Part shown: piece by piece, positions 1 through 45,385 of the stretch
Numbering within the stretch: the first letter of the stretch is position 1
Layout of the letters: every line of letters begins with the position of its first letter
Assembly: GCF_023699475.1 (NCBI RefSeq)
Contig: NZ_JALXFV010000005.1
Span: forward strand, 339,746-385,130
Origin: Halomarina rubra
GTDB lineage: Archaea; Halobacteriota; Halobacteria; Halobacteriales; Haloarculaceae
DNA: 45,385 bases
Direction: 5' to 3'
The notes under the pieces: generated by a model
Told to the model about the DNA's origin: nothing
The model's database searches: none
Seen by the model: only the letters and a program-made list of their open reading frames with translations
Program-made: the position numbers and the translations under genes

Positions 1-40
1 GCTCCGAGCGGCATCTTTGGCGTAGCTTTTTGCGCCGAGC

Positions 41-59
41 GGTGACGCGGAGCGTCACC
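41..59. terminator. Perfect 8-bp inverted repeat 3' of acyl-CoA dehydrogenase
   Basis: The sequence GGTGACGC is followed by a 3-nt spacer and GCGTCACC, a perfect 8-bp stem. It lies 17 nt beyond the stop of the minus-strand dehydrogenase gene, and reading onward on that strand an A5 run follows rather than a T-run. It could be a 3'-end hairpin or a dispersed palindromic repeat; nothing decides between them. Confidence 0.35.
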
Positions 60-75
60 CGAGGCGTGAAAAGTA

Positions 76-1242
76 CTACTGCTCGAACGCGGCGAACCCG
101 GTGAGGTCCTGGCCGAGGACGAGGGTGTGGATGTCGTGGGTCCCCTCGTAGGTGTAGACGGTCTCCAGGTTCGCCATGTGGCGCATCGGCGAGTAGTCGG
201 CGGTGATGCCGTTGCCACCGAGCATCTCGCGGGCGATGCGCGACTGGTCGCGGGCCATGCGGACGTTGTTGCGTTTCGCCATCGAGACGTGCTGGGGCGT
301 CATCTCGCCGCGCTCTTTCAGGTCGGCGAGGCGGTGTGCGAGCAGTTGGCTGGTCGTTATCTGGGTCGCCATCTCCGCGAGCTTCTGCTGTTGAAGCTGG
401 AACCGGGCGATGGGGCCGCCGAACTGCTCGCGGTCGGTGGCGTACTGTCGAGCCGTCTCGAAGCAGTCACGCGCCGCGCCGATAGCGCCCCACGCGATGC
501 CGTAACGCGCCTGCGTGAGACAGGAGAGCGGCCCCTTCATCCCCGACACCTCGGGGAGGACGTTCTCCTCGGGGACGTAGACGTCGTTGAGACCGATTTC
601 GCCCGTGATAGAGGCGCGCAGCGACAGCTTCTCGTCTATCTTGTTCGTCGAGACGCCGTCGCGGTCCGTCTCGACGAGGAAGCCACGAACGGGGGAGTCG
701 TCGGCCGAGCGGTCGCGCGCCCAGACGACGGCCACGTCGGCGATGGGGGAGTTCGTAATCCACGTCTTCGCGCCGTTGAGGACGTAGCCGTCGTCTTCGG
801 ACTCGGCGTGGGTCGTCATGCTGGACGGGTCCGAACCGTGTTCGGGTTCGGTCAGGCCGAAACAGCCGACGGCCTCGCCCGTGCCGAGTTTCGGGAGCCA
901 CTCCTCTTTCTGTTCCTCGCTGCCGAAGGCGTGGATGGGGTACATGACGAGCGCGCCCTGGACGCTGGCCATCGACCGCAGCCCCGAGTCACACGCTTCG
1001 AGTTCCTGCATCAGCAGGCCGTACGCGGTCTCGGAGACGCCGGGCAGGCCGTACCCCTCCAGGTTCGGCGCGTAGAACCCCAGGTCGCCCATCTTCTCGA
1101 TGAGGTCGGTCGGGAACGTCCCCTCGATCCAGTGTTCGCCGACGTCCGGTCGGACCGTCTCGTCGACGAAGTCGCGGGCGGTGTCGCGAATCATCCGCTC
1201 TTCGGCGTCGAGGTCCGCTTCGAGCCCCACGTAGTCGAGCAT
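76..1242 (-). CDS. Acyl-CoA dehydrogenase, glutaryl-CoA dehydrogenase-like
   Basis: This is a 388-residue FAD-dependent acyl-CoA dehydrogenase that would oxidise an acyl-CoA to the 2-enoyl-CoA in the cytoplasm. The chosen ATG gives an N-terminus starting MLDYVGLEADLDAEERMIRD and the usual family length; the frame stays open upstream but that extension looks like antisense noise. Family signatures visible are CFGLTEPEHGSD (FAD/substrate region), QFGGPIARFQ and, near the C-terminus, TYEGTHDIHTLVLGQ, where the Glu of YEGT is the catalytic base position of the glutaryl-CoA/short-chain branch. The YEGTHDIH form is typical of glutaryl-CoA dehydrogenases, but substrate cannot be fixed from sequence. 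It stands alone, without neighbouring beta-oxidation or electron-transfer flavoprotein genes in view. Confidence 0.9.
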   Translation of the reverse strand: MLDYVGLEADLDAEERMIRDTARDFVDETVRPDVGEHWIEGTFPTDLIEKMGDLGFYAPNLEGYGLPGVSETAYGLLMQELEACDSGLRSMASVQGALVMYPIHAFGSEEQKEEWLPKLGTGEAVGCFGLTEPEHGSDPSSMTTHAESEDDGYVLNGAKTWITNSPIADVAVVWARDRSADDSPVRGFLVETDRDGVSTNKIDEKLSLRASITGEIGLNDVYVPEENVLPEVSGMKGPLSCLTQARYGIAWGAIGAARDCFETARQYATDREQFGGPIARFQLQQQKLAEMATQITTSQLLAHRLADLKERGEMTPQHVSMAKRNNVRMARDQSRIAREMLGGNGITADYSPMRHMANLETVYTYEGTHDIHTLVLGQDLTGFAAFEQ

Positions 1243-1329
1243 ACCGCAGGTGAGAGGCCCGCCGGTAAAAACGCTCGTACCCCGTGACGAATCCGTCGTA
1301 CCTATCCGCTCGGGAACGCGAGGGGCGGT

Positions 1330-1884
1330 GTGAACGAGCGGCTCGGCGACACCCGACAGGCGGTCCGGACGAGCGTCCTCGCCGGCGGCCTGCTGGCGGT
1401 GCTCGGCGTTCTGACGTGGGTCAGCGGCGAGAGCGCGCTGTTCCCGAGCCTCGGCCCCTCGGCGTACGTCCTCGCGCTCCGTCCCGACGCCCCCGAGAGC
1501 CGGGCCGACCGACTCGTCGGTGGGCACGCCATCGGCGTCGCCGCGGGGCTGGTCGCCTACCGGACGCTGGCGGCGGGCCACGCCGTCGTCGGGACGCACG
1601 CTCCGCTGTCGGCGTCGGCGCTCGCGCTCGCGGCCGCCGGCGTCTGCTCGCTGGCGCTCACCGTCGTCCTGATGGTGTGGACGGACCTCCGCCACGCGCC
1701 CGCGTGTGCGACGACGCTCATCGTCTCGCTGGGACTGCTCTCGACGGTCCGGGCGGGCGTCGTCATCGTCGTCGCCGTCGTCGTCCTACTGGTCGCCCAG
1801 CGGGCGCTCGCGGTCGTCGAACGACGGTGGCTCGCCCCGGTCGTCGCCCGGTTGCGGCGGGGGACGATTCGGATGCGTTCGTGA
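1330..1884 (+). CDS. HPP-family integral membrane protein
   Basis: A 184-residue hydrophobic protein with about four predicted membrane helices (roughly residues 13-30, 60-78, 97-117 and 128-152). The segment SLGPSAYVLALRPDAPESR followed by VGGHAIG matches the conserved core of the HPP family, a small group of four-helix membrane proteins; some bacterial members have been linked to nitrite transport, but no function is assured here. DLRHAPACATT fits the second conserved block. The start is GTG at 1330; no earlier in-frame start fits. It reads divergently from the acyl-CoA dehydrogenase and convergently with the amidotransferase, so it is probably monocistronic. Confidence 0.75.
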   Translation: MNERLGDTRQAVRTSVLAGGLLAVLGVLTWVSGESALFPSLGPSAYVLALRPDAPESRADRLVGGHAIGVAAGLVAYRTLAAGHAVVGTHAPLSASALALAAAGVCSLALTVVLMVWTDLRHAPACATTLIVSLGLLSTVRAGVVIVVAVVVLLVAQRALAVVERRWLAPVVARLRRGTIRMRS

Positions 1885-1905
1885 GCAGGAAGGGAGGTGC
1901 CCGTC

Positions 1906-2640
1906 TCAGTCGGCAGCGACGTCGGTCCGAACCGCGCGGACGTGGTCGGTGAAGTTCTCGAACAGTCGTTTGGCCTCGCAGGCCGCCGCGTAGTTCTCCG
2001 GCGTGATGCCCGCGAGCACGGACTCGACGCGCTCGTCGTCGAGGAACGCCTTGCCCCGAGTCACCTCGCGAGCGGTCGCCTGGTCGTACTCGGGGTGGAA
2101 CTGGACGCCGAAGGCGTCGCCGACCCGGAAGCCGTGGACGCCGTACTCGTTCTCGGCGAACACCGTCGCGTCGTCCGGGAGGTCGGTGACGGCGTCGCCG
2201 TGGGTGGTGAAGACGGTGAACTCGTCGTCGAGGCCGGCGAGCAACGGCGTCTCGGCAGTCCGCTCGACGGTCCGGTAGCCGATTTCGAAGCCCGCCTCGG
2301 TGTCGCGCTGGCCCATCGCCCCGACGGTGCCGCCGAGCGCGCTGGCGAGCAGTTGGTGGCCGAAACAGACACCCAGGATGGGCAACCCGCGGTCGTGGGC
2401 CGCCGCGACCCACTCGCGGGTGTCGTGAATCCACTGCTCGTCGTCGTACGCCGAGGCCCTCGACCCCGTGACGACCACGCCGTCGTAGGGGACGGGGCCG
2501 TCGGCGGGCGACTTTGGTGGCAACTGCTCGTCGGTGACCGAGAACTCCGCGAGGTCCGCGTCCAGTTCCCGCCGGAAGTTCCGCCGGGTGCTCTCCTCGG
2601 CGAACGCGGCGTTCAGCAAGGCGAGTCGAAGCCGTTTCAT
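1906..2640 (-). CDS. Class I glutamine amidotransferase (GMP synthase-like GATase domain)
   Basis: A 244-residue stand-alone type 1 glutamine amidotransferase domain. The nucleophile elbow GVCFGHQ places the catalytic Cys at residue 92, and FHPEYD supplies His182 and Glu184, so the Cys-His-Glu triad is complete. Stand-alone GATases of this kind hydrolyse glutamine (or act as gamma-glutamyl hydrolases) and can serve a separate synthetase; they are often mis-annotated as GMP synthase. No synthetase partner lies nearby. The ATG at 2640 gives MKRLRLALLNAAF, the expected first beta strand. Its 3' end faces the HPP gene, with only 21 nt between the two stops. Confidence 0.85.
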   Translation of the reverse strand: MKRLRLALLNAAFAEESTRRNFRRELDADLAEFSVTDEQLPPKSPADGPVPYDGVVVTGSRASAYDDEQWIHDTREWVAAAHDRGLPILGVCFGHQLLASALGGTVGAMGQRDTEAGFEIGYRTVERTAETPLLAGLDDEFTVFTTHGDAVTDLPDDATVFAENEYGVHGFRVGDAFGVQFHPEYDQATAREVTRGKAFLDDERVESVLAGITPENYAAACEAKRLFENFTDHVRAVRTDVAAD

Positions 2641-2722
2641 TGGCGTCCGCTAGACAGTGGCCGTGTTAGTGCGTTGCGTTCGGGGCCGCGCTTGCGCTAC
2701 CGCTGGCAGGTGTGACCGTCCG

Positions 2723-2727
2723 AAAAA
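2723..2727 (-). terminator. T5 terminator tract of surface protein 1
   Basis: On the minus strand a T5 run lies about 28-32 nt after the stop codon of the 720-residue secreted protein. Archaeal RNA polymerase terminates at short U-tracts. The two paralogous genes have a T5 tract at a similar distance, which supports separate transcripts. Confidence 0.5.
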
Positions 2728-2754
2728 TCGAGGCGTCGTGGTCGGGAGCGTCGC

Positions 2755-4917
2755 TCAGACGTCGGTGGAGACGGTGAGCGTCACCGTCTCGCCGGCACCG
2801 AGCGTCACCGTCTCGTAGCCCACGAGTTCCTGACCGGAGGCGTTCGCGCGGACGAAGCGGGTGTCGTCGCCGGGCAGTTCGTAGCCCGCGAACGTCACCG
2901 TCGTCCCGTCGCAGTCCTCGTCGGCCGTGAGCGTCACCGTCGCCGTCCCGGTGTCGGCGTCGTAGGCGATGGCCGAGTAGCGGACGTCACACGACCCGCT
3001 GGCCGCGCGGGCGGTCTCGCCGGGGTCGGGGACGTTGTGCGCACCGGTGCCCGCGCCGTCGCTGGTGAAGCTCGCGGCGTGCATCAGGCGCTCTTGGGTC
3101 CCGTAGAACGCGTCGGGGGAGTCACCGAGGTCCTCGATGACCGGACCGAACGCGAGGTCGAACTGGTAGGCCTCGTCGCCCGCCTCGACGCAGTCGAGGA
3201 CGACGGTCTGCTGGCTCACCTGCTCACCGTCGACGCTGGTGGTGACGGTGTACTCACCGTCCACGAGGCCGCTCCCGGAGATGGTCTGACCGGGGGCGAG
3301 CGTTCGGTCGACCGAGTAGCCGTCGGGGCCGTCGACGGTGACGCGGACCGCCACGTCGTTGGTGTTCGTGATGGTTCCGGCACCGCCCTCGGCGGTGCAC
3401 TCGTAGGTGACCGAGACGGGGTCGTAGGACTCCTCGACGCAGTCGACCGTCACGGTCCGCTCGTCGACGGTCTGGCCGCGGTAGCTCGTGGTGACGGTGT
3501 ACTCACCGTCGGCGAGGTCGGGGACGACCCACTCCTCGCCGGCACCGAGCGTCACCTGCTGGTCCGAGATGGTCGGCCCGTCGATGGTGACGTTCACCGC
3601 GACGTCGTTCGCGTTGGTGACGGTGAACTCCCCACCCATGTCGGTGCACTGGCTGAGCACCGAGACGGCACCGGGCGTCTCCTCGTCGCAGTCGACGGTG
3701 AGCATCTCCTCGCCGACCTGCTGGCCGGCGACGCTGGTGGTGACGGTGTACGCACCGTCGGCGAGGTTCACGAACAGGACGTCGTCGCCGGGGGCGACGG
3801 TCCGGGTCTCGTCGAAGCCCTCGGGACCGGTCACGGTGACGTTCACCGCGACGGCGTTGTCGTTGGCGATGGCGAACAGGCCGTCCGCACCGACACACGA
3901 CTGGGTCACCGACACCGGTTCGGGCGTCGGGTCCTCGAAGCAGTCGAACGTCACCGACTCCTGGCCGAGCAGGTCGCCCGCGAGCGTCCGCGAGGTGACC
4001 GTGTACTGGCCGTCGGTCAGGTCCGACAGCGACTGCTGGCTGTTGGCTTCGACGGTGAGCACCTGCTCGAACTCGTCGGGACCGTTCACCGTGACGGCCA
4101 CCGCCACGTCCTCGTCGTTCGCGACGGTCAGCTCACCGCCCAGCGCGGTGCAACGGTAGGTGACCGCGACGGGGTCGGGCGTCTCCTCCTCGCAGTCGAG
4201 CGTGAGCGTCTCCTCGCCGACGACGACGCCGTCGTCGCTGGTGGTGACGGTGTACGCACCGTCCGCGAGCGCGTCGTAGCTGACGTTCTCGCCCGCGCCG
4301 AGCGTCGCGGTCTGCTCGAACTCGTCGGGACCGTTGACGGTGACGTCGACGGCGACGTCGTTCTCGTTCGTGACGGTCAGGACGCCGCCTTCGGCCGTAC
4401 ACGTCGACTCGACGGTGACGGGGTCGGGCGTAGGGGTCACGTCCTCGCTGGGGCCACAGAACACGACGTTGCTGATGCCCGCGCGGACGCCACGGTCGTT
4501 GAACGCGGTGTACAGTTCGGTGTCACCGAGGACGCCGCCGCCGGCCTGGCCGGTGTAGTCGTAGACGTTCGTGGCACTGCCCTGGCCGCCCTTCACGGAG
4601 ACGAGGCCGACCGTCGCCGTCGACGTGAAGTCGATGCCGACGATCTCGGTGTCGTCCTTGAAGTAGCGGTCGGTGACGGTCAGTTCGGTGCCGTCGTCGA
4701 GCGTGAACTCGCTCTGTGTGGCGAGGTCACCGCCGTCGATCTTCCCGCGCAGTTCCAGACCTTCGGCCGCACAGATGCTCTCGGGGGGACTCGGCGCGTC
4801 GACCTCCGTCGGTTCGACGATCGCTGCGGCGGCGACACCACCGAAGCCGCCGGCGACGAGCACCGACGAGACGAGTAACATCGCCGTGACGGCGAGCGTG
4901 GTGGCCGAGCGGTTCAC
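2755..4917 (-). CDS. Secreted repeat protein 1 (five two-Cys beta repeats)
   Basis: A 720-residue secreted protein of unknown function. I chose GTG at 4917 (MNRSATTLAVTAMLLVSSV) because it gives a compact signal peptide and its GTGA overlaps the stop of a leader ORF, as in both paralogues; GTG at 4932 would add five residues. After the signal peptide (about 1-32) come an N-terminal domain (about 40-160, with Cys near each end), five repeats of about 82 residues (about 165-580) and a C-terminal module (about 583-720) containing ELPGDDTRFVRANASGQELV, shared with the two neighbours. Each repeat opens with a Cys, has TVTNxNDVAVxVTVxGP and DGxYTVTT, and closes with a DC motif, suggesting an Ig-like fold with one internal disulfide. 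There is no C-terminal membrane anchor. An adhesin or surface-layer accessory is plausible but inferred. Confidence 0.85.
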   Translation of the reverse strand: MNRSATTLAVTAMLLVSSVLVAGGFGGVAAAAIVEPTEVDAPSPPESICAAEGLELRGKIDGGDLATQSEFTLDDGTELTVTDRYFKDDTEIVGIDFTSTATVGLVSVKGGQGSATNVYDYTGQAGGGVLGDTELYTAFNDRGVRAGISNVVFCGPSEDVTPTPDPVTVESTCTAEGGVLTVTNENDVAVDVTVNGPDEFEQTATLGAGENVSYDALADGAYTVTTSDDGVVVGEETLTLDCEEETPDPVAVTYRCTALGGELTVANDEDVAVAVTVNGPDEFEQVLTVEANSQQSLSDLTDGQYTVTSRTLAGDLLGQESVTFDCFEDPTPEPVSVTQSCVGADGLFAIANDNAVAVNVTVTGPEGFDETRTVAPGDDVLFVNLADGAYTVTTSVAGQQVGEEMLTVDCDEETPGAVSVLSQCTDMGGEFTVTNANDVAVNVTIDGPTISDQQVTLGAGEEWVVPDLADGEYTVTTSYRGQTVDERTVTVDCVEESYDPVSVTYECTAEGGAGTITNTNDVAVRVTVDGPDGYSVDRTLAPGQTISGSGLVDGEYTVTTSVDGEQVSQQTVVLDCVEAGDEAYQFDLAFGPVIEDLGDSPDAFYGTQERLMHAASFTSDGAGTGAHNVPDPGETARAASGSCDVRYSAIAYDADTGTATVTLTADEDCDGTTVTFAGYELPGDDTRFVRANASGQELVGYETVTLGAGETVTLTVSTDV

Positions 4918-4988
4918 GACGAACCACCCCACACGGACGAGAGAGAGTCGTTCGCGGCGACCTGCCGCGCGAATGTCGTGTAATGCAT
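4914..4988 (-). CDS. Leader ORF upstream of secreted repeat protein 1 (24 aa)
   Basis: A short ORF beginning MHYTTFARQV and ending GGSS, 24 residues. Its ATG lies about 37 nt downstream of the TATA box centre, so the mRNA leader would be about 10 nt. Its TGA overlaps the GTG of the surface-protein gene (GTGA, 4 nt), the classic layout for termination-reinitiation coupling. The GGGGTGG just before the overlap resembles a Shine-Dalgarno site for the downstream start. The peptide sequence does not resemble the leaders of the two paralogues, but position, length and overlap do. Whether it is translated is inferred, not shown. Confidence 0.5.
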   Translation of the reverse strand: MHYTTFARQVAANDSLSSVWGGSS

Positions 4989-5020
4989 TCAGTCAGAATA
5001 TCGGGACTTTCTGTCTTTGT

Positions 5021-5030
5021 TATTATATTG
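5021..5030 (-). promoter_or_regulatory. TATA box of leader ORF / secreted protein 1
   Basis: Read on the minus strand this is CAATATAATA in an AT-rich patch inside GC-rich DNA. A start site about 26-27 nt downstream would fall near 4999, about 10 nt before the leader ORF and about 80 nt before the surface-protein start. Confidence 0.55.
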
Positions 5031-5250
5031 ACAACCCTCGACTCACCGGGCTACATCCCTCGTTGAGTCTCGACGACCGGTCGAGCAGTTCGGTTCGAAC
5101 CCGTCCGGAACGCCACGACGAGCGGTTACACGGTGACTACCGGGGATTTCGGTCGGTTCGACGGCGACGGGTCCGTTCGCCGGGGTCATGGCCACCCACA
5201 CACCGACCCGACAGCGTACGGAGCCTGCGGCTCGCGGGTGGAGCGTCGAT

Positions 5251-5255
5251 AAAAA
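5251..5255 (-). terminator. T5 terminator tract of secreted protein 2
   Basis: T5 run on the minus strand, 23-27 nt after the stop codon of secreted protein 2 and upstream of the promoter of secreted protein 1, in the same relative position as in the two paralogous units. Confidence 0.5.
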
Positions 5256-5277
5256 CAGTGGTCGGTTGGCGTGTGAT

Positions 5278-6945
5278 TCAGGCCGTCGCTTCCGAGTCGT
5301 CACCGTCGAGGTCGATGGTGACCGTACCGGAGTCACCAGCGCCGAGGGTGACCGTCTGGTAGTCGACGAGTTCCTGACCGTCCGCGTTCGCGCGGACGAA
5401 GGTGGTGTCGTCGCCGGGCAGTTCGTAGCCCGCAAGCGTCAGCGTGACACCCTCGCAGTCGGCGTCGCCGTCGACGCTGACCGAGAGCGTGACCTCGCCG
5501 GTCTCGCCGTCGTAGCTCACCGGCGTGTAGCTGACGTGACAGCCCGCGAGGGACTTCGTCACGTTCTCGCCGGGCACCATGTAGCTGCCCGTCACGGTGC
5601 CGTCGGCGAGGACGGTCTGGGCCTGCAGGAGGCGGCCCTGCGTGCCGTAGAAGTCCTTCTCGTCGTCGGCGTCGTCGCCGTCGACGCCGAGGTTCTCGAT
5701 GACCTGGCCGGCCGCGACGTCGATCTGGTAGGCGGGCATCTCGCCGTCACCCATGTCGCCGTCACCGTCGTCGCCATCGCCAGCATCGCCGTCGTCACCG
5801 TCGTCGCCGTCACCAGCATCGCCGTCGCCGTTGTCGCCGTCGCCAGCGTCACCGTCACCGTTGTCACCGTCGTCCGCACAGTCGACTACGACGGTCGTCT
5901 CGCCGACGACCTCACCGCCGACGATGGTGGTGACGTTGTACTCGCCGTCCGGCACGTTCTCGAACGTGAGGTTCTCGCCCGCGGCGATGGTCTCGGTCAG
6001 CGACGCGTCGCCGCTGACTTCGATGGTGACCGGCACGTCGTTGTCGTTCGTCACGGTCGCGTTCGCACCGTCCGCACCGCAGACGACCTCCACGCTGACC
6101 TCACTGTCGGTCAGACAGTCGACCACGACCGTCTGCACGCCGACTTCCGTGCCGTCGTACAGCGTGGTCACGTCGAACTCGTTGTTCTGGACGCCGGTGT
6201 ACGTCTGGTTCTCGCCGGGAGCGAGCGTCAGCGTCCGCCCGCCGACGTCGACGTCCACCGCCACGTCGTTCTCGTTGCTCACCGTCACCGTCGCCCCGTC
6301 GACGCCGCACTGAACGTCGACGTCGACCTCACCGATTGCGGGACAGTCGACCACGACCGTCTCGGTCGCGATCTCGCGGCCGTCGACGATGGTGGTGACG
6401 TTGTACTCGCCGTCTGCGACACCCTCGAACGTGAGGCTCTCGCCCGCGGCGATGGTCTCGGTCAGCGACGCGTCACCGCCAATCTCGACGGTGATGGGCG
6501 CGTCGTTGTCGTTCGTCACGGTCGCCATCGCGCCGTCGACACCGCACGTGTAGTCGACGTTAGCGCCCTCCGGGCCACACTCCTCCGGAGCCTCGTAGAC
6601 GCCGTCACCGAGGATGCCCACGAACGCGATGGACTGAATCTGGTACTGGTCTGCCAGCGTGATGGACAGACTCGTCGCGCTGAGGACCTCGACGATGCCG
6701 CCGCGGTCCTCGCTGTCGATCGTGATGGTCTCGTACGTTCCTGCGGTCGTGTTGTAGACGTCGATCTCCGCACTGCCGGTCGCGAGCGCGGTCACGTCGA
6801 TGCCGGCGACGTTGACGACGTTACAGCTGTCGAACGTCACGTCCGCGACGTCCTGCCGTTGCGCGGGCACGTTGACGAGCATGCCGGCCCCGACGGCCGA
6901 CGTGACGAGCAACGCGGTCATGACGACAGCTACGAGCCGTCTCAT
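5278..6945 (-). CDS. Secreted repeat protein 2 (three two-Cys beta repeats, Asp-Gly linker)
   Basis: A 555-residue secreted paralogue of its neighbours. The ATG at 6945 gives a Sec-type signal peptide (MRRLVAVVMTALLVTSAVGA); the frame is open 27 codons further up, but that extension is unlike a signal peptide and collides with the leader ORF. Order of parts: N-domain (about 28-125, one Cys, ending in ECGPEG), three repeats of about 77 residues (about 130-355), an Asp/Gly-rich linker (about 356-401) and the shared C-module (about 401-555). Repeats 2 and 3 are nearly identical, also in DNA, to repeats 4 and 5 of secreted protein 3. An AGGTG sequence about 9 nt before the start could act as a Shine-Dalgarno site. 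No membrane anchor or lipobox is visible, so attachment to the cell is unknown. Confidence 0.85.
   Translation of the reverse strand: MRRLVAVVMTALLVTSAVGAGMLVNVPAQRQDVADVTFDSCNVVNVAGIDVTALATGSAEIDVYNTTAGTYETITIDSEDRGGIVEVLSATSLSITLADQYQIQSIAFVGILGDGVYEAPEECGPEGANVDYTCGVDGAMATVTNDNDAPITVEIGGDASLTETIAAGESLTFEGVADGEYNVTTIVDGREIATETVVVDCPAIGEVDVDVQCGVDGATVTVSNENDVAVDVDVGGRTLTLAPGENQTYTGVQNNEFDVTTLYDGTEVGVQTVVVDCLTDSEVSVEVVCGADGANATVTNDNDVPVTIEVSGDASLTETIAAGENLTFENVPDGEYNVTTIVGGEVVGETTVVVDCADDGDNGDGDAGDGDNGDGDAGDGDDGDDGDAGDGDDGDGDMGDGEMPAYQIDVAAGQVIENLGVDGDDADDEKDFYGTQGRLLQAQTVLADGTVTGSYMVPGENVTKSLAGCHVSYTPVSYDGETGEVTLSVSVDGDADCEGVTLTLAGYELPGDDTTFVRANADGQELVDYQTVTLGAGDSGTVTIDLDGDDSEATA
5742..5877 (-). 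repeat. Asp-Gly codon repeat tract of secreted protein 2
   Basis: Imperfect tandem array of GAC/GGC/GCC-type triplets encoding about 45 residues of alternating DGD, NGD and AGD units between the last beta repeat and the C-module. It forms a flexible, highly negative linker and, at DNA level, a simple-sequence tract prone to changes in length in multiples of three. Confidence 0.8.
6056..6326 (-). repeat. Long direct repeat shared with secreted protein 3 (copy A)
   Basis: Positions 6056-6134 match 8170-8248 without a difference (79 bp), and 6170-6326 matches 8284-8440 with two differences that I found. Both copies are in the same orientation and encode the same two beta repeats, so the pair could recombine to delete or fuse the genes, or be kept alike by gene conversion. 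Confidence 0.85.
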
Positions 6946-7007
6946 CGATACACCTGCACACTGGGAGCGGGCCGGGACGACCCACCTGTGATGGTTTCCG
7001 AATCCAT
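6942..7007 (-). CDS. Leader ORF upstream of secreted repeat protein 2 (21 aa)
   Basis: A 21-residue ORF beginning MDSETITGG and ending VQVYR. Its ATG is 30 nt downstream of the TATA-box centre, so the transcript would start only 2-3 nt before it and the ORF would be translated leaderless. Its TGA overlaps the ATG of the surface-protein gene (ATGA, 6945-6942). The first four residues, MDSE, and the first 12 nt are identical to the leader of secreted protein 3. The first 17 nt can form a hairpin, ATGG-A-TT-CGG-AA-A-CCAT. Translation is inferred. Confidence 0.55.
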   Translation of the reverse strand: MDSETITGGSSRPAPSVQVYR

Positions 7008-7032
7008 GCAACCACCCCTTCCACAAAGTCAG

Positions 7033-7043
7033 GTATTGTTACA
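7033..7043 (-). promoter_or_regulatory. Conserved promoter element of unit 2
   Basis: On the minus strand this reads TGTAACAATAC. Unit 3 has TGTAACTATAC at exactly the same distance from its leader ATG, with a shared AACCT just upstream in both. The A/T-rich half is placed as a TATA box for a start site immediately before the leader ORF. Confidence 0.65.
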
Positions 7044-7286
7044 AGTAGGTTTTCAGCTATTATCGTCGAGATACCACGACCCGGACCACTGGTCGAGAAA
7101 ACCGCAACACGGAGCCGCGTTAACAGTTCCTAAAAGTCCCAAACCGATGTTATAACTCCTATACTGAAGGTCAGTTTCTACTGTCTTTCTAGCCAGTTTT
7201 TGTTTTCTCCAGTCACTTCCAACGCCATCGCAGCGACAGGAGTGGCACGAAGTCCGAACCCGTCGGTCGACGGTCGTCGGGTGTCG

Positions 7287-7291
7287 AAAAA
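7287..7291 (-). terminator. T5 terminator tract of secreted protein 3
   Basis: T5 run on the minus strand about 29-33 nt past the stop codon of secreted protein 3, matching the layout of the other two units. Confidence 0.5.
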
Positions 7292-7319
7292 TGAGTCGGA
7301 CAGCGTCGACGCGTCGTCG

Positions 7320-9554
7320 CTATCCGTCGAGGTCGATGGTGACCGTGCCGGACTCGCCGGCACCGAGCGTCACCGTCTCGTAGTCGACGAGTTCCTGGCC
7401 GTCCGCGTTCGCGCGGACGAAGGTGGTGTCGTCGCCGGGCAGTTCGTAGCCCGCGAGCGTCAGCGTGACACCCTCGCAGTCCGCACCGTCCGCGACGCTC
7501 ACGCTCAGCGTCACTTCACCGGTCTCGCCGTCGTAGCTGACCGGGTCGTAGCTGACCGCACAGCCCGCGAGGTCCTTCGTGACCTCGCCGGTTGGCACGT
7601 TGTAGCTGCCGGTGACCGTGCCGTCGGCGAGGACCGTCTGGGCCTGCAGGAGGCGGCCCTGCGTGCCGTAGAACGCGTCCTCGTCGGCACCGAGGTTCTC
7701 GATGACCTGGCCGGCCGCGACGTCGATCTGGTAGGCGGGCATCTCGCCGTCACCAGCGTCACCGTCGCCGGAGTCACCGTCACCAGCGTCACCGTCGCCG
7801 GCATCGCCGTCGTCGCCATCGCCAGCATCGCCGTCACCGTCGTCACCATCGCCGGTGTCGCCGTCACCAGCGTCACCGTCGCCAGCGTCGCCGTCACCGC
7901 TGTCGCCATCGCCAGCGTCGCCATCACCGTTGTCGCCGTCTCCGGCATCGCCGTCACCAGCGTCACCGTCACCGTTGTCACCGTCGTCCGCACAGTCGAC
8001 CACGACGGTCTGGGTGCTGATGACCTCACCGCCGACGATGGTGGTGACGTTGTACTCGCCGTCCGGCACGTTCTCGAACGTGAGGGTGCCACCGGCCTCG
8101 ATGGTCTCGGTCAGCGACGCGTCGCCGCTGACTTCGATGGTGACCGGCACGTCGTTCGGGTTGGTGACCGTCGCGTTCGCACCGTCCGCACCGCAGACGA
8201 CCTCCACGCTGACCTCACTGTCGGTCAGACAGTCGACCACGACCGTCTCGGTCGCGACCGTCGTCCCGTCGACGGAGGTCGTGACGTCGAACTCGTTGTT
8301 CTGGACGCCGGTGTACGTCTGGTTCTCGCCGGGGGCGAGCGTCAGCGTCCGCCCGCCGACGTCGACGTCCACCGCCACGTCGTTCTCGTTGCTCACCGTC
8401 ACCGTCGCCCCGTCGACACCGCACTGAACGTCGACGTCGACACCGCCGACGTCGGGGCAGTCGATGTTGACGGTCTTCGTCCCGACCGCCTCACCGTCGA
8501 CGATGGTCTCTATCTCGTAGCTCCCGTCGTCGAGCCCTTCGAGCGTGAGGTTCTCGCCCGCGCCGATCTGGATCGGGCCACGGTCGTTGACGGTCACGTT
8601 GACCGCCACGTCGTTCGGGTTCTCGACGGTCAGGTCACCGCCCTCGTCGGTACACTGCAAGCTGAGAGTGACTTGGCTCGGTCCGTCACAGTCGACGGTG
8701 ACCGTCACGGTACTGATTGTCTCGCCACCGGCGCTCGTCTCCACCTCGTAGCTCCCGTCGTCGAGACCTTCGAAGGTGGTGTTCGCACCGGGTGCGACGG
8801 TCCGGGTCTCCCCGTCGACCGTGACGTTGACCGCGACGTCGTTCGGGTTGGTCGCCGTCAGGTCACCACCCTCGGCCGTACACTGCAGGTCGAGGGTGAC
8901 GCGACTCGGACCGTCGCAGTCGATGTTGACGGTCTTCGTCCCGACCGCCTCGCCGCCGTAGAGCGTCGTGACCTCGTAGCTCCCGTCGTCGAGGCCCTCG
9001 AACGTGGTGTTCTCGCCCGCCCCGATCTGGATCGGGCCGCGGTCGTTGATCGAGACGTTGACCGCCACGTCGTTCGGGTTCTCGACGGTCAGGTCACCGC
9101 CCTCGTCGGTACACTGCAGGCCGAGGTCGACCTGACTCAGGTCGCCGGCGTCCGTCGGGCCACAGTCACTCGGGTTCCGCAGGGACTCACCACCGATGGT
9201 GAGACCGAGGAGCTCGTAGCCGCTGACGGTGGCCAGACTCAGGTCGTCCTGGAGGTCCAACCGCAGCGTGTCGTACTCGTCGGCGTCGCCGTCGAGCAGG
9301 TCGTTCCCGTCGACGGTCAGCGACTCGGTGGCACCCGCCGACACGTTGTACAACGTCAGTGTCGCGTCGGCGTCGGTGACGGACGTCAGCTCTAACCCGA
9401 GGAGTTCGACCTCGTTACAGCCGACGAAGTTCACGTCGACGCCGTCGAGCGTCCCGTCGGGTCCGTCCTGGATGGGAGCGCCGACGATGGCACCAGCCCC
9501 CATCGAAGACAGCACGACCGCCGCTATCATCAGGACGGCTGTCGCTCGTTTCAT
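7320..9554 (-). CDS. Secreted repeat protein 3 (five two-Cys beta repeats, long Asp-Gly linker)
   Basis: A 744-residue secreted protein with a Sec signal peptide ([20 protein letters not shown]), an N-domain (about 25-135, ending DCGPTDAG), five repeats of about 76 residues (about 140-521), a long Asp/Gly linker (about 522-604) and the C-module shared with both neighbours (about 605-744; contains [17 protein letters not shown]). Repeats 1-3 are of the [20 protein letters not shown] type, repeats 4-5 of the [20 protein letters not shown] type found in secreted protein 2, so the gene looks like a mosaic. Cysteines are rare in haloarchaeal proteins, and two per repeat at fixed sites points to disulfide-locked extracellular domains. 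The ATG overlaps the stop of a leader ORF. Function is unknown; a surface fibre or adhesin is an inference. Confidence 0.85.
7742..7987 (-). repeat. Asp-Gly codon repeat tract of secreted protein 3
   Basis: About 80 codons of imperfect DGD/AGD/NGD/SGD units made from GAC, GGT/GGC and GCT/GCC triplets. It is roughly twice as long as the homologous tract in secreted protein 2 although the sequences on either side are nearly the same, so the tract itself has expanded or contracted. Confidence 0.85.
8170..8440 (-). repeat. Long direct repeat shared with secreted protein 2 (copy B)
   Basis: Partner of the repeat at 6056-6326, same orientation, about 2.1 kb away. It encodes most of beta repeat 4 and part of repeat 5 of secreted protein 3. 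Confidence 0.85.
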
Positions 9555-9622
9555 CTGTGGTCCCTCTCGTCGATGTCGGCAGGTCCTCCTCTCCCGCCGG
9601 ACAGTGATGGTTCCGAATCCAT
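9551..9622 (-). CDS. Leader ORF upstream of secreted repeat protein 3 (23 aa)
   Basis: A 23-residue ORF beginning MDSEPSLSGG and ending DERDHR. Its ATG is 30 nt from the TATA-box centre, predicting a near-leaderless start, and its TGA overlaps the ATG of the surface-protein gene (ATGA, 9554-9551). The MDSE start and the small hairpin (ATGG-A-TT-CGG-AA-CCAT) are shared with unit 2, although one base has been lost in the hairpin, shifting the frame after residue 4 so that the rest of the peptide differs. Despite that, the stop still overlaps the main start. Translation is inferred. Confidence 0.55.
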   Translation of the reverse strand: MDSEPSLSGGRGGPADIDERDHR

Positions 9623-9880
9623 GCGTCTCAGTCGAAAGGTGCTTCTTGTATAGTTACAGGTTGCAAAAATGGAAAGTATTTCTAGAGTGCAGCATTGACT
9701 GACACGTTCTCGAAAACCACCGGACTGCAGTCGATAAAGCTCAGCGATATGCGACGAGAGAGCCGGCGTACCGCGTCGGTACCGACACGATTTCGGATAT
9801 GTAACAAAATTCCGACAGTCACAGAACGGGACCGACTGGTCCGGCGTGGGGACGACCGCCACTGCCCCACCTCACGGCAC
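9623..9880. other. AT-richer spacer upstream of secreted protein 3
   Basis: Carries the promoter of the third surface-protein unit near 9650 and otherwise unassigned sequence of lower GC than the surroundings. No coding region with a credible composition is visible on either strand. Confidence 0.55.
9648..9658 (-). promoter_or_regulatory. Conserved promoter element of unit 3
   Basis: Reads TGTAACTATAC on the minus strand and matches the element of unit 2 except for one base, with identical spacing to the leader ATG. It is placed as the TATA/BRE region. Confidence 0.65.
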
Positions 9881-10639
9881 TCAGGATTCGAGGAACCCGA
9901 GCAGTTCGTCGTTCGCGACCCGCGAGGACTCGACGTGTGCGAGGTGGCGACCCGGAACCGAGCGGAACTCCCCACGCGGTAGGGCGTCGGCGAGGTCACG
10001 GCCCGCGTCGGCGGGCACCGCGGGGTCGTCGGCACCGTGACAGACGAGCGCCGGGACCGTAATCTCGTACGGGTCGGCACAGACGTAGTCACGGAGCGCG
10101 GCGACCTGCGCGTCGCGGACCGCCTCGGGCGCGTCGTCGTCACGCCACTTCTCGATGCCGGCGACGACCTCGCGCTGGCGCTCGAAGAACTCCTGGGAGA
10201 GACACGGCGCGAGCGAGTCCGGGCCGCGTCCGCCCATCACCGACAGCATCCCGTCGTCGAACTCGTCGCCCGACAGGGCGGTCCCGAACAGCGCGAGACT
10301 GCGGACGCGCCCCGACTCGCGGGCGTACTCCAGGGCGGCCATCCCGCCGAGGCCCGCACCGACGAGGTGGACTCGCTTGGCACCGTGTGCGGAGAGGACG
10401 GCGTCGAGGTCCGCCGCCAGCGTCGCCACGTCGAACTCGCTCGCGGTGGTCTCGGAGCGCCCGCTCCCGCGCAGGTCGGTGACGAGTGCCTCGAACGGCC
10501 CGTCGACGGCCGGGTGCTGCCACGCCCACTGCCACGCGGCGTAGCCCAGTTCTCCGACGAACGCGACGGTGTCGGCGTCGGGTCCGGCCTCGCTGCTCTC
10601 GTAGTAGAGTCGCGCGTCATCGCGCTCGACGATCGGCAT
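9881..10639 (-). CDS. Alpha/beta hydrolase-fold protein lacking the nucleophile Ser
   Basis: A 252-residue alpha/beta hydrolase-fold protein. DLRGSGRS (55-62) and the elbow HLVGAGLGGMAALEYA (from about 91) are typical of the family, as are HGADDPAVP (acid position) and RHLAHVE (His position) near the C-terminus. In the elbow, where active members have G-x-S-x-G, this protein has G94-A-G96-L-G98, so the expected nucleophile Ser is Gly. Unless another residue substitutes, it should not act as a serine hydrolase; a cofactor-independent or non-catalytic role is possible. It lies 76 nt beyond the 3' end of alaS on the same strand and could be read through from it. Confidence 0.8.
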   Translation of the reverse strand: MPIVERDDARLYYESSEAGPDADTVAFVGELGYAAWQWAWQHPAVDGPFEALVTDLRGSGRSETTASEFDVATLAADLDAVLSAHGAKRVHLVGAGLGGMAALEYARESGRVRSLALFGTALSGDEFDDGMLSVMGGRGPDSLAPCLSQEFFERQREVVAGIEKWRDDDAPEAVRDAQVAALRDYVCADPYEITVPALVCHGADDPAVPADAGRDLADALPRGEFRSVPGRHLAHVESSRVANDELLGFLES

Positions 10640-10715
10640 AGGAGAGCGTGCGAGCGACGGGGCTATCGGCGTTGCGTTCGCGGGACGGACGAACAGCGAG
10701 GACCGGGTCGCTCGT

Positions 10716-13487
10716 TCAGGCGTCTATCTTCCGTTCGAGGATGTCGGGGGCGTCCTCCAGCGTCTCGTCGAGGGCGTCGACGTTCGGCCCGCCGCCCTGT
10801 GCGAAGTCGGCGGGACCGCCGCCACCGCCGCCGACGCGACCGGCGAGTTCGCCGACGACCTCGCCGGCGTTGATGGGGACGCCGTCGGGGACGGCGACGA
10901 CGAACTGCGCGCTCCCCGCACCGCTCCCGACGACGGCGACCTTCCCGTCGTCGGCGATGGCGTGAGCCGTCGCCCGGAGTTCGTCTATCTCGCCGTCGAG
11001 GCGCTGGACGACCGCCGTCACGTCGCCGACCTCGACCTCGGTGCCCTCGCTGGCCGCGGCGCGGGCCTCAGCGAGTTCGGCGGTGAGTTCCTCGATCTCC
11101 TTGCCGCGGGCCTTCCACTCCTCGAAGAACCGTTCTGCGGTGTCGGGTACCTCCATCGCGGAGACGTCGAGGGCCTCGGCGGCGGCGGACAGCGCGTTCT
11201 CGGTACGCTGGGTCGCCTCGATGGCGGCGTCGCCGGCGGCGAACGTGATGCGCTCGACGCCGTCCTGGATACGCTCGGTCGAGAGGATCTTGATGGTCCC
11301 GATGTCGCCCGTGCGCGTGACGTGGGTCCCCGCACACGCCTGCACGTCGTCGCCGACGTGGATGAGACGCACGTTCGTTCCCGGCGGGATACCCCCCTGG
11401 TAGAGGTCGAATCCGTAGCGCTCTTCGGCCTCGTGGCGGTCGGGCCACTCCTGGGTGACGCTCGTGTTGTCGGTGACGACGCGGTTGGCGACGCGCTCGA
11501 TGGCCTCGACGTCCTCCCGGGAGATGCGCTCGTAGTGCTGGACGTCGATGCGCGAGGAGTCGACGCCCTTCTGGGCACCCGCCTGGCGGATGTGCGTCCC
11601 GAGCACCTGCCGGGCGGCGTAGCCGATGACGTGGGTCGCCGTGTGGTGGGCCATCAGCCGACGGCGGCGGGCCGTGTCGATGCGCCCGCGGACGAACTCG
11701 CCCTTCCCGATGGGGTCGGCGACGCGGTGGAGGACGACGCCGTCCTCGGACTGCGTGTCGGTGACGTCGACGGTCGTGTCGTCGTTCCACAGCACCCCGT
11801 GGTCGGCGGGTTGGCCACCGCCCTCGGGGTAGAACATCGTCTGGTCGAGGACGACGTCGTAGCCCTCCTCGCGTTCGATGACGTCGAGGACGACCGCCTC
11901 GAACTCCGTCCCGTCCGGGTCGTCGTAGAACAGCGTCTCCGTCTCCGGGAGGTCCGCGACGCGCTCGTCGCGTTCGTCCTCGACGCGCGCGAGGTCGCCC
12001 CCGCCGTGACGCGCGGCGACCTGCCCGTAGAAGTCGTCGGGGATGGTCACGCTCGCGCCGCGTTCGGCGGCTATCTCCTCGACCATGTCCGGCTGGATGC
12101 CGTGGGAGTCGTACAGTTCGACGACCTCTTCGAGGGGAATCGGCTCGTCTCGCTCGGCGTAGTCGTCGGCGAGCTGGCGGACGCGCCGGCCACCGCGTTC
12201 GAGCGTCTCGCGGTACTTCTCCATCTCCGTGCGGACCATGTCCCGGACGGTGTCGCGGTTCTCGTAGCCCAGGCGCTCGGCCTGCATGTCGACGAGTTCG
12301 TCGAGCGGGGCGTCCACCCCGACGTCGTCGACCAGTCGCTTCGTCCGGCGGAGCACGAGGCGAGCGAGGTAGCCCGACCCGGCGCTGGAGGGGACGATGC
12401 CGTCGCCGAGCATGTACGCCAGCGTCCGGCAGTGGTCGGCGATGGCGTAGATGGTCTCCAGCGGCTCCATCAGCTCCTCCAGGTACGCGCGCTCGACGCC
12501 GAGTTCGGCGGCGATGTCGGCGCGGGCCTCCGCCATGTCCTCGGCCTCGTCGATGTCGAGGTTGCCCGCGAGCTTCGCGGCCTCGTGGACCAACGCGGCG
12601 TCCTCGTCGCTCAACTCGACCCCGGCGTTCTCCTTGAGGAACGCGATCATATCGGGGTAGACCGCCTCGTACACCGTCGGGGTGCCCTGGCTCATCCAGG
12701 TCCACCGCTCCAGCCCGTAGCCGGTGTCGACGATGTACGTGTCCATCTTCGAGTAGCGGTTGCCGTCTTTCAGTTCGTACTCGCCGTCGGGGTCCTGCTC
12801 CATCGACATGAAGACGAGCGTCGCGAGTTCGGCACCGCGGTAGATGACCTCGATGGCCGGCCCGGCGTTGCCACCGCCGACCCACGGGTCCTCGATGTAG
12901 ACGATGTCCTCGACGTCCGCACCCATCGACTCGAAGAACTCGTCGCAGTACTGGACGGTTCCGTCCTTCCAGTACACCTCGCCCTCGTATGCGTACTGAC
13001 CGGGGTCGTCTAGGTCTTCGCGGGCGTTGAACGCGTGGTGGGCCATCATCTCGAACGCCATCGTGTGCCGACCCGTCTTGCCGACGTTGTCGATGTCCTG
13101 CATGCGGATGCAGGGCTGGGAGATGGTCAGCGGGTTCGCCGGCGGCGGGGTCTGGCCGGAGGTGACCAGCGGCTGGAAGTCGTAGATAGACGCCTGCGTC
13201 AGGAGCACGTCGTCACGCCAGCGGTTCGCGGCGACGGGGTAGGGCTCGATGCGCTCGTGGTCGTTCTCCTCGAAGAACGAGAGGAACGCCTCGCGCATCT
13301 CCTCTAAGGTGTACTCCTCCTCGAAGGCCGGTTCGCCGATGAACGTGTACTGCGCACACGGCGGCTCCCCACACGTCTCGCGGGAGACTCGGCTCCAGAA
13401 GTGGGCCCCGCAGGACGGACACTCCTGTCGGGTGAACCCCTCCTCCTCGAAGTACGAAAGCTGGTACTCCTCGTCGAGTTCGCTCAT
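10716..13487 (-). CDS. alaS: Alanyl-tRNA synthetase
   Basis: A 923-residue cytoplasmic class II enzyme that charges tRNA-Ala. The N-terminal Cys-rich segment [22 protein letters not shown] (split here as CPSCGAHF...TCGEPPC) is the zinc-binding extension of archaeal AlaS. The catalytic core follows, then the editing domain with HHTATH (about 617-622) and the [13 protein letters not shown] motif holding the editing-site Cys and His, and the C-terminal glycine-rich domain ([17 protein letters not shown]) seen in all AlaS. Length and start ([18 protein letters not shown]) fit the archaeal family. It is transcribed divergently from the propeller protein gene. Confidence 0.97.
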
Positions 13488-13598
13488 TACCCCTGTTTTG
13501 GCCGAGCGGCGGGTAAAACTGTTCCGAACGGTCGAACCGAACCGGTTTCCGGGTCGTCCCGGGTGCCGGTCAGTCCGCCGAACGTATCAGTCGATTTC

Positions 13599-13621
13599 TG
13601 AGAGTCTCGTTGAGAGTCTCG
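13599..13621. promoter_or_regulatory. Tandem GAGANTCTC quasi-palindromes in a divergent promoter region
   Basis: The 11-mer TGAGAGTCTCG occurs twice with one base between copies, and each contains the odd palindrome GAGANTCTC. It lies between alaS and the divergently transcribed propeller gene, about 40 nt upstream of the TATA-like box of the latter, a position suited to an operator. No regulator is known for it. Confidence 0.3.
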
Positions 13622-13658
13622 AAAAGAACAGGTTTATTTTACCCGTTCGGGCCATACA

Positions 13659-13666
13659 CTTAAATC
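13659..13666 (+). promoter_or_regulatory. TATA box of the Tat-exported propeller gene
   Basis: CTTAAATC in an AT-rich patch, centred about 27 nt before the ATG at 13690, which predicts a leaderless mRNA. Confidence 0.55.
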
Positions 13667-13689
13667 GAAATCGGGTGTTCTCGCCGGTA

Positions 13690-16600
13690 ATGTCGGAGGA
13701 GACTGGGCGGACACGACGGACCTTCTTGAAACTCACGGGGGCGGCAGCGGCCGGAACGGCGCTCGCGACACCCGCCGCGGCGGCGTCGGACGACTGGCGC
13801 GTGGTCGACTCGGGGGTCGGCACGACGCTGTACGACGCCGCGATGACCAGCGAGGGACCCTACGCGGTCGGCGCGGGCGGCCTCGTCCTCGCGCGCCGGC
13901 GAGACGGCTGGCAACCCGTGCTCGAACGCGGGCCGACCGTCCAGTCGAACCCGTTGCGCGGCTGTGACGTCACCGACGACGGCCGACACCTCTGGTTCTG
14001 TGGCGGGTCGGGCGTCATCGGCCAGTACGACGTCGTCGAGGAGGAGTTGACGGACTACTCCGCGCCGATGGGGAAGACCTCGACGTGGCGCAACCTCGCC
14101 GTCCGCGGCGACGCGGGCAGCGAGTCGGTGTACCTCGTCAACGGGTCGGGCGAGTTCCTCGCCGGGACGAAGACCAGCGCCGGCGGGATGGACTGGGGCG
14201 ACGTCGTCAAACCCGGCGGTGGCTCCAGCGCACCGGGCATCGACTTCTGGAGCGAGGACGACGGCTACGTCTGTGACACCTCCAGCATGGTGTACCGCAC
14301 CCAGGACGGCGGTCAGACCTGGACGACCGTCGGCATCAACGGCGCGAGCGTGAGCCTCTACGACGTCGCGGTCCGCAACGAGGGCGACCTCGACGTCGCC
14401 GGCGGCAACGGCACCATCTACCGCCTCAACGACGGCGACGGGAAGGGCTGGAAACGGAAGAACGTGGGCGAGGAGACCGTCCTCGCCGTCTACCGGACCG
14501 GCGCGGAGGGTGGACTGGGCTGTGGCACCGGCGGCTACGTCTACGACCGCAAGAAGAACAAGTGGGACCGTGTCGAGACACCGACGACGAACACGCTCCG
14601 CGGCGTCGCGACCGGCGACTCCGGGGAGTATCCGCAGGTCGCCGTCGGCGACTCGGGAACCATCGTCGAGCGCGGGACGTACACCGCCGACCTTCCCCAC
14701 ACGGTGTCGCTCTCAGCGGACTCCTCGCTGGAGTACCGTCTGGAGGTCGACGGTGCGGTCGTGGCGACCGGCGACGTCGAGTCCGGCGACACGGTCACCA
14801 ACCGCACCACGCGGTTCAGCGTCGACACCGTCACGGGGGCGCTCACGAGCGGCGACACGGACACGTACGACTACTCCGGAGAGATCGTCGACCTCGAAGT
14901 GACGAGCGGCGACGCGTCGGCGCTCTCCGTCACCGTCGACGGCAGCGAGTCGAGTCTGAAACGGCTCGCGAGCGAGCCGTGGACCGAGGTGGCCTCGCCG
15001 ACGGGCAAGACGCTCGAAGGCGTCGTCCAGACCGTCGAAGGTCCCTACGCGGTCGGCAGCGGTGGTGAGGTGCTCGCCCGCCGCGCCGACGGCTGGGACC
15101 TCGTCCTCGAATCCGGACCGACCACCGAGTCGAACCCGCTGACCGGCGCGGCGGTGAGCGACGACGGCCGTAACGTCTGGTTCTGTGGCGGGTCGGGCGT
15201 CATCGGCCAGTACGACGTCGTCGACGAACAGGTGACCGACTACTCCGCACCCAACGGGAAGACCTCGACGTGGGAGGACCTCGCGGTCACCGGGGCGGCC
15301 GGCAGCGAGACGGTCCACCTCGTCAACGGCTCCGGGGAGTACCTGACGGGCACCAAGACCAGCGCCGGCGGGATGGACTGGGGGAGCGCGTTCAAACCGG
15401 GCGGTGGCTCCTCGATGAAGGCCGTCACGTTCCTCGACGCGTCGACGGGCTACATCGTCGACACGAACGCGAAGGTGTACGAGACCACGAACGGGGGCGA
15501 CTCGTTCACCGTCGTCGGCATCGACGGCGGTTCGGTCGGCCTCTACGGCGTCGACGCCACCGCCACGGACGACGTCGTCGCCGCGGGTGGCGACGGCACG
15601 CTGTTCCGGTACAACGGTGCCGTCTGGACGAAGCTGTACGCCGGCGGCAACCAGTTGAACGACGTCTCGCTGGACGGTCCCGACGGGCTGACCTGCGGGG
15701 CGGGCGGCACCGTCTGGGAGCTCTCTCAGGACGGGTGGGAGCCCGTCGAGACGCCCGTCACCGCGCCGCTCTCTGGCGTCTCGCTGGACACGACCGGGAC
15801 GTACCCCGACGTCGCCGTCGGGGCTTCGGGCACCATCCTCGAACGCGGCGGCTACACCGCCACTCCGAGCGACACGCTCACCATCTCGACGACCGACGGG
15901 AGCGAGGTCGCCTACCGTATCGAGGTCGACGGCGTCGTCGAGAAGGCCGACGGCGCGGACGCCGGCGACAGCGTCGCCGACGGCACCGTCGAGGGGAGCG
16001 TGGGCGGGACGGACCTCGACGACGGCTACCGGTTCTCCGGCGACATCGTCGACTTCACCGTGACGAGCGGCGACCCCTCGGCGCTCGCCATCGAGGTCAA
16101 CGACGAGTCCCAGACCGTCGGCCAACTGTCGGCCGCGGGGTGGACCGAAGCCGCCTCCCCCACGGGCAACGGGCTCAACGGCGCGGCCGTCGGGGCGGAC
16201 GGTCCCTACGCCGTCAGCGGCGGCGGCGAGGTGCTCGCACGCCGCGACGACGGGTGGACCGTCGTGACGACGTTCCCCGGCGGCGGGAACACGTTCGCGC
16301 TCACCTGTGCCGACGCCTCCAGCAACGGCGGCAACGTCTGGTTCGCGGGCGCGTCGGGAGCGGTCGGGCGCTACGACACCGCGACGGGGACGGTCAGCGA
16401 CTACTCCGCACCGAAGGGGAAGACCTCGACGTGGGAGGCCGTCGCCGTCGCCGGCCCCGCGGGCGCGGAGACCCTGTTCCTCGCCAACGGCTCCGGCGAG
16501 GTGCTGACGGGCACCAACAACGCCGGCGTCGTCACCTGGGGCGACGTGAAGAAACCCGGCGGCGGGTCGTCCATCAAGGGCGGCACCGCGCTCGACGCGT

Positions 16601-17007
16601 CGACGGCGTACTTCGTCGACACGAACGCGAAGGTGTACGAGACCACCGACGGCGGCGAGTCGTGGTCGACCGTCGGCATCACCGGCGGGACGGTCGGCCT
16701 CTACGGCGTCGGCGCGGGGAGCACCGAGGACATCTCCGTCGCGGGCGGCGACGGTTCGGTCCTCCGGTACAACGGCGCGGTGTGGACCCGCCTCGACGTC
16801 GCCGACGGCGGGTTCACCGCGCTCGTCCGCGACGGGGGGAACGCCCTCGCCGTCGGCGGGAGCGGGCGTATCTACCGCCGGACGTGGGACGGCTGGGAGC
16901 GCGAGGAGACGCCCGCCGCGGTGACGCTCGACGGCGTCGCCCTCGGCGGGGCGTTCCCCGACGTCGCCGTCGGCTCCTCGGGCACTATCTTCGAGCGCCG
17001 CCTGTAG
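13690..17007 (+). CDS. Tat-exported triple beta-propeller (BNR/YCF48-like) protein
   Basis: A 1105-residue exported protein. The N-terminus has a twin-arginine signal (TRRTFLKLTGAAAAG, RR at 9-10) with cleavage likely near residue 33, so it is folded before export. The mature part is three tandem copies of a module (about 32-430, 431-815, 816-1105). Each copy has short beta repeats such as WFCGGSGVIGQYD, DYSAPxGKTSTW, NGSGEFLAGTK, KPGGGSS, TxDGGxSWxTVGI and VAVGxSGTIxER, resembling BNR/YCF48-type propeller blades. The first two copies end in a roughly 85-residue beta-sandwich-like insert (EYRLEVDGxVxxxG...DYSGEIVDLEVTSGD); the third stops before it. The ATG gives a clean Tat signal and a leaderless spacing to the TATA box. 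Function is unknown; there is no membrane anchor. Confidence 0.85.
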   Translation: MSEETGRTRRTFLKLTGAAAAGTALATPAAAASDDWRVVDSGVGTTLYDAAMTSEGPYAVGAGGLVLARRRDGWQPVLERGPTVQSNPLRGCDVTDDGRHLWFCGGSGVIGQYDVVEEELTDYSAPMGKTSTWRNLAVRGDAGSESVYLVNGSGEFLAGTKTSAGGMDWGDVVKPGGGSSAPGIDFWSEDDGYVCDTSSMVYRTQDGGQTWTTVGINGASVSLYDVAVRNEGDLDVAGGNGTIYRLNDGDGKGWKRKNVGEETVLAVYRTGAEGGLGCGTGGYVYDRKKNKWDRVETPTTNTLRGVATGDSGEYPQVAVGDSGTIVERGTYTADLPHTVSLSADSSLEYRLEVDGAVVATGDVESGDTVTNRTTRFSVDTVTGALTSGDTDTYDYSGEIVDLEVTSGDASALSVTVDGSESSLKRLASEPWTEVASPTGKTLEGVVQTVEGPYAVGSGGEVLARRADGWDLVLESGPTTESNPLTGAAVSDDGRNVWFCGGSGVIGQYDVVDEQVTDYSAPNGKTSTWEDLAVTGAAGSETVHLVNGSGEYLTGTKTSAGGMDWGSAFKPGGGSSMKAVTFLDASTGYIVDTNAKVYETTNGGDSFTVVGIDGGSVGLYGVDATATDDVVAAGGDGTLFRYNGAVWTKLYAGGNQLNDVSLDGPDGLTCGAGGTVWELSQDGWEPVETPVTAPLSGVSLDTTGTYPDVAVGASGTILERGGYTATPSDTLTISTTDGSEVAYRIEVDGVVEKADGADAGDSVADGTVEGSVGGTDLDDGYRFSGDIVDFTVTSGDPSALAIEVNDESQTVGQLSAAGWTEAASPTGNGLNGAAVGADGPYAVSGGGEVLARRDDGWTVVTTFPGGGNTFALTCADASSNGGNVWFAGASGAVGRYDTATGTVSDYSAPKGKTSTWEAVAVAGPAGAETLFLANGSGEVLTGTNNAGVVTWGDVKKPGGGSSIKGGTALDASTAYFVDTNAKVYETTDGGESWSTVGITGGTVGLYGVGAGSTEDISVAGGDGSVLRYNGAVWTRLDVADGGFTALVRDGGNALAVGGSGRIYRRTWDGWEREETPAAVTLDGVALGGAFPDVAVGSSGTIFERRL

Positions 17008-17088
17008 GCGCTCGTCGACGGGGAGACGGGCCGACGCCGTCGCCCCTCGCGCGAGAAACCATTTCTTCGCCGCGCGCGTAGTGAGTCC

Positions 17089-17589
17089 ATGGAGACGACC
17101 AGTCAGTCACGACTCCCGCGTGAGCGACCGCTGTTGACGCTCGGGGCGGCCATCCTCGTCTGCGAACTCGTCGGCATCACCGGCGCGGTGTTCACCGCGA
17201 CGGGCGTCGAGTCGTGGTACACTACGCTCGAACGACCCGACCTCGCGCCACCGAACTGGGTGTTCGGCCCCGTCTGGACGACGCTGTACGCGCTGATGGG
17301 CGCGGCCGCGTGGCTCGTCTGGCGTGAGGGCGTCGGTCGAGCGCGACAGGTCGCGCTCGGCCTGTTCGGCGTCCAGCTCGCGCTCAACTTCGCGTGGTCG
17401 TTCGTCTTCTTCGGCCAGGAGGCCATCTTCGCCGCGCTCGTCGTCATCCTCGCGCTGCTGTTCTTCATCGGAACGACCGCGACCGCCTTCTGGCGCATCG
17501 ACCGGCGGGCCGCGCTCTTGCTGGTGCCGTACCTCGCGTGGGTGAGCTTCGCGACGTACCTCAACTACGCGTTCTGGGTGCTGAACTGA
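17089..17589 (+). CDS. tspO: TspO/MBR family tryptophan-rich sensory protein
   Basis: A 166-residue membrane protein with five predicted helices. Diagnostic features are the short WYTTLERPDLAPPNW loop after helix 1, FGPVWTTLYALMG, the Trp-rich second helix, LNFAWSFVFFG and the C-terminal YLAWVSFATYLNYAFWVLN. TspO proteins bind porphyrins and related tetrapyrroles and affect stress and pigment responses in bacteria; the role in archaea is not settled. It follows the propeller gene on the same strand by 81 nt, with its own ATG, and converges with rfcS. Confidence 0.93.
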   Translation: METTSQSRLPRERPLLTLGAAILVCELVGITGAVFTATGVESWYTTLERPDLAPPNWVFGPVWTTLYALMGAAAWLVWREGVGRARQVALGLFGVQLALNFAWSFVFFGQEAIFAALVVILALLFFIGTTATAFWRIDRRAALLLVPYLAWVSFATYLNYAFWVLN

Positions 17590-17605
17590 GAGGAGAGCGA
17601 CGGGG

Positions 17606-18595
17606 CTACTCGTCGGTCTCCAGTGCCAGCGACGCCAGCAGCGCCTCCAGTTGGACCTGCTCGTTCGCGCCGACGGTGATGCGGTAGTCGGCCTCGCCGA
17701 TGCGGTCCATGACGCGGACGGCCTCGCGGTCGTCCAGGCCGAACTCCCACACCGAGCGGTGCAGTTGGTCGATGATGTCCCCACCGGCGATACCCTCCTC
17801 GGTGACGAGCGTGTCCAACTGCGAGCGAGCGGCGGTGAAGTCTCCGTCGAGCGCCTTCTGTACCATCTCCTGGACCGTCTCGGGGCGCGCGGTCGACGTG
17901 ATGGCGTACACCGCCTCCTCGTCCACGGTGTCGCCGGTAGTGCTCGCGGCCTGGAGGCCGTTGATGGCCTTTCGCATGTCGCCCGCCGCGGCGTAGACCA
18001 GCGCCTCGACGCCGTCGTCGGTGACCTCGATGCCCTCGTTCGCGGCGATGGCGCGGACCTGGTCCTCGACGGCGTCCTCGGACAGCGGCGCGAAGCGGAA
18101 CACCGCACACCGCGACTGGATGGGGTCGATGATCTGCGAGGAGTAGTTACACGAGAGGATGAACCGCGTGTTGTTCGAGAACTGCTCCATCGTCCGGCGC
18201 AGGGCGGACTGGGCGTCGCTGGTGAGCGCGTCGGCCTCGTCGAGGAAGATGACGCGGTAGTCGTAGCCGCCGAAGGAGACCCGCGCGAAGTTCTTGATGC
18301 GGTCGCGGACCACGTCGATACCGCGCTCGTCGGAGGCGTTGAGTTCGAGGAAGTTCTCGCGCCAGTCGTCGCCGTAGATCTCCTTGGCGATGGCCGTCGC
18401 ACACGTCGTCTTGCCGACGCCGGCCGGCCCCGCGAACAGCAGGTGGGGCAGGTCGTCCTTCGCGATGTAGCTCTCCAGTCGCTCGACGATGTGCTCCTGA
18501 CCGAACACCTCCTCCAGCGTCTGCGGGCGGTACTTCTCGATCCAGACCTCCCGCCCGCGGGGTCGGTCGCCCTCGCCCGTCTCGCTCTCGCTCAT
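17606..18595 (-). CDS. rfcS: Replication factor C small subunit (clamp loader ATPase)
   Basis: A 329-residue AAA+ protein that loads the PCNA sliding clamp at primed DNA. Walker A is GPAGVGKTT, Walker B is FLDEADAL, the SRC arginine-finger motif is in [10 protein letters not shown], and [16 protein letters not shown] is the RFC box near the N-terminus. I chose ATG 18595 (MSESETG) rather than one eight codons upstream because a TATA-like AGTTAAGT is centred about 26 nt before it, fitting a leaderless message. The samp2-GNAT pair is transcribed divergently. Confidence 0.96.
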
Positions 18596-18616
18596 ACTCG
18601 ACCCAGTTCCGGGCGT

Positions 18617-18624
18617 CACTTAAC
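18617..18624 (-). promoter_or_regulatory. TATA box of rfcS
   Basis: AGTTAAGT on the minus strand, centred about 26 nt before the chosen ATG; it decides the start codon by leaderless spacing. Confidence 0.5.
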
Positions 18625-18717
18625 TACCGCGAGAGCGGGTTCGTGAGCGTCGAGCGCGTGACCACGAAGTCGGCGCGAACGCGACAGCCTGAAACCGCTG
18701 CTTTTCCCAGTCCGACC

Positions 18718-18915
18718 ATGCACGTCACCGTCCACGTCGTCGGCGAGGACGCCCACGAGGTCGACCTCCCCGACCCGACGTACGGCGACCTCATCGCCGC
18801 CGTCGACCTCAACCCCCACGAGGCGACGGTGCTAGTCGACGGTCGGCCCGTCCCCGAGGACGCCCCCGTCGAACACGACGAGGTGCGAGTGTTGCGACTC
18901 ATCAAGGGTGGGTAA
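18718..18915 (+). CDS. samp2: SAMP2-type ubiquitin-like small archaeal modifier protein
   Basis: A 65-residue beta-grasp protein ending LRLIKGG. The sequence MHVTVHVVGED, VDLNPHEATVLVDGRPVPED and the C-terminal diglycine match SAMP2 of Haloferax volcanii closely. SAMP2 is adenylated by the E1-like UbaA, is attached through its C-terminal Gly to lysines of target proteins, and also serves as sulfur carrier for tRNA wobble-uridine thiolation. The Lys just before GG is conserved, as needed for chain formation. The ATG at 18718 is chosen because it starts the first beta strand; the 25 codons upstream in frame look non-coding. A GNAT gene follows after a single base. Confidence 0.93.
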   Translation: MHVTVHVVGEDAHEVDLPDPTYGDLIAAVDLNPHEATVLVDGRPVPEDAPVEHDEVRVLRLIKGG

Positions 18916-18916
18916 C

Positions 18917-19387
18917 GTGAGCGACGACGCTCGCGTCCGTCTCGCCGACCCCGACGACCACGTCGCCGTGATGCGCGTGCTGGAGGGAGCGCTCCTGGAG
19001 GTCGAGGCGTCGACGGTCCGCGAAGGAATCGACCGTGAGGCGGTGTGGGTCGCCGTCGTCGAGTCCAGTGACGGGGGGAGTCCGGACGACCGCGTCGTCG
19101 GCGCACTCGTCCTCGACACGCCCGCGCGCGAGGGCGTCGCGCCACGCCCCGAGGAGGTTCGTCCCGACAGTCGCCACGTCGAGGCCGTCGCCGTGACGCG
19201 CCAGCGTCGCGGCCGGGGCGTCGGGCGGATGCTGGTCGAGACGGCGCTGGAGGAGACGGGCTGTGACCGCCTCACCGCCGAGTTCCGACCCGACGTCGAA
19301 CCGTTCTACGCGGCACTCGGGTTCGACGTCGAGACGGTTCCAGGCGACGAGGAGCGCCGCTGGGGCGAGCTACGCACCGGGCGCTGA
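18917..19387 (+). CDS. GNAT family N-acetyltransferase, coupled to samp2
   Basis: A 156-residue GNAT-fold acetyltransferase using acetyl-CoA. EAVAVTRQRRGRGVGRMLVETAL is motif A (acetyl-CoA binding; the RRGRGVG stretch fits the pyrophosphate loop), and FYAALGFDVE is motif B. The GTG at 18917 lies one base after the samp2 stop, so the two are surely co-transcribed and probably translationally coupled; an alternative GTG three codons earlier would overlap samp2. The substrate is unknown. The linkage to a protein modifier is suggestive but could be incidental. Confidence 0.85.
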   Translation: MSDDARVRLADPDDHVAVMRVLEGALLEVEASTVREGIDREAVWVAVVESSDGGSPDDRVVGALVLDTPAREGVAPRPEEVRPDSRHVEAVAVTRQRRGRGVGRMLVETALEETGCDRLTAEFRPDVEPFYAALGFDVETVPGDEERRWGELRTGR

Positions 19388-19504
19388 CCGACGGGCCCAC
19401 TGGGGCGAGCAGACGGCACGGCCGCACACGCGAAGCGTCGTGCCGTACACCGGTGGAGGGCGTCACCGGGTCGGGAGACCCCCGCAGGACGCTTCGCGCC
19501 GTTC

Positions 19505-19566
19505 TCAGACCACGAGGACGCTGGTCGCGTGATGGGAGAAGAAGTCGAGGGCGACCGAGTGGCCGG
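19505..19566 (-). pseudogene. Possible remnant of a universal stress protein C-terminus
   Basis: Directly after the phosphohexomutase stop, in another frame, the minus strand reads TGHSVALDFFSHHATSVLVV and then a stop. This resembles the C-terminal strand-helix-strand ending of UspA proteins (a stretch like xDFxxHHAxxSVLVV). The rest of the gene is absent, since the frame upstream lies inside the mutase. A decayed gene end is possible, chance resemblance equally so. Confidence 0.25.
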
Positions 19567-20940
19567 TCAGATACGCGGTTCGAGCAGGTCGCGACCCGCT
19601 TCGAGCAGGGGTGCGACACGTTCGTGGTCGTTCGCCTCGGCGTAGACGCGGAGTTTCGGTTCGGTCCCGCTCGGCCGGACCAGTAGCCACGTGCCGTCGT
19701 CGAGGAATATCTTGAACCCGTCTTTCGTACCGACGCGGTCGACGCCGACGCCCGCGACGGTGTCGGGGAGGTCGCCGTCCAGCGAGTCGAGGACGGCGCG
19801 CTTGCGGTCGTCGGGGCAGTCGACGCTGATCCTCCCCTGGTGAATCTCGCCGTACTCGGCCTCGATGTCGTCCGCGCGGTCGTCGAGCGGGCGTTCGGCG
19901 TGCGCCTGTGCGACGACGAGGGCGAGGCAGACGCCGTCCTTGTTCCGGAGGTGGTCGGTGATACCGAACCCGCCGGACTCCTCGCCACCGCAGAGCGCGT
20001 CGGCGTCGGCCATTCCTCTCGCGACCCACTTGAAGCCGACGGGCACCTCGACGGCCTCCTCGCCGTGGGCCTCGGCGATACGGTCGATGAGCGCCGTGGT
20101 CGAGACGGTCCGTACGGCCGCCCCCTCACCCGTCTCCAGGAGGTAGTCGTACAGCACCGCGAACAGTAGGTTCGGGTCGAGGTAGCCCCGTTTCGGCGTG
20201 ACGACCGCCATCCGGTCGGCGTCGCCGTCGTTGGCGAACCCCAACTCGGCGTCGCCGTCGGTGACTCGGGCGACGAGGTCGCCGAGTTTCTCCGCGCTCG
20301 GTTCGGGCGACCCGCCGCCGAACTCGGGGTCGAGGTCGGTCCGGAGCGTCGAGACGGACGCACCGGCGGCGTCGAGCAGGCGGTCGGTCACGTCGCGGCC
20401 GCTGCCGTGCATCGCGTCGTACGCGACCGAGAGACCGTCGAGGTCCGCCCCCGAGAACTCGAGGGCGTGCTGGCCGTAGCGCGTGGTGAACGTGTCCTCG
20501 TGGACGGTACCACGGGCGTCGGTGTCGGTCTCCCGTAACTCGGCGAGACGGCCCACCACGTCGTCGGTCACCTCGGGGGTCGCCGGTGCGCCGTCGCCGG
20601 GGAGGAACTTGATGCCGTTGTACTCGGGGGGGTTGTGACTGGCGGTTATCATCACGCCGCCGGCGAGGTCGCGGTCCTTGACGGTCCACGCGAGGACGGG
20701 CGTGGGGCAGTCGCGTTCGGAGAGGAGGACCTCGAAGCCGTCGGCGGCGAGCGTCTCGCTCACGGCGTCGGCGAACCCGCGGGAGTGTTCGCGGGCGTCG
20801 TAGCCGACGGCGACCGTCTCGCCGGCGTCGCTCGCCCGGAGGTGGTCGGCGACGGCCTGCGCGACGATACGGACGCGGTCCTCGGTGAAGGTGTCGAGGG
20901 TCGCGCGCCAGCCGTCGGTCCCGAAGGAGATGGCGTCCAT
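19567..20940 (-). CDS. pgm: Phosphohexomutase (phosphoglucomutase/phosphomannomutase family)
   Basis: A 457-residue alpha-D-phosphohexomutase that would interconvert hexose 1- and 6-phosphates. The catalytic serine loop is TASHNPPEYNGIK, the Mg-binding loop NDGDADRMA, the sugar-binding loop GEESGGFG and the phosphate-binding loop RPSGTEPKLRV, all intact. The ATG at 20940 gives MDAISFGTDGWRA, the expected first strand; longer frames upstream are not credible. GEESGG is the form seen in glucose/mannose-type enzymes. It could feed nucleotide-sugar synthesis for the surface-glycan genes further along. It reads divergently from the FMN reductase. Confidence 0.92.
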   Translation of the reverse strand: MDAISFGTDGWRATLDTFTEDRVRIVAQAVADHLRASDAGETVAVGYDAREHSRGFADAVSETLAADGFEVLLSERDCPTPVLAWTVKDRDLAGGVMITASHNPPEYNGIKFLPGDGAPATPEVTDDVVGRLAELRETDTDARGTVHEDTFTTRYGQHALEFSGADLDGLSVAYDAMHGSGRDVTDRLLDAAGASVSTLRTDLDPEFGGGSPEPSAEKLGDLVARVTDGDAELGFANDGDADRMAVVTPKRGYLDPNLLFAVLYDYLLETGEGAAVRTVSTTALIDRIAEAHGEEAVEVPVGFKWVARGMADADALCGGEESGGFGITDHLRNKDGVCLALVVAQAHAERPLDDRADDIEAEYGEIHQGRISVDCPDDRKRAVLDSLDGDLPDTVAGVGVDRVGTKDGFKIFLDDGTWLLVRPSGTEPKLRVYAEANDHERVAPLLEAGRDLLEPRI

Positions 20941-21022
20941 ACCGGCCCCACACCGGCCCGTCGCAAAAAGCCACCTGCCGCGGTGCGACGGCGTTTTGCG
21001 TCGTGATTTCGTAGACGGTGCA

Positions 21023-21583
21023 ATGGTACGTGTCGTCGCTGTCAGCGGCAGTCGCCGCGACGCCAGCACCACCCGACTCGCCCTCGAACACGCGCTGGCG
21101 GCCGCCGAGGCCGCAGGAGCCGACACCGAACTGATACACCTCGGGGACGTCGACCTCCCGCTGTACCACCCGAGCATCGACGAGCAAGGTGACAGCGAGG
21201 CGTTGAAACGCCTCGTCCGGGAGGCCGACGGGGTCCTGCTTGGCTCGCCCGTCTACCACGGGTCGTACTCCTCGACGTTCCGCAACTTCCACGACTACTG
21301 TAGCTTCGACGAGTACCGAGACACAGTCGTCGGCCTGCTCGCGACGGCGGGCGGTGGCTCCTACGGGGCGACCCTCGAACACATGCGCAGCACGCTCCGT
21401 GGAGTCCACGGCTGGGTGGTTCCCCACCAGGTCGGCATCCGAGGCGCGTCCCGCGAGTTCGACGACGACGGCGAGTTCGTCGACCCGAACCTCGCCGACC
21501 GGGTGGAGAAACTCGGGCGCATCGTCACCGAGGAGGCGGAGCTACGAGCGACCGCGGCGGCGAGCGCGAACGCGGACGACTGA
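21023..21583 (+). CDS. NADPH-dependent FMN reductase-like flavoprotein
   Basis: A 186-residue flavodoxin-fold protein. VVAVSGSRRDASTTRLAL is the FMN phosphate-binding loop, LPLYHPSIDE and GVLLGSPVYHGSYSSTFRNFHDY are the conserved family segments, and TAGGGSYG closes the flavin site. Such enzymes reduce flavins or quinones with NAD(P)H in the cytoplasm; the natural acceptor is unknown. The ATG at 21023 follows a GTTTTGCG patch at leaderless distance. It converges with the GIY-YIG gene. Confidence 0.9.
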   Translation: MVRVVAVSGSRRDASTTRLALEHALAAAEAAGADTELIHLGDVDLPLYHPSIDEQGDSEALKRLVREADGVLLGSPVYHGSYSSTFRNFHDYCSFDEYRDTVVGLLATAGGGSYGATLEHMRSTLRGVHGWVVPHQVGIRGASREFDDDGEFVDPNLADRVEKLGRIVTEEAELRATAAASANADD

Positions 21584-21611
21584 GCGCCCGGTGAGGCGTC
21601 GCCGAGGTCGG

Positions 21612-21875
21612 TCACCCGACGGCCGGGTCGTCCGCGTCGTCGACGAGTCGCTCCTTGCGTGCGCGTGAGAGCTGTTTTATCTGGTACTCTCGGGACATCG
21701 CCGCCGACCGGTCGGCGTAGGTCTCGACGTGGACGAGCGCGAGCGGCCCGCGCCCGCGCGTGTACTTCGCCCCGTCGCCGGCGCGGTGTTCGGCCAGGCG
21801 ACGCTCGACGTCGGTGCTGTAGCCCGTGTAGAGCGAGTCGTCGCCACAGCGCAGGACGTAGACGTAGTGTGTCAT
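21612..21875 (-). CDS. GIY-YIG domain protein (UPF0213-like)
   Basis: An 87-residue single-domain GIY-YIG protein. YVYVLRCGDDSLYTGYSTDVERR contains the paired motif (here YVY...YTG), and the REYQIKQLSRARKERLV segment matches the C-terminal half of the UPF0213/YhbQ group. Family members are small putative DNA-structure endonucleases with little experimental data. The catalytic Arg (ERRLAEH) and Glu (SREYQIK) are present. Confidence 0.88.
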   Translation of the reverse strand: MTHYVYVLRCGDDSLYTGYSTDVERRLAEHRAGDGAKYTRGRGPLALVHVETYADRSAAMSREYQIKQLSRARKERLVDDADDPAVG

Positions 21876-21931
21876 CCGTCGTCAAAGGGCTTCACGTGGT
21901 GATCACACCACGATTCGACGGCCCGTCGCCA

Positions 21932-22081
21932 TCAACTGTCACGTGCGCGGTCTCGTGAGACTTCAGCGATACCTGCGTTCGCCGAACAGCTCGGACAGGC
22001 GTGGATACGCCCTGTCTCGTCGGCAAACACACGCGCGAAGCGCTCCGAGACGTGCGCGTTGCAGTGGTCGCACTTGGCCAT
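21932..22081 (-). CDS. Mini zinc-ribbon protein 1 (49 aa)
   Basis: A 49-residue protein with two CxxC pairs, CDHCNAHVSERFARVF and CPSCSANAG, likely binding one zinc. The ATG at 22081 (MAKCDHC) is chosen over an upstream extension lacking any motif. It is clearly related to the 52-residue protein at 25565-25723 (both C-x2-C, then ARVF, then a C-x2-C pair). Small zinc-ribbon proteins of this kind are widespread in haloarchaea and have been tied to gene regulation or biofilm traits in some cases; no specific role can be given. Confidence 0.8.
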   Translation of the reverse strand: MAKCDHCNAHVSERFARVFADETGRIHACPSCSANAGIAEVSRDRARDS

Positions 22082-22165
22082 GGTACGCCGGCGGAGTGCC
22101 GGCACCAACTGTTGCCGCTGGAGACTCATATACCCTTCCTGTATGTCGCTCGTTGCCGCGAGTCG

Positions 22166-22942
22166 TCACCGACGCCCGTCGGTTCGAGCCGAGTCGACGC
22201 TCCTCGCGACCAGTCCGGCCTGCACCCCGGCGGCGTACCCCGCGTCGACGTTGACGACCGTCACGGGCGCACACGACTGGAGCATCCCGGCGAGCGCCGC
22301 CTCGCCAGCCCCGCCGTGACCGTACCCCGACGCGACCGGGAGTCCGATGATGGGGACGTCGACCAACCCCGCGAGCACGGTCGGCAACGCCCCTTCGCGA
22401 CCCGCGGCGACGACCAGGACGTCCATCGCCCGGAGGTCCGCGAGCGCGTCGATGGTCCGGTGGAGACCCGCGACACCGACGTCGGAGACCCGTGTCACGC
22501 GCGCACCCATCTCGGTGAGCGTCGTCGCCGCCTCTCCCGCGGCCGCGGCGTCGGCCGTCCCCGCCGCGACCACGCCGACGTCGGCGTCCAACGCGGGAGG
22601 GTCGAACGCCGGGGCGTGGGCGACGAGCGTCCGTGCGCGCTCGTCGTACTCGACGTTCGAGTCGGGGAACTCCTCGGCCAGCGCCGTGGTGACCGTCTCT
22701 GCGGTCGGGTCGTCGACGCGGGTGCACAGCGCCCGACCGGTCGTCTCGACGGCCGTCGCCGCGAGGTCCGCGACCTCCGCCGTGGTCTTCCCGTCGGCGA
22801 GGACGGCCTCGGGGACGCCGGTTCGCTCCTCGCGGGCGGCGTCGAACCGGCCGGCCTCGGTCGTCGCGTACCCGTTGAGTCGTGCCTCTGCCTCCGCCGG
22901 TGACACGTCGCCGTCGGCCACCGCGTCGAGTAGTTCGCGCAT
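22166..22942 (-). CDS. larB: LarB, nickel-pincer cofactor biosynthesis protein
   Basis: A 258-residue protein of the LarB family, related to PurE. LarB carboxylates and hydrolyses nicotinic acid adenine dinucleotide to make the pyridinium biscarboxylate precursor of the nickel-pincer nucleotide cofactor. The C-terminal PurE-like domain is visible as VGVVAAGTADAAAAGEAA, RVSDVGVAGLHRTI, VLVVAAGREGALPTVLAGL and PVASGYGHGGAGEAAL. ATG 22942 gives MRELLDAVADGDVSPAEAEARL, the usual N-terminus. The partners larC and larE are not in view. Confidence 0.9.
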   Translation of the reverse strand: MRELLDAVADGDVSPAEAEARLNGYATTEAGRFDAAREERTGVPEAVLADGKTTAEVADLAATAVETTGRALCTRVDDPTAETVTTALAEEFPDSNVEYDERARTLVAHAPAFDPPALDADVGVVAAGTADAAAAGEAATTLTEMGARVTRVSDVGVAGLHRTIDALADLRAMDVLVVAAGREGALPTVLAGLVDVPIIGLPVASGYGHGGAGEAALAGMLQSCAPVTVVNVDAGYAAGVQAGLVARSVDSARTDGRR

Positions 22943-23094
22943 ACACCCTGTGCGCGCGCGAGCGCCTCCAACCCGTCGAAATCGACCGCTGGCCAAAAGA
23001 CATATCACACTTCATCATCAAATCAGTTTTTCACACACCGAAGAACCGTGTAGAAAGCAGCGAACACCCGGTAGAGGCCCCATCTTTGGGAAAG

Positions 23095-23100
23095 TTTATA
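23095..23100 (+). promoter_or_regulatory. TATA box of the histone-fold gene
   Basis: TTTATA within AAAGTTTATAAGG, about 29 nt before the ATG at 23127, giving a start site within a few bases of the ATG. A strong-looking archaeal core promoter in an AT-rich spacer. Confidence 0.65.
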
Positions 23101-23126
23101 AGGAGGGTGTTCGAACGGAGGCTTGC

Positions 23127-23294
23127 ATGGCAGACCTAATCGTCAAAGCGGCCGTCAAGGATGCACTCGATGAGATGAACGTTGCGTCGGACTTCTACGA
23201 CGCACTCGACGAGGAAGTGCAGGAGCTGCTCGACGACGCAGCCCGACGCGCCTCCGAGAACGACCGCAAGACGGTCCAGCCCCGCGACCTATAA
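23127..23294 (+). CDS. Small histone-fold (DUF1931-like) protein, 55 aa
   Basis: A 55-residue protein, MADLIVKAAVKDAL to KTVQPRDL. Two helices joined as in a histone fold can be seen: the N-terminal VKAAVKDAL helix and the long DFYDALDEEVQELLDDAARRASEN helix, then KTVQPRDL, which resembles the loop-and-strand after helix 2 of histone-fold proteins. It matches the short haloarchaeal DUF1931 proteins. DNA binding is inferred from the family only; the protein is acidic overall. The gene has a near-consensus TATA box and an almost leaderless start, suggesting strong expression. Confidence 0.8.
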   Translation: MADLIVKAAVKDALDEMNVASDFYDALDEEVQELLDDAARRASENDRKTVQPRDL

Positions 23295-23341
23295 ACCGGT
23301 CAACTCACAGCTTTCTCCATTTATCGCACCGCCCAGAGCCG

Positions 23342-24025
23342 TCAGTAGCGCTCGACGGTGACGTCCTCGTCGTCCCCGACGTACAGTTCGTCCGCCAGCC
23401 CGACGAACAGGCCGTGTTCGACACACCCCGGGAGCGCCGAGAGTCGCGTCGCGAGGTCGCCGGGGGCGTCGAGCGCGCCGAACGCACAGTCCAGCACGAG
23501 GTTGCCGTTGTCCGTGACGACGGGGCCGTCCTTGCGTTCGGCGAGACGGAGCGTCGGGTCGCCACCGAGGTCACGGACCGCAGCCTCGACGGTCGTGGCG
23601 GCCGCCGGCAGCACTTCGACCGGAATCGAGTGGTCGAGACGGTCGGCGCGTTTCGACTCGTCGGCGACCACGAGGAACCGGTCGGCGGCGGCGTCGACCA
23701 CCTTCTCCCGGGCGTGGGCGGCCCCGCCGCCTTTCACGAGGTCGCCGTCGGCGACCTGGTCGGCTCCGTCGATGGCGACGTCGGGGGTCGCGTCGTCGAG
23801 CGTCGTGAGCGGGATGCCGACCTCGCGAGCGAGCGCTCGCGACTGGAACGAGGTCGGGATGCCGCGGATGTCGAGGCCCGCCTCGACCGCACGCCCCAGC
23901 GCCCGAATCGCGTACGCCGTCGTACTCCCGGTGCCGAGGCCGACGACCATCCCGTCGACGACCTGCTCGGCGGCGGCCTCGCCCGCTCTGCGCTTCGCCG
24001 CGTCGCTCCCGCCGGTCGATTTCAT
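23342..24025 (-). CDS. rpiA: Ribose-5-phosphate isomerase A
   Basis: A 227-residue RpiA that interconverts ribose 5-phosphate and ribulose 5-phosphate. The phosphate-binding segment [14 protein letters not shown], the [25 protein letters not shown] motif (active-site Asp and Lys), and [11 protein letters not shown] are all conserved. Length and ATG fit the family. It is divergent from glmM and its 3' end faces the histone-fold gene. Confidence 0.95.
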
Positions 24026-24256
24026 GGGCGGCGTTCTCGCGGCGGGGACAAAAAGTCACGCGCTCCGGTCTCGTGTGCCGCCAGGTCACCGCGATGGGTC
24101 GCCACGCCGTGTCGGGAGTCGGCCGGGACCGCCGTCGCGGCCGCGGGTGTGTCTATCGGTCCGTAGGCGGTTCCGTCAGCTCGTCGACACCCACGCCGTC
24201 GCCGAACTCGACCGTCGGGCGCAGTAGCTATGTAGCGGCCTCGTGTCCCCTCGAAC

Positions 24257-25552
24257 ATGTTCGGAACAAGCGGCATTCGCGGTCCCGTGGGTGACGTGGT
24301 GACGGCGGACCTCGCGCTCGCGGTCGGGCGGGCCGTGGGTGTCGAGGCGGACCGCGTCGTCGTCGGGCGAGACCCGCGTGCCAGCGGGCGACTGCTCGTC
24401 GACGCACTGACGGCGGGACTCCGGGAGATGGGCACGGACGTCGTCGACGTGGGCGAGGCGGCGACACCCACCGTCGCCCGCGCCGTCGCGTGGGAGGACT
24501 GCGACGCGGGCGTCTCGGTCACGGCGAGCCACAACCCCGCCGAGGACAACGGCATCAAACTCTGGCAGCCGAGCGGACAGGCGTACGACGAGGCCGGCCG
24601 CGAGCGCATCGAGGCACGACTCCGCGAGCGCGAGTTCGACCTCGAAGCGTGGGACGGTCTGGGCACCCGGACCAGCGCGGACGCGGGCGAGCGCCACGTC
24701 GAGGCGCTCGTCGACAGCGTCGACGTCGACGACCCGCCGGCGGTCGCCGTCGACCTCGGCAACGGCGCGGGTGCAGTGAGCGTCGAGGCCCTCCAGCGAC
24801 TCGGCTGTCACGTCGAGACGCTCAACGCCCAGCCCGACGGCCGATTCCCGGGGCGACCGAGCGAACCGAACGACGAGACGCTCACCTCGCTGTGTTCGCT
24901 CGTCGGCGCGAGCGACGCCGTGCTGGGCATCGCCCACGACGGCGACGCCGACCGGATGATGGCCGTCGACGAACACGGCGAGTTCGTCCCGAAGGACGCC
25001 CTGCTCGCCGTCCTCGCCGCCGAGTCGACGGCCGCGGGCGAGCGGGTGGCGGTCCCCGTCGACACCAGCCTCGCGGTGACGGACTACCTCGCCGAGCGCG
25101 ACGTCGCGGTCGAGCACACGCCCGTCGGAGACGTCTACGTCGCCGAGGCGCTGGGCGGGGACGTCACCTTCGGGGGCGAGCCGTCGGGGGCGTGGATCTG
25201 GCCCGACCAGACGCTCTGTCCGGACGGTCCGCTCGCGGCGTGTCGGCTCGTGGAACTCGCCGCCGACCGGCCGCTCTCCGAACGAATCGCCGAAGTGCCC
25301 GACTACCCCATCCGCCGGGCGAACGTCGAGGTCGAGGACAAAGCGCGGGTGATGGCCGACGTCCGCGAGCGAGCGAGCGGGGAGTACGACGCCGAGGACA
25401 TTTCGACCATCGACGGCGTGCGCGTCGACCGCGACGACGCGTGGTTCCTGGTGCGCGCCAGCGGGACCCAGCCGCTGGTGCGAGTCACCGCCGAAGCCAG
25501 AGACGCCGAGCGCGCAGAAGCAGTGTTGGAGGAAGCGCAGTCGCTGCTGTAG
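24257..25552 (+). CDS. glmM: Phosphohexomutase, probable phosphoglucosamine mutase
   Basis: A 431-residue phosphohexomutase, a second member of the same superfamily as pgm. It has MFGTSGIRGPVG at the N-terminus, the serine loop TASHNPAEDNGIK, HDGDADRMMAV, GGEPSGAWIW as sugar loop and RASGTQPLVRV as phosphate loop. The FGTSGIRG start is typical of GlmM/ManB-type archaeal enzymes, which make glucosamine 1-phosphate (or mannose 1-phosphate) for UDP-GlcNAc. Sugar specificity is uncertain because the sugar loop has Ala where GlmM usually has His. A TATA-like AGCTATGTAG sits about 27 nt before the ATG. Confidence 0.88.
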   Translation: MFGTSGIRGPVGDVVTADLALAVGRAVGVEADRVVVGRDPRASGRLLVDALTAGLREMGTDVVDVGEAATPTVARAVAWEDCDAGVSVTASHNPAEDNGIKLWQPSGQAYDEAGRERIEARLREREFDLEAWDGLGTRTSADAGERHVEALVDSVDVDDPPAVAVDLGNGAGAVSVEALQRLGCHVETLNAQPDGRFPGRPSEPNDETLTSLCSLVGASDAVLGIAHDGDADRMMAVDEHGEFVPKDALLAVLAAESTAAGERVAVPVDTSLAVTDYLAERDVAVEHTPVGDVYVAEALGGDVTFGGEPSGAWIWPDQTLCPDGPLAACRLVELAADRPLSERIAEVPDYPIRRANVEVEDKARVMADVRERASGEYDAEDISTIDGVRVDRDDAWFLVRASGTQPLVRVTAEARDAERAEAVLEEAQSLL

Positions 25553-25564
25553 TTCGCCTCTCGT

Positions 25565-25723
25565 TCAGATTCGACGCGTCGAGCGTGCCTCGCGGACGCT
25601 CGCACCGTCACGTATCTTGTCCTCGCAGTTCGGACAGACTCGGGGGCTCTCGATGCCGTCCGGCGTGAAGACCCGTGCGTACGCCACCGTGACGAAGGAA
25701 CCGCAGTTCTGGCATTCAGGCAT
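25565..25723 (-). CDS. Mini zinc-ribbon protein 2 (DUF7563-like, 52 aa)
   Basis: A 52-residue protein starting MPECQNCGSFVTVAYARVF with a second pair in VCPNCEDKI; the four cysteines should bind one zinc. It is homologous to the 49-residue protein at 21932-22081. The ATG at 25723 was chosen because the first Cys pair begins at residue 4 and a TATA box lies 30 nt upstream; longer frames are non-coding. It converges with glmM, with 12 nt between the stops. Confidence 0.82.
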   Translation of the reverse strand: MPECQNCGSFVTVAYARVFTPDGIESPRVCPNCEDKIRDGASVREARSTRRI

Positions 25724-25749
25724 ACACTGTAACGCTACACTTTCATAGA

Positions 25750-25757
25750 CTATAATG
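25750..25757 (-). promoter_or_regulatory. TATA box of mini zinc-ribbon gene 2
   Basis: CATTATAG on the minus strand, about 30 nt upstream of the ATG, in an AT-rich patch; predicts a leaderless mRNA. Confidence 0.55.
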
Positions 25758-25933
25758 GTGGCTGTCCCAGCAACGCTGACAGGCCCCCAGACGGGACTGT
25801 TCGGCATTTTCACCAGTCACACGGAGTGGTTATTTCATCCAATCGCCACGAAATAATCGTGTGTTTCGGTAGCGTGTGGCACGGCTCGAGTAGCGGGCGG
25901 AACACTGAGTAGCGCGCTGGTCGGACCCGGCGT

Positions 25934-26815
25934 ATGGACGTGGTCGTGTTCGGGGCCGGGAGTCTCGGGAGCCTGCTTGGTGGGTTGCTCGCACGCGCTC
26001 ACGACGTGACGCTCGTCGGTCGCCACCGGCACGTCGAGCGAGTCCGACGCGAGGGGCTTCGCGTCACGGGTGCCGTCGAGGCGACGGTGTTCCCCGACGC
26101 CCGGACCGACGCCCCCGCGAGCGCCGACCTCGCGCTCGTCACCGTCAAGGCCTACGACACCGCCGCCGCCGCGAGCGCGCTCGCCGACACCGACCTCGAC
26201 GCGACGCTCTCGCTCCAGAACGGGCTGGGCAACGAACGCCGCCTCGCGGAGGCACTCGACGCACCCGCGCTCGCCGGCACCTGCACCTACGGCGCGCGCC
26301 TCGTCGGCCCCGGCGAGGTGGCCTGCACGGGCGTCGGAGAGGTCGTCCTCGGCGCTCGGGAGGGTGGGGCCTCGACGCTCGCCGACCGCGTCGGCGCGGC
26401 GTTCACCGAGGCCGACGTCGCGACGACCGTCGCCGACGACATGCCCCGTCGCCTCTGGGAGAAACTCGCCGTCAACGCCGGCATCAACGCCCCGACCGCA
26501 CTCGCCCGTATCCAGAACGGCTCGTTACTGGACGGCGACGTCGCCGACCTGACCCGGACGGCAGCCTGCGAGGTGGCCGCCGCCGCCCGCGCCGACGGTG
26601 TCGACCTCACCGACGACGCGGCCGTCAACGCCGTCGAGCGGGTCGCCCGCGCCACCGCCGACAACCGCTCGTCGATGCTCCAGGACGTCGAGAAGGCCCG
26701 CCGGACCGAAGTCGACAGCATCAACGGCGTCGTCTCGGGGCCGGACGCACCCGTCAACCGGACGCTCACCGCGCTGCTCCGAGCGTGGGAGCGCGAACGG
26801 GGGTTGCGGGAGTAG
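25934..26815 (+). CDS. panE: 2-dehydropantoate 2-reductase (ketopantoate reductase)
   Basis: A 293-residue NADPH-dependent reductase of the PanE/ApbA family making pantoate for coenzyme A. The Rossmann motif VVVFGAGSLGSLLGGLLA opens the protein, LVTVKAYDT carries the Lys near the nicotinamide, LQNGLGNE is the family signature, and LWEKLAVNAGINAPTAL contains the catalytic Lys of the C-terminal domain. Haloarchaea use the PanE/phosphopantothenate synthetase route to CoA. The ATG at 25934 starts the first strand exactly. Confidence 0.92.
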   Translation: MDVVVFGAGSLGSLLGGLLARAHDVTLVGRHRHVERVRREGLRVTGAVEATVFPDARTDAPASADLALVTVKAYDTAAAASALADTDLDATLSLQNGLGNERRLAEALDAPALAGTCTYGARLVGPGEVACTGVGEVVLGAREGGASTLADRVGAAFTEADVATTVADDMPRRLWEKLAVNAGINAPTALARIQNGSLLDGDVADLTRTAACEVAAAARADGVDLTDDAAVNAVERVARATADNRSSMLQDVEKARRTEVDSINGVVSGPDAPVNRTLTALLRAWERERGLRE

Positions 26816-26996
26816 CGAGGGGCGGGAGGGACGGTGGCGGCGCTGTCGGCGCTGTGCGGTTCGTAGCGGGATGGTTGGCTCGTCGGCCGTACCGCGAGCG
26901 ACCAGCGGGAGCGAGCGGACCGACGAGGGAACGGAGCCGCGGCTTGCCGTGGCGGAGTGAGTGAGGAGGATTTTGGTCCAGATTTTACACTGCCGA

Positions 26997-27011
26997 GGTC
27001 GCTTCGCGACC
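26997..27011. terminator. Hairpin between convergent panE and NifU-domain genes
   Basis: GGTCGC-TTC-GCGACC, a perfect 6-bp stem, between two converging genes. The 218-nt spacer also holds GC-rich sequence with GCGAGCG-like runs and an AT-rich patch (ATTTTGG, ATTTTAC). It may end both transcripts; a dispersed intergenic repeat is the alternative. Confidence 0.35.
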
Positions 27012-27033
27012 CCGGCGCGTGATAAAAGGTGGT

Positions 27034-27399
27034 TTAGAACGGCGCGGCCGGACCTTCGTCGTCGTCGCTGTCGACGCTGCCGCCGCGGGACTCGCCGGGG
27101 AACGACGGGGACATGCCGTCGCCGCCGCCGTGGCCGCCGGCCATGCCGGTGTCGGCATGGACCTGCGAGATTTCGGGAATCTCCTTGGTCATGCGGGACT
27201 TGATGGCCTGGATGGTCATCGGCGAGATGCCACAGCCCGAGCAGGCACCGCCGAGGCGCAGCGACACCGACCCCTCGTCCATGTCGAGGTTGGTGATGGC
27301 GGCGCTCCCGCCGTGCATCTGAATCTGCGGGAAGTTGCGGCGGAGGAAGTTGGTCACGTCCTCGCGGAGTTCGTCCTCCGAACGTGCTTCGGTGCTCAT
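27034..27399 (-). CDS. NifU C-terminal domain protein (Fe-S cluster scaffold/carrier)
   Basis: A 121-residue protein with one NifU-like domain (residues about 8-75). GGACSGCGISPMT gives the cluster-ligating C53-x2-C56. Such Nfu proteins carry a 4Fe-4S cluster bridged between two subunits to target enzymes. The last 45 residues are a Gly/Asp-rich low-complexity tail (GGHGGGDG, DSDDDEG) not part of the family fold, probably an adaptation to high salt. It is transcribed after the DUF5783 gene on the same strand with 42 nt between. Confidence 0.92.
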   Translation of the reverse strand: MSTEARSEDELREDVTNFLRRNFPQIQMHGGSAAITNLDMDEGSVSLRLGGACSGCGISPMTIQAIKSRMTKEIPEISQVHADTGMAGGHGGGDGMSPSFPGESRGGSVDSDDDEGPAAPF

Positions 27400-27441
27400 G
27401 GACGGGGATAGCGGACGAGGACGCTTAGATGTTGTGTGTAC

Positions 27442-27774
27442 TCACTCGCCGACCGGCTCGGCGACGTCGAACTCCCGGCGAAGCTGACGTCGCAGTTCCT
27501 CGACGTAGCGTTCGAGGACGGCGTCGAACCGCTCGCGCTCGACGACGACGCCCTGCAGTCGCTCGTAGGGCGCTTCGGGGAGTTCGATGCGGAACTCGCC
27601 GCCCTCGTAGAACGGCTCGCTCTCGTTGAGCACCATCTGGTCGATGCCGTGGATCAGCCCCGAGTCGTACTCGGCGTTCATCACGTCGAACGCGCGCTTG
27701 TACGCCTGCTGGAGCGCGGTGAAGTGCTCGACGTACTTCTCCTCCTCGAAGGTCTCGGGGTCGAAGTCGGTCAT
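27442..27774 (-). CDS. DUF5783-like conserved haloarchaeal protein
   Basis: A 110-residue acidic cytoplasmic protein of unknown function with no Cys or membrane segment. Conserved-looking parts are YVEHFTALQQAYKRAFDVMN, IDQMVLNESEPFYEGGEF and LERYVEELRRQLRREF; the predicted structure is mostly helical. I recognise it as the haloarchaeal DUF5783 family. The nearby downstream NifU-domain gene suggests, weakly, co-transcription. Confidence 0.75.
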   Translation of the reverse strand: MTDFDPETFEEEKYVEHFTALQQAYKRAFDVMNAEYDSGLIHGIDQMVLNESEPFYEGGEFRIELPEAPYERLQGVVVERERFDAVLERYVEELRRQLRREFDVAEPVGE

Positions 27775-27881
27775 ACTCGCGAGTCAGCGGCGGGAGGTAA
27801 AAGCCGGACGGTCGGACGCGACGGCCCGGCGAACGGCGCAGATTCCGAACGCTTACTTTCGTCGAAAAGTCAGAACGCGTG

Positions 27882-29285
27882 ATGACTGATTCGGTGCGCC
27901 ACCGACTGATGGGCTTCGGTGGCGTCTTCGCCCTCACGGCCCTGACGGTCGTGCTGGTCAACAACCCCGCCGTTCAGTCGTTCGCCACCTCCATCCCCGT
28001 CCTCCAACGGCTCTCGCCCGACCCACCGGGGAGCGCCGAGTTCCTCATCGAACTGCTCGTCACGCTGGTCGTGTTCACCGTGGCGTTCGTCCCGCTGTAC
28101 CGCCCCCAACCGCGGCGCATCCTGGACGTGCTCGTCCAGTGCATCGAGCGGGTCGTGCTCGCCGGCCTCGTCCTCGCGACCATCGGCTACTTCGACTACA
28201 CCTACCGCCTCCCGCGGTTCACCCTCCTCGTCGTCGTCCCGATTCTAGGCGTCGCACTCCCGATGTGGTTCGTCTGGATCCGCCGCCGCCCCGCCCGCGA
28301 GACCAACCGGGCCATCGTCGTCGGCGACGACCCCCGACAGATCGAGCGGGACATCGAGGACACCGAGGTCCCCCTGCTGGGTTACCTCTGTCCGTCAAGC
28401 CGGTTCCGCGCCGAAGGCGAGTCCGTGCGCGCGTTGTCGGACGGCGGGGTCTCGGCGGACGGTCTGGAACGCCTCGGCGGCCTCTCGCGCATCGAGGACG
28501 TGCTGGTGTCCTACGACGTCGACACCGCGGTGTTGGCGTTCGAACAGGCCGACCGCGCGGAGTTCTTCGGCGCGCTCGACGCCTGTTTCGAACACGGCGT
28601 CGACGCGAAGGTCCACCGCGAACACGCCGACTCGGTGCTGACCGAGGATGCGGCGGCCGGCACGCTCGTCGACGTCGAGATCGAGCCGTGGGACGTCGAG
28701 GACTACCTGCTGAAACGCGCGTTCGACGTCGTGTTCGCGACGGTCGGCCTGGCGCTGCTCGCACCGGTCATCGTCCTGATCTCGCTCGCCATCAAACTCG
28801 ACGACGGCGGGCCGGTGCTCTACAGACAGGACCGGACGGCCGTGTTCGGGGAGGTGTTCGACGTCTACAAGTTCCGGACGATGACCCCGGAAGGAGCGTC
28901 GGACGTCCCCGTCGAGGACGCCGACAACGACCGTATCACCCGTGTCGGCAAGTGGTTGCGGCAGACGCACCTCGACGAGGTTCCACAGCTCTGGTCGATC
29001 CTGAAGGGTGAGATGAGCGTCGTCGGCCCCCGAGCGGTGTGGACGGCCGAGGAAGGCCACCTCGAAGCGGAGTCCGACACCTGGCGCAAACGCTGGTTCA
29101 TCAAACCGGGGCTGACCGGGTTGGCGCAGATCAACCAAGCGAAGAGCACGGACCCGACGGCCAAGCACTACCACGATATGCGGTACGTCGCCGAGCAGTC
29201 GTTCTGGTTCGATCTGAAGATTATCGCTCGGCAGGTTTGGGCAGTCGGAGTCGACATGTGGGGGATGACTTCTTCTCGGCGCTGA
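27882..29285 (+). CDS. Polyprenyl-phosphate sugar-1-phosphate transferase (phosphoglycosyl transferase)
   Basis: A 467-residue membrane enzyme of the bacterial sugar transferase (WbaP/PssY-like) type, which starts a lipid-linked glycan by moving a sugar 1-phosphate from a nucleotide sugar to a polyprenyl phosphate. There are about four N-terminal helices, a Rossmann-like middle domain (AIVVGDDPRQIERDI) and the C-terminal catalytic domain from about residue 277: KRAFDVVFATVGLALLAPV, YRQDRTAVFGEVFDVYKFRTM, LDEVPQLWSILKGEMSVVGPR and KPGLTGLAQIN. The catalytic Asp-Glu pair in HLDEVPQ is present. The ATG at 27882 directly follows a GTG that could also start it. It is GC-rich like the chromosome and stands at the left edge of the AT-richer glycan island. 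Confidence 0.92.
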   Translation: MTDSVRHRLMGFGGVFALTALTVVLVNNPAVQSFATSIPVLQRLSPDPPGSAEFLIELLVTLVVFTVAFVPLYRPQPRRILDVLVQCIERVVLAGLVLATIGYFDYTYRLPRFTLLVVVPILGVALPMWFVWIRRRPARETNRAIVVGDDPRQIERDIEDTEVPLLGYLCPSSRFRAEGESVRALSDGGVSADGLERLGGLSRIEDVLVSYDVDTAVLAFEQADRAEFFGALDACFEHGVDAKVHREHADSVLTEDAAAGTLVDVEIEPWDVEDYLLKRAFDVVFATVGLALLAPVIVLISLAIKLDDGGPVLYRQDRTAVFGEVFDVYKFRTMTPEGASDVPVEDADNDRITRVGKWLRQTHLDEVPQLWSILKGEMSVVGPRAVWTAEEGHLEAESDTWRKRWFIKPGLTGLAQINQAKSTDPTAKHYHDMRYVAEQSFWFDLKIIARQVWAVGVDMWGMTSSRR

Positions 29286-29528
29286 GTCACAGGTAACAAC
29301 ACACGACGGACCGCAACTCCACAGAGGGTAAATCATCCCCAGATAGCAGCATCTTCGTGGTGTCAATCACAGAGAGCAGTAGATCGCATCGGAGGATGAG
29401 ATGAGCGGTATCGTGAGGATATCTCTCGGAACGAGCGCAGTCACGATGGGGCCGATTTGAGCCAGAAGACGACCGTGACTTGTCTCTCTGTGCGGCCAAC
29501 CATGGGCGAAAACAACTTCAGGACAAAA

Positions 29529-31010
29529 TCAGTCGATTGCTTGGCTGATAGTCCCTCGAAAGATTCTCCGCTCTTCGTCCTCTACACCGACGATTCGAAT
29601 ATACGTGAGGAGATAAGCGGATAGGAACACCAAATAGAGCAGATATGAAGCGGTTCCCTCCATCGAAGTTGCGAGATAGTGGAGGAGGGTGGCGAGTCCA
29701 AACGTGGTAGCAGAAAACGCTAGAAGTGGTGTTCGAACGGGAACGATTCGAGTGGCACGGTAGAGAACCAACGAGTAGAGGGCGTTGATGAAGACATACG
29801 AGACGGTGGTCGCGACCGCAGCACCTACCAGGGAAAACTCTGGAATTAGAAGTAGGTTCAGAACGACGTTGACGGCTGCAGCGAGTACGTTGATGTAGAG
29901 AATCACCCGAGTCCGCCCGAGCGACGTCAGTGTTGTCCCATTCAGCCCAACGACCGAGTGGATATAGAACCCAACTGCCAGAAGACTCAGTGCCAAACCT
30001 CCGGAGACGTATTCAGGGCCGTACAACAGTCCGATGATATCTTCGGAGTAGACGACGAATCCGACTAGAATCGGTGTCGTAGTCAGGAACAGCCACTTCG
30101 TGACCAATTGGTAGTTCTGATGAATTCGGTCCACCTGCTCGGCTTTGTCCAATTCAGAAATGCGTGGCATGTAGATGAAGCGGAAGGACCGGAGGAAAGC
30201 CAAGAGGAGTATCGCGGTTGGATACACGACGTTGTAGACGCCGACATCAGCCTGGGTCGAGAAGAGACCGAGCATCAGCGTATCGACATCGGAGAGTACG
30301 AGACTGAGTGCCCCGGTTAGAAACAGGGGGGCGGAGAACGAGAGTAGTTCTCGTATGTGAGTCTCCTCTGGAACGGAGAGATCGAAGTCCGTCCACCTGT
30401 ACACGTATGCCAACCCCACCACTGCTGCAATCACGTACGCACAGACGTAGGCACCAGCCACACCGAGTGAGCCTGCTCCGATGAGGACTACACAGCCGAT
30501 ACCCACGATTCTGGAGATAGGGTACGTGAGGTTTCGGATGAACACCTTTGGGAGTGAGCGCTGGTACCCCTGACTGACCCCAATTGCGAGGCGCATCATC
30601 GCCGCCGCCGGAACAGAGACCGCGAGTACGGTGATCACTGCGGACAGCTGAGGGGTATCGAACGCCACAGTGGCTAACCAGTCAGCCGAGGCGACGAGAA
30701 CCGCCGTCGCCACGAGCGAGAGCATTCCCACGATTCCTATCGCTCCCCATAAGAGTCCGTGTTTCTCTCCTTCTCGGTCGAGTCGCGGAAGAAACCGGCC
30801 GACACCAGTATGAACACCGGCTAACACAACGGTTGTAGTCATCGCGAGTATCGTCACTCCGAGAGCGACACCACCATAGTCGACCTTGCCCAGATACCGG
30901 GCGATAATTATCTTCCCGACGAGGGAGATGAGTAGTTCAATGGAGAGTCCAGCGAACAGTACCCATCCACCAGTGAAGATCGATTTGAGACCAGACGTGT
31001 CCTCACTCAT
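29529..31010 (-). CDS. Oligosaccharide flippase (Wzx/MATE-like polysaccharide biosynthesis protein)
   Basis: A 493-residue membrane protein with about 12-14 helices, of the polysaccharide-export branch of the MOP superfamily, expected to flip a lipid-linked oligosaccharide across the membrane. GWVLFAGLSIELLISLVGKIIIARYLG near the N-terminus and the long run of hydrophobic segments with charged short loops are typical, as is the LLYGPEYVSGGLALSLLAVG region in the second half. The gene overlaps the end of the GT4 gene by 8 nt, so the two are one operon. Codon use is AT-richer than the chromosome. Confidence 0.88.
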   Translation of the reverse strand: MSEDTSGLKSIFTGGWVLFAGLSIELLISLVGKIIIARYLGKVDYGGVALGVTILAMTTTVVLAGVHTGVGRFLPRLDREGEKHGLLWGAIGIVGMLSLVATAVLVASADWLATVAFDTPQLSAVITVLAVSVPAAAMMRLAIGVSQGYQRSLPKVFIRNLTYPISRIVGIGCVVLIGAGSLGVAGAYVCAYVIAAVVGLAYVYRWTDFDLSVPEETHIRELLSFSAPLFLTGALSLVLSDVDTLMLGLFSTQADVGVYNVVYPTAILLLAFLRSFRFIYMPRISELDKAEQVDRIHQNYQLVTKWLFLTTTPILVGFVVYSEDIIGLLYGPEYVSGGLALSLLAVGFYIHSVVGLNGTTLTSLGRTRVILYINVLAAAVNVVLNLLLIPEFSLVGAAVATTVSYVFINALYSLVLYRATRIVPVRTPLLAFSATTFGLATLLHYLATSMEGTASYLLYLVFLSAYLLTYIRIVGVEDEERRIFRGTISQAID

Positions 31011-32070
31011 CGAAGAAGGTGGTCAGGTACGATTCGAACTGTGAGCCGATCACTTCCGAGTCGTTGTTGGACTTAACGTACTGGTATCCCTGTTCTCCGA
31101 GTCGTTCTCTCTCTTTCGGTGAATCGAGGAGTTCCCCGATACAACGTTCGAGTTCTTCTGGCTTGTCCAGATCGACGAGATATCCCGTCTCTCCGTCCAC
31201 AATCTGTTCACGCATGCCGACGGCGTCGTTCGCAACGACTGGTGTTCGCGACGCGTAGGCCTCCAACACGGTCGACGGGTATCCATCAAGGAGCGAGAAG
31301 TGGACGAAGATGTCCGCACGGTTGTATAGCGATTCGATTTCGGAGACGTATCCAAGGACTCGAATGTCTCCGGGGAGCGCCTCGGCACGCTCCTCAACGC
31401 GGTACTGATACGGACCTTGGCCGGCGATGAGCAGTGTCGTATCAGAGTTCTTCTCGAGAACAGTGGACAGAGGTCCGAGAGACTGCATCAAGCCTCGCGT
31501 CTTCTTTTGATACTGCATATTTGCAACAGCGAGGATGACTTTTTGCCCTTCGGGGAGGTCAAGCGATGTCTGCGGATTCTCGTCACACTCACTGTCAAGC
31601 ATAAAACAGGGAGTATTCACCACGACCCCGCGTTCGTCATCACTCGGGTATAGGTCTTGTAGATACTCCGAAACGAACAGGTGGTTTCGTGTCGCCTTGA
31701 GGGAAGTCATCGTGGCGACGTAGCGTGGTATCTGTTTGACAGCCTGCGTGTAGGTGCCCGTCGCCAGATGCCTCCGGAACGTACTGCGATGCTCGGTCAT
31801 CGCATCGCCCCGAATTCGAACTACATACGGAATCGAGAACAGAACTCTCGACACCGCAACGGCGAAACCAGCGAAGGAGAGTGAATCGACGATGACTACA
31901 GTCGGGTCTTCGGAGCCAATCGCTCTGATGAGGTCCGGAACCTGCCCAACGGCAGTGATGGTAAACGACGTTGTTGGAACGCCTGCTTCCGCGAGTGGAC
32001 GAGTGATCTTCTCCCCTCGGTCGCTTGTCGAGACGACGAAGACACTCAACGGGTTGGAAGGGGTTGGCAT
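31003..32070 (-). CDS. Glycosyltransferase, GT4 family
   Basis: A 355-residue GT-B fold retaining glycosyltransferase. The C-terminal half has the nucleotide-sugar binding signature: VILAVANMQYQKKTRGL, TLLIAGQGPYQYRVEERA, FVHFSLLDGYPSTVLEAYASRTPVVANDAVG (E-x7-E region, here in the DGYPSTVLEAYA form) and GYLVDLDKPEEL. It would add one sugar to the lipid-linked glycan on the cytoplasmic face. Donor and acceptor cannot be inferred. It overlaps the flippase by 8 nt and follows the polymerase gene after 248 nt. Confidence 0.88.
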   Translation of the reverse strand: MPTPSNPLSVFVVSTSDRGEKITRPLAEAGVPTTSFTITAVGQVPDLIRAIGSEDPTVVIVDSLSFAGFAVAVSRVLFSIPYVVRIRGDAMTEHRSTFRRHLATGTYTQAVKQIPRYVATMTSLKATRNHLFVSEYLQDLYPSDDERGVVVNTPCFMLDSECDENPQTSLDLPEGQKVILAVANMQYQKKTRGLMQSLGPLSTVLEKNSDTTLLIAGQGPYQYRVEERAEALPGDIRVLGYVSEIESLYNRADIFVHFSLLDGYPSTVLEAYASRTPVVANDAVGMREQIVDGETGYLVDLDKPEELERCIGELLDSPKERERLGEQGYQYVKSNNDSEVIGSQFESYLTTFFDE

Positions 32071-32318
32071 CAGGGTATCCTGTCAAGAGTCATGAACTGA
32101 TTAAGAACGGGGCGGCGAATTGGTCGTCTTCTGAAGAGGTTGTCGTCAAGCAAGTGAGTGCAGTTGATAACCGTTTGGAATCGTCCTAACTCAGCGCGCT
32201 TTGACTTCAAGAGTAACCCAGAGCTGACTGAAGGCGAGGGGCACAACGGCAGCGAGTAGCCGCTACGTTCCGTTCGGTGTGTTCCGAGTGAAGTCCGAGG
32301 GGAGACGGCCGGAACGAG

Positions 32319-34043
32319 TCAGTGGGTGAGCCGGTAGTGTTCACCCACCAACATACCACACAGAGCCCAGAAGGGAAGAATAGCGGTTGGCTTGTTGAAC
32401 AACGGGTTCAGGTTCAACTGTGCAATCGCACCAACGAGTCCGGACAGCACTCCGATGACGACAAGGGTATCAGATCGGGACAATACGAGCACCCGAAGGC
32501 CGGAGAAAATCGACAGTCCGAGACTTGCACAGTACAACAAAAATCCAGGGATACCCGTCCCAACGAGAACCTGTAAGAACATATTGTGGAGCCAGTACGA
32601 ACGGTCTAGACTAGTCTGGACAGCCGCGGATGGGAAGTTCGCTCCACCGATGCCAAAGACTGGATGCTCAACGGTCAATCCGAGCGACTCGACGTACATC
32701 TGCAACCGGATACCTAGATTGGACGTGTCGAAAAACGGAATATCGAACGACCCAGTAGGGGACGGGTTTCCACCCGATTCGACTGGCTGAGCCTCTGTAC
32801 TCGATGGTGTAGCTGTCGTCTGGGTTCCCGTCGGCTGAGTCCCCACATCGGACGGAGTTTCTGCCAAACGGGTCCCCTCGGGAGAAACGTCTGTAGATGG
32901 AGTAGAAGGAGACGGAGTCTCGGTTGACCCCGTCTCCCCTCTTTCACTGAGGTTCGGCAGCGCGGCCGTCCCAGAACTGGTCCCCGGAAGCAGGAGAAAG
33001 ACGATGGCTAGAACGCCGCCGAGGAGCGTCACAAGTAGGTTTCCGGAGGAATTCGAGAACGGGTTTCGGATTTCCTTCCGGAACGTCCACAGCCCCAGAG
33101 CCGCAAAGCAAACGAGCGCAACGACGATACCACCTCGCCCAGCGTCCCACGCAGTTGTACGCTGAACGAACACCATCATCAGGACTGCGAGAGTCCAAAG
33201 CAGTCGTTTCTTGCCCTGTTCGCGGAACGCGTAGGCGACCCCCACCGGGACAGCCAAGGTAATCAGGACGGCAATCGGGCCTCCGAACGCAAAACCGTTG
33301 ATGTGGGGACCAATCGGGAAGCTACCGAGCGGACCCAGAGTCAGATACTCCGAGGCGGTGCGGGCGGCTTCGCCGTGGTGTGGAAATCCGAGAGGACCTC
33401 CATTGACGAACTGCAACAGTCCGACGATGGAATGTGCGAGAACGGCGACGACGATCAGGAGGGTGGCGTGCCGAAGCTCGACGATTCCGTCCGCGACGAG
33501 CCAGGTCGAAATCAGGAAGATGAGACCGATTTGGAACACGTACAGCGTGAAGTAGTACGCCATATCGGGTCGCGGACCATTCCCAACGACAGCGGCGAGG
33601 AGACTCCAGCCAACGAATCCGGCGAACAGGTAGTGAGCGAGTGACACTGTCGGCACCGTCCCACGCGAAAAGTAGTACAACACGATGCACGCGAGAGGAG
33701 CGTAGAAAATCCATATCTGTGGGCCGATTCCAGCAATGATGTCTCGGCTCGGACCTGCGGGTATAGCAATCCGAACCGTGATCAGAATCAGGAGTGACGC
33801 GACGAAACCCGCGAGAAGGTCCTCGGAATACAGGATGTAGCCACCGTAGACGAGGCCACAGATCGCAATCGCGACGTACTCTTTCTCGGGCAGCGGCGGC
33901 AGAAAAGTCCGAAATGCTGTGGTCAGAACTGGCGACAGAACGAACAAGAGTAGAGTGAGGACACCTCCGGAGACGATAAACGAACGGCTGTCAGGAGGTT
34001 CGGTATCGATTCGGAGACGGGAGATTACCCCGCTAAAACTCAT
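32319..34043 (-). CDS. O-antigen ligase/polymerase-like membrane protein
   Basis: A 574-residue membrane protein with about 11-12 helices and the WaaL/Wzy-type signature region around GVGGANFPSAAV-like sequence (here FGIGGANFPSAAVQTSLDRSYWLHNMFLQVLVGTG), which ends the large external loop. Such proteins polymerise or ligate lipid-linked glycans on the outer face. Between helices, residues about 350-432 form a long Ser/Thr/Pro-rich stretch (TETPSPSTPSTDVSPEG and similar), unusual for the family and a candidate O-glycosylation region. Which of polymerase or ligase it is cannot be told from sequence. Confidence 0.8.
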   Translation of the reverse strand: MSFSGVISRLRIDTEPPDSRSFIVSGGVLTLLLFVLSPVLTTAFRTFLPPLPEKEYVAIAICGLVYGGYILYSEDLLAGFVASLLILITVRIAIPAGPSRDIIAGIGPQIWIFYAPLACIVLYYFSRGTVPTVSLAHYLFAGFVGWSLLAAVVGNGPRPDMAYYFTLYVFQIGLIFLISTWLVADGIVELRHATLLIVVAVLAHSIVGLLQFVNGGPLGFPHHGEAARTASEYLTLGPLGSFPIGPHINGFAFGGPIAVLITLAVPVGVAYAFREQGKKRLLWTLAVLMMVFVQRTTAWDAGRGGIVVALVCFAALGLWTFRKEIRNPFSNSSGNLLVTLLGGVLAIVFLLLPGTSSGTAALPNLSERGETGSTETPSPSTPSTDVSPEGTRLAETPSDVGTQPTGTQTTATPSSTEAQPVESGGNPSPTGSFDIPFFDTSNLGIRLQMYVESLGLTVEHPVFGIGGANFPSAAVQTSLDRSYWLHNMFLQVLVGTGIPGFLLYCASLGLSIFSGLRVLVLSRSDTLVVIGVLSGLVGAIAQLNLNPLFNKPTAILPFWALCGMLVGEHYRLTH

Positions 34044-34169
34044 GACGAGATTGTCGGCAATGTCCAGCCATAGTACTTTCGTGTTCTATGGGAAGTAGAG
34101 CGGTTCGTGTCGGGCAGTTGGAACGGTCGCTGAACTAGGAAACTGTTCGAATCCTGTGTAGCAGGGCCA

Positions 34170-35021
34170 TCACACTCTAGCGAACAACTCGTAGATCGTT
34201 CCGCGAAGTCGATTGGGGAATAGTCGCAGCGGCGTACGGGTGAGTAGATTAAAGATTAGCACGTGGAGGGGTGTGAACCCCCGTTTGTAAAATGAAACCA
34301 GCAACCGAGCCTCGTCTTTGGCGTACTTCCAACCCCCTCTCCGTTCGTACAACTTCTCGCCGGCTCGGGCCTTTAGCAGTATTTCTGGGATATTTCCGAA
34401 CGTGGCCCCAGAGAGCAACATTCGGACCCAAAGGTCGTAATCTTCCATCGGGTCGGTAGCTCGGTAGTTCCCTGCACGGAGCACGGCCTCTCTCCGGAAC
34501 ATGACCGTACCGTGGTTCATTGGACTACGGAACTTCGCCCGCTTCACGATAGCGTCGTGGTCAGTCGGCACCTCGCGTCTTGCGACTGGGTCGTCAGGCG
34601 ACGATTGGAACTCCTCGAGGTAGCCCCCGATGATATCGACGGAGGGATTTTCTTGGAGGTATCCGAGTTGTCGCTCGAACCGCGACGGAACCGAGATATC
34701 ATCAGCGTCCATTCGAGCGATGACGTCGTGAGAGCACCTCTCGACACCGACACGGAGAGCGTTACCCAGACCTTGGTTCCGCTCGATTGCGTGTGTCTCC
34801 ACCACTGATGATGCAGAACACTTCCGTTGAACGAGTTCGTTCAGACGGAGTGTCAGAGGCCCGTCCTGAACGATTAGAATTTCGTCCGGAGGGTGAGATT
34901 GTGACAGAATGCTTTCGATTGCGACCTCCAGTTCTCGGGGGTCGTCGCCCTGATAGATGGGGAGTAAAACCGAAAATTCAGGAACGTTTGTAGGAGAAGA
35001 GCGTGATGGAGAATCTACCAA
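34170..35021 (-). CDS. Glycosyltransferase, GT2 family
   Basis: A 283-residue GT-A fold glycosyltransferase. FSVLLPIYQGDDPRELEVAIESIL is the nucleotide-binding strand-loop, ILIVQDGP and IARMDADDIS give the metal-binding DxD, and MNHGTVMFRREAVLRAGNYR and EDYDLWVRMLLSG give the acceptor and catalytic-base (ED) region. It would transfer a sugar from a nucleotide donor in the cytoplasm. No ATG or GTG fits the N-terminus; the only start before the first strand is TTG at 35021, so a TTG start is inferred. AT-rich codon use, part of the island. Confidence 0.88.
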   Translation of the reverse strand: MVDSPSRSSPTNVPEFSVLLPIYQGDDPRELEVAIESILSQSHPPDEILIVQDGPLTLRLNELVQRKCSASSVVETHAIERNQGLGNALRVGVERCSHDVIARMDADDISVPSRFERQLGYLQENPSVDIIGGYLEEFQSSPDDPVARREVPTDHDAIVKRAKFRSPMNHGTVMFRREAVLRAGNYRATDPMEDYDLWVRMLLSGATFGNIPEILLKARAGEKLYERRGGWKYAKDEARLLVSFYKRGFTPLHVLIFNLLTRTPLRLFPNRLRGTIYELFARV

Positions 35022-35257
35022 TGTGGACCACTCAAGTTCGACTATCAGATACCAGCTTAGGGCACTGTATCATAGTTGCGATAGCACGCAACCCCAGGTC
35101 ACAGTTCGAGAAGGGTAGCCAGTGCCATGGACGAAACGAGCGTTGTGTTTAGCAGGGCAGTGAGGAGATAAGTAGCACACGTACAATCGCCGAATTCACA
35201 CGAGGACCACCTGCCCCGATGCGACGCCTTCTTTGCTCGACTCCCTCGTGAGAGGAT

Positions 35258-37639
35258 ATGGTTACAGCCGGCGACGTCCACGCCCTCCTCGCAGACCGGC
35301 CCGAACTGGTCCCGGCGGTCGAGGCCGTGCTCGCGGCCGACGAGCCGTTCGCCTTCGCGGACCTGTCGGTCGACTCGGGGCGGTTCGGGGAACTCGTCTC
35401 CCAGGGCGTCGTCGAGAAGACGTCGGAGGGTGAGTACCGCGTCGCCGACCGCGGTGCTGTCCGGCAGGGACTCGAAGCCGCACGAACCGGCGACACCGAG
35501 CGCGAGACGACGGCCACCGGAGGGGTCACCTCGAACGCCAGTCGTTCGACACCCTCGCTCCCGAGCTTCTCCGACTTCGACCGGAGCGACAAACTCACCG
35601 CTCTCGGACTCCTCGCGGGGCTCCTCCTCGTCGTCGCCTTCCGCCTCACCTCGTGGCCCGCCGTCTTTCGAGACGGTCACGTCGTCCTCTCCGGGAACGA
35701 CCCGTACTACTACCGGTTCCTCGTCGAGCAGTTGGTCACCGACCCGCAGGTGACACCCTCGAACCTCCCGGGCGCGGCCGCGAAGGGCGAACCCCTCACG
35801 GTCGTGAGCCTCTGGCTCGTCGCACTCCTGTTCGGCGGTCTCGACGCCGTCGGCGGCGTGCTCGCGTGGTACCCACCCGTCGCGGCCGCGACGACCGGCC
35901 TGCTCGTCTACGGTGTCGCCACCCTCGTCACCGACGACCGGCGGGTGGGTCTCGCGTCGGTGCTGATGCTCGCCGTCCTGCCCGGCCACGCGATGCGGAC
36001 GAGCATGGGCTTCGCCGACCACCACGCCTTCGACTACGTCTGGCTGGCGCTCACGCTGCTGGGCGTCGTGGCCGTGACCGTCGCCGCGCGGCGCTCGCAG
36101 GCGCGTTCACGACCGCGACTCGGCCTCTCGGGCGTCGGTGTCGCGACGGTCGCACTCGGCGTGACCGGCCAGGTACTGGCGTGGGAGGCCGGCCCGCTGC
36201 TCGTGGTGCCGCTCGGACTCTACCTCGCGGTCGACGCCCTCAGAGCGGTCGCCGAGGAGGAGTCGCCGCTTCACACGGGCGGCCCGGTCGTGCTCGGCGT
36301 GGGCATCGCGGCCGCCCTGACCTGGCTCGTCCACAGCACGCTCGGCTGGCACACGACGCTCGTCGCCGCCGCGCCGGCGCTGGTCGCCGTCGGCGGGGTC
36401 GGCGTGCTGGTGCTCGGGGAGGCCGCCTACCGGACCGGCCTCCCGGCGTGGGCGCTCGCGGCCATCGAACTCGTCGGGGGTGTAGCTGCAGTGGTCGCAC
36501 TCCGGATGCTCGCTCCACAGTTCTGGACGGAGTTCACCACCGCGGCCACCGACCGCCTGTTCGCCGACCGCGCCATCGCGGAGGTTCAGAGCCTGTTCAG
36601 CGGGTCGCTCGGCTGGCTCCTGCTGTTCGGACTCCTGCTCCTGATTGCGCTCCCGTACCTCGGCTGGAGTCTCCACCGCGCTCGTACGGACGCCCGGTGG
36701 CTCCCGCTCGGCGTCTACGGGACGTACTTCCTCGTGCTCGCGGCCGTCCAGGTCCGGTTCGTCGGGCAGCTGTCGCCGGTCGTCGCCGTCTTCGCCGGCC
36801 TCGCGTTCGTCCACGTCGCCGGGTGGGCCGACGTCGTCGCTCCCCCGGCGCCGTTCGCCGGCGGCACCGCGCCGACGCTCTCGCTCCCCGACCGGTCGAC
36901 CGTCCAGGCGCTCGTCGTGCTGTTCGTCCTCCTCGCCGGGTTGAGCGTCGTCCAGGTGCCGCTGAAGACCAACCTGGTCACGACCGACGCCGGCGAGTAC
37001 GAGACCGCCGCGGAGATGAGCGCGTACAGCGAGAAGACGGGTCTGACCTACCCCGAGAACTACGTGCTGAGCAACTGGGGGGACAACCGGGTGTACAACT
37101 ACTTCGTCAGCGGCGAGTCGTTCTCCTACAGCTTCGCCGAGCGCCACTACCGGTCGTTCCTCTCGGGGACCGACGGCGAGGGCTGGTACGAGCGCCTGAA
37201 CCGGCGCGGGTTCGTCGTCACGACGGACGCCGCGGCGGGCAGCGGCCTGACGGTGACGAACGCGAACGGCGACGCCACGCCCGACATCGGGACCCGACTC
37301 CACGACGACTACGGCAGCCGGGACGGCGACGACCCGGGACTGGGCCACTACCGACTGGTCGCGACGGTCGACGACGGGCGCTACAAGGCGTTCCACCTGG
37401 TCCCCGGTGCGGTCGTGCGAGGCAGCGCCGACCCGTCCTCGACGGTGACCGTCGAGACGCGCGTCGAGGTCGACGGGACGTCGTTCGCCTACACGCGACA
37501 GACGACCGCCGACGCCGACGGGCAGTACAGCGTCCGGGTCGCCTACCCCGGCGCGTACGCCGTGCCCGGCACCGAGTCGCGAGTGACGGTCGAGGAGCGG
37601 GCGGTCCTGAACGGGACGACGGTTTCGACGGAAGCCTGA
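35258..37639 (+). CDS. STT3/AglB-related membrane protein with N-terminal winged-helix-like domain
   Basis: A 793-residue protein related to the oligosaccharyltransferase AglB/STT3. Residues about 1-75 look like a small helix-turn-helix-type domain (VDSGRFGELVSQGVVEKTSEGEYRVAD, broken here: FGELVSQGVVEKT, GEYRVAD). About 12 helices follow. GNDPYYYRF near residue 147 and GFADHHAFDYVW near 250 match the acidic metal-site motifs of STT3. Where AglB has WWDYG, this protein has SNWGDNRVYNYF near 605. A soluble beta-rich C-terminal domain follows (about 570-793). The changed motif makes standard N-glycosylation of Asn-X-Ser/Thr uncertain. It borders the glycan island and lies next to UppP. Confidence 0.8.
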   Translation: MVTAGDVHALLADRPELVPAVEAVLAADEPFAFADLSVDSGRFGELVSQGVVEKTSEGEYRVADRGAVRQGLEAARTGDTERETTATGGVTSNASRSTPSLPSFSDFDRSDKLTALGLLAGLLLVVAFRLTSWPAVFRDGHVVLSGNDPYYYRFLVEQLVTDPQVTPSNLPGAAAKGEPLTVVSLWLVALLFGGLDAVGGVLAWYPPVAAATTGLLVYGVATLVTDDRRVGLASVLMLAVLPGHAMRTSMGFADHHAFDYVWLALTLLGVVAVTVAARRSQARSRPRLGLSGVGVATVALGVTGQVLAWEAGPLLVVPLGLYLAVDALRAVAEEESPLHTGGPVVLGVGIAAALTWLVHSTLGWHTTLVAAAPALVAVGGVGVLVLGEAAYRTGLPAWALAAIELVGGVAAVVALRMLAPQFWTEFTTAATDRLFADRAIAEVQSLFSGSLGWLLLFGLLLLIALPYLGWSLHRARTDARWLPLGVYGTYFLVLAAVQVRFVGQLSPVVAVFAGLAFVHVAGWADVVAPPAPFAGGTAPTLSLPDRSTVQALVVLFVLLAGLSVVQVPLKTNLVTTDAGEYETAAEMSAYSEKTGLTYPENYVLSNWGDNRVYNYFVSGESFSYSFAERHYRSFLSGTDGEGWYERLNRRGFVVTTDAAAGSGLTVTNANGDATPDIGTRLHDDYGSRDGDDPGLGHYRLVATVDDGRYKAFHLVPGAVVRGSADPSSTVTVETRVEVDGTSFAYTRQTTADADGQYSVRVAYPGAYAVPGTESRVTVEERAVLNGTTVSTEA

Positions 37640-37665
37640 CCGACGACGCCACCGTTCGAGTGCGT

Positions 37666-38475
37666 TCAGACGACCAACAGTCCGCCGAGCATCGCGACCG
37701 CACCGAGACCGAGACAGACCGCCCAGAACGAAACCCGCTCGACGACCCGGAGGAGCGCGTCGATGGTCACGTATCCCACGACGAACGCCGTGAGCAGTGC
37801 GACGCCGGCCTGCTGGGTCGTCACGTCCCCGAGTCCGGTGTCGAGGTAGGCGATGGTCGCGCCGCCGAGCGCCGCCGGGATGGAGAGGAGAAACGAGAAG
37901 CGGAACGCCGAGGAGCCGTCGTACCCCCGGAGGAGGAGCGTCCCGGTCGTCATCCCCGAGCGGGAGATCCCCGGGAGGATGGCGACGCCCTGTGCCGCGC
38001 CGACGAGGACGGCGTCGACCGCGTCCGGTTCGGTCTCGGCGCTCTCCCGTCCGGCCGTGAGCTTCTGGAACAACCCGGTCGCGACGAGCAACACGCCGAT
38101 GAGCACGACCACCGTCCCCCCGGTCAGTTCGTTCACCACCTCGTCCAACGTCGCGTAGGCCGCGAGGCCGACGACCCCCGAGACGAGCGTCCCGATGGCG
38201 AGGAACGTCACGGGTGCCTGTTCGCCCTCGAACGCCCGCCGTGGATGCCACCGCGGCAGGCGAGCGAGCAGGTCGGCGACCTCGTCGTGGTAGTACACCG
38301 CGGCCGAGAACGCCGTCCCCAGGTGCAAGAAGAGGCCGAAGGCGACCGCCGACTCGACTGGTTGGCCGAGCGCCGTGAGGACGACGGCGAGGTTCCCCTC
38401 ACTCGATATCGGGAGCCACTCGAAGATGCCCTGGAGGACGCCGGCGAGGAGCGCGACGAGGAGGGGCCGGTCCAT
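37666..38475 (-). CDS. uppP: UppP/BacA-type polyprenyl-diphosphate phosphatase
   Basis: A 269-residue membrane protein of the BacA/UppP family, which removes a phosphate from polyprenyl diphosphate to recycle the glycan lipid carrier on the outer membrane face. The two signature segments are GVLQGIFEWLPISSEGNL (with the catalytic Glu and Ser) and GAAQGVAILPGISRSGMT (with the Arg). About eight helices are predicted. The ATG at 38475 is about 27 nt after a CTTTAC patch on the minus strand, suggesting a leaderless message. It converges with the STT3-like gene (26 nt between stops) and fits as the final step of the glycan pathway. Confidence 0.93.
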   Translation of the reverse strand: MDRPLLVALLAGVLQGIFEWLPISSEGNLAVVLTALGQPVESAVAFGLFLHLGTAFSAAVYYHDEVADLLARLPRWHPRRAFEGEQAPVTFLAIGTLVSGVVGLAAYATLDEVVNELTGGTVVVLIGVLLVATGLFQKLTAGRESAETEPDAVDAVLVGAAQGVAILPGISRSGMTTGTLLLRGYDGSSAFRFSFLLSIPAALGGATIAYLDTGLGDVTTQQAGVALLTAFVVGYVTIDALLRVVERVSFWAVCLGLGAVAMLGGLLVV

Positions 38476-38780
38476 ACCACACCGAGTCGGAGCGCCGAGT
38501 AAAGGGGTTGTTATTCGCCCTCGGGACGACCGGAAGACTCGACCGACAGCGAGACACCCGTCGTCCACTTCCTCATGAGGCCCCAACCGAACACCCGGTC
38601 CTCGACGGTCGGTCGCGACGGAGGGCGATAAACCCCAATCTGCTATACGAAATCGCGGCGTCGGGCGTTCGTCACGGCCCAGTGAAGCACGGAGCGATCG
38701 TCCGAGAGGTGGCCGAGAGAGGGTCCGCGACATGGACCAGCTTCACAAGGTTGACCGGCCGCCGGAACGAGCGGTCGAGT
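38476..38780. other. Spacer between uppP and the 92-aa protein gene
   Basis: Divergent intergenic region. It holds the uppP promoter near 38500 and a GATAAACCCC/CTATACGAAATC AT-richer patch at about 38629-38652. The frame of the downstream gene is open through it, but its composition and lack of motif argue against coding. I find no RNA gene. Confidence 0.5.
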
Positions 38781-39059
38781 ATGCCGGACACCGCCCGCCG
38801 ACTGGCGGACCACCTCGTCGCGACCGGCGAGCGTCCCGTCGATTCCCGGACGAACGCGTGGCTCGGGGAGGCAGAAGCACTCGCACGCGACATCGCCGAG
38901 TCCGACCTCGACCCGGCGGTCGAACGCGAGCGCGCGGGACACGTCGTCGACCTGCTGTCGAACGTCGAGTCGACCGGGGACGAGACTGCCGACGAACACG
39001 TTCGCGAGGCCCGGCGACTCGCCACGCGACTGGCCGGCGTGGACGACGTCGAGGAGTGA
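38781..39059 (+). CDS. Conserved small haloarchaeal protein (92 aa)
   Basis: A 92-residue acidic protein, MPDTARRLADHLVATGERPV to VDDVEE. It is predicted almost wholly helical, with regularly spaced Leu/Ala (AWLGEAEALARDIAES, HVVDLLSNVEST, HVREARRLATRLAG). It has no Cys and no membrane segment. I recognise the general pattern of short helical haloarchaeal proteins of unknown function but no named family with certainty. The ATG at 38781 is the last start before the conserved-looking part; the 91 upstream codons in frame look like spacer. Confidence 0.65.
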   Translation: MPDTARRLADHLVATGERPVDSRTNAWLGEAEALARDIAESDLDPAVERERAGHVVDLLSNVESTGDETADEHVREARRLATRLAGVDDVEE

Positions 39060-39117
39060 CCCGAGGTACGTTACCGCTGCCGTCGCCTTCTTGCAGACTC
39101 GGGTCCTCGGGACGGGT

Positions 39118-39285
39118 ATGGCGAAAGCAACGCGGCTGTTGACCGGTCTCCTCGGACTGTTCGTCGTCGCATCGGTCGTCCACTACGCGCTGTTCGGCGC
39201 GCTCCCCTTCGGGAAACCACAGCTGCTGGAAGACGACACCGACGAACCGTTCGACGACGACGACCGCGTCGAAGTCGTCGAGTAG
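39118..39285 (+). CDS. Small membrane protein with acidic C-terminal tail (55 aa)
   Basis: A 55-residue protein: one membrane helix (TGLLGLFVVASVVHYALFG, about 8-26) then a tail ending DEPFDDDDRVEVVE. The start ATG at 39118 gives MAKATRLLTG, positive before the helix and acidic after it, which predicts N-in, C-out or a membrane-tethered acidic tail. Function unknown. It follows the 92-residue protein gene by 58 nt on the same strand and may be co-transcribed. Confidence 0.65.
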   Translation: MAKATRLLTGLLGLFVVASVVHYALFGALPFGKPQLLEDDTDEPFDDDDRVEVVE

Positions 39286-39603
39286 TTACCCGACCACCCA
39301 CTTCTCGTCGTGACGCGACCGCACCCGTGACCGGACGGTGTCCCGTCTCGACGTCACCCCGACTCGACGACGCCGGACACCGCCATCCGCCCACCCCGCG
39401 CCCCGTGTGTGTCGGAGTCGACTCCTTTTGCAGCTATCCGAGCGAACGGCGGCGAAGTTCGAAAGTGCGTCCGCCCCACCGGCCACGACACACTGAGAGC
39501 GGAGGGCACCACGACAGTTTCGTATCGTAGCATACGATTTACTGTCGAGATGCGGACGAGAGCCGCCGAGCGTGTCGAACGGTCGGAGAAGCCGCCTACG
39601 GCG
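39286..39603. other. Spacer between the small membrane protein and RecJ-like genes
   Basis: Convergent intergenic region of 318 nt. Contains an 18-bp dyad (39520-39537) followed by an AT-rich patch that looks like a plus-strand promoter although no gene follows on that strand. I see no coding region. Confidence 0.5.
39520..39537. promoter_or_regulatory. TCGTAT-N6-ATACGA dyad
   Basis: Perfect 6-bp inverted repeat with a 6-nt centre (CGTAGC), followed directly by TTTACTG. It looks like an operator next to a core promoter directed to the right, but the next sequence on the plus strand is the 3' part of the antisense RecJ-like gene. It could drive an antisense RNA, belong to a lost gene, or be chance. 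Confidence 0.3.
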
Positions 39604-41073
39604 CTATCCGAGCTGTTCGCCGACGATGTCGTCCGCACACTCGACGAACGCCCTCTCCTGCCCGGCCGGGATGGTCGCGCCGGCGGCGACGTCGTGGCCG
39701 CCGCCCTTGCCGCCGACGGCCGCCGACGCCTCGCCCATCACCGCCGAGAGGTCCAGACCGGCGCGGACGAGCGCGTGGGTGCCGCGGGCGCTCACCTTCG
39801 TCTCCTCGTCGTTCTTGGAGGCGAACGCGAGGATGGGCACTTCGCGGTCGACGCCGTCGCTGCCGACGGCCATCCCGGCGACGATGCCGACGATGGTCTC
39901 TCTGATGTGGGTGCCCGCGTCGAACCACTGGACGTGGTCCTCGCGGGTGACCCCCTCGTTCTGGACCCAGCGCAGGCCCTCAGAGAGGTTCCGGCGGTGG
40001 TTCGTCAGCAGGTCCCGAGCGCGGTCGAGCGCGCCGTCGCGGTCGCCCAGACAGACCGCGAGGCCGACGTCCGCGCGTTCGTATCGGGCGGTGGCGTTGA
40101 GCAGCGTCGAGAACTCGCTGGCGTCCCGTAGCTCGGTCCCCTCCGGTTCGTCGAGCAGCGTGTAGGTCGTGGCGACCAGCCCGTCGATCTTGTGTGCGGG
40201 CACGCCGCGCTGGATGGCCCGGCGGACGAGCGCGCTGGCGACCGTCTGGCGCTCGTCGGCGGTGAGGTCGACCCACGTTCGCCACTCCCCCCCGGACTTG
40301 AGGTCGACGTCGAGGTCCGAGAGGAACCCGACCGCACCCGACTGGCTGTTCGAGATGCCGGGGATGTAGACGTCGCTGGAGTACTCCAGCAGTTTCGGCA
40401 GCGGGCGGGTCTGACGACCGTACAGCGCGAGGTCGGTCGCCTCGCCGAGCACCTCGGCCGCGACGCCCTCGGCGACGATACCCGCGTTCGCACCGTGGAG
40501 TTCACCGCCGGAGGCCTGCATGTCCCCGACCGCACCGACGACGGCGAGCGCCGCGAGGTCCGTGTTCGCCTCGGGGTCGTCGGTCGTCGCCTTCCCGAGT
40601 TCGCGGGCGAGGACGTACGCCGCGCCCGCACCGGACAGTTCGCTCGCACCGTCGATGCCGAACAACAGCGGATTGAGGTGGAACTCGGTCTCCGGCGGGC
40701 CAGACGACGTCTGGCTGCTTCCCGACTGTGAGTCGGGAACGGCCGCCGGCTTGTGGTGGTCGGCGATGACGGGCGTGAAGTCGCCTTCCCGCTCGTGACG
40801 GGCGATGTCGTCGAGTTGGCCGCTTCCGAAGTCGGTGAACAGGACGGTGTCGTAGTCGGTGGCGGCGATGGTGGCTATCTCGTGAGCGTCGAGCTGTTTC
40901 TTGAACACCGTCTCGAACTCGATGCCCGCGCGTTCGAGGCCCGTCGCGGCGACGGCCGCGCTCGTCAACCCGTCGGCGTCGATGTGGGAGGCCAACAGCA
41001 CCTCCTCGGCGGCGAGCAACCGGTCGGCACAGGCGGCGGCGTGGTCGGCGAGGTCCGGAACGGGGGCACTCAT
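39604..41073 (-). CDS. RecJ-like DHH/DHHA1 phosphoesterase (single-strand-specific exonuclease family)
   Basis: A 489-residue DHH-superfamily nuclease. Motif I is LLASHIDADGLTSAAV, motif II is LFTDFGSG, motif III is the DHH of VIADHHKPAAV, and the C-terminal DHHA1 domain ends in GGKGGGHDVAAGATIP. Archaeal RecJ homologues process single-stranded DNA or RNA, and one form (GAN) associates with the replicative helicase through GINS. A SQSGSSQTSSGPPE insert after DHH is low-complexity. Start and length fit the haloarchaeal family. Confidence 0.92.
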   Translation of the reverse strand: MSAPVPDLADHAAACADRLLAAEEVLLASHIDADGLTSAAVAATGLERAGIEFETVFKKQLDAHEIATIAATDYDTVLFTDFGSGQLDDIARHEREGDFTPVIADHHKPAAVPDSQSGSSQTSSGPPETEFHLNPLLFGIDGASELSGAGAAYVLARELGKATTDDPEANTDLAALAVVGAVGDMQASGGELHGANAGIVAEGVAAEVLGEATDLALYGRQTRPLPKLLEYSSDVYIPGISNSQSGAVGFLSDLDVDLKSGGEWRTWVDLTADERQTVASALVRRAIQRGVPAHKIDGLVATTYTLLDEPEGTELRDASEFSTLLNATARYERADVGLAVCLGDRDGALDRARDLLTNHRRNLSEGLRWVQNEGVTREDHVQWFDAGTHIRETIVGIVAGMAVGSDGVDREVPILAFASKNDEETKVSARGTHALVRAGLDLSAVMGEASAAVGGKGGGHDVAAGATIPAGQERAFVECADDIVGEQLG

Positions 41074-41124
41074 CTGCGAGCGACTAGTTCGTTCTCCGGT
41101 ATAAACTGCTGGCTCTCGGCGGAG

Positions 41125-41559
41125 CTACTTGACGAGCAGTACGGGGACGGGCGAGCGTCGGGCGACGTGGTCGGCGACGCTCCCGAGCAGGAACCGGGCC
41201 GGAGCCGACCGGTCGTGGCTCCCCATCACGATTACGTCCGGGTCCTCTCGCTCGGCGTACTCGACGATCATCCGGGCGTCCTCTCCCACGGTCGACTCCG
41301 TCCGCACCTCGCGGTCGTACTCTGCGGCCACCTCGCGGGCGTGCTCGAACAGTTCGTCGGCGTGGTCGCGGGCCCCCTCGAGCCAGTCGCTCCACTCGGA
41401 GGGTTCGTCACCCCACCCACCCGGTCCGCGGTCGCTGGTCCGGAAGTCGACGACGTGCAACACCGTCACCTCGCTGTCGGGGTACGTCTCCAGCGCGTGG
41501 CGCAGCGCGTGCTCGGACAGCGGGCCGTAGGTCATCGGGACGAGGACGGACGTCGTCAT
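41125..41559 (-). CDS. Universal stress protein (UspA family) 1
   Basis: A 144-residue UspA-fold protein. TSVLVPMTYGPLSEHALRHAL is the first strand-helix pair and VIVMGSHDRSAPARFLLGSVADHV is the C-terminal nucleotide-binding region, where the G-x2-G part is changed (GSHD), so ATP binding is uncertain. A roughly 15-residue insert (GPGGWGDEPSEWSDW) is present after the second strand. The ATG at 41559 matches the family N-terminus. Function within stress response is undefined. Confidence 0.88.
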   Translation of the reverse strand: MTTSVLVPMTYGPLSEHALRHALETYPDSEVTVLHVVDFRTSDRGPGGWGDEPSEWSDWLEGARDHADELFEHAREVAAEYDREVRTESTVGEDARMIVEYAEREDPDVIVMGSHDRSAPARFLLGSVADHVARRSPVPVLLVK

Positions 41560-41627
41560 GCGGACCGGAAGGCTGTCGGCCGACGAATAGGTTCGCAGCG
41601 GTCGGAACACCGGTGTGTCCAGTGGAT

Positions 41628-41852
41628 GTGATAGACCCACCGACCGACGAACTGCTGACCTCCCGACACGACCTACGTCGCGGTGTGAGCAGTTCGGTGA
41701 GCGGACCGAGCGGTGACCTGCTCACGCGCCGGGCGCTCCTCGTCGGTGGCGAGGGGCCGCGGGTGTCGGGCATCGCGGCGGTGCTGTCGCTGGTGTTCGT
41801 CGTCGGCCTCGCCGACTTCCTGCTCGAGCACGGCGGGGACTACGGCGAGTGA
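41628..41852 (+). CDS. Small predicted membrane protein (74 aa)
   Basis: A 74-residue protein starting MIDPPTDELLTSRHDLRRG (GTG at 41628; GTGs at 41613 and 41622 are alternatives) with a single C-terminal helix, VSGIAAVLSLVFVVGLADFLLEH, and a short acidic end. It lies between two universal stress protein genes and reads divergently from the first. Function unknown; the start is uncertain. Confidence 0.5.
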   Translation: MIDPPTDELLTSRHDLRRGVSSSVSGPSGDLLTRRALLVGGEGPRVSGIAAVLSLVFVVGLADFLLEHGGDYGE

Positions 41853-41904
41853 ACGCGCGGAGCGCGGACCGAACACCCGTCCCGAGCGCGAGCGTCGGCG
41901 TCGC

Positions 41905-42318
41905 TCAGACCAGCATCACCGGCCGGACCCCCGACCGGGTGACGCGCTCGGCGACGCTCCCGATCTTGTTCCGGTGGGAGTAGCCCTGGTAGCCCATCAC
42001 GACGAGGTCGACGTCCTGGTCCTCGGCGTAGGCGACGATCTCCTCGTGGGGGACGCCGTGACAGCTCTGGGTCCGGACTTCGATGCCGTCGTTGTCCGCG
42101 CGGTCGGCGAGAGTCGCGAGCAGTTCCTGCCCCCGGTCTTCGAGTTCGTCGACGACGAGTTCCACGCTGCTCAGCGCGGGTTCGCCGTACCGGCTCACGT
42201 CGACGACGTACAGCGCGTGAATCGCCGCGTCGTACCGGTCGGCCAGCTCAAGCGCGTGTTCGGCCGCCCGGTTGCCGCCGTCGCTCCCGTCGACCGGGAC
42301 GAGTATCGCATCGTACAT
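41905..42318 (-). CDS. Universal stress protein (UspA family) 2
   Basis: A 137-residue UspA protein with MYDAILVPVDGSDGGNRAAEHAL at the N-terminus and VVMGYQGYSHRNKIGSVAERV at the C-terminus. Here the G-x2-G-x9-GS nucleotide-binding motif (GYQGYSHRN...GS) is largely intact, so ATP binding is plausible. The frame is open far upstream but the ATG at 42318 matches the family exactly. It lies 68 nt after hemD on the same strand. Confidence 0.92.
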   Translation of the reverse strand: MYDAILVPVDGSDGGNRAAEHALELADRYDAAIHALYVVDVSRYGEPALSSVELVVDELEDRGQELLATLADRADNDGIEVRTQSCHGVPHEEIVAYAEDQDVDLVVMGYQGYSHRNKIGSVAERVTRSGVRPVMLV

Positions 42319-42386
42319 TCGAGTCACCGGGAGAGAGTGCAGCGTCCGCCACGAAAATCCTGTCGTCGAATTGAAAGGATTCGGGA

Positions 42387-43169
42387 CTATCGCGAGAGCG
42401 TGTCGACCACGTCCCGGGCCAGGACCGCGAAGTCGGCCGTCCCCGGGACGACGTCGACCGAGACCCCCGCGGCCTCGGCGGTGTCGCGCGTCGGTACGCC
42501 GATGGTGCCGACGACGGCGTCGTCGAGACCGGCGAGCGCCGCCTCGCGGACGCCGCGTTCGCTCGCCGCTTCGAGGAAGTGCTCGACGGTGAGCGAGGAG
42601 GTGAACAGCGCGGCGTCGAGGTCGCCGGCCGCCGCGAGGTCGACCGAGACGCCGGCCTCGGGCGGGCGGGTCAGGCGGTACAGCGTCGTCTCGTGGACGA
42701 ACGCCCCCGCGTCGTTCAGCCCGTCGGTGAGCACCGCCGAGCCGTGGTCGCTGCGCGCCACCTCGACGCGCGTGCCCGGAACCCGGTCGGCGAGTGTCGC
42801 GACCAGCCCCGACGAGGAGAACTCCTCGGGCACCACGTCGACGTCGTAGCCGTGGTCGCGCATCGCGTCGGCGGTCGACTCGCCGATGGCACACAGCGTC
42901 GTCCCCGCGGGGATCCACCCCGCATCCGCGACGAGTTCGACGCCCGTCTTGCTCGTGAGGACGGCGTAGTCGGCGTCCTCGCGCGGCGTCGCGCCGGTCG
43001 GCTCGACGGCGAGCATCGGGTCGCCCACCGGCCGGACGCCCAGCGAGTCGAGCAGGTCGACCGCACGGTCGAGGCGCTCGTCGGCGGGGCGGAACACGGC
43101 CACTGCGGGCCGGTCGTCGGCGTCGCTGGCGGCCGCCTCCGTGTCGACGGCGTCGCTGACGTCGGTCAC
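42387..43169 (-). CDS. hemD: Uroporphyrinogen-III synthase
   Basis: A 260-residue HemD, which closes and inverts ring D of hydroxymethylbilane to give uroporphyrinogen III. Family features are weak as always but recognisable: VAVFRPADERLDRAVDLLDSLG, YAVLTSKTGVELV, LCAIGESTADAMRDHGYDVDVVP, FTSSLTVEHFLEA and VGTIGVPTRDTAEAAGVSVDVVP. The start is GTG at 43169, overlapping the cobA stop by 4 nt (GTGA), typical of coupled translation. The position after hemC and cobA supports the call. Confidence 0.92.
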   Translation of the reverse strand: MTDVSDAVDTEAAASDADDRPAVAVFRPADERLDRAVDLLDSLGVRPVGDPMLAVEPTGATPREDADYAVLTSKTGVELVADAGWIPAGTTLCAIGESTADAMRDHGYDVDVVPEEFSSSGLVATLADRVPGTRVEVARSDHGSAVLTDGLNDAGAFVHETTLYRLTRPPEAGVSVDLAAAGDLDAALFTSSLTVEHFLEAASERGVREAALAGLDDAVVGTIGVPTRDTAEAAGVSVDVVPGTADFAVLARDVVDTLSR

Positions 43170-43972
43170 TCCGCACCCCCCTCGCCGTCGACCCCGTTGC
43201 GCATGAACGCGGCGAGCGTCTCGCGAGTCGCGGCGACGTCCCCGACGACGGTGATGGCCGGCGGCGAGATGTCCTCGCGGTCTCGCACCTCGACGATGTC
43301 CGCGAGCGTCCCCGTCGCCACGCGCTGGTCGGGCCACGTCGCGCGTTCGACCAGCGCGACGGGCGTGTCGGCGGCCATCCCCGCCGCCCGCAGTTCGGCG
43401 GTGTACTCCGGGAGTTTGCCGACACCCATCAGGACGACGAGCGTCCCGCCCGTCGCCGCGAGCGCGTGCCAGTCGACGGCGGACTCCTCCTTGGTGGGGT
43501 CCTCGTGGCCCGTCACGAACGTCACGCTGGAGGCGTGGTCGCGGTGGGTCACGGGGATTCCCGCGACGGCGGGGCCGGCGACGGCACTCGTGACACCGGG
43601 GACGACTTCGAACGTGACGTCGTGCGCCGCGAGGTGTTCGGCCTCCTCACCGCCACGCCCGAAGACGAACGGGTCGCCGCCCTTCAGACGGACGACGATC
43701 TTGCCCTCGCGGGCGAGTTCGACGAGGCGGTCGTTCGTGTACTCCTGGCTCGTCCGGTCGCCGCCGGCGCGCTTGCCGACGTCCTCGCGTTTGGCCTCGG
43801 GAATCAGTCCCAGAATCTCGGGACCGGGGAGTTTGTCGTGGAGCACGACGTCCGCGTCCTCCAGCAGACGGCGGGCCTTCACGGTCAGCAGGTCCGGGTC
43901 GCCGGGACCGCTCCCGACGAGGTAGACGACGCCCGCGTCGTCCGCGTCAGTCGCGTCGGTGGACCCGGACAT
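43166..43972 (-). CDS. cobA: Uroporphyrinogen-III C-methyltransferase
   Basis: A 268-residue SAM-dependent methyltransferase (SUMT) making precorrin-2 from uroporphyrinogen III, for siroheme, cobalamin or the alternative heme route. VYLVGSGPGDPDLLTVKA is motif 1, VRLKGGDPFVFGRGGEEAEHL is the central signature, VVPGVTSAVAGPAVAGIPVTHR and GTLVVLMGVGKLPE complete it. The ATG lies one base after the hemC stop and the end overlaps hemD, so hemC-cobA-hemD is one operon. Confidence 0.95.
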   Translation of the reverse strand: MSGSTDATDADDAGVVYLVGSGPGDPDLLTVKARRLLEDADVVLHDKLPGPEILGLIPEAKREDVGKRAGGDRTSQEYTNDRLVELAREGKIVVRLKGGDPFVFGRGGEEAEHLAAHDVTFEVVPGVTSAVAGPAVAGIPVTHRDHASSVTFVTGHEDPTKEESAVDWHALAATGGTLVVLMGVGKLPEYTAELRAAGMAADTPVALVERATWPDQRVATGTLADIVEVRDREDISPPAITVVGDVAATRETLAAFMRNGVDGEGGAE

Positions 43973-43973
43973 C

Positions 43974-45385
43974 TCACTCCTCCTCGCTGTTTCCGGCGGT
44001 CGGCCACGGCGTGCTCGGCGTGTGACCGTCCGAGGAGTCGTCGCCCTCGTCCGGGTCGTCCGCGTCCTCCGAGGCATCCGCGTCCTCCGAGACATCCGCG
44101 TCCGAGTCCTCCTCGTCGACGGTGCCGGCGTCGGCGTCGTCGGTCCGGGAGTCGGCGTCGTCCGCCGCGGTTCCGTCCGAGACGGCTGCCTCGTCGTCGC
44201 TCCCGTCCTCGGGTGCGACGGCGGACGCGTCGTCCGACTCGCCGGCGCTTGGAGCTTCGTCCTCGTCGGACGCTTCGGGGGGTTCGGACGCCTCGCTCCC
44301 GTCGGTCACCGCCGCGTCGTCGGTAGCGTCGTCCTCGTCGTGGTCGTCTGCCGCACCGTCACGTGACTTCTCGTGCTCCTCGGTCGGTTCGTCGGTGTCG
44401 GCGTCGGTAGACGGTTCGTCGGTGTCGGTGGTCTCAGTCGTGGACTCGTCGGCGTCGTCGGTGGACTCGTCGGACCCCTCTGCCTCGTCCTCGCGCGCGC
44501 CGCGGTCGGGTTGCTCCTCGCGGCGGGCACGCTCGATGAGGTCTGCCGCGCCCTTCTCGCGGAGTCGCTGTGCGAACTCGCGAGCGGCCTCGGGGTGCCT
44601 GTCGACCGGCAGGTCGCGGCTCTCGCGTATCTCCTCGTCGCCGTCCTGTGAGAGCACGCGGACGGTGACGTTCACCTGTGCTCCCTGGAGGCGGGCGTAG
44701 ATGCCGACGGGGGCGACACAGCCACCGCCGAGTTCGGCGAGGATGGTGCGTTCGACGGTCGAGCGCACGCGCGTCGGCGGGTGGTCGAGCGCCGAGTGGA
44801 TGCGCTCGGCGGTCTGGCCGTCGCGGGCGGTGACCGCGAGCGAACCCTGACCCGGTGCGGGGACGAACTGCGACGGTTCGAGCCGTCGGAACTCCAGGGA
44901 GTGCGCCAGCCCCGACCGCTCCAGTCCGGCCTCGGCGAGCACGATGGCGTCGTACTCGGTGTCGACGTCGCGTTCGAGCGCGCGTCGCTGGAGTTCACTC
45001 AACTCGTTGAACCACGAGTCGAGGTCCCGCTCGAACGACTCCTGGGTGGCGCTGTCGTCCGCGCCGTCGACCTCCTCGGCGTCGAGGCGACGTTCGTGTT
45101 CGCGCTGGAGACCCGGCGCGAGCAGTTTCTCGGCGCGCGTGTCGACGTTCCCGCGGAGCGGCTGGACGTCGAGGTCAGGGCGCTCGGCGAGCAACTGCGC
45201 CTTCCGGCGCAGGCTGGAGGTGCCGACCGTCGCACCGCTCGGCAGGTCGTCCAGCGACCGGCCGTCGACGGTGACGAGGGCGTCGGCCGGACTCGCCCGC
45301 TCGGGGACGCCCGCGACGACGAGGTCGTCGGGCATCTCGGTGGGCATATCCTTCATCGAGTGGACGGCGGCGTCGACGTCGCCCT
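43974..45385 (-). CDS. hemC: Porphobilinogen deaminase (hydroxymethylbilane synthase), partial, with acidic tail
   Basis: The N-terminal part lies beyond the window's right edge; the visible frame starts within GDVDAAVHSMKDMP. The enzyme polymerises four porphobilinogens into hydroxymethylbilane. SMKDMPTEMPDDLVVAG, TVGTSSLRRKAQLLAERPDL, LRGNVDTR and APGQGSLAV are family motifs, and ELGGGCVAPVG holds the Cys that carries the dipyrromethane cofactor. A haloarchaeal-type acidic insert follows VDTRAEKLL. After the last domain (about ERARREEQPD) the frame continues for about 180 residues of Asp/Glu/Ser/Thr/Ala, ending TAGNSEEE, far beyond the normal C-terminus. No frameshift is needed to explain it. 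Confidence 0.93.
   Translation of the reverse strand, partial: GDVDAAVHSMKDMPTEMPDDLVVAGVPERASPADALVTVDGRSLDDLPSGATVGTSSLRRKAQLLAERPDLDVQPLRGNVDTRAEKLLAPGLQREHERRLDAEEVDGADDSATQESFERDLDSWFNELSELQRRALERDVDTEYDAIVLAEAGLERSGLAHSLEFRRLEPSQFVPAPGQGSLAVTARDGQTAERIHSALDHPPTRVRSTVERTILAELGGGCVAPVGIYARLQGAQVNVTVRVLSQDGDEEIRESRDLPVDRHPEAAREFAQRLREKGAADLIERARREEQPDRGAREDEAEGSDESTDDADESTTETTDTDEPSTDADTDEPTEEHEKSRDGAADDHDEDDATDDAAVTDGSEASEPPEASDEDEAPSAGESDDASAVAPEDGSDDEAAVSDGTAADDADSRTDDADAGTVDEEDSDADVSEDADASEDADDPDEGDDSSDGHTPSTPWPTAGNSEEE

Follow-up and report, generated by a model that had tools for sequence, protein, structure and literature searches.

Conserved stop/start-coupled leader ORFs precede a family of exported-protein genes in Halomarina

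Introduction

Why would a gene family keep a throw-away first cistron? This question is raised by a locus in a stretch of 45,385 nt, here called the window, which lies within contig C12 of a 4.07 Mb genome (the source genome). The locus consists of three units in tandem on the minus strand, flanked by an alpha/beta-hydrolase gene and a glutamine-amidotransferase-like gene (Table 1). The main gene of each unit is preceded by a leader ORF of little more than 20 codons that ends within the start of the main gene. The nearest named record that carries this locus is Halomarina oriensis (G002; L047). The initial annotation of the window had proposed that ribosomes start on the leader in leaderless mode and reinitiate on the exported protein, and that this might report ribosome or export status in the manner of a leader-peptide attenuator. 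Here, we describe how far the leader is conserved, how often such leaders occur by chance and which of these proposals fits the sequences.

Results and Discussion

Three tandem genes with coupled leader ORFs

The main ORFs of all three units open with a signal-peptide-like segment, and the proteins can be aligned as paralogues that have a C-terminal domain in common, as expected from their annotation as secreted paralogues. No Pfam or NCBIfam family scored above cut-off in the main proteins. A T5 tract, also annotated previously, lies 22-28 nt past the stop codon in all three units; for any 60-nt segment of the window, the probability of a T5 is 0.4%. The leader ORFs and their 4-nt overlaps were confirmed in the sequence exactly as they had been described. 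In unit 1, the 71 nt from the leader ATG to the main start contain no in-frame stop. The TATA-like box that had been placed 30-37 nt before each leader is a TAACWA motif with the same start position relative to the leader ATG in each unit (Table 1).

The initial annotation also described the leaders of units 2 and 3 as differing in both length and frame. This needs a minor correction: the first four codons (MDSE) are common to both leaders because the DNA is related there, and they are followed in unit 3 by indels of -1 and +4 that restore the frame. Units 2 and 3 have in common blocks of 84-86% identical DNA (721 and 581 bp, between window positions 5280 and 9300), which points to duplication as the probable origin of the tandem, perhaps followed by exchange between the copies. 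Both units also contain a low-complexity GDGDAGDGD linker that differs in length, and the blocks and the linker together suggest gene conversion or recombination between the tandem copies.

Table 1. Features of the three-unit locus (window positions) and the leader of the wecC-like gene (contig positions where available). Leader peptides are given without the stop codon.
Feature	Position	Strand	Remarks
Glutamine-amidotransferase-like gene	1906-2640		flanking gene
Unit 1, T5 tract (possible archaeal terminator)	2723..2727	-	
Unit 1, main gene (exported Ig-like-repeat protein)	2755..4917	-	GTG start, 720 aa
Unit 1, leader ORF	4914..4988	-	24 codons + TGA; MHYTTFARQVAANDSLSSVWGGSS; GTGA overlap with main GTG at 4914-4917
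Unit 1, TAACAA promoter-like box	5017..5022	-	starts 34 nt 5' of leader ATG
Unit 2, T5 tract	5251..5255	-	
Unit 2, main gene (exported Ig-like-repeat protein)	5278..6945	-	ATG start, 555 aa
Unit 2, leader ORF	6942..7007	-	21 codons + TGA; MDSETITGGSSRPAPSVQVYR; ATGA overlap at 6942-6945
Unit 2, near-palindrome at leader start	6991-7007	-	ATGGATTCGGAAACCAT; altered forms in unit 3, G002 and G007
Unit 2, TAACAA box	7036..7041	-	starts 34 nt 5' of leader ATG
Unit 3, T5 tract	7287..7291	-	
Unit 3, main gene (exported Ig-like-repeat protein)	7320..9554	-	ATG start, 744 aa
Unit 3, leader ORF	9551..9622	-	23 codons + TGA; ATGA overlap at 9551-9554
Unit 3, TAACTA box	9651..9656	-	starts 34 nt 5' of leader ATG
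Alpha/beta-hydrolase gene	9881-10639		flanking gene
wecC-like gene, box and leader, source genome (G000)	C3:61363-61464		L202/L216
wecC-like gene, box and leader, G007	C6		L217
wecC-like gene, box and leader, G002	C45		L218

Conservation of the leader frame and overlap

Leaders of this kind were found at 12 loci: units 1-3, the syntenic gene in six other Halomarina-group genomes (G001, G002/H. oriensis, G004, G005, G006 and G007), the unlinked source-genome paralogues C9:59.6k and C9:308k, and the G002 orthologue of the latter. At every one of them, an ATG ORF of 20-25 codons ends in a TGA at position +1 of the main start, which yields a 4-nt overlap of either ATGA or GTGA. The leader was present in each genome where the syntenic gene was found; in G003, a 73%-complete draft, the gene is apparently absent. 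The orthologues of the unit 2 leader read MDSETITGGSSRPAIPEVYR in G002/H. oriensis and MDSDETITGGSSRPTNTTAGENR in G007, and the more divergent syntenic genes are preceded by MYSNQYVATTSRRSAVSTPLEGPE (G001), MALRKILPKGEAQRTAQLYRTKVP (G004), MVLRKLSSKDDAQFTAQLYRTEKP (G005) and MVCRLQPLDGGTVRYRRGVLA (G006). C9:59.6k, a relative of unit 1, has the leader MSDKISARVADESTRTSDSTWRAP, whereas C9:308k, to which an unbiased scan of source-genome stretches for coupled leaders pointed, has MGSNPEQAPSRRTNRNATSSRRSER, and its G002 orthologue has MGHSPARSVSSEPYRVSAERRRVCR.

The distance from the leader ATG to the main start is 59, 62, 62, 68, 68, 71 (five loci), 74 and 74 nt. All of these are in the coupled phase, and the steps in length are multiples of three. 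Paralogues that share the C-terminal domain and differ in their N-termini have no leader. The leader frame is kept in all homologues found with the same kind of N-terminus; among these, loss of the frame, which the initial annotation had named as evidence against its proposal, did not occur.

Coupled leaders belong to the gene family

As a background, we used 449 source-genome genes with free upstream DNA, taken from 0.85 Mb (0.8 Mb of source-genome stretches plus the window). Seventeen of these (3.8%) have a coupled ATG ORF at 45-90 nt, units 2, 3 and C9:308k among them, compared with 12 of 12 at the leadered loci, which agrees with the earlier claim that the leaders exceed chance. Among the same 449 genes there is no excess of the coupled phase, with 34 open ATG frames in this phase versus 24 and 26 in the two others, and coupled leaders were therefore rejected as a general feature of the genome. 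This low background and the missing phase excess indicate that the coupled-leader architecture belongs to the gene family and not to the genome at large.

For an ATG placed at random 57-74 nt upstream in real intergenic DNA of the source genome, the probability of being both in the coupled phase and open is 0.193. Taken over eight mutually unalignable groups of leadered loci, a grouping that reflects the judgement of the analyst, this per-locus value gives a probability of about 2e-6.

Position of the transcript start

The TAACNA motif starts 33-34 nt before the leader ATG at nine loci despite the varying leader length. In eight loci, the AAC of TAACWA occupies positions -33 to -31 relative to the leader ATG; in G001, it lies one nucleotide closer. 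The leaderless promoter consensus of the source genome has AAC at positions around -34 to -31, followed by TTAT around -29 to -26 relative to the ATG, and several paralogues without a leader (e.g., C3 and C9:508k of the source genome, and L196) have TAACAATA about 37-38 nt before the main ATG. As the spacing of the box at the leaders matches both this consensus and the position of the box in leaderless paralogues, we infer that the 5' end of the mRNA lies at the leader ATG or a few nucleotides before it. Scored with the source-genome promoter matrix, the leader promoters reached only modest values (-3.9 to +5.4), and other upstream places often scored higher. Because the matrix does not set the leader promoters apart, it was rejected as proof of start sites, and with its modest scores the presumed start is placed mainly by the fixed-spacing box.

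Several leaderless exported paralogues (L066, L067, L049, L196, L194, L187 and L189) carry a TAAC[AT]AT box about 37 nt upstream of the main ATG. This box may be a shared non-consensus promoter element, and the genes that carry it possibly form a regulon of surface proteins.

Constraint on the peptide and on the architecture

In the group formed by the leaders of unit 2, G002 and G007, the 13 alignable codons contain four variable sites, all of which are third positions of the leader and synonymous in the leader frame only; the G007 leader also carries a 3-nt insertion. The third-position pattern fits translation of the leader with some constraint on the peptide or the sequence in this group. 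Elsewhere, substitutions by codon position number 5/5/9 between the G004 and G005 leaders and 14/13/10 between C9:308k and its G002 orthologue on C47, the latter without third-position preference. The leaders lack haloarchaeal codon bias, and their codon-usage scores are like those of non-coding DNA. A search for ATGGANNNNGA..(T)ITGG in 96 genomes of the family returned only the three orthologous loci, so this peptide is not a widespread motif. As only the length class, the frame and the overlap are kept elsewhere, and as the codon scores resemble those of non-coding DNA, it is unlikely that the peptide as such has a general function. What appears to be selected, as part of the reading that we prefer, is an architecture composed of an ATG at the 5' end, an open frame and a 4-nt overlap.

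Proposed ribosome delivery by termination-reinitiation

The reading that best fits these observations, to which we give a probability of about 0.72, is that initiation takes place on a mini-cistron in near-leaderless mode and that termination-reinitiation then brings the ribosomes to the main gene. Each unit would be transcribed as a bicistronic mRNA with the 21-24-codon leader as its first cistron, beginning right at the 5' end or only a few bases into it. Ribosomes would initiate on the leader in the leaderless or near-leaderless mode that is usual for haloarchaea, translate it, terminate at its TGA and reinitiate on the overlapping ATG or GTG of the exported protein. The leader would in this way give translation to an mRNA with a 5' region of about 60-75 nt, and its benefit would probably lie in setting the level of this translation instead of sensing a signal. 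The part of the initial annotation that proposed a leaderless start followed by reinitiation has good support from the frame and overlap kept at 12 of 12 loci and by the length steps of three.

Gene pairs with a 4-nt overlap are strictly coupled in Haloferax volcanii (PMC6728339). Coupling is almost lost at a spacing of about 20 nt, and 15 nt of the upstream gene are enough for it in Escherichia coli (PMC10666635), so a leader of 60-75 nt would in principle be sufficient. Shine-Dalgarno-like pairing before the main start is variable, from -3.5 to -11.7 kcal/mol, and falls in the best 3% of the background in 4 of 10 cases; a motif of this kind aids reinitiation but is not required for it.

Alternative explanations

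The conserved DNA at the leader start may instead be a regulator-binding or core-promoter element, with the leader ORF as its by-product. The conserved TAACWA box would agree with this, as would the near-palindrome that lies at the presumed transcription start of unit 2 and recurs in altered form in unit 3, G002 and G007. However, the palindrome is missing from most of the other leadered loci, which nevertheless keep the ATG, the frame and the overlap; the changes fall at third positions of the leader, and an operator would leave the length steps of three unexplained. We consider this explanation unlikely. A sensor of the attenuator type, which would read ribosome, amino-acid or export status from the pace or stalling of translation on the leader and switch the output accordingly, seems slightly less probable still. 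The position of the leader and its coupling would permit sensing, and the peptide MDS(D)ETITGGSSRP is kept within one subgroup, but the leader sequences elsewhere in the family are unrelated and a leader also precedes the gene for a cytoplasmic enzyme (see below). The leaders show no structure beyond the shuffled expectation (MFE z -1.5 to +0.8), no T-tract of four or more and no regulatory or stalling codon run, and no terminator was found between the leader and the main start. As these hallmarks are missing and the peptides differ between loci, the sensing of ribosome or export status suggested by the initial annotation is not supported.

The main protein might also start further upstream in its own frame, in which case there would be no leader at all. 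In unit 2, G002 and G007, no stop interrupts this frame across the leader, but in unit 3 no start codon precedes position 9554 in the main frame, and the only one in unit 1 is a GTG 15 nt upstream. Moreover, the resulting extension of 20-30 residues would precede the signal peptide, and the substitutions among unit 2, G002 and G007 alter the main frame while leaving the leader frame unchanged. An N-terminal extension of the main protein is very improbable and was rejected on the basis of the missing upstream starts and this substitution pattern. Even less credible is a coincidence, which would draw on the frequent ATGA start of signal-peptide genes and on ATG frames that often stay open in GC-rich intergenic DNA. 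Such a coincidence is not especially improbable at a single locus (0.19 given an ATG, and 3.8% of genes overall), and ATGA is nearly automatic if A is the first base of the second codon, which is the case for many signal peptides. It is the 12 of 12 loci, in about eight unalignable groups and with a fixed box spacing, that argue against chance.

A coupled leader before a wecC-like gene

A search for the box plus an ATG uncovered a coupled leader of 22 codons (MTMSRxSxLxRRQRxSPxEGRR), with a TAACAAAG box, before a wecC-like UDP-N-acetylmannosamine-dehydrogenase gene in the source genome, G007 and G002 (Table 1). It was not found in G001, G004 or G005. Because this leader precedes the gene for a cytoplasmic sugar-nucleotide dehydrogenase, export is not what leadered genes have in common. 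In G008, G016 and G046, which represent three other genera, the wecC-like gene overlaps the end of an upstream ORF as ATGA, and the conserved tail of that ORF resembles NPFGDG.AS.RI. This pattern hints that the role of a lost upstream gene as supplier of ribosomes may be taken over by a mini-cistron.

More tentatively, haloarchaea may have a number of genes that exist as obligate second cistrons with no de novo start, for which a minimal, sequence-free mini-cistron at the 5' end only brings the ribosome. The wecC-like gene fits this possibility, as it overlaps an upstream ORF in three genera and has the 22-codon leader instead in the source genome, G007 and G002. If genes of this kind exist, the amount of their protein would be set by leaderless initiation together with the efficiency of reinitiation.

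Relation to known systems

The closest parallel is the class of leaderless coupled small ORFs described in mycobacteria, where the linkage is kept and the peptide is not (Shell et al. 2015, PMC4633059). Those ORFs encode 5-50 aa at the 5' end of the mRNA and overlap the next gene as RTGA, and their architecture is conserved above the peptide. Here, 20-25 aa are encoded at the 12 loci, all 12 overlaps are of the RTGA type, and frame and overlap are constant while the peptides are alike only within subgroups. The overlap is 4 nt at each locus, within the 1 or 4 nt of termination-reinitiation pairs. The mycobacterial class differs in that it occurs in a bacterium, with measured start sites and genome-wide enrichment (PMC4633059), whereas the leaders here are confined to a gene family and their 5' end is deduced from the box.

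The overlapping pairs of H. volcanii (Huber et al. 2019, 2023; PMC6728339, PMC10666635) come from the same kind of organism and have the same tetranucleotide overlap, with strict coupling shown there. However, they are composed of two full-length genes that often encode subunits of one complex, unlike the first cistron of 20-25 codons with a mostly unconserved peptide found here. H. volcanii also has uORFs of 15-31 aa before normal-sized genes (Babski et al. 2016, PMC4983044), but the accessible part of that report lists them only for 5' UTRs of 150-250 nt and mentions neither overlap nor conservation. A recent review considers that ribosome delivery by short ORFs is possibly widespread (PMC12548453).

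The architecture described here can also be set beside regulated leaders. Attenuators of the trp and his type and the mycobacterial cysteine leaders likewise place a short translated leader before a regulated gene. Leader-peptide attenuators contain a regulatory codon run and alternative hairpins or a terminator, none of which we found in the leaders here. In the literature searched, which lay largely outside the subscription journals, we found no archaeal example of coupled leader ORFs that are conserved. The kind of architecture is known from mycobacteria, and the conserved archaeal case appears to be new; judged by that literature, the present gene family would be the first in archaea with a conserved set of leaderless stop/start-coupled leaders. 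A further implication would be that short ORFs missed by annotation can decide the translation of exported proteins. The leaders of 59 to 74 nt provide natural constructs, with the leaderless paralogues as controls, for asking why an organism able to initiate directly on leaderless mRNAs retains such a first cistron.

The C-terminal domain of about 145 aa (AYQIDVAAG...FYGTQ.RLLQA...) in units 1-3 recurs in many exported proteins of Halomarina, where the N-termini linked to it are of repeat, beta-helix-like and Tat type. It corresponds to no Pfam or NCBIfam family and has strong matches only within the genus, as if it were a genus-specific surface-sorting domain.

Follow-up and report, generated by a model that had tools for sequence, protein, structure and literature searches.

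The window, i.e. the whole stretch of 45,385 nucleotides that we have analysed, carries the gene of a divergent STT3/AglB paralogue, which we refer to as OST2. An earlier sequence-only reading of this DNA had placed such a paralogue here, and the open reading frame was recovered with the same coordinates and strand (Table 1). The Wzx-like flippase, the two glycosyltransferases and the Wzy_C protein are encoded on the minus strand and read away from OST2, and the GlmM encoded farther upstream is a possible source of HexNAc. The neighbourhood tables were produced with a home-made gene caller, and gene starts may be miscalled. Three similar secreted-looking proteins (725, 547 and 744 aa) are encoded in a row on the minus strand at positions 2755-9554 of the window.

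Table 1. Genes and protein features at the OST2 locus (positions in the window)
Feature	Position	Strand	Remarks
Archaeal GlmM (phosphoglucosamine mutase)	24257..25552	+	TIGR03990 over cut-off
Polyprenyl glycosylphosphotransferase (PF02397, EPS_sugtrans-like)	27879..29285	+	Co-occurring initiating enzyme; 6.0 kb upstream of OST2
Wzx-like polysaccharide flippase (PF01943)	29529..31010	-	
GT4 glycosyltransferase	31003..32070	-	
O-antigen polymerase/ligase-like protein, Wzy_C (PF04932)	32319..34043	-	
GT2 glycosyltransferase	34170..35021	-	Divergent neighbour of OST2
OST2, divergent STT3/AglB paralogue	35258..37639	+	793 aa
Winged-helix-like cytoplasmic domain	35258..35485	+	aa 1-76; model and fold searches; acidic
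GT-C membrane domain	35582..37039	+	aa 109-594; AglB fold match Z 36; hhalign probability 99.9 over aa 115-528
First acidic motif, GNDPYYY	35693..35713	+	aa 146-152; N147 and D148 invariant in 45
Second acidic motif, DHH	36017..36025	+	aa 254-256; invariant in 45
Loop-5 glutamate E442	36581..36583	+	Aligned with TVNE glutamate of AglB
R500 of QVRF	36755..36757	+	Aligned with QxRF arginine of AglB
YVLSNWGDNRVYNYFVS in place of WWDYG	37061..37111	+	aa 602-618; alignment, family conservation
AglB_L1 peripheral domain	37406..37624	+	aa 717-789; PF18079 39.3 bits over cut-off 23.6
UppP/BacA, polyprenyl-pyrophosphate phosphatase (PF02673)	37666..38475	-	Directly downstream of OST2, convergent

OST2 is a member of the STT3 superfamily, with 34.1 bits for the STT3 profile PF02516 (cut-off 24.5), and is not AglB proper, since it lacks WWDYG and reached only 144.5 bits with the haloarchaeal STT3 profile TIGR04154 (cut-off 450). 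We have computed an AlphaFold2 model from 45 family sequences (pLDDT 90.3, pTM 0.82) and compared it with AglB, as the earlier reading had proposed. The best solved-structure match was A. fulgidus AglB (Z 36.0 over 646 residues; Foldseek 2e-22), that is, the GT-C fold of an oligosaccharyltransferase (OST), whereas protein O-mannosyltransferase gave a Z of about 22. Neither the Wzy_C/O-antigen ligase profile (PF04932) nor those of protein O-mannosyltransferase (PF13231/PF02366) appeared among the OST2 profile matches at E up to 1.

The residues N147, D148, D254, H255, H256, W309, R500, W607 and N614 are invariant in 45 relatives, and E442 is conserved in at least 90% of them. The metal-binding acidic motifs and the loop-5 glutamate, which are expected of an STT3 protein, align with those of AglB. 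The WWDYG pocket holds the +2 Ser/Thr of the N-X-S/T sequon. In OST2, SNWGDNRVYNYF (aa 605-616) aligned by MAFFT with MSWWDYGHF of the AglB from the same genome, with a 4-residue insertion. As hhalign spans aa 115-528 only, the equivalence of the two motifs rests on this alignment, on the fold match and on the location of the motif where the C-terminal domain begins. Across the OST2 family the site reads YV[FL]SxWGxNRxYNYFV, or [ST]xWxxNRxYNYF in a shorter form. WWDYG was present in 0/85 distinct OST2 strings, some of them from the same gene or from close species, and in 30/30 AglB strings; the replacement motif [ST]xWxxx[RM]x.N was shared by 84 of the 85 OST2 strings. Judged from these strings, the change is therefore neither chance nor a sequencing error. 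The sequence-only reading was thus borne out in its main observations, namely an STT3/AglB paralogue with DPYYY and DHH kept and WWDYG replaced. With the catalytic residues kept and WWDYG lost, its idea that the lipid-linked sugar chemistry is retained and the acceptor-reading motif altered is supported as well. It had overlooked the catalytic E442, the lipid-phosphate arginine R500 and the AglB_L1 domain.

Using the family profile (E < 1e-60), we have counted OST2 in 214 of 391 haloarchaeal genomes, by hand from the profile matches, the remaining genomes mostly giving only a weak AglB cross-match. A canonical WWDYG AglB was found in 385 of the 391 (E up to 1e-60), and the window's genome also encodes one, with MSWWDYGH. 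In a tree built by a quick method and rooted at the midpoint, with a long-branch warning for L053, 43 OST2 and 30 AglB rows fell on opposite sides of one branch with a support of 100. This answered the phylogenetic question raised by the earlier reading: OST2 forms a clade separate from haloarchaeal AglB, and its sequences all lack WWDYG. With a canonical AglB encoded in the same genome, neither of the two outcomes that the earlier reading had named as grounds for rejection came about. A sample of 100 genomes of the phylum yielded no full-length match outside haloarchaea and partial matches only (best 1.9e-33); among seven such open reading frames inspected, six had WWDYG and one WWDDG. The search for viral relatives returned no match, and six plasmid records were retrieved, annotated as STT3 domain-containing, LamG-like (two) or hypothetical. 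Several OST2 members have frames of about 1000 aa (L046, L048, L054); together with the two LamG-like annotations, these point to a possible C-terminal carbohydrate-binding extension.

The roughly 75 helix-turn-helix-like residues noted earlier ahead of the membrane part turned out to form a confidently predicted domain of about 76 residues (pLDDT 77-96 up to residue 80), followed by a disordered linker (79-102) and the first membrane helix at 109. Its nearest solved folds were nearly all winged-helix proteins, with weak scores (best Z 7.3; Foldseek E 0.085). The same domain heads an EMC3/TMCO1 (YidC-like) membrane protein of about 300 aa (L166:2011-2910, on contig C15 of the window's genome; also L167, L168 and L058), and in L057:1222-3045 it precedes a PMT_2 GT-C glycosyltransferase within one fusion protein. 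In an OST2-negative genome (G001, L059), a 131-aa scar joins the OST2 N-domain to an apparent UDP-glucose dehydrogenase fragment, as if the intervening region had been deleted. The N-domain contains on average 18.4 acidic versus 6.4 basic residues, and no basic position is conserved in what would be the recognition helix, as none of columns 40-48 has more than 2 basic residues among 28. DNA binding, which the earlier reading had considered, is thus unlikely, since the domain is acidic and common to an EMC3/YidC-like insertase; we have rejected it as the main reading on these grounds, on the missing conserved basic helix and on the sharing with the PMT_2 protein. The occurrence on the EMC3/TMCO1 protein suggests a shared adapter of membrane-protein biogenesis, and in OST2 the domain may act as a cytosolic adapter at the membrane or export site.

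Among 58 non-redundant OST2 loci, the stretch contained a phosphotransferase in 35, a GlmU-like gene in 25, an epimerase in 22, a UDP-glucose dehydrogenase in 19, glmS in 10, Wzx in 10 and UppP in 9. A conserved 197-aa gene, which may resemble a tRNA methyltransferase, lies just upstream of OST2 in 15 of these loci, usually on the opposite strand (e.g. L040:5925-6518). The phosphotransferase was present in 205/214 OST2-positive versus 41/177 OST2-negative genomes, so that nine genomes of the first group and 41 of the second are exceptions; the figures for UppP were 179/214 and 35/177. The association held within the 27 genera having both OST2 states, for the phosphotransferase (104/111 versus 9/99, Mantel-Haenszel p 4e-31) and for UppP (94/111 versus 9/99, p 1e-23), these p-values ignoring relatedness within genera. 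Where both positions were listed (89 genomes), the phosphotransferase was within 5 kb of OST2 in 45 and within 20 kb in 65. Because OST2 co-occurs with both enzymes, polyprenyl pyrophosphate-linked glycans are its likely donor, and the phosphotransferase and UppP may serve one lipid-carrier cycle. According to the part of PMC3871713 on this point, haloarchaeal AglB pathways use dolichol monophosphate, and would therefore need neither enzyme.

We have also looked at possible acceptors. An S-layer-type gene (TIGR04207 signal) lay within 10 kb of OST2 in 10 of the 22 OST2-positive genomes with a known OST2 position, where 0.29 were expected from genome size; these genomes include close relatives. 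The genome that contains the window has its S-layer-type genes on contigs different from that of OST2, and phmmer found a csg-like protein in only 3 of the 58 OST2 stretches. The S-layer protein is the likely acceptor context. Asn at the mature N-terminus, a motif picked after seeing Halobacterium salinarum, was scored by eye in 11/46 proteins from OST2-positive versus 2/34 from OST2-negative genomes (34 of 40 chosen hits used in the latter, low-scoring hits left out), and 9 of the 11 lack Ser/Thr at +2. Fisher's test, which ignores relatedness between genomes, gave 0.036 by protein and 0.079 by genome. A regex recount gave 15/46 versus 2/34; it missed two of the by-eye set (L182, L192) and took looser or doubtful matches (L217 repeats the L216 string). 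Within genus g24 the motif was found in 3/3 OST2-positive versus 1/9 OST2-negative cases. We regard this signal as weak.

Genome G161 was taken as H. salinarum because its bacteriorhodopsin is identical over 220/220 aa to the PDB protein and it encodes four rhodopsins. Its OST2 (L113:8803-11124, 773 aa, motif TYVFSRWSRNRLYNWF; TIGR04154 141.1 bits, below 450) is separated by 3.3 kb from the S-layer gene that precedes it (L113:2947-5487; TIGR04216 1181 bits). Next come glmS, a pair of GlmU-like genes and a phosphotransferase, and the run from S-layer gene to phosphotransferase fits within 14 kb. No UppP profile match was found in this genome. The S-layer protein start reads ...AAA-ANADQ, presumably cleaved to give ANADQ as the mature N-terminus, and its Asn-2 has no Ser/Thr at +2. 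In the relevant passages of a review (PMC2952790), Asn-2 bears a GalNAc-linked repeating-unit glycan, the assembly of which uses a pyrophosphate carrier and is inhibited by bacitracin. This glycan persists when Val, Leu or Asn takes the place of the sequon Ser, Ser-4 being replaceable. The same passages note that this result has found no suitable explanation, and state that several OSTs were proposed for the organism, yet one OST gene was found. Elsewhere, AglB handling of the Asn-2 glycan is described as uncertain (in the part of PMC6591318 concerned), and a 2014 paper mentions a single aglB in the H. salinarum genome (PMC4335974, in its statement on this gene). Neither the OST2 family nor another OST gene of H. 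salinarum besides aglB was described in the literature that we have searched, and none of the motif names looked for was present in PMC7226087. An OST2 without a +2 reader fits the Ser-mutant result and may explain this decades-old puzzle in a model microbe; if so, it would be the missing second OST of H. salinarum, a genetic model with published deletions.

The explanation that we favour, with a rough probability of 0.55, is that OST2 is a predicted second haloarchaeal OST which uses a polyprenyl pyrophosphate donor, does not read the +2 Ser/Thr and most likely targets the S-layer glycoprotein. We infer the type of donor, the acceptor, the sequon independence and the order of steps as follows. 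The bacterial-type phosphotransferase would load the first sugar phosphate onto polyprenyl phosphate, giving a pyrophosphate-linked sugar. The chain would be lengthened and flipped by the glycosyltransferases, together with the Wzx/Wzy-like pair in the window, and then passed on as a whole by the outward-facing OST2 to a surface protein, most probably an S-layer glycoprotein. UppP would strip the spare phosphate from the released lipid pyrophosphate and restore the monophosphate. Since another conserved motif replaces the WWDYG pocket, OST2 would not read N-X-S/T and would probably modify Asn at special sites, e.g. the N-terminal Asn-2 of the H. salinarum S-layer protein. A fuller version, to which we give somewhat less than even odds, adds that the donors are repeating polymers. 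In H. salinarum, OST2 would put the glycosaminoglycan-like GalNAc-linked chain on Asn-2 and AglB the dolichol-monophosphate tetrasaccharide, and the N-domain, an adapter as on the EMC3/YidC-like insertase, would couple transfer to export. Several results speak against the favoured explanation: the nine and 41 genomes that break the phosphotransferase association, the missing UppP match in H. salinarum, the csg-like protein in only 3 of 58 stretches, the S-layer-type genes on other contigs in the window's genome and the weak signal for Asn at the mature N-terminus. Noncanonical N-sites in Haloferax are also credited to AglB (PMC8241124, in the section on these sites).

The occurrence of OST2 in polysaccharide clusters means that the acceptor may be something other than protein. 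The enzyme could be a polymer ligase or polymerase, passing pyrophosphate-linked glycans to lipid or to a growing exopolysaccharide, and the neighbouring Wzx, Wzy_C, UDP-glucose dehydrogenase, epimerase and GlmU-like genes would suit this, as would the loss of the motif that reads a protein acceptor. However, OST2 keeps the AglB_L1 domain and an AglB-like C-terminal fold, the window cluster already has a separate Wzy_C protein, and S-layer genes lie nearby in 10 of 22 genomes; we hold this role to be unlikely. Less probable still is transfer of pyrophosphate-linked glycans to Ser/Thr by an O-linked OST with a PglL-like role. Bacterial O-linked OSTs use the same kind of polyprenyl pyrophosphate donors, which speaks for such a role, and the pocket lost from OST2 is the one that holds the sequon Ser/Thr. 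The retained loop-5 glutamate and GND pair, which in AglB activate the Asn amide, argue against it. The enzymes of archaeal O-glycosylation are described as not known (PMC8241124, in its part on O-glycans), which leaves room for this role, but the haloarchaeal O-glycans described there are disaccharides and not obviously polyprenyl pyrophosphate-linked polymers. That OST2 is an ordinary AglB variant, transferring to N-X-S/T through another pocket after a neutral motif change, agrees with the shared superfamily and fold and is nevertheless very doubtful, given a whole clade strictly changed to its own conserved motif, a separate canonical AglB in 385/391 genomes and the strong association of OST2 with another kind of lipid-donor pathway.

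If OST2 is indeed a second, sequon-independent OST, about half of the sampled haloarchaea (214/391) would possess a second, overlooked way of glycosylation, and glycoengineering would profit from a natural OST that is not bound to N-X-S/T.

Finally, we have compared OST2 with known systems. The AglB-independent Agl15 pathway of Haloferax volcanii calls for a non-AglB OST (PMC3871713 and PMC8241124, in their accounts of this pathway). Its donor is dolichol monophosphate, unlike the presumed donor of OST2; the H. volcanii control gave no match for UppP, and AglB is described as the only Stt3 homologue of this species (PMC3871713, in the same account). For these reasons OST2 is probably not the Agl15-pathway OST, and we have set this candidate aside. 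In the relevant part of PMC5898192, HVO_2052 is a separate candidate for that function; it belongs with MJ_1079 to arCOG00563, a distant PMT/STT3 relative with a GT-C fold, found near glycosylation genes. OST2 resembles AglB (A. fulgidus 7e9s/3waj; TIGR04154) in the GT-C fold, GND, DHH, the loop-5 glutamate, QxRF and AglB_L1, and differs from it in the absence of WWDYG, the extra winged-helix-like N-domain, the separate clade and the ties to a glycosylphosphotransferase and UppP. With bacterial PglB (5ogl, 6gxc) it shares the STT3 fold (Z about 28) and the presumed phosphotransferase-started polyprenyl pyrophosphate donor, whereas WWDYG and the C-terminal and N-terminal domains set the two apart.
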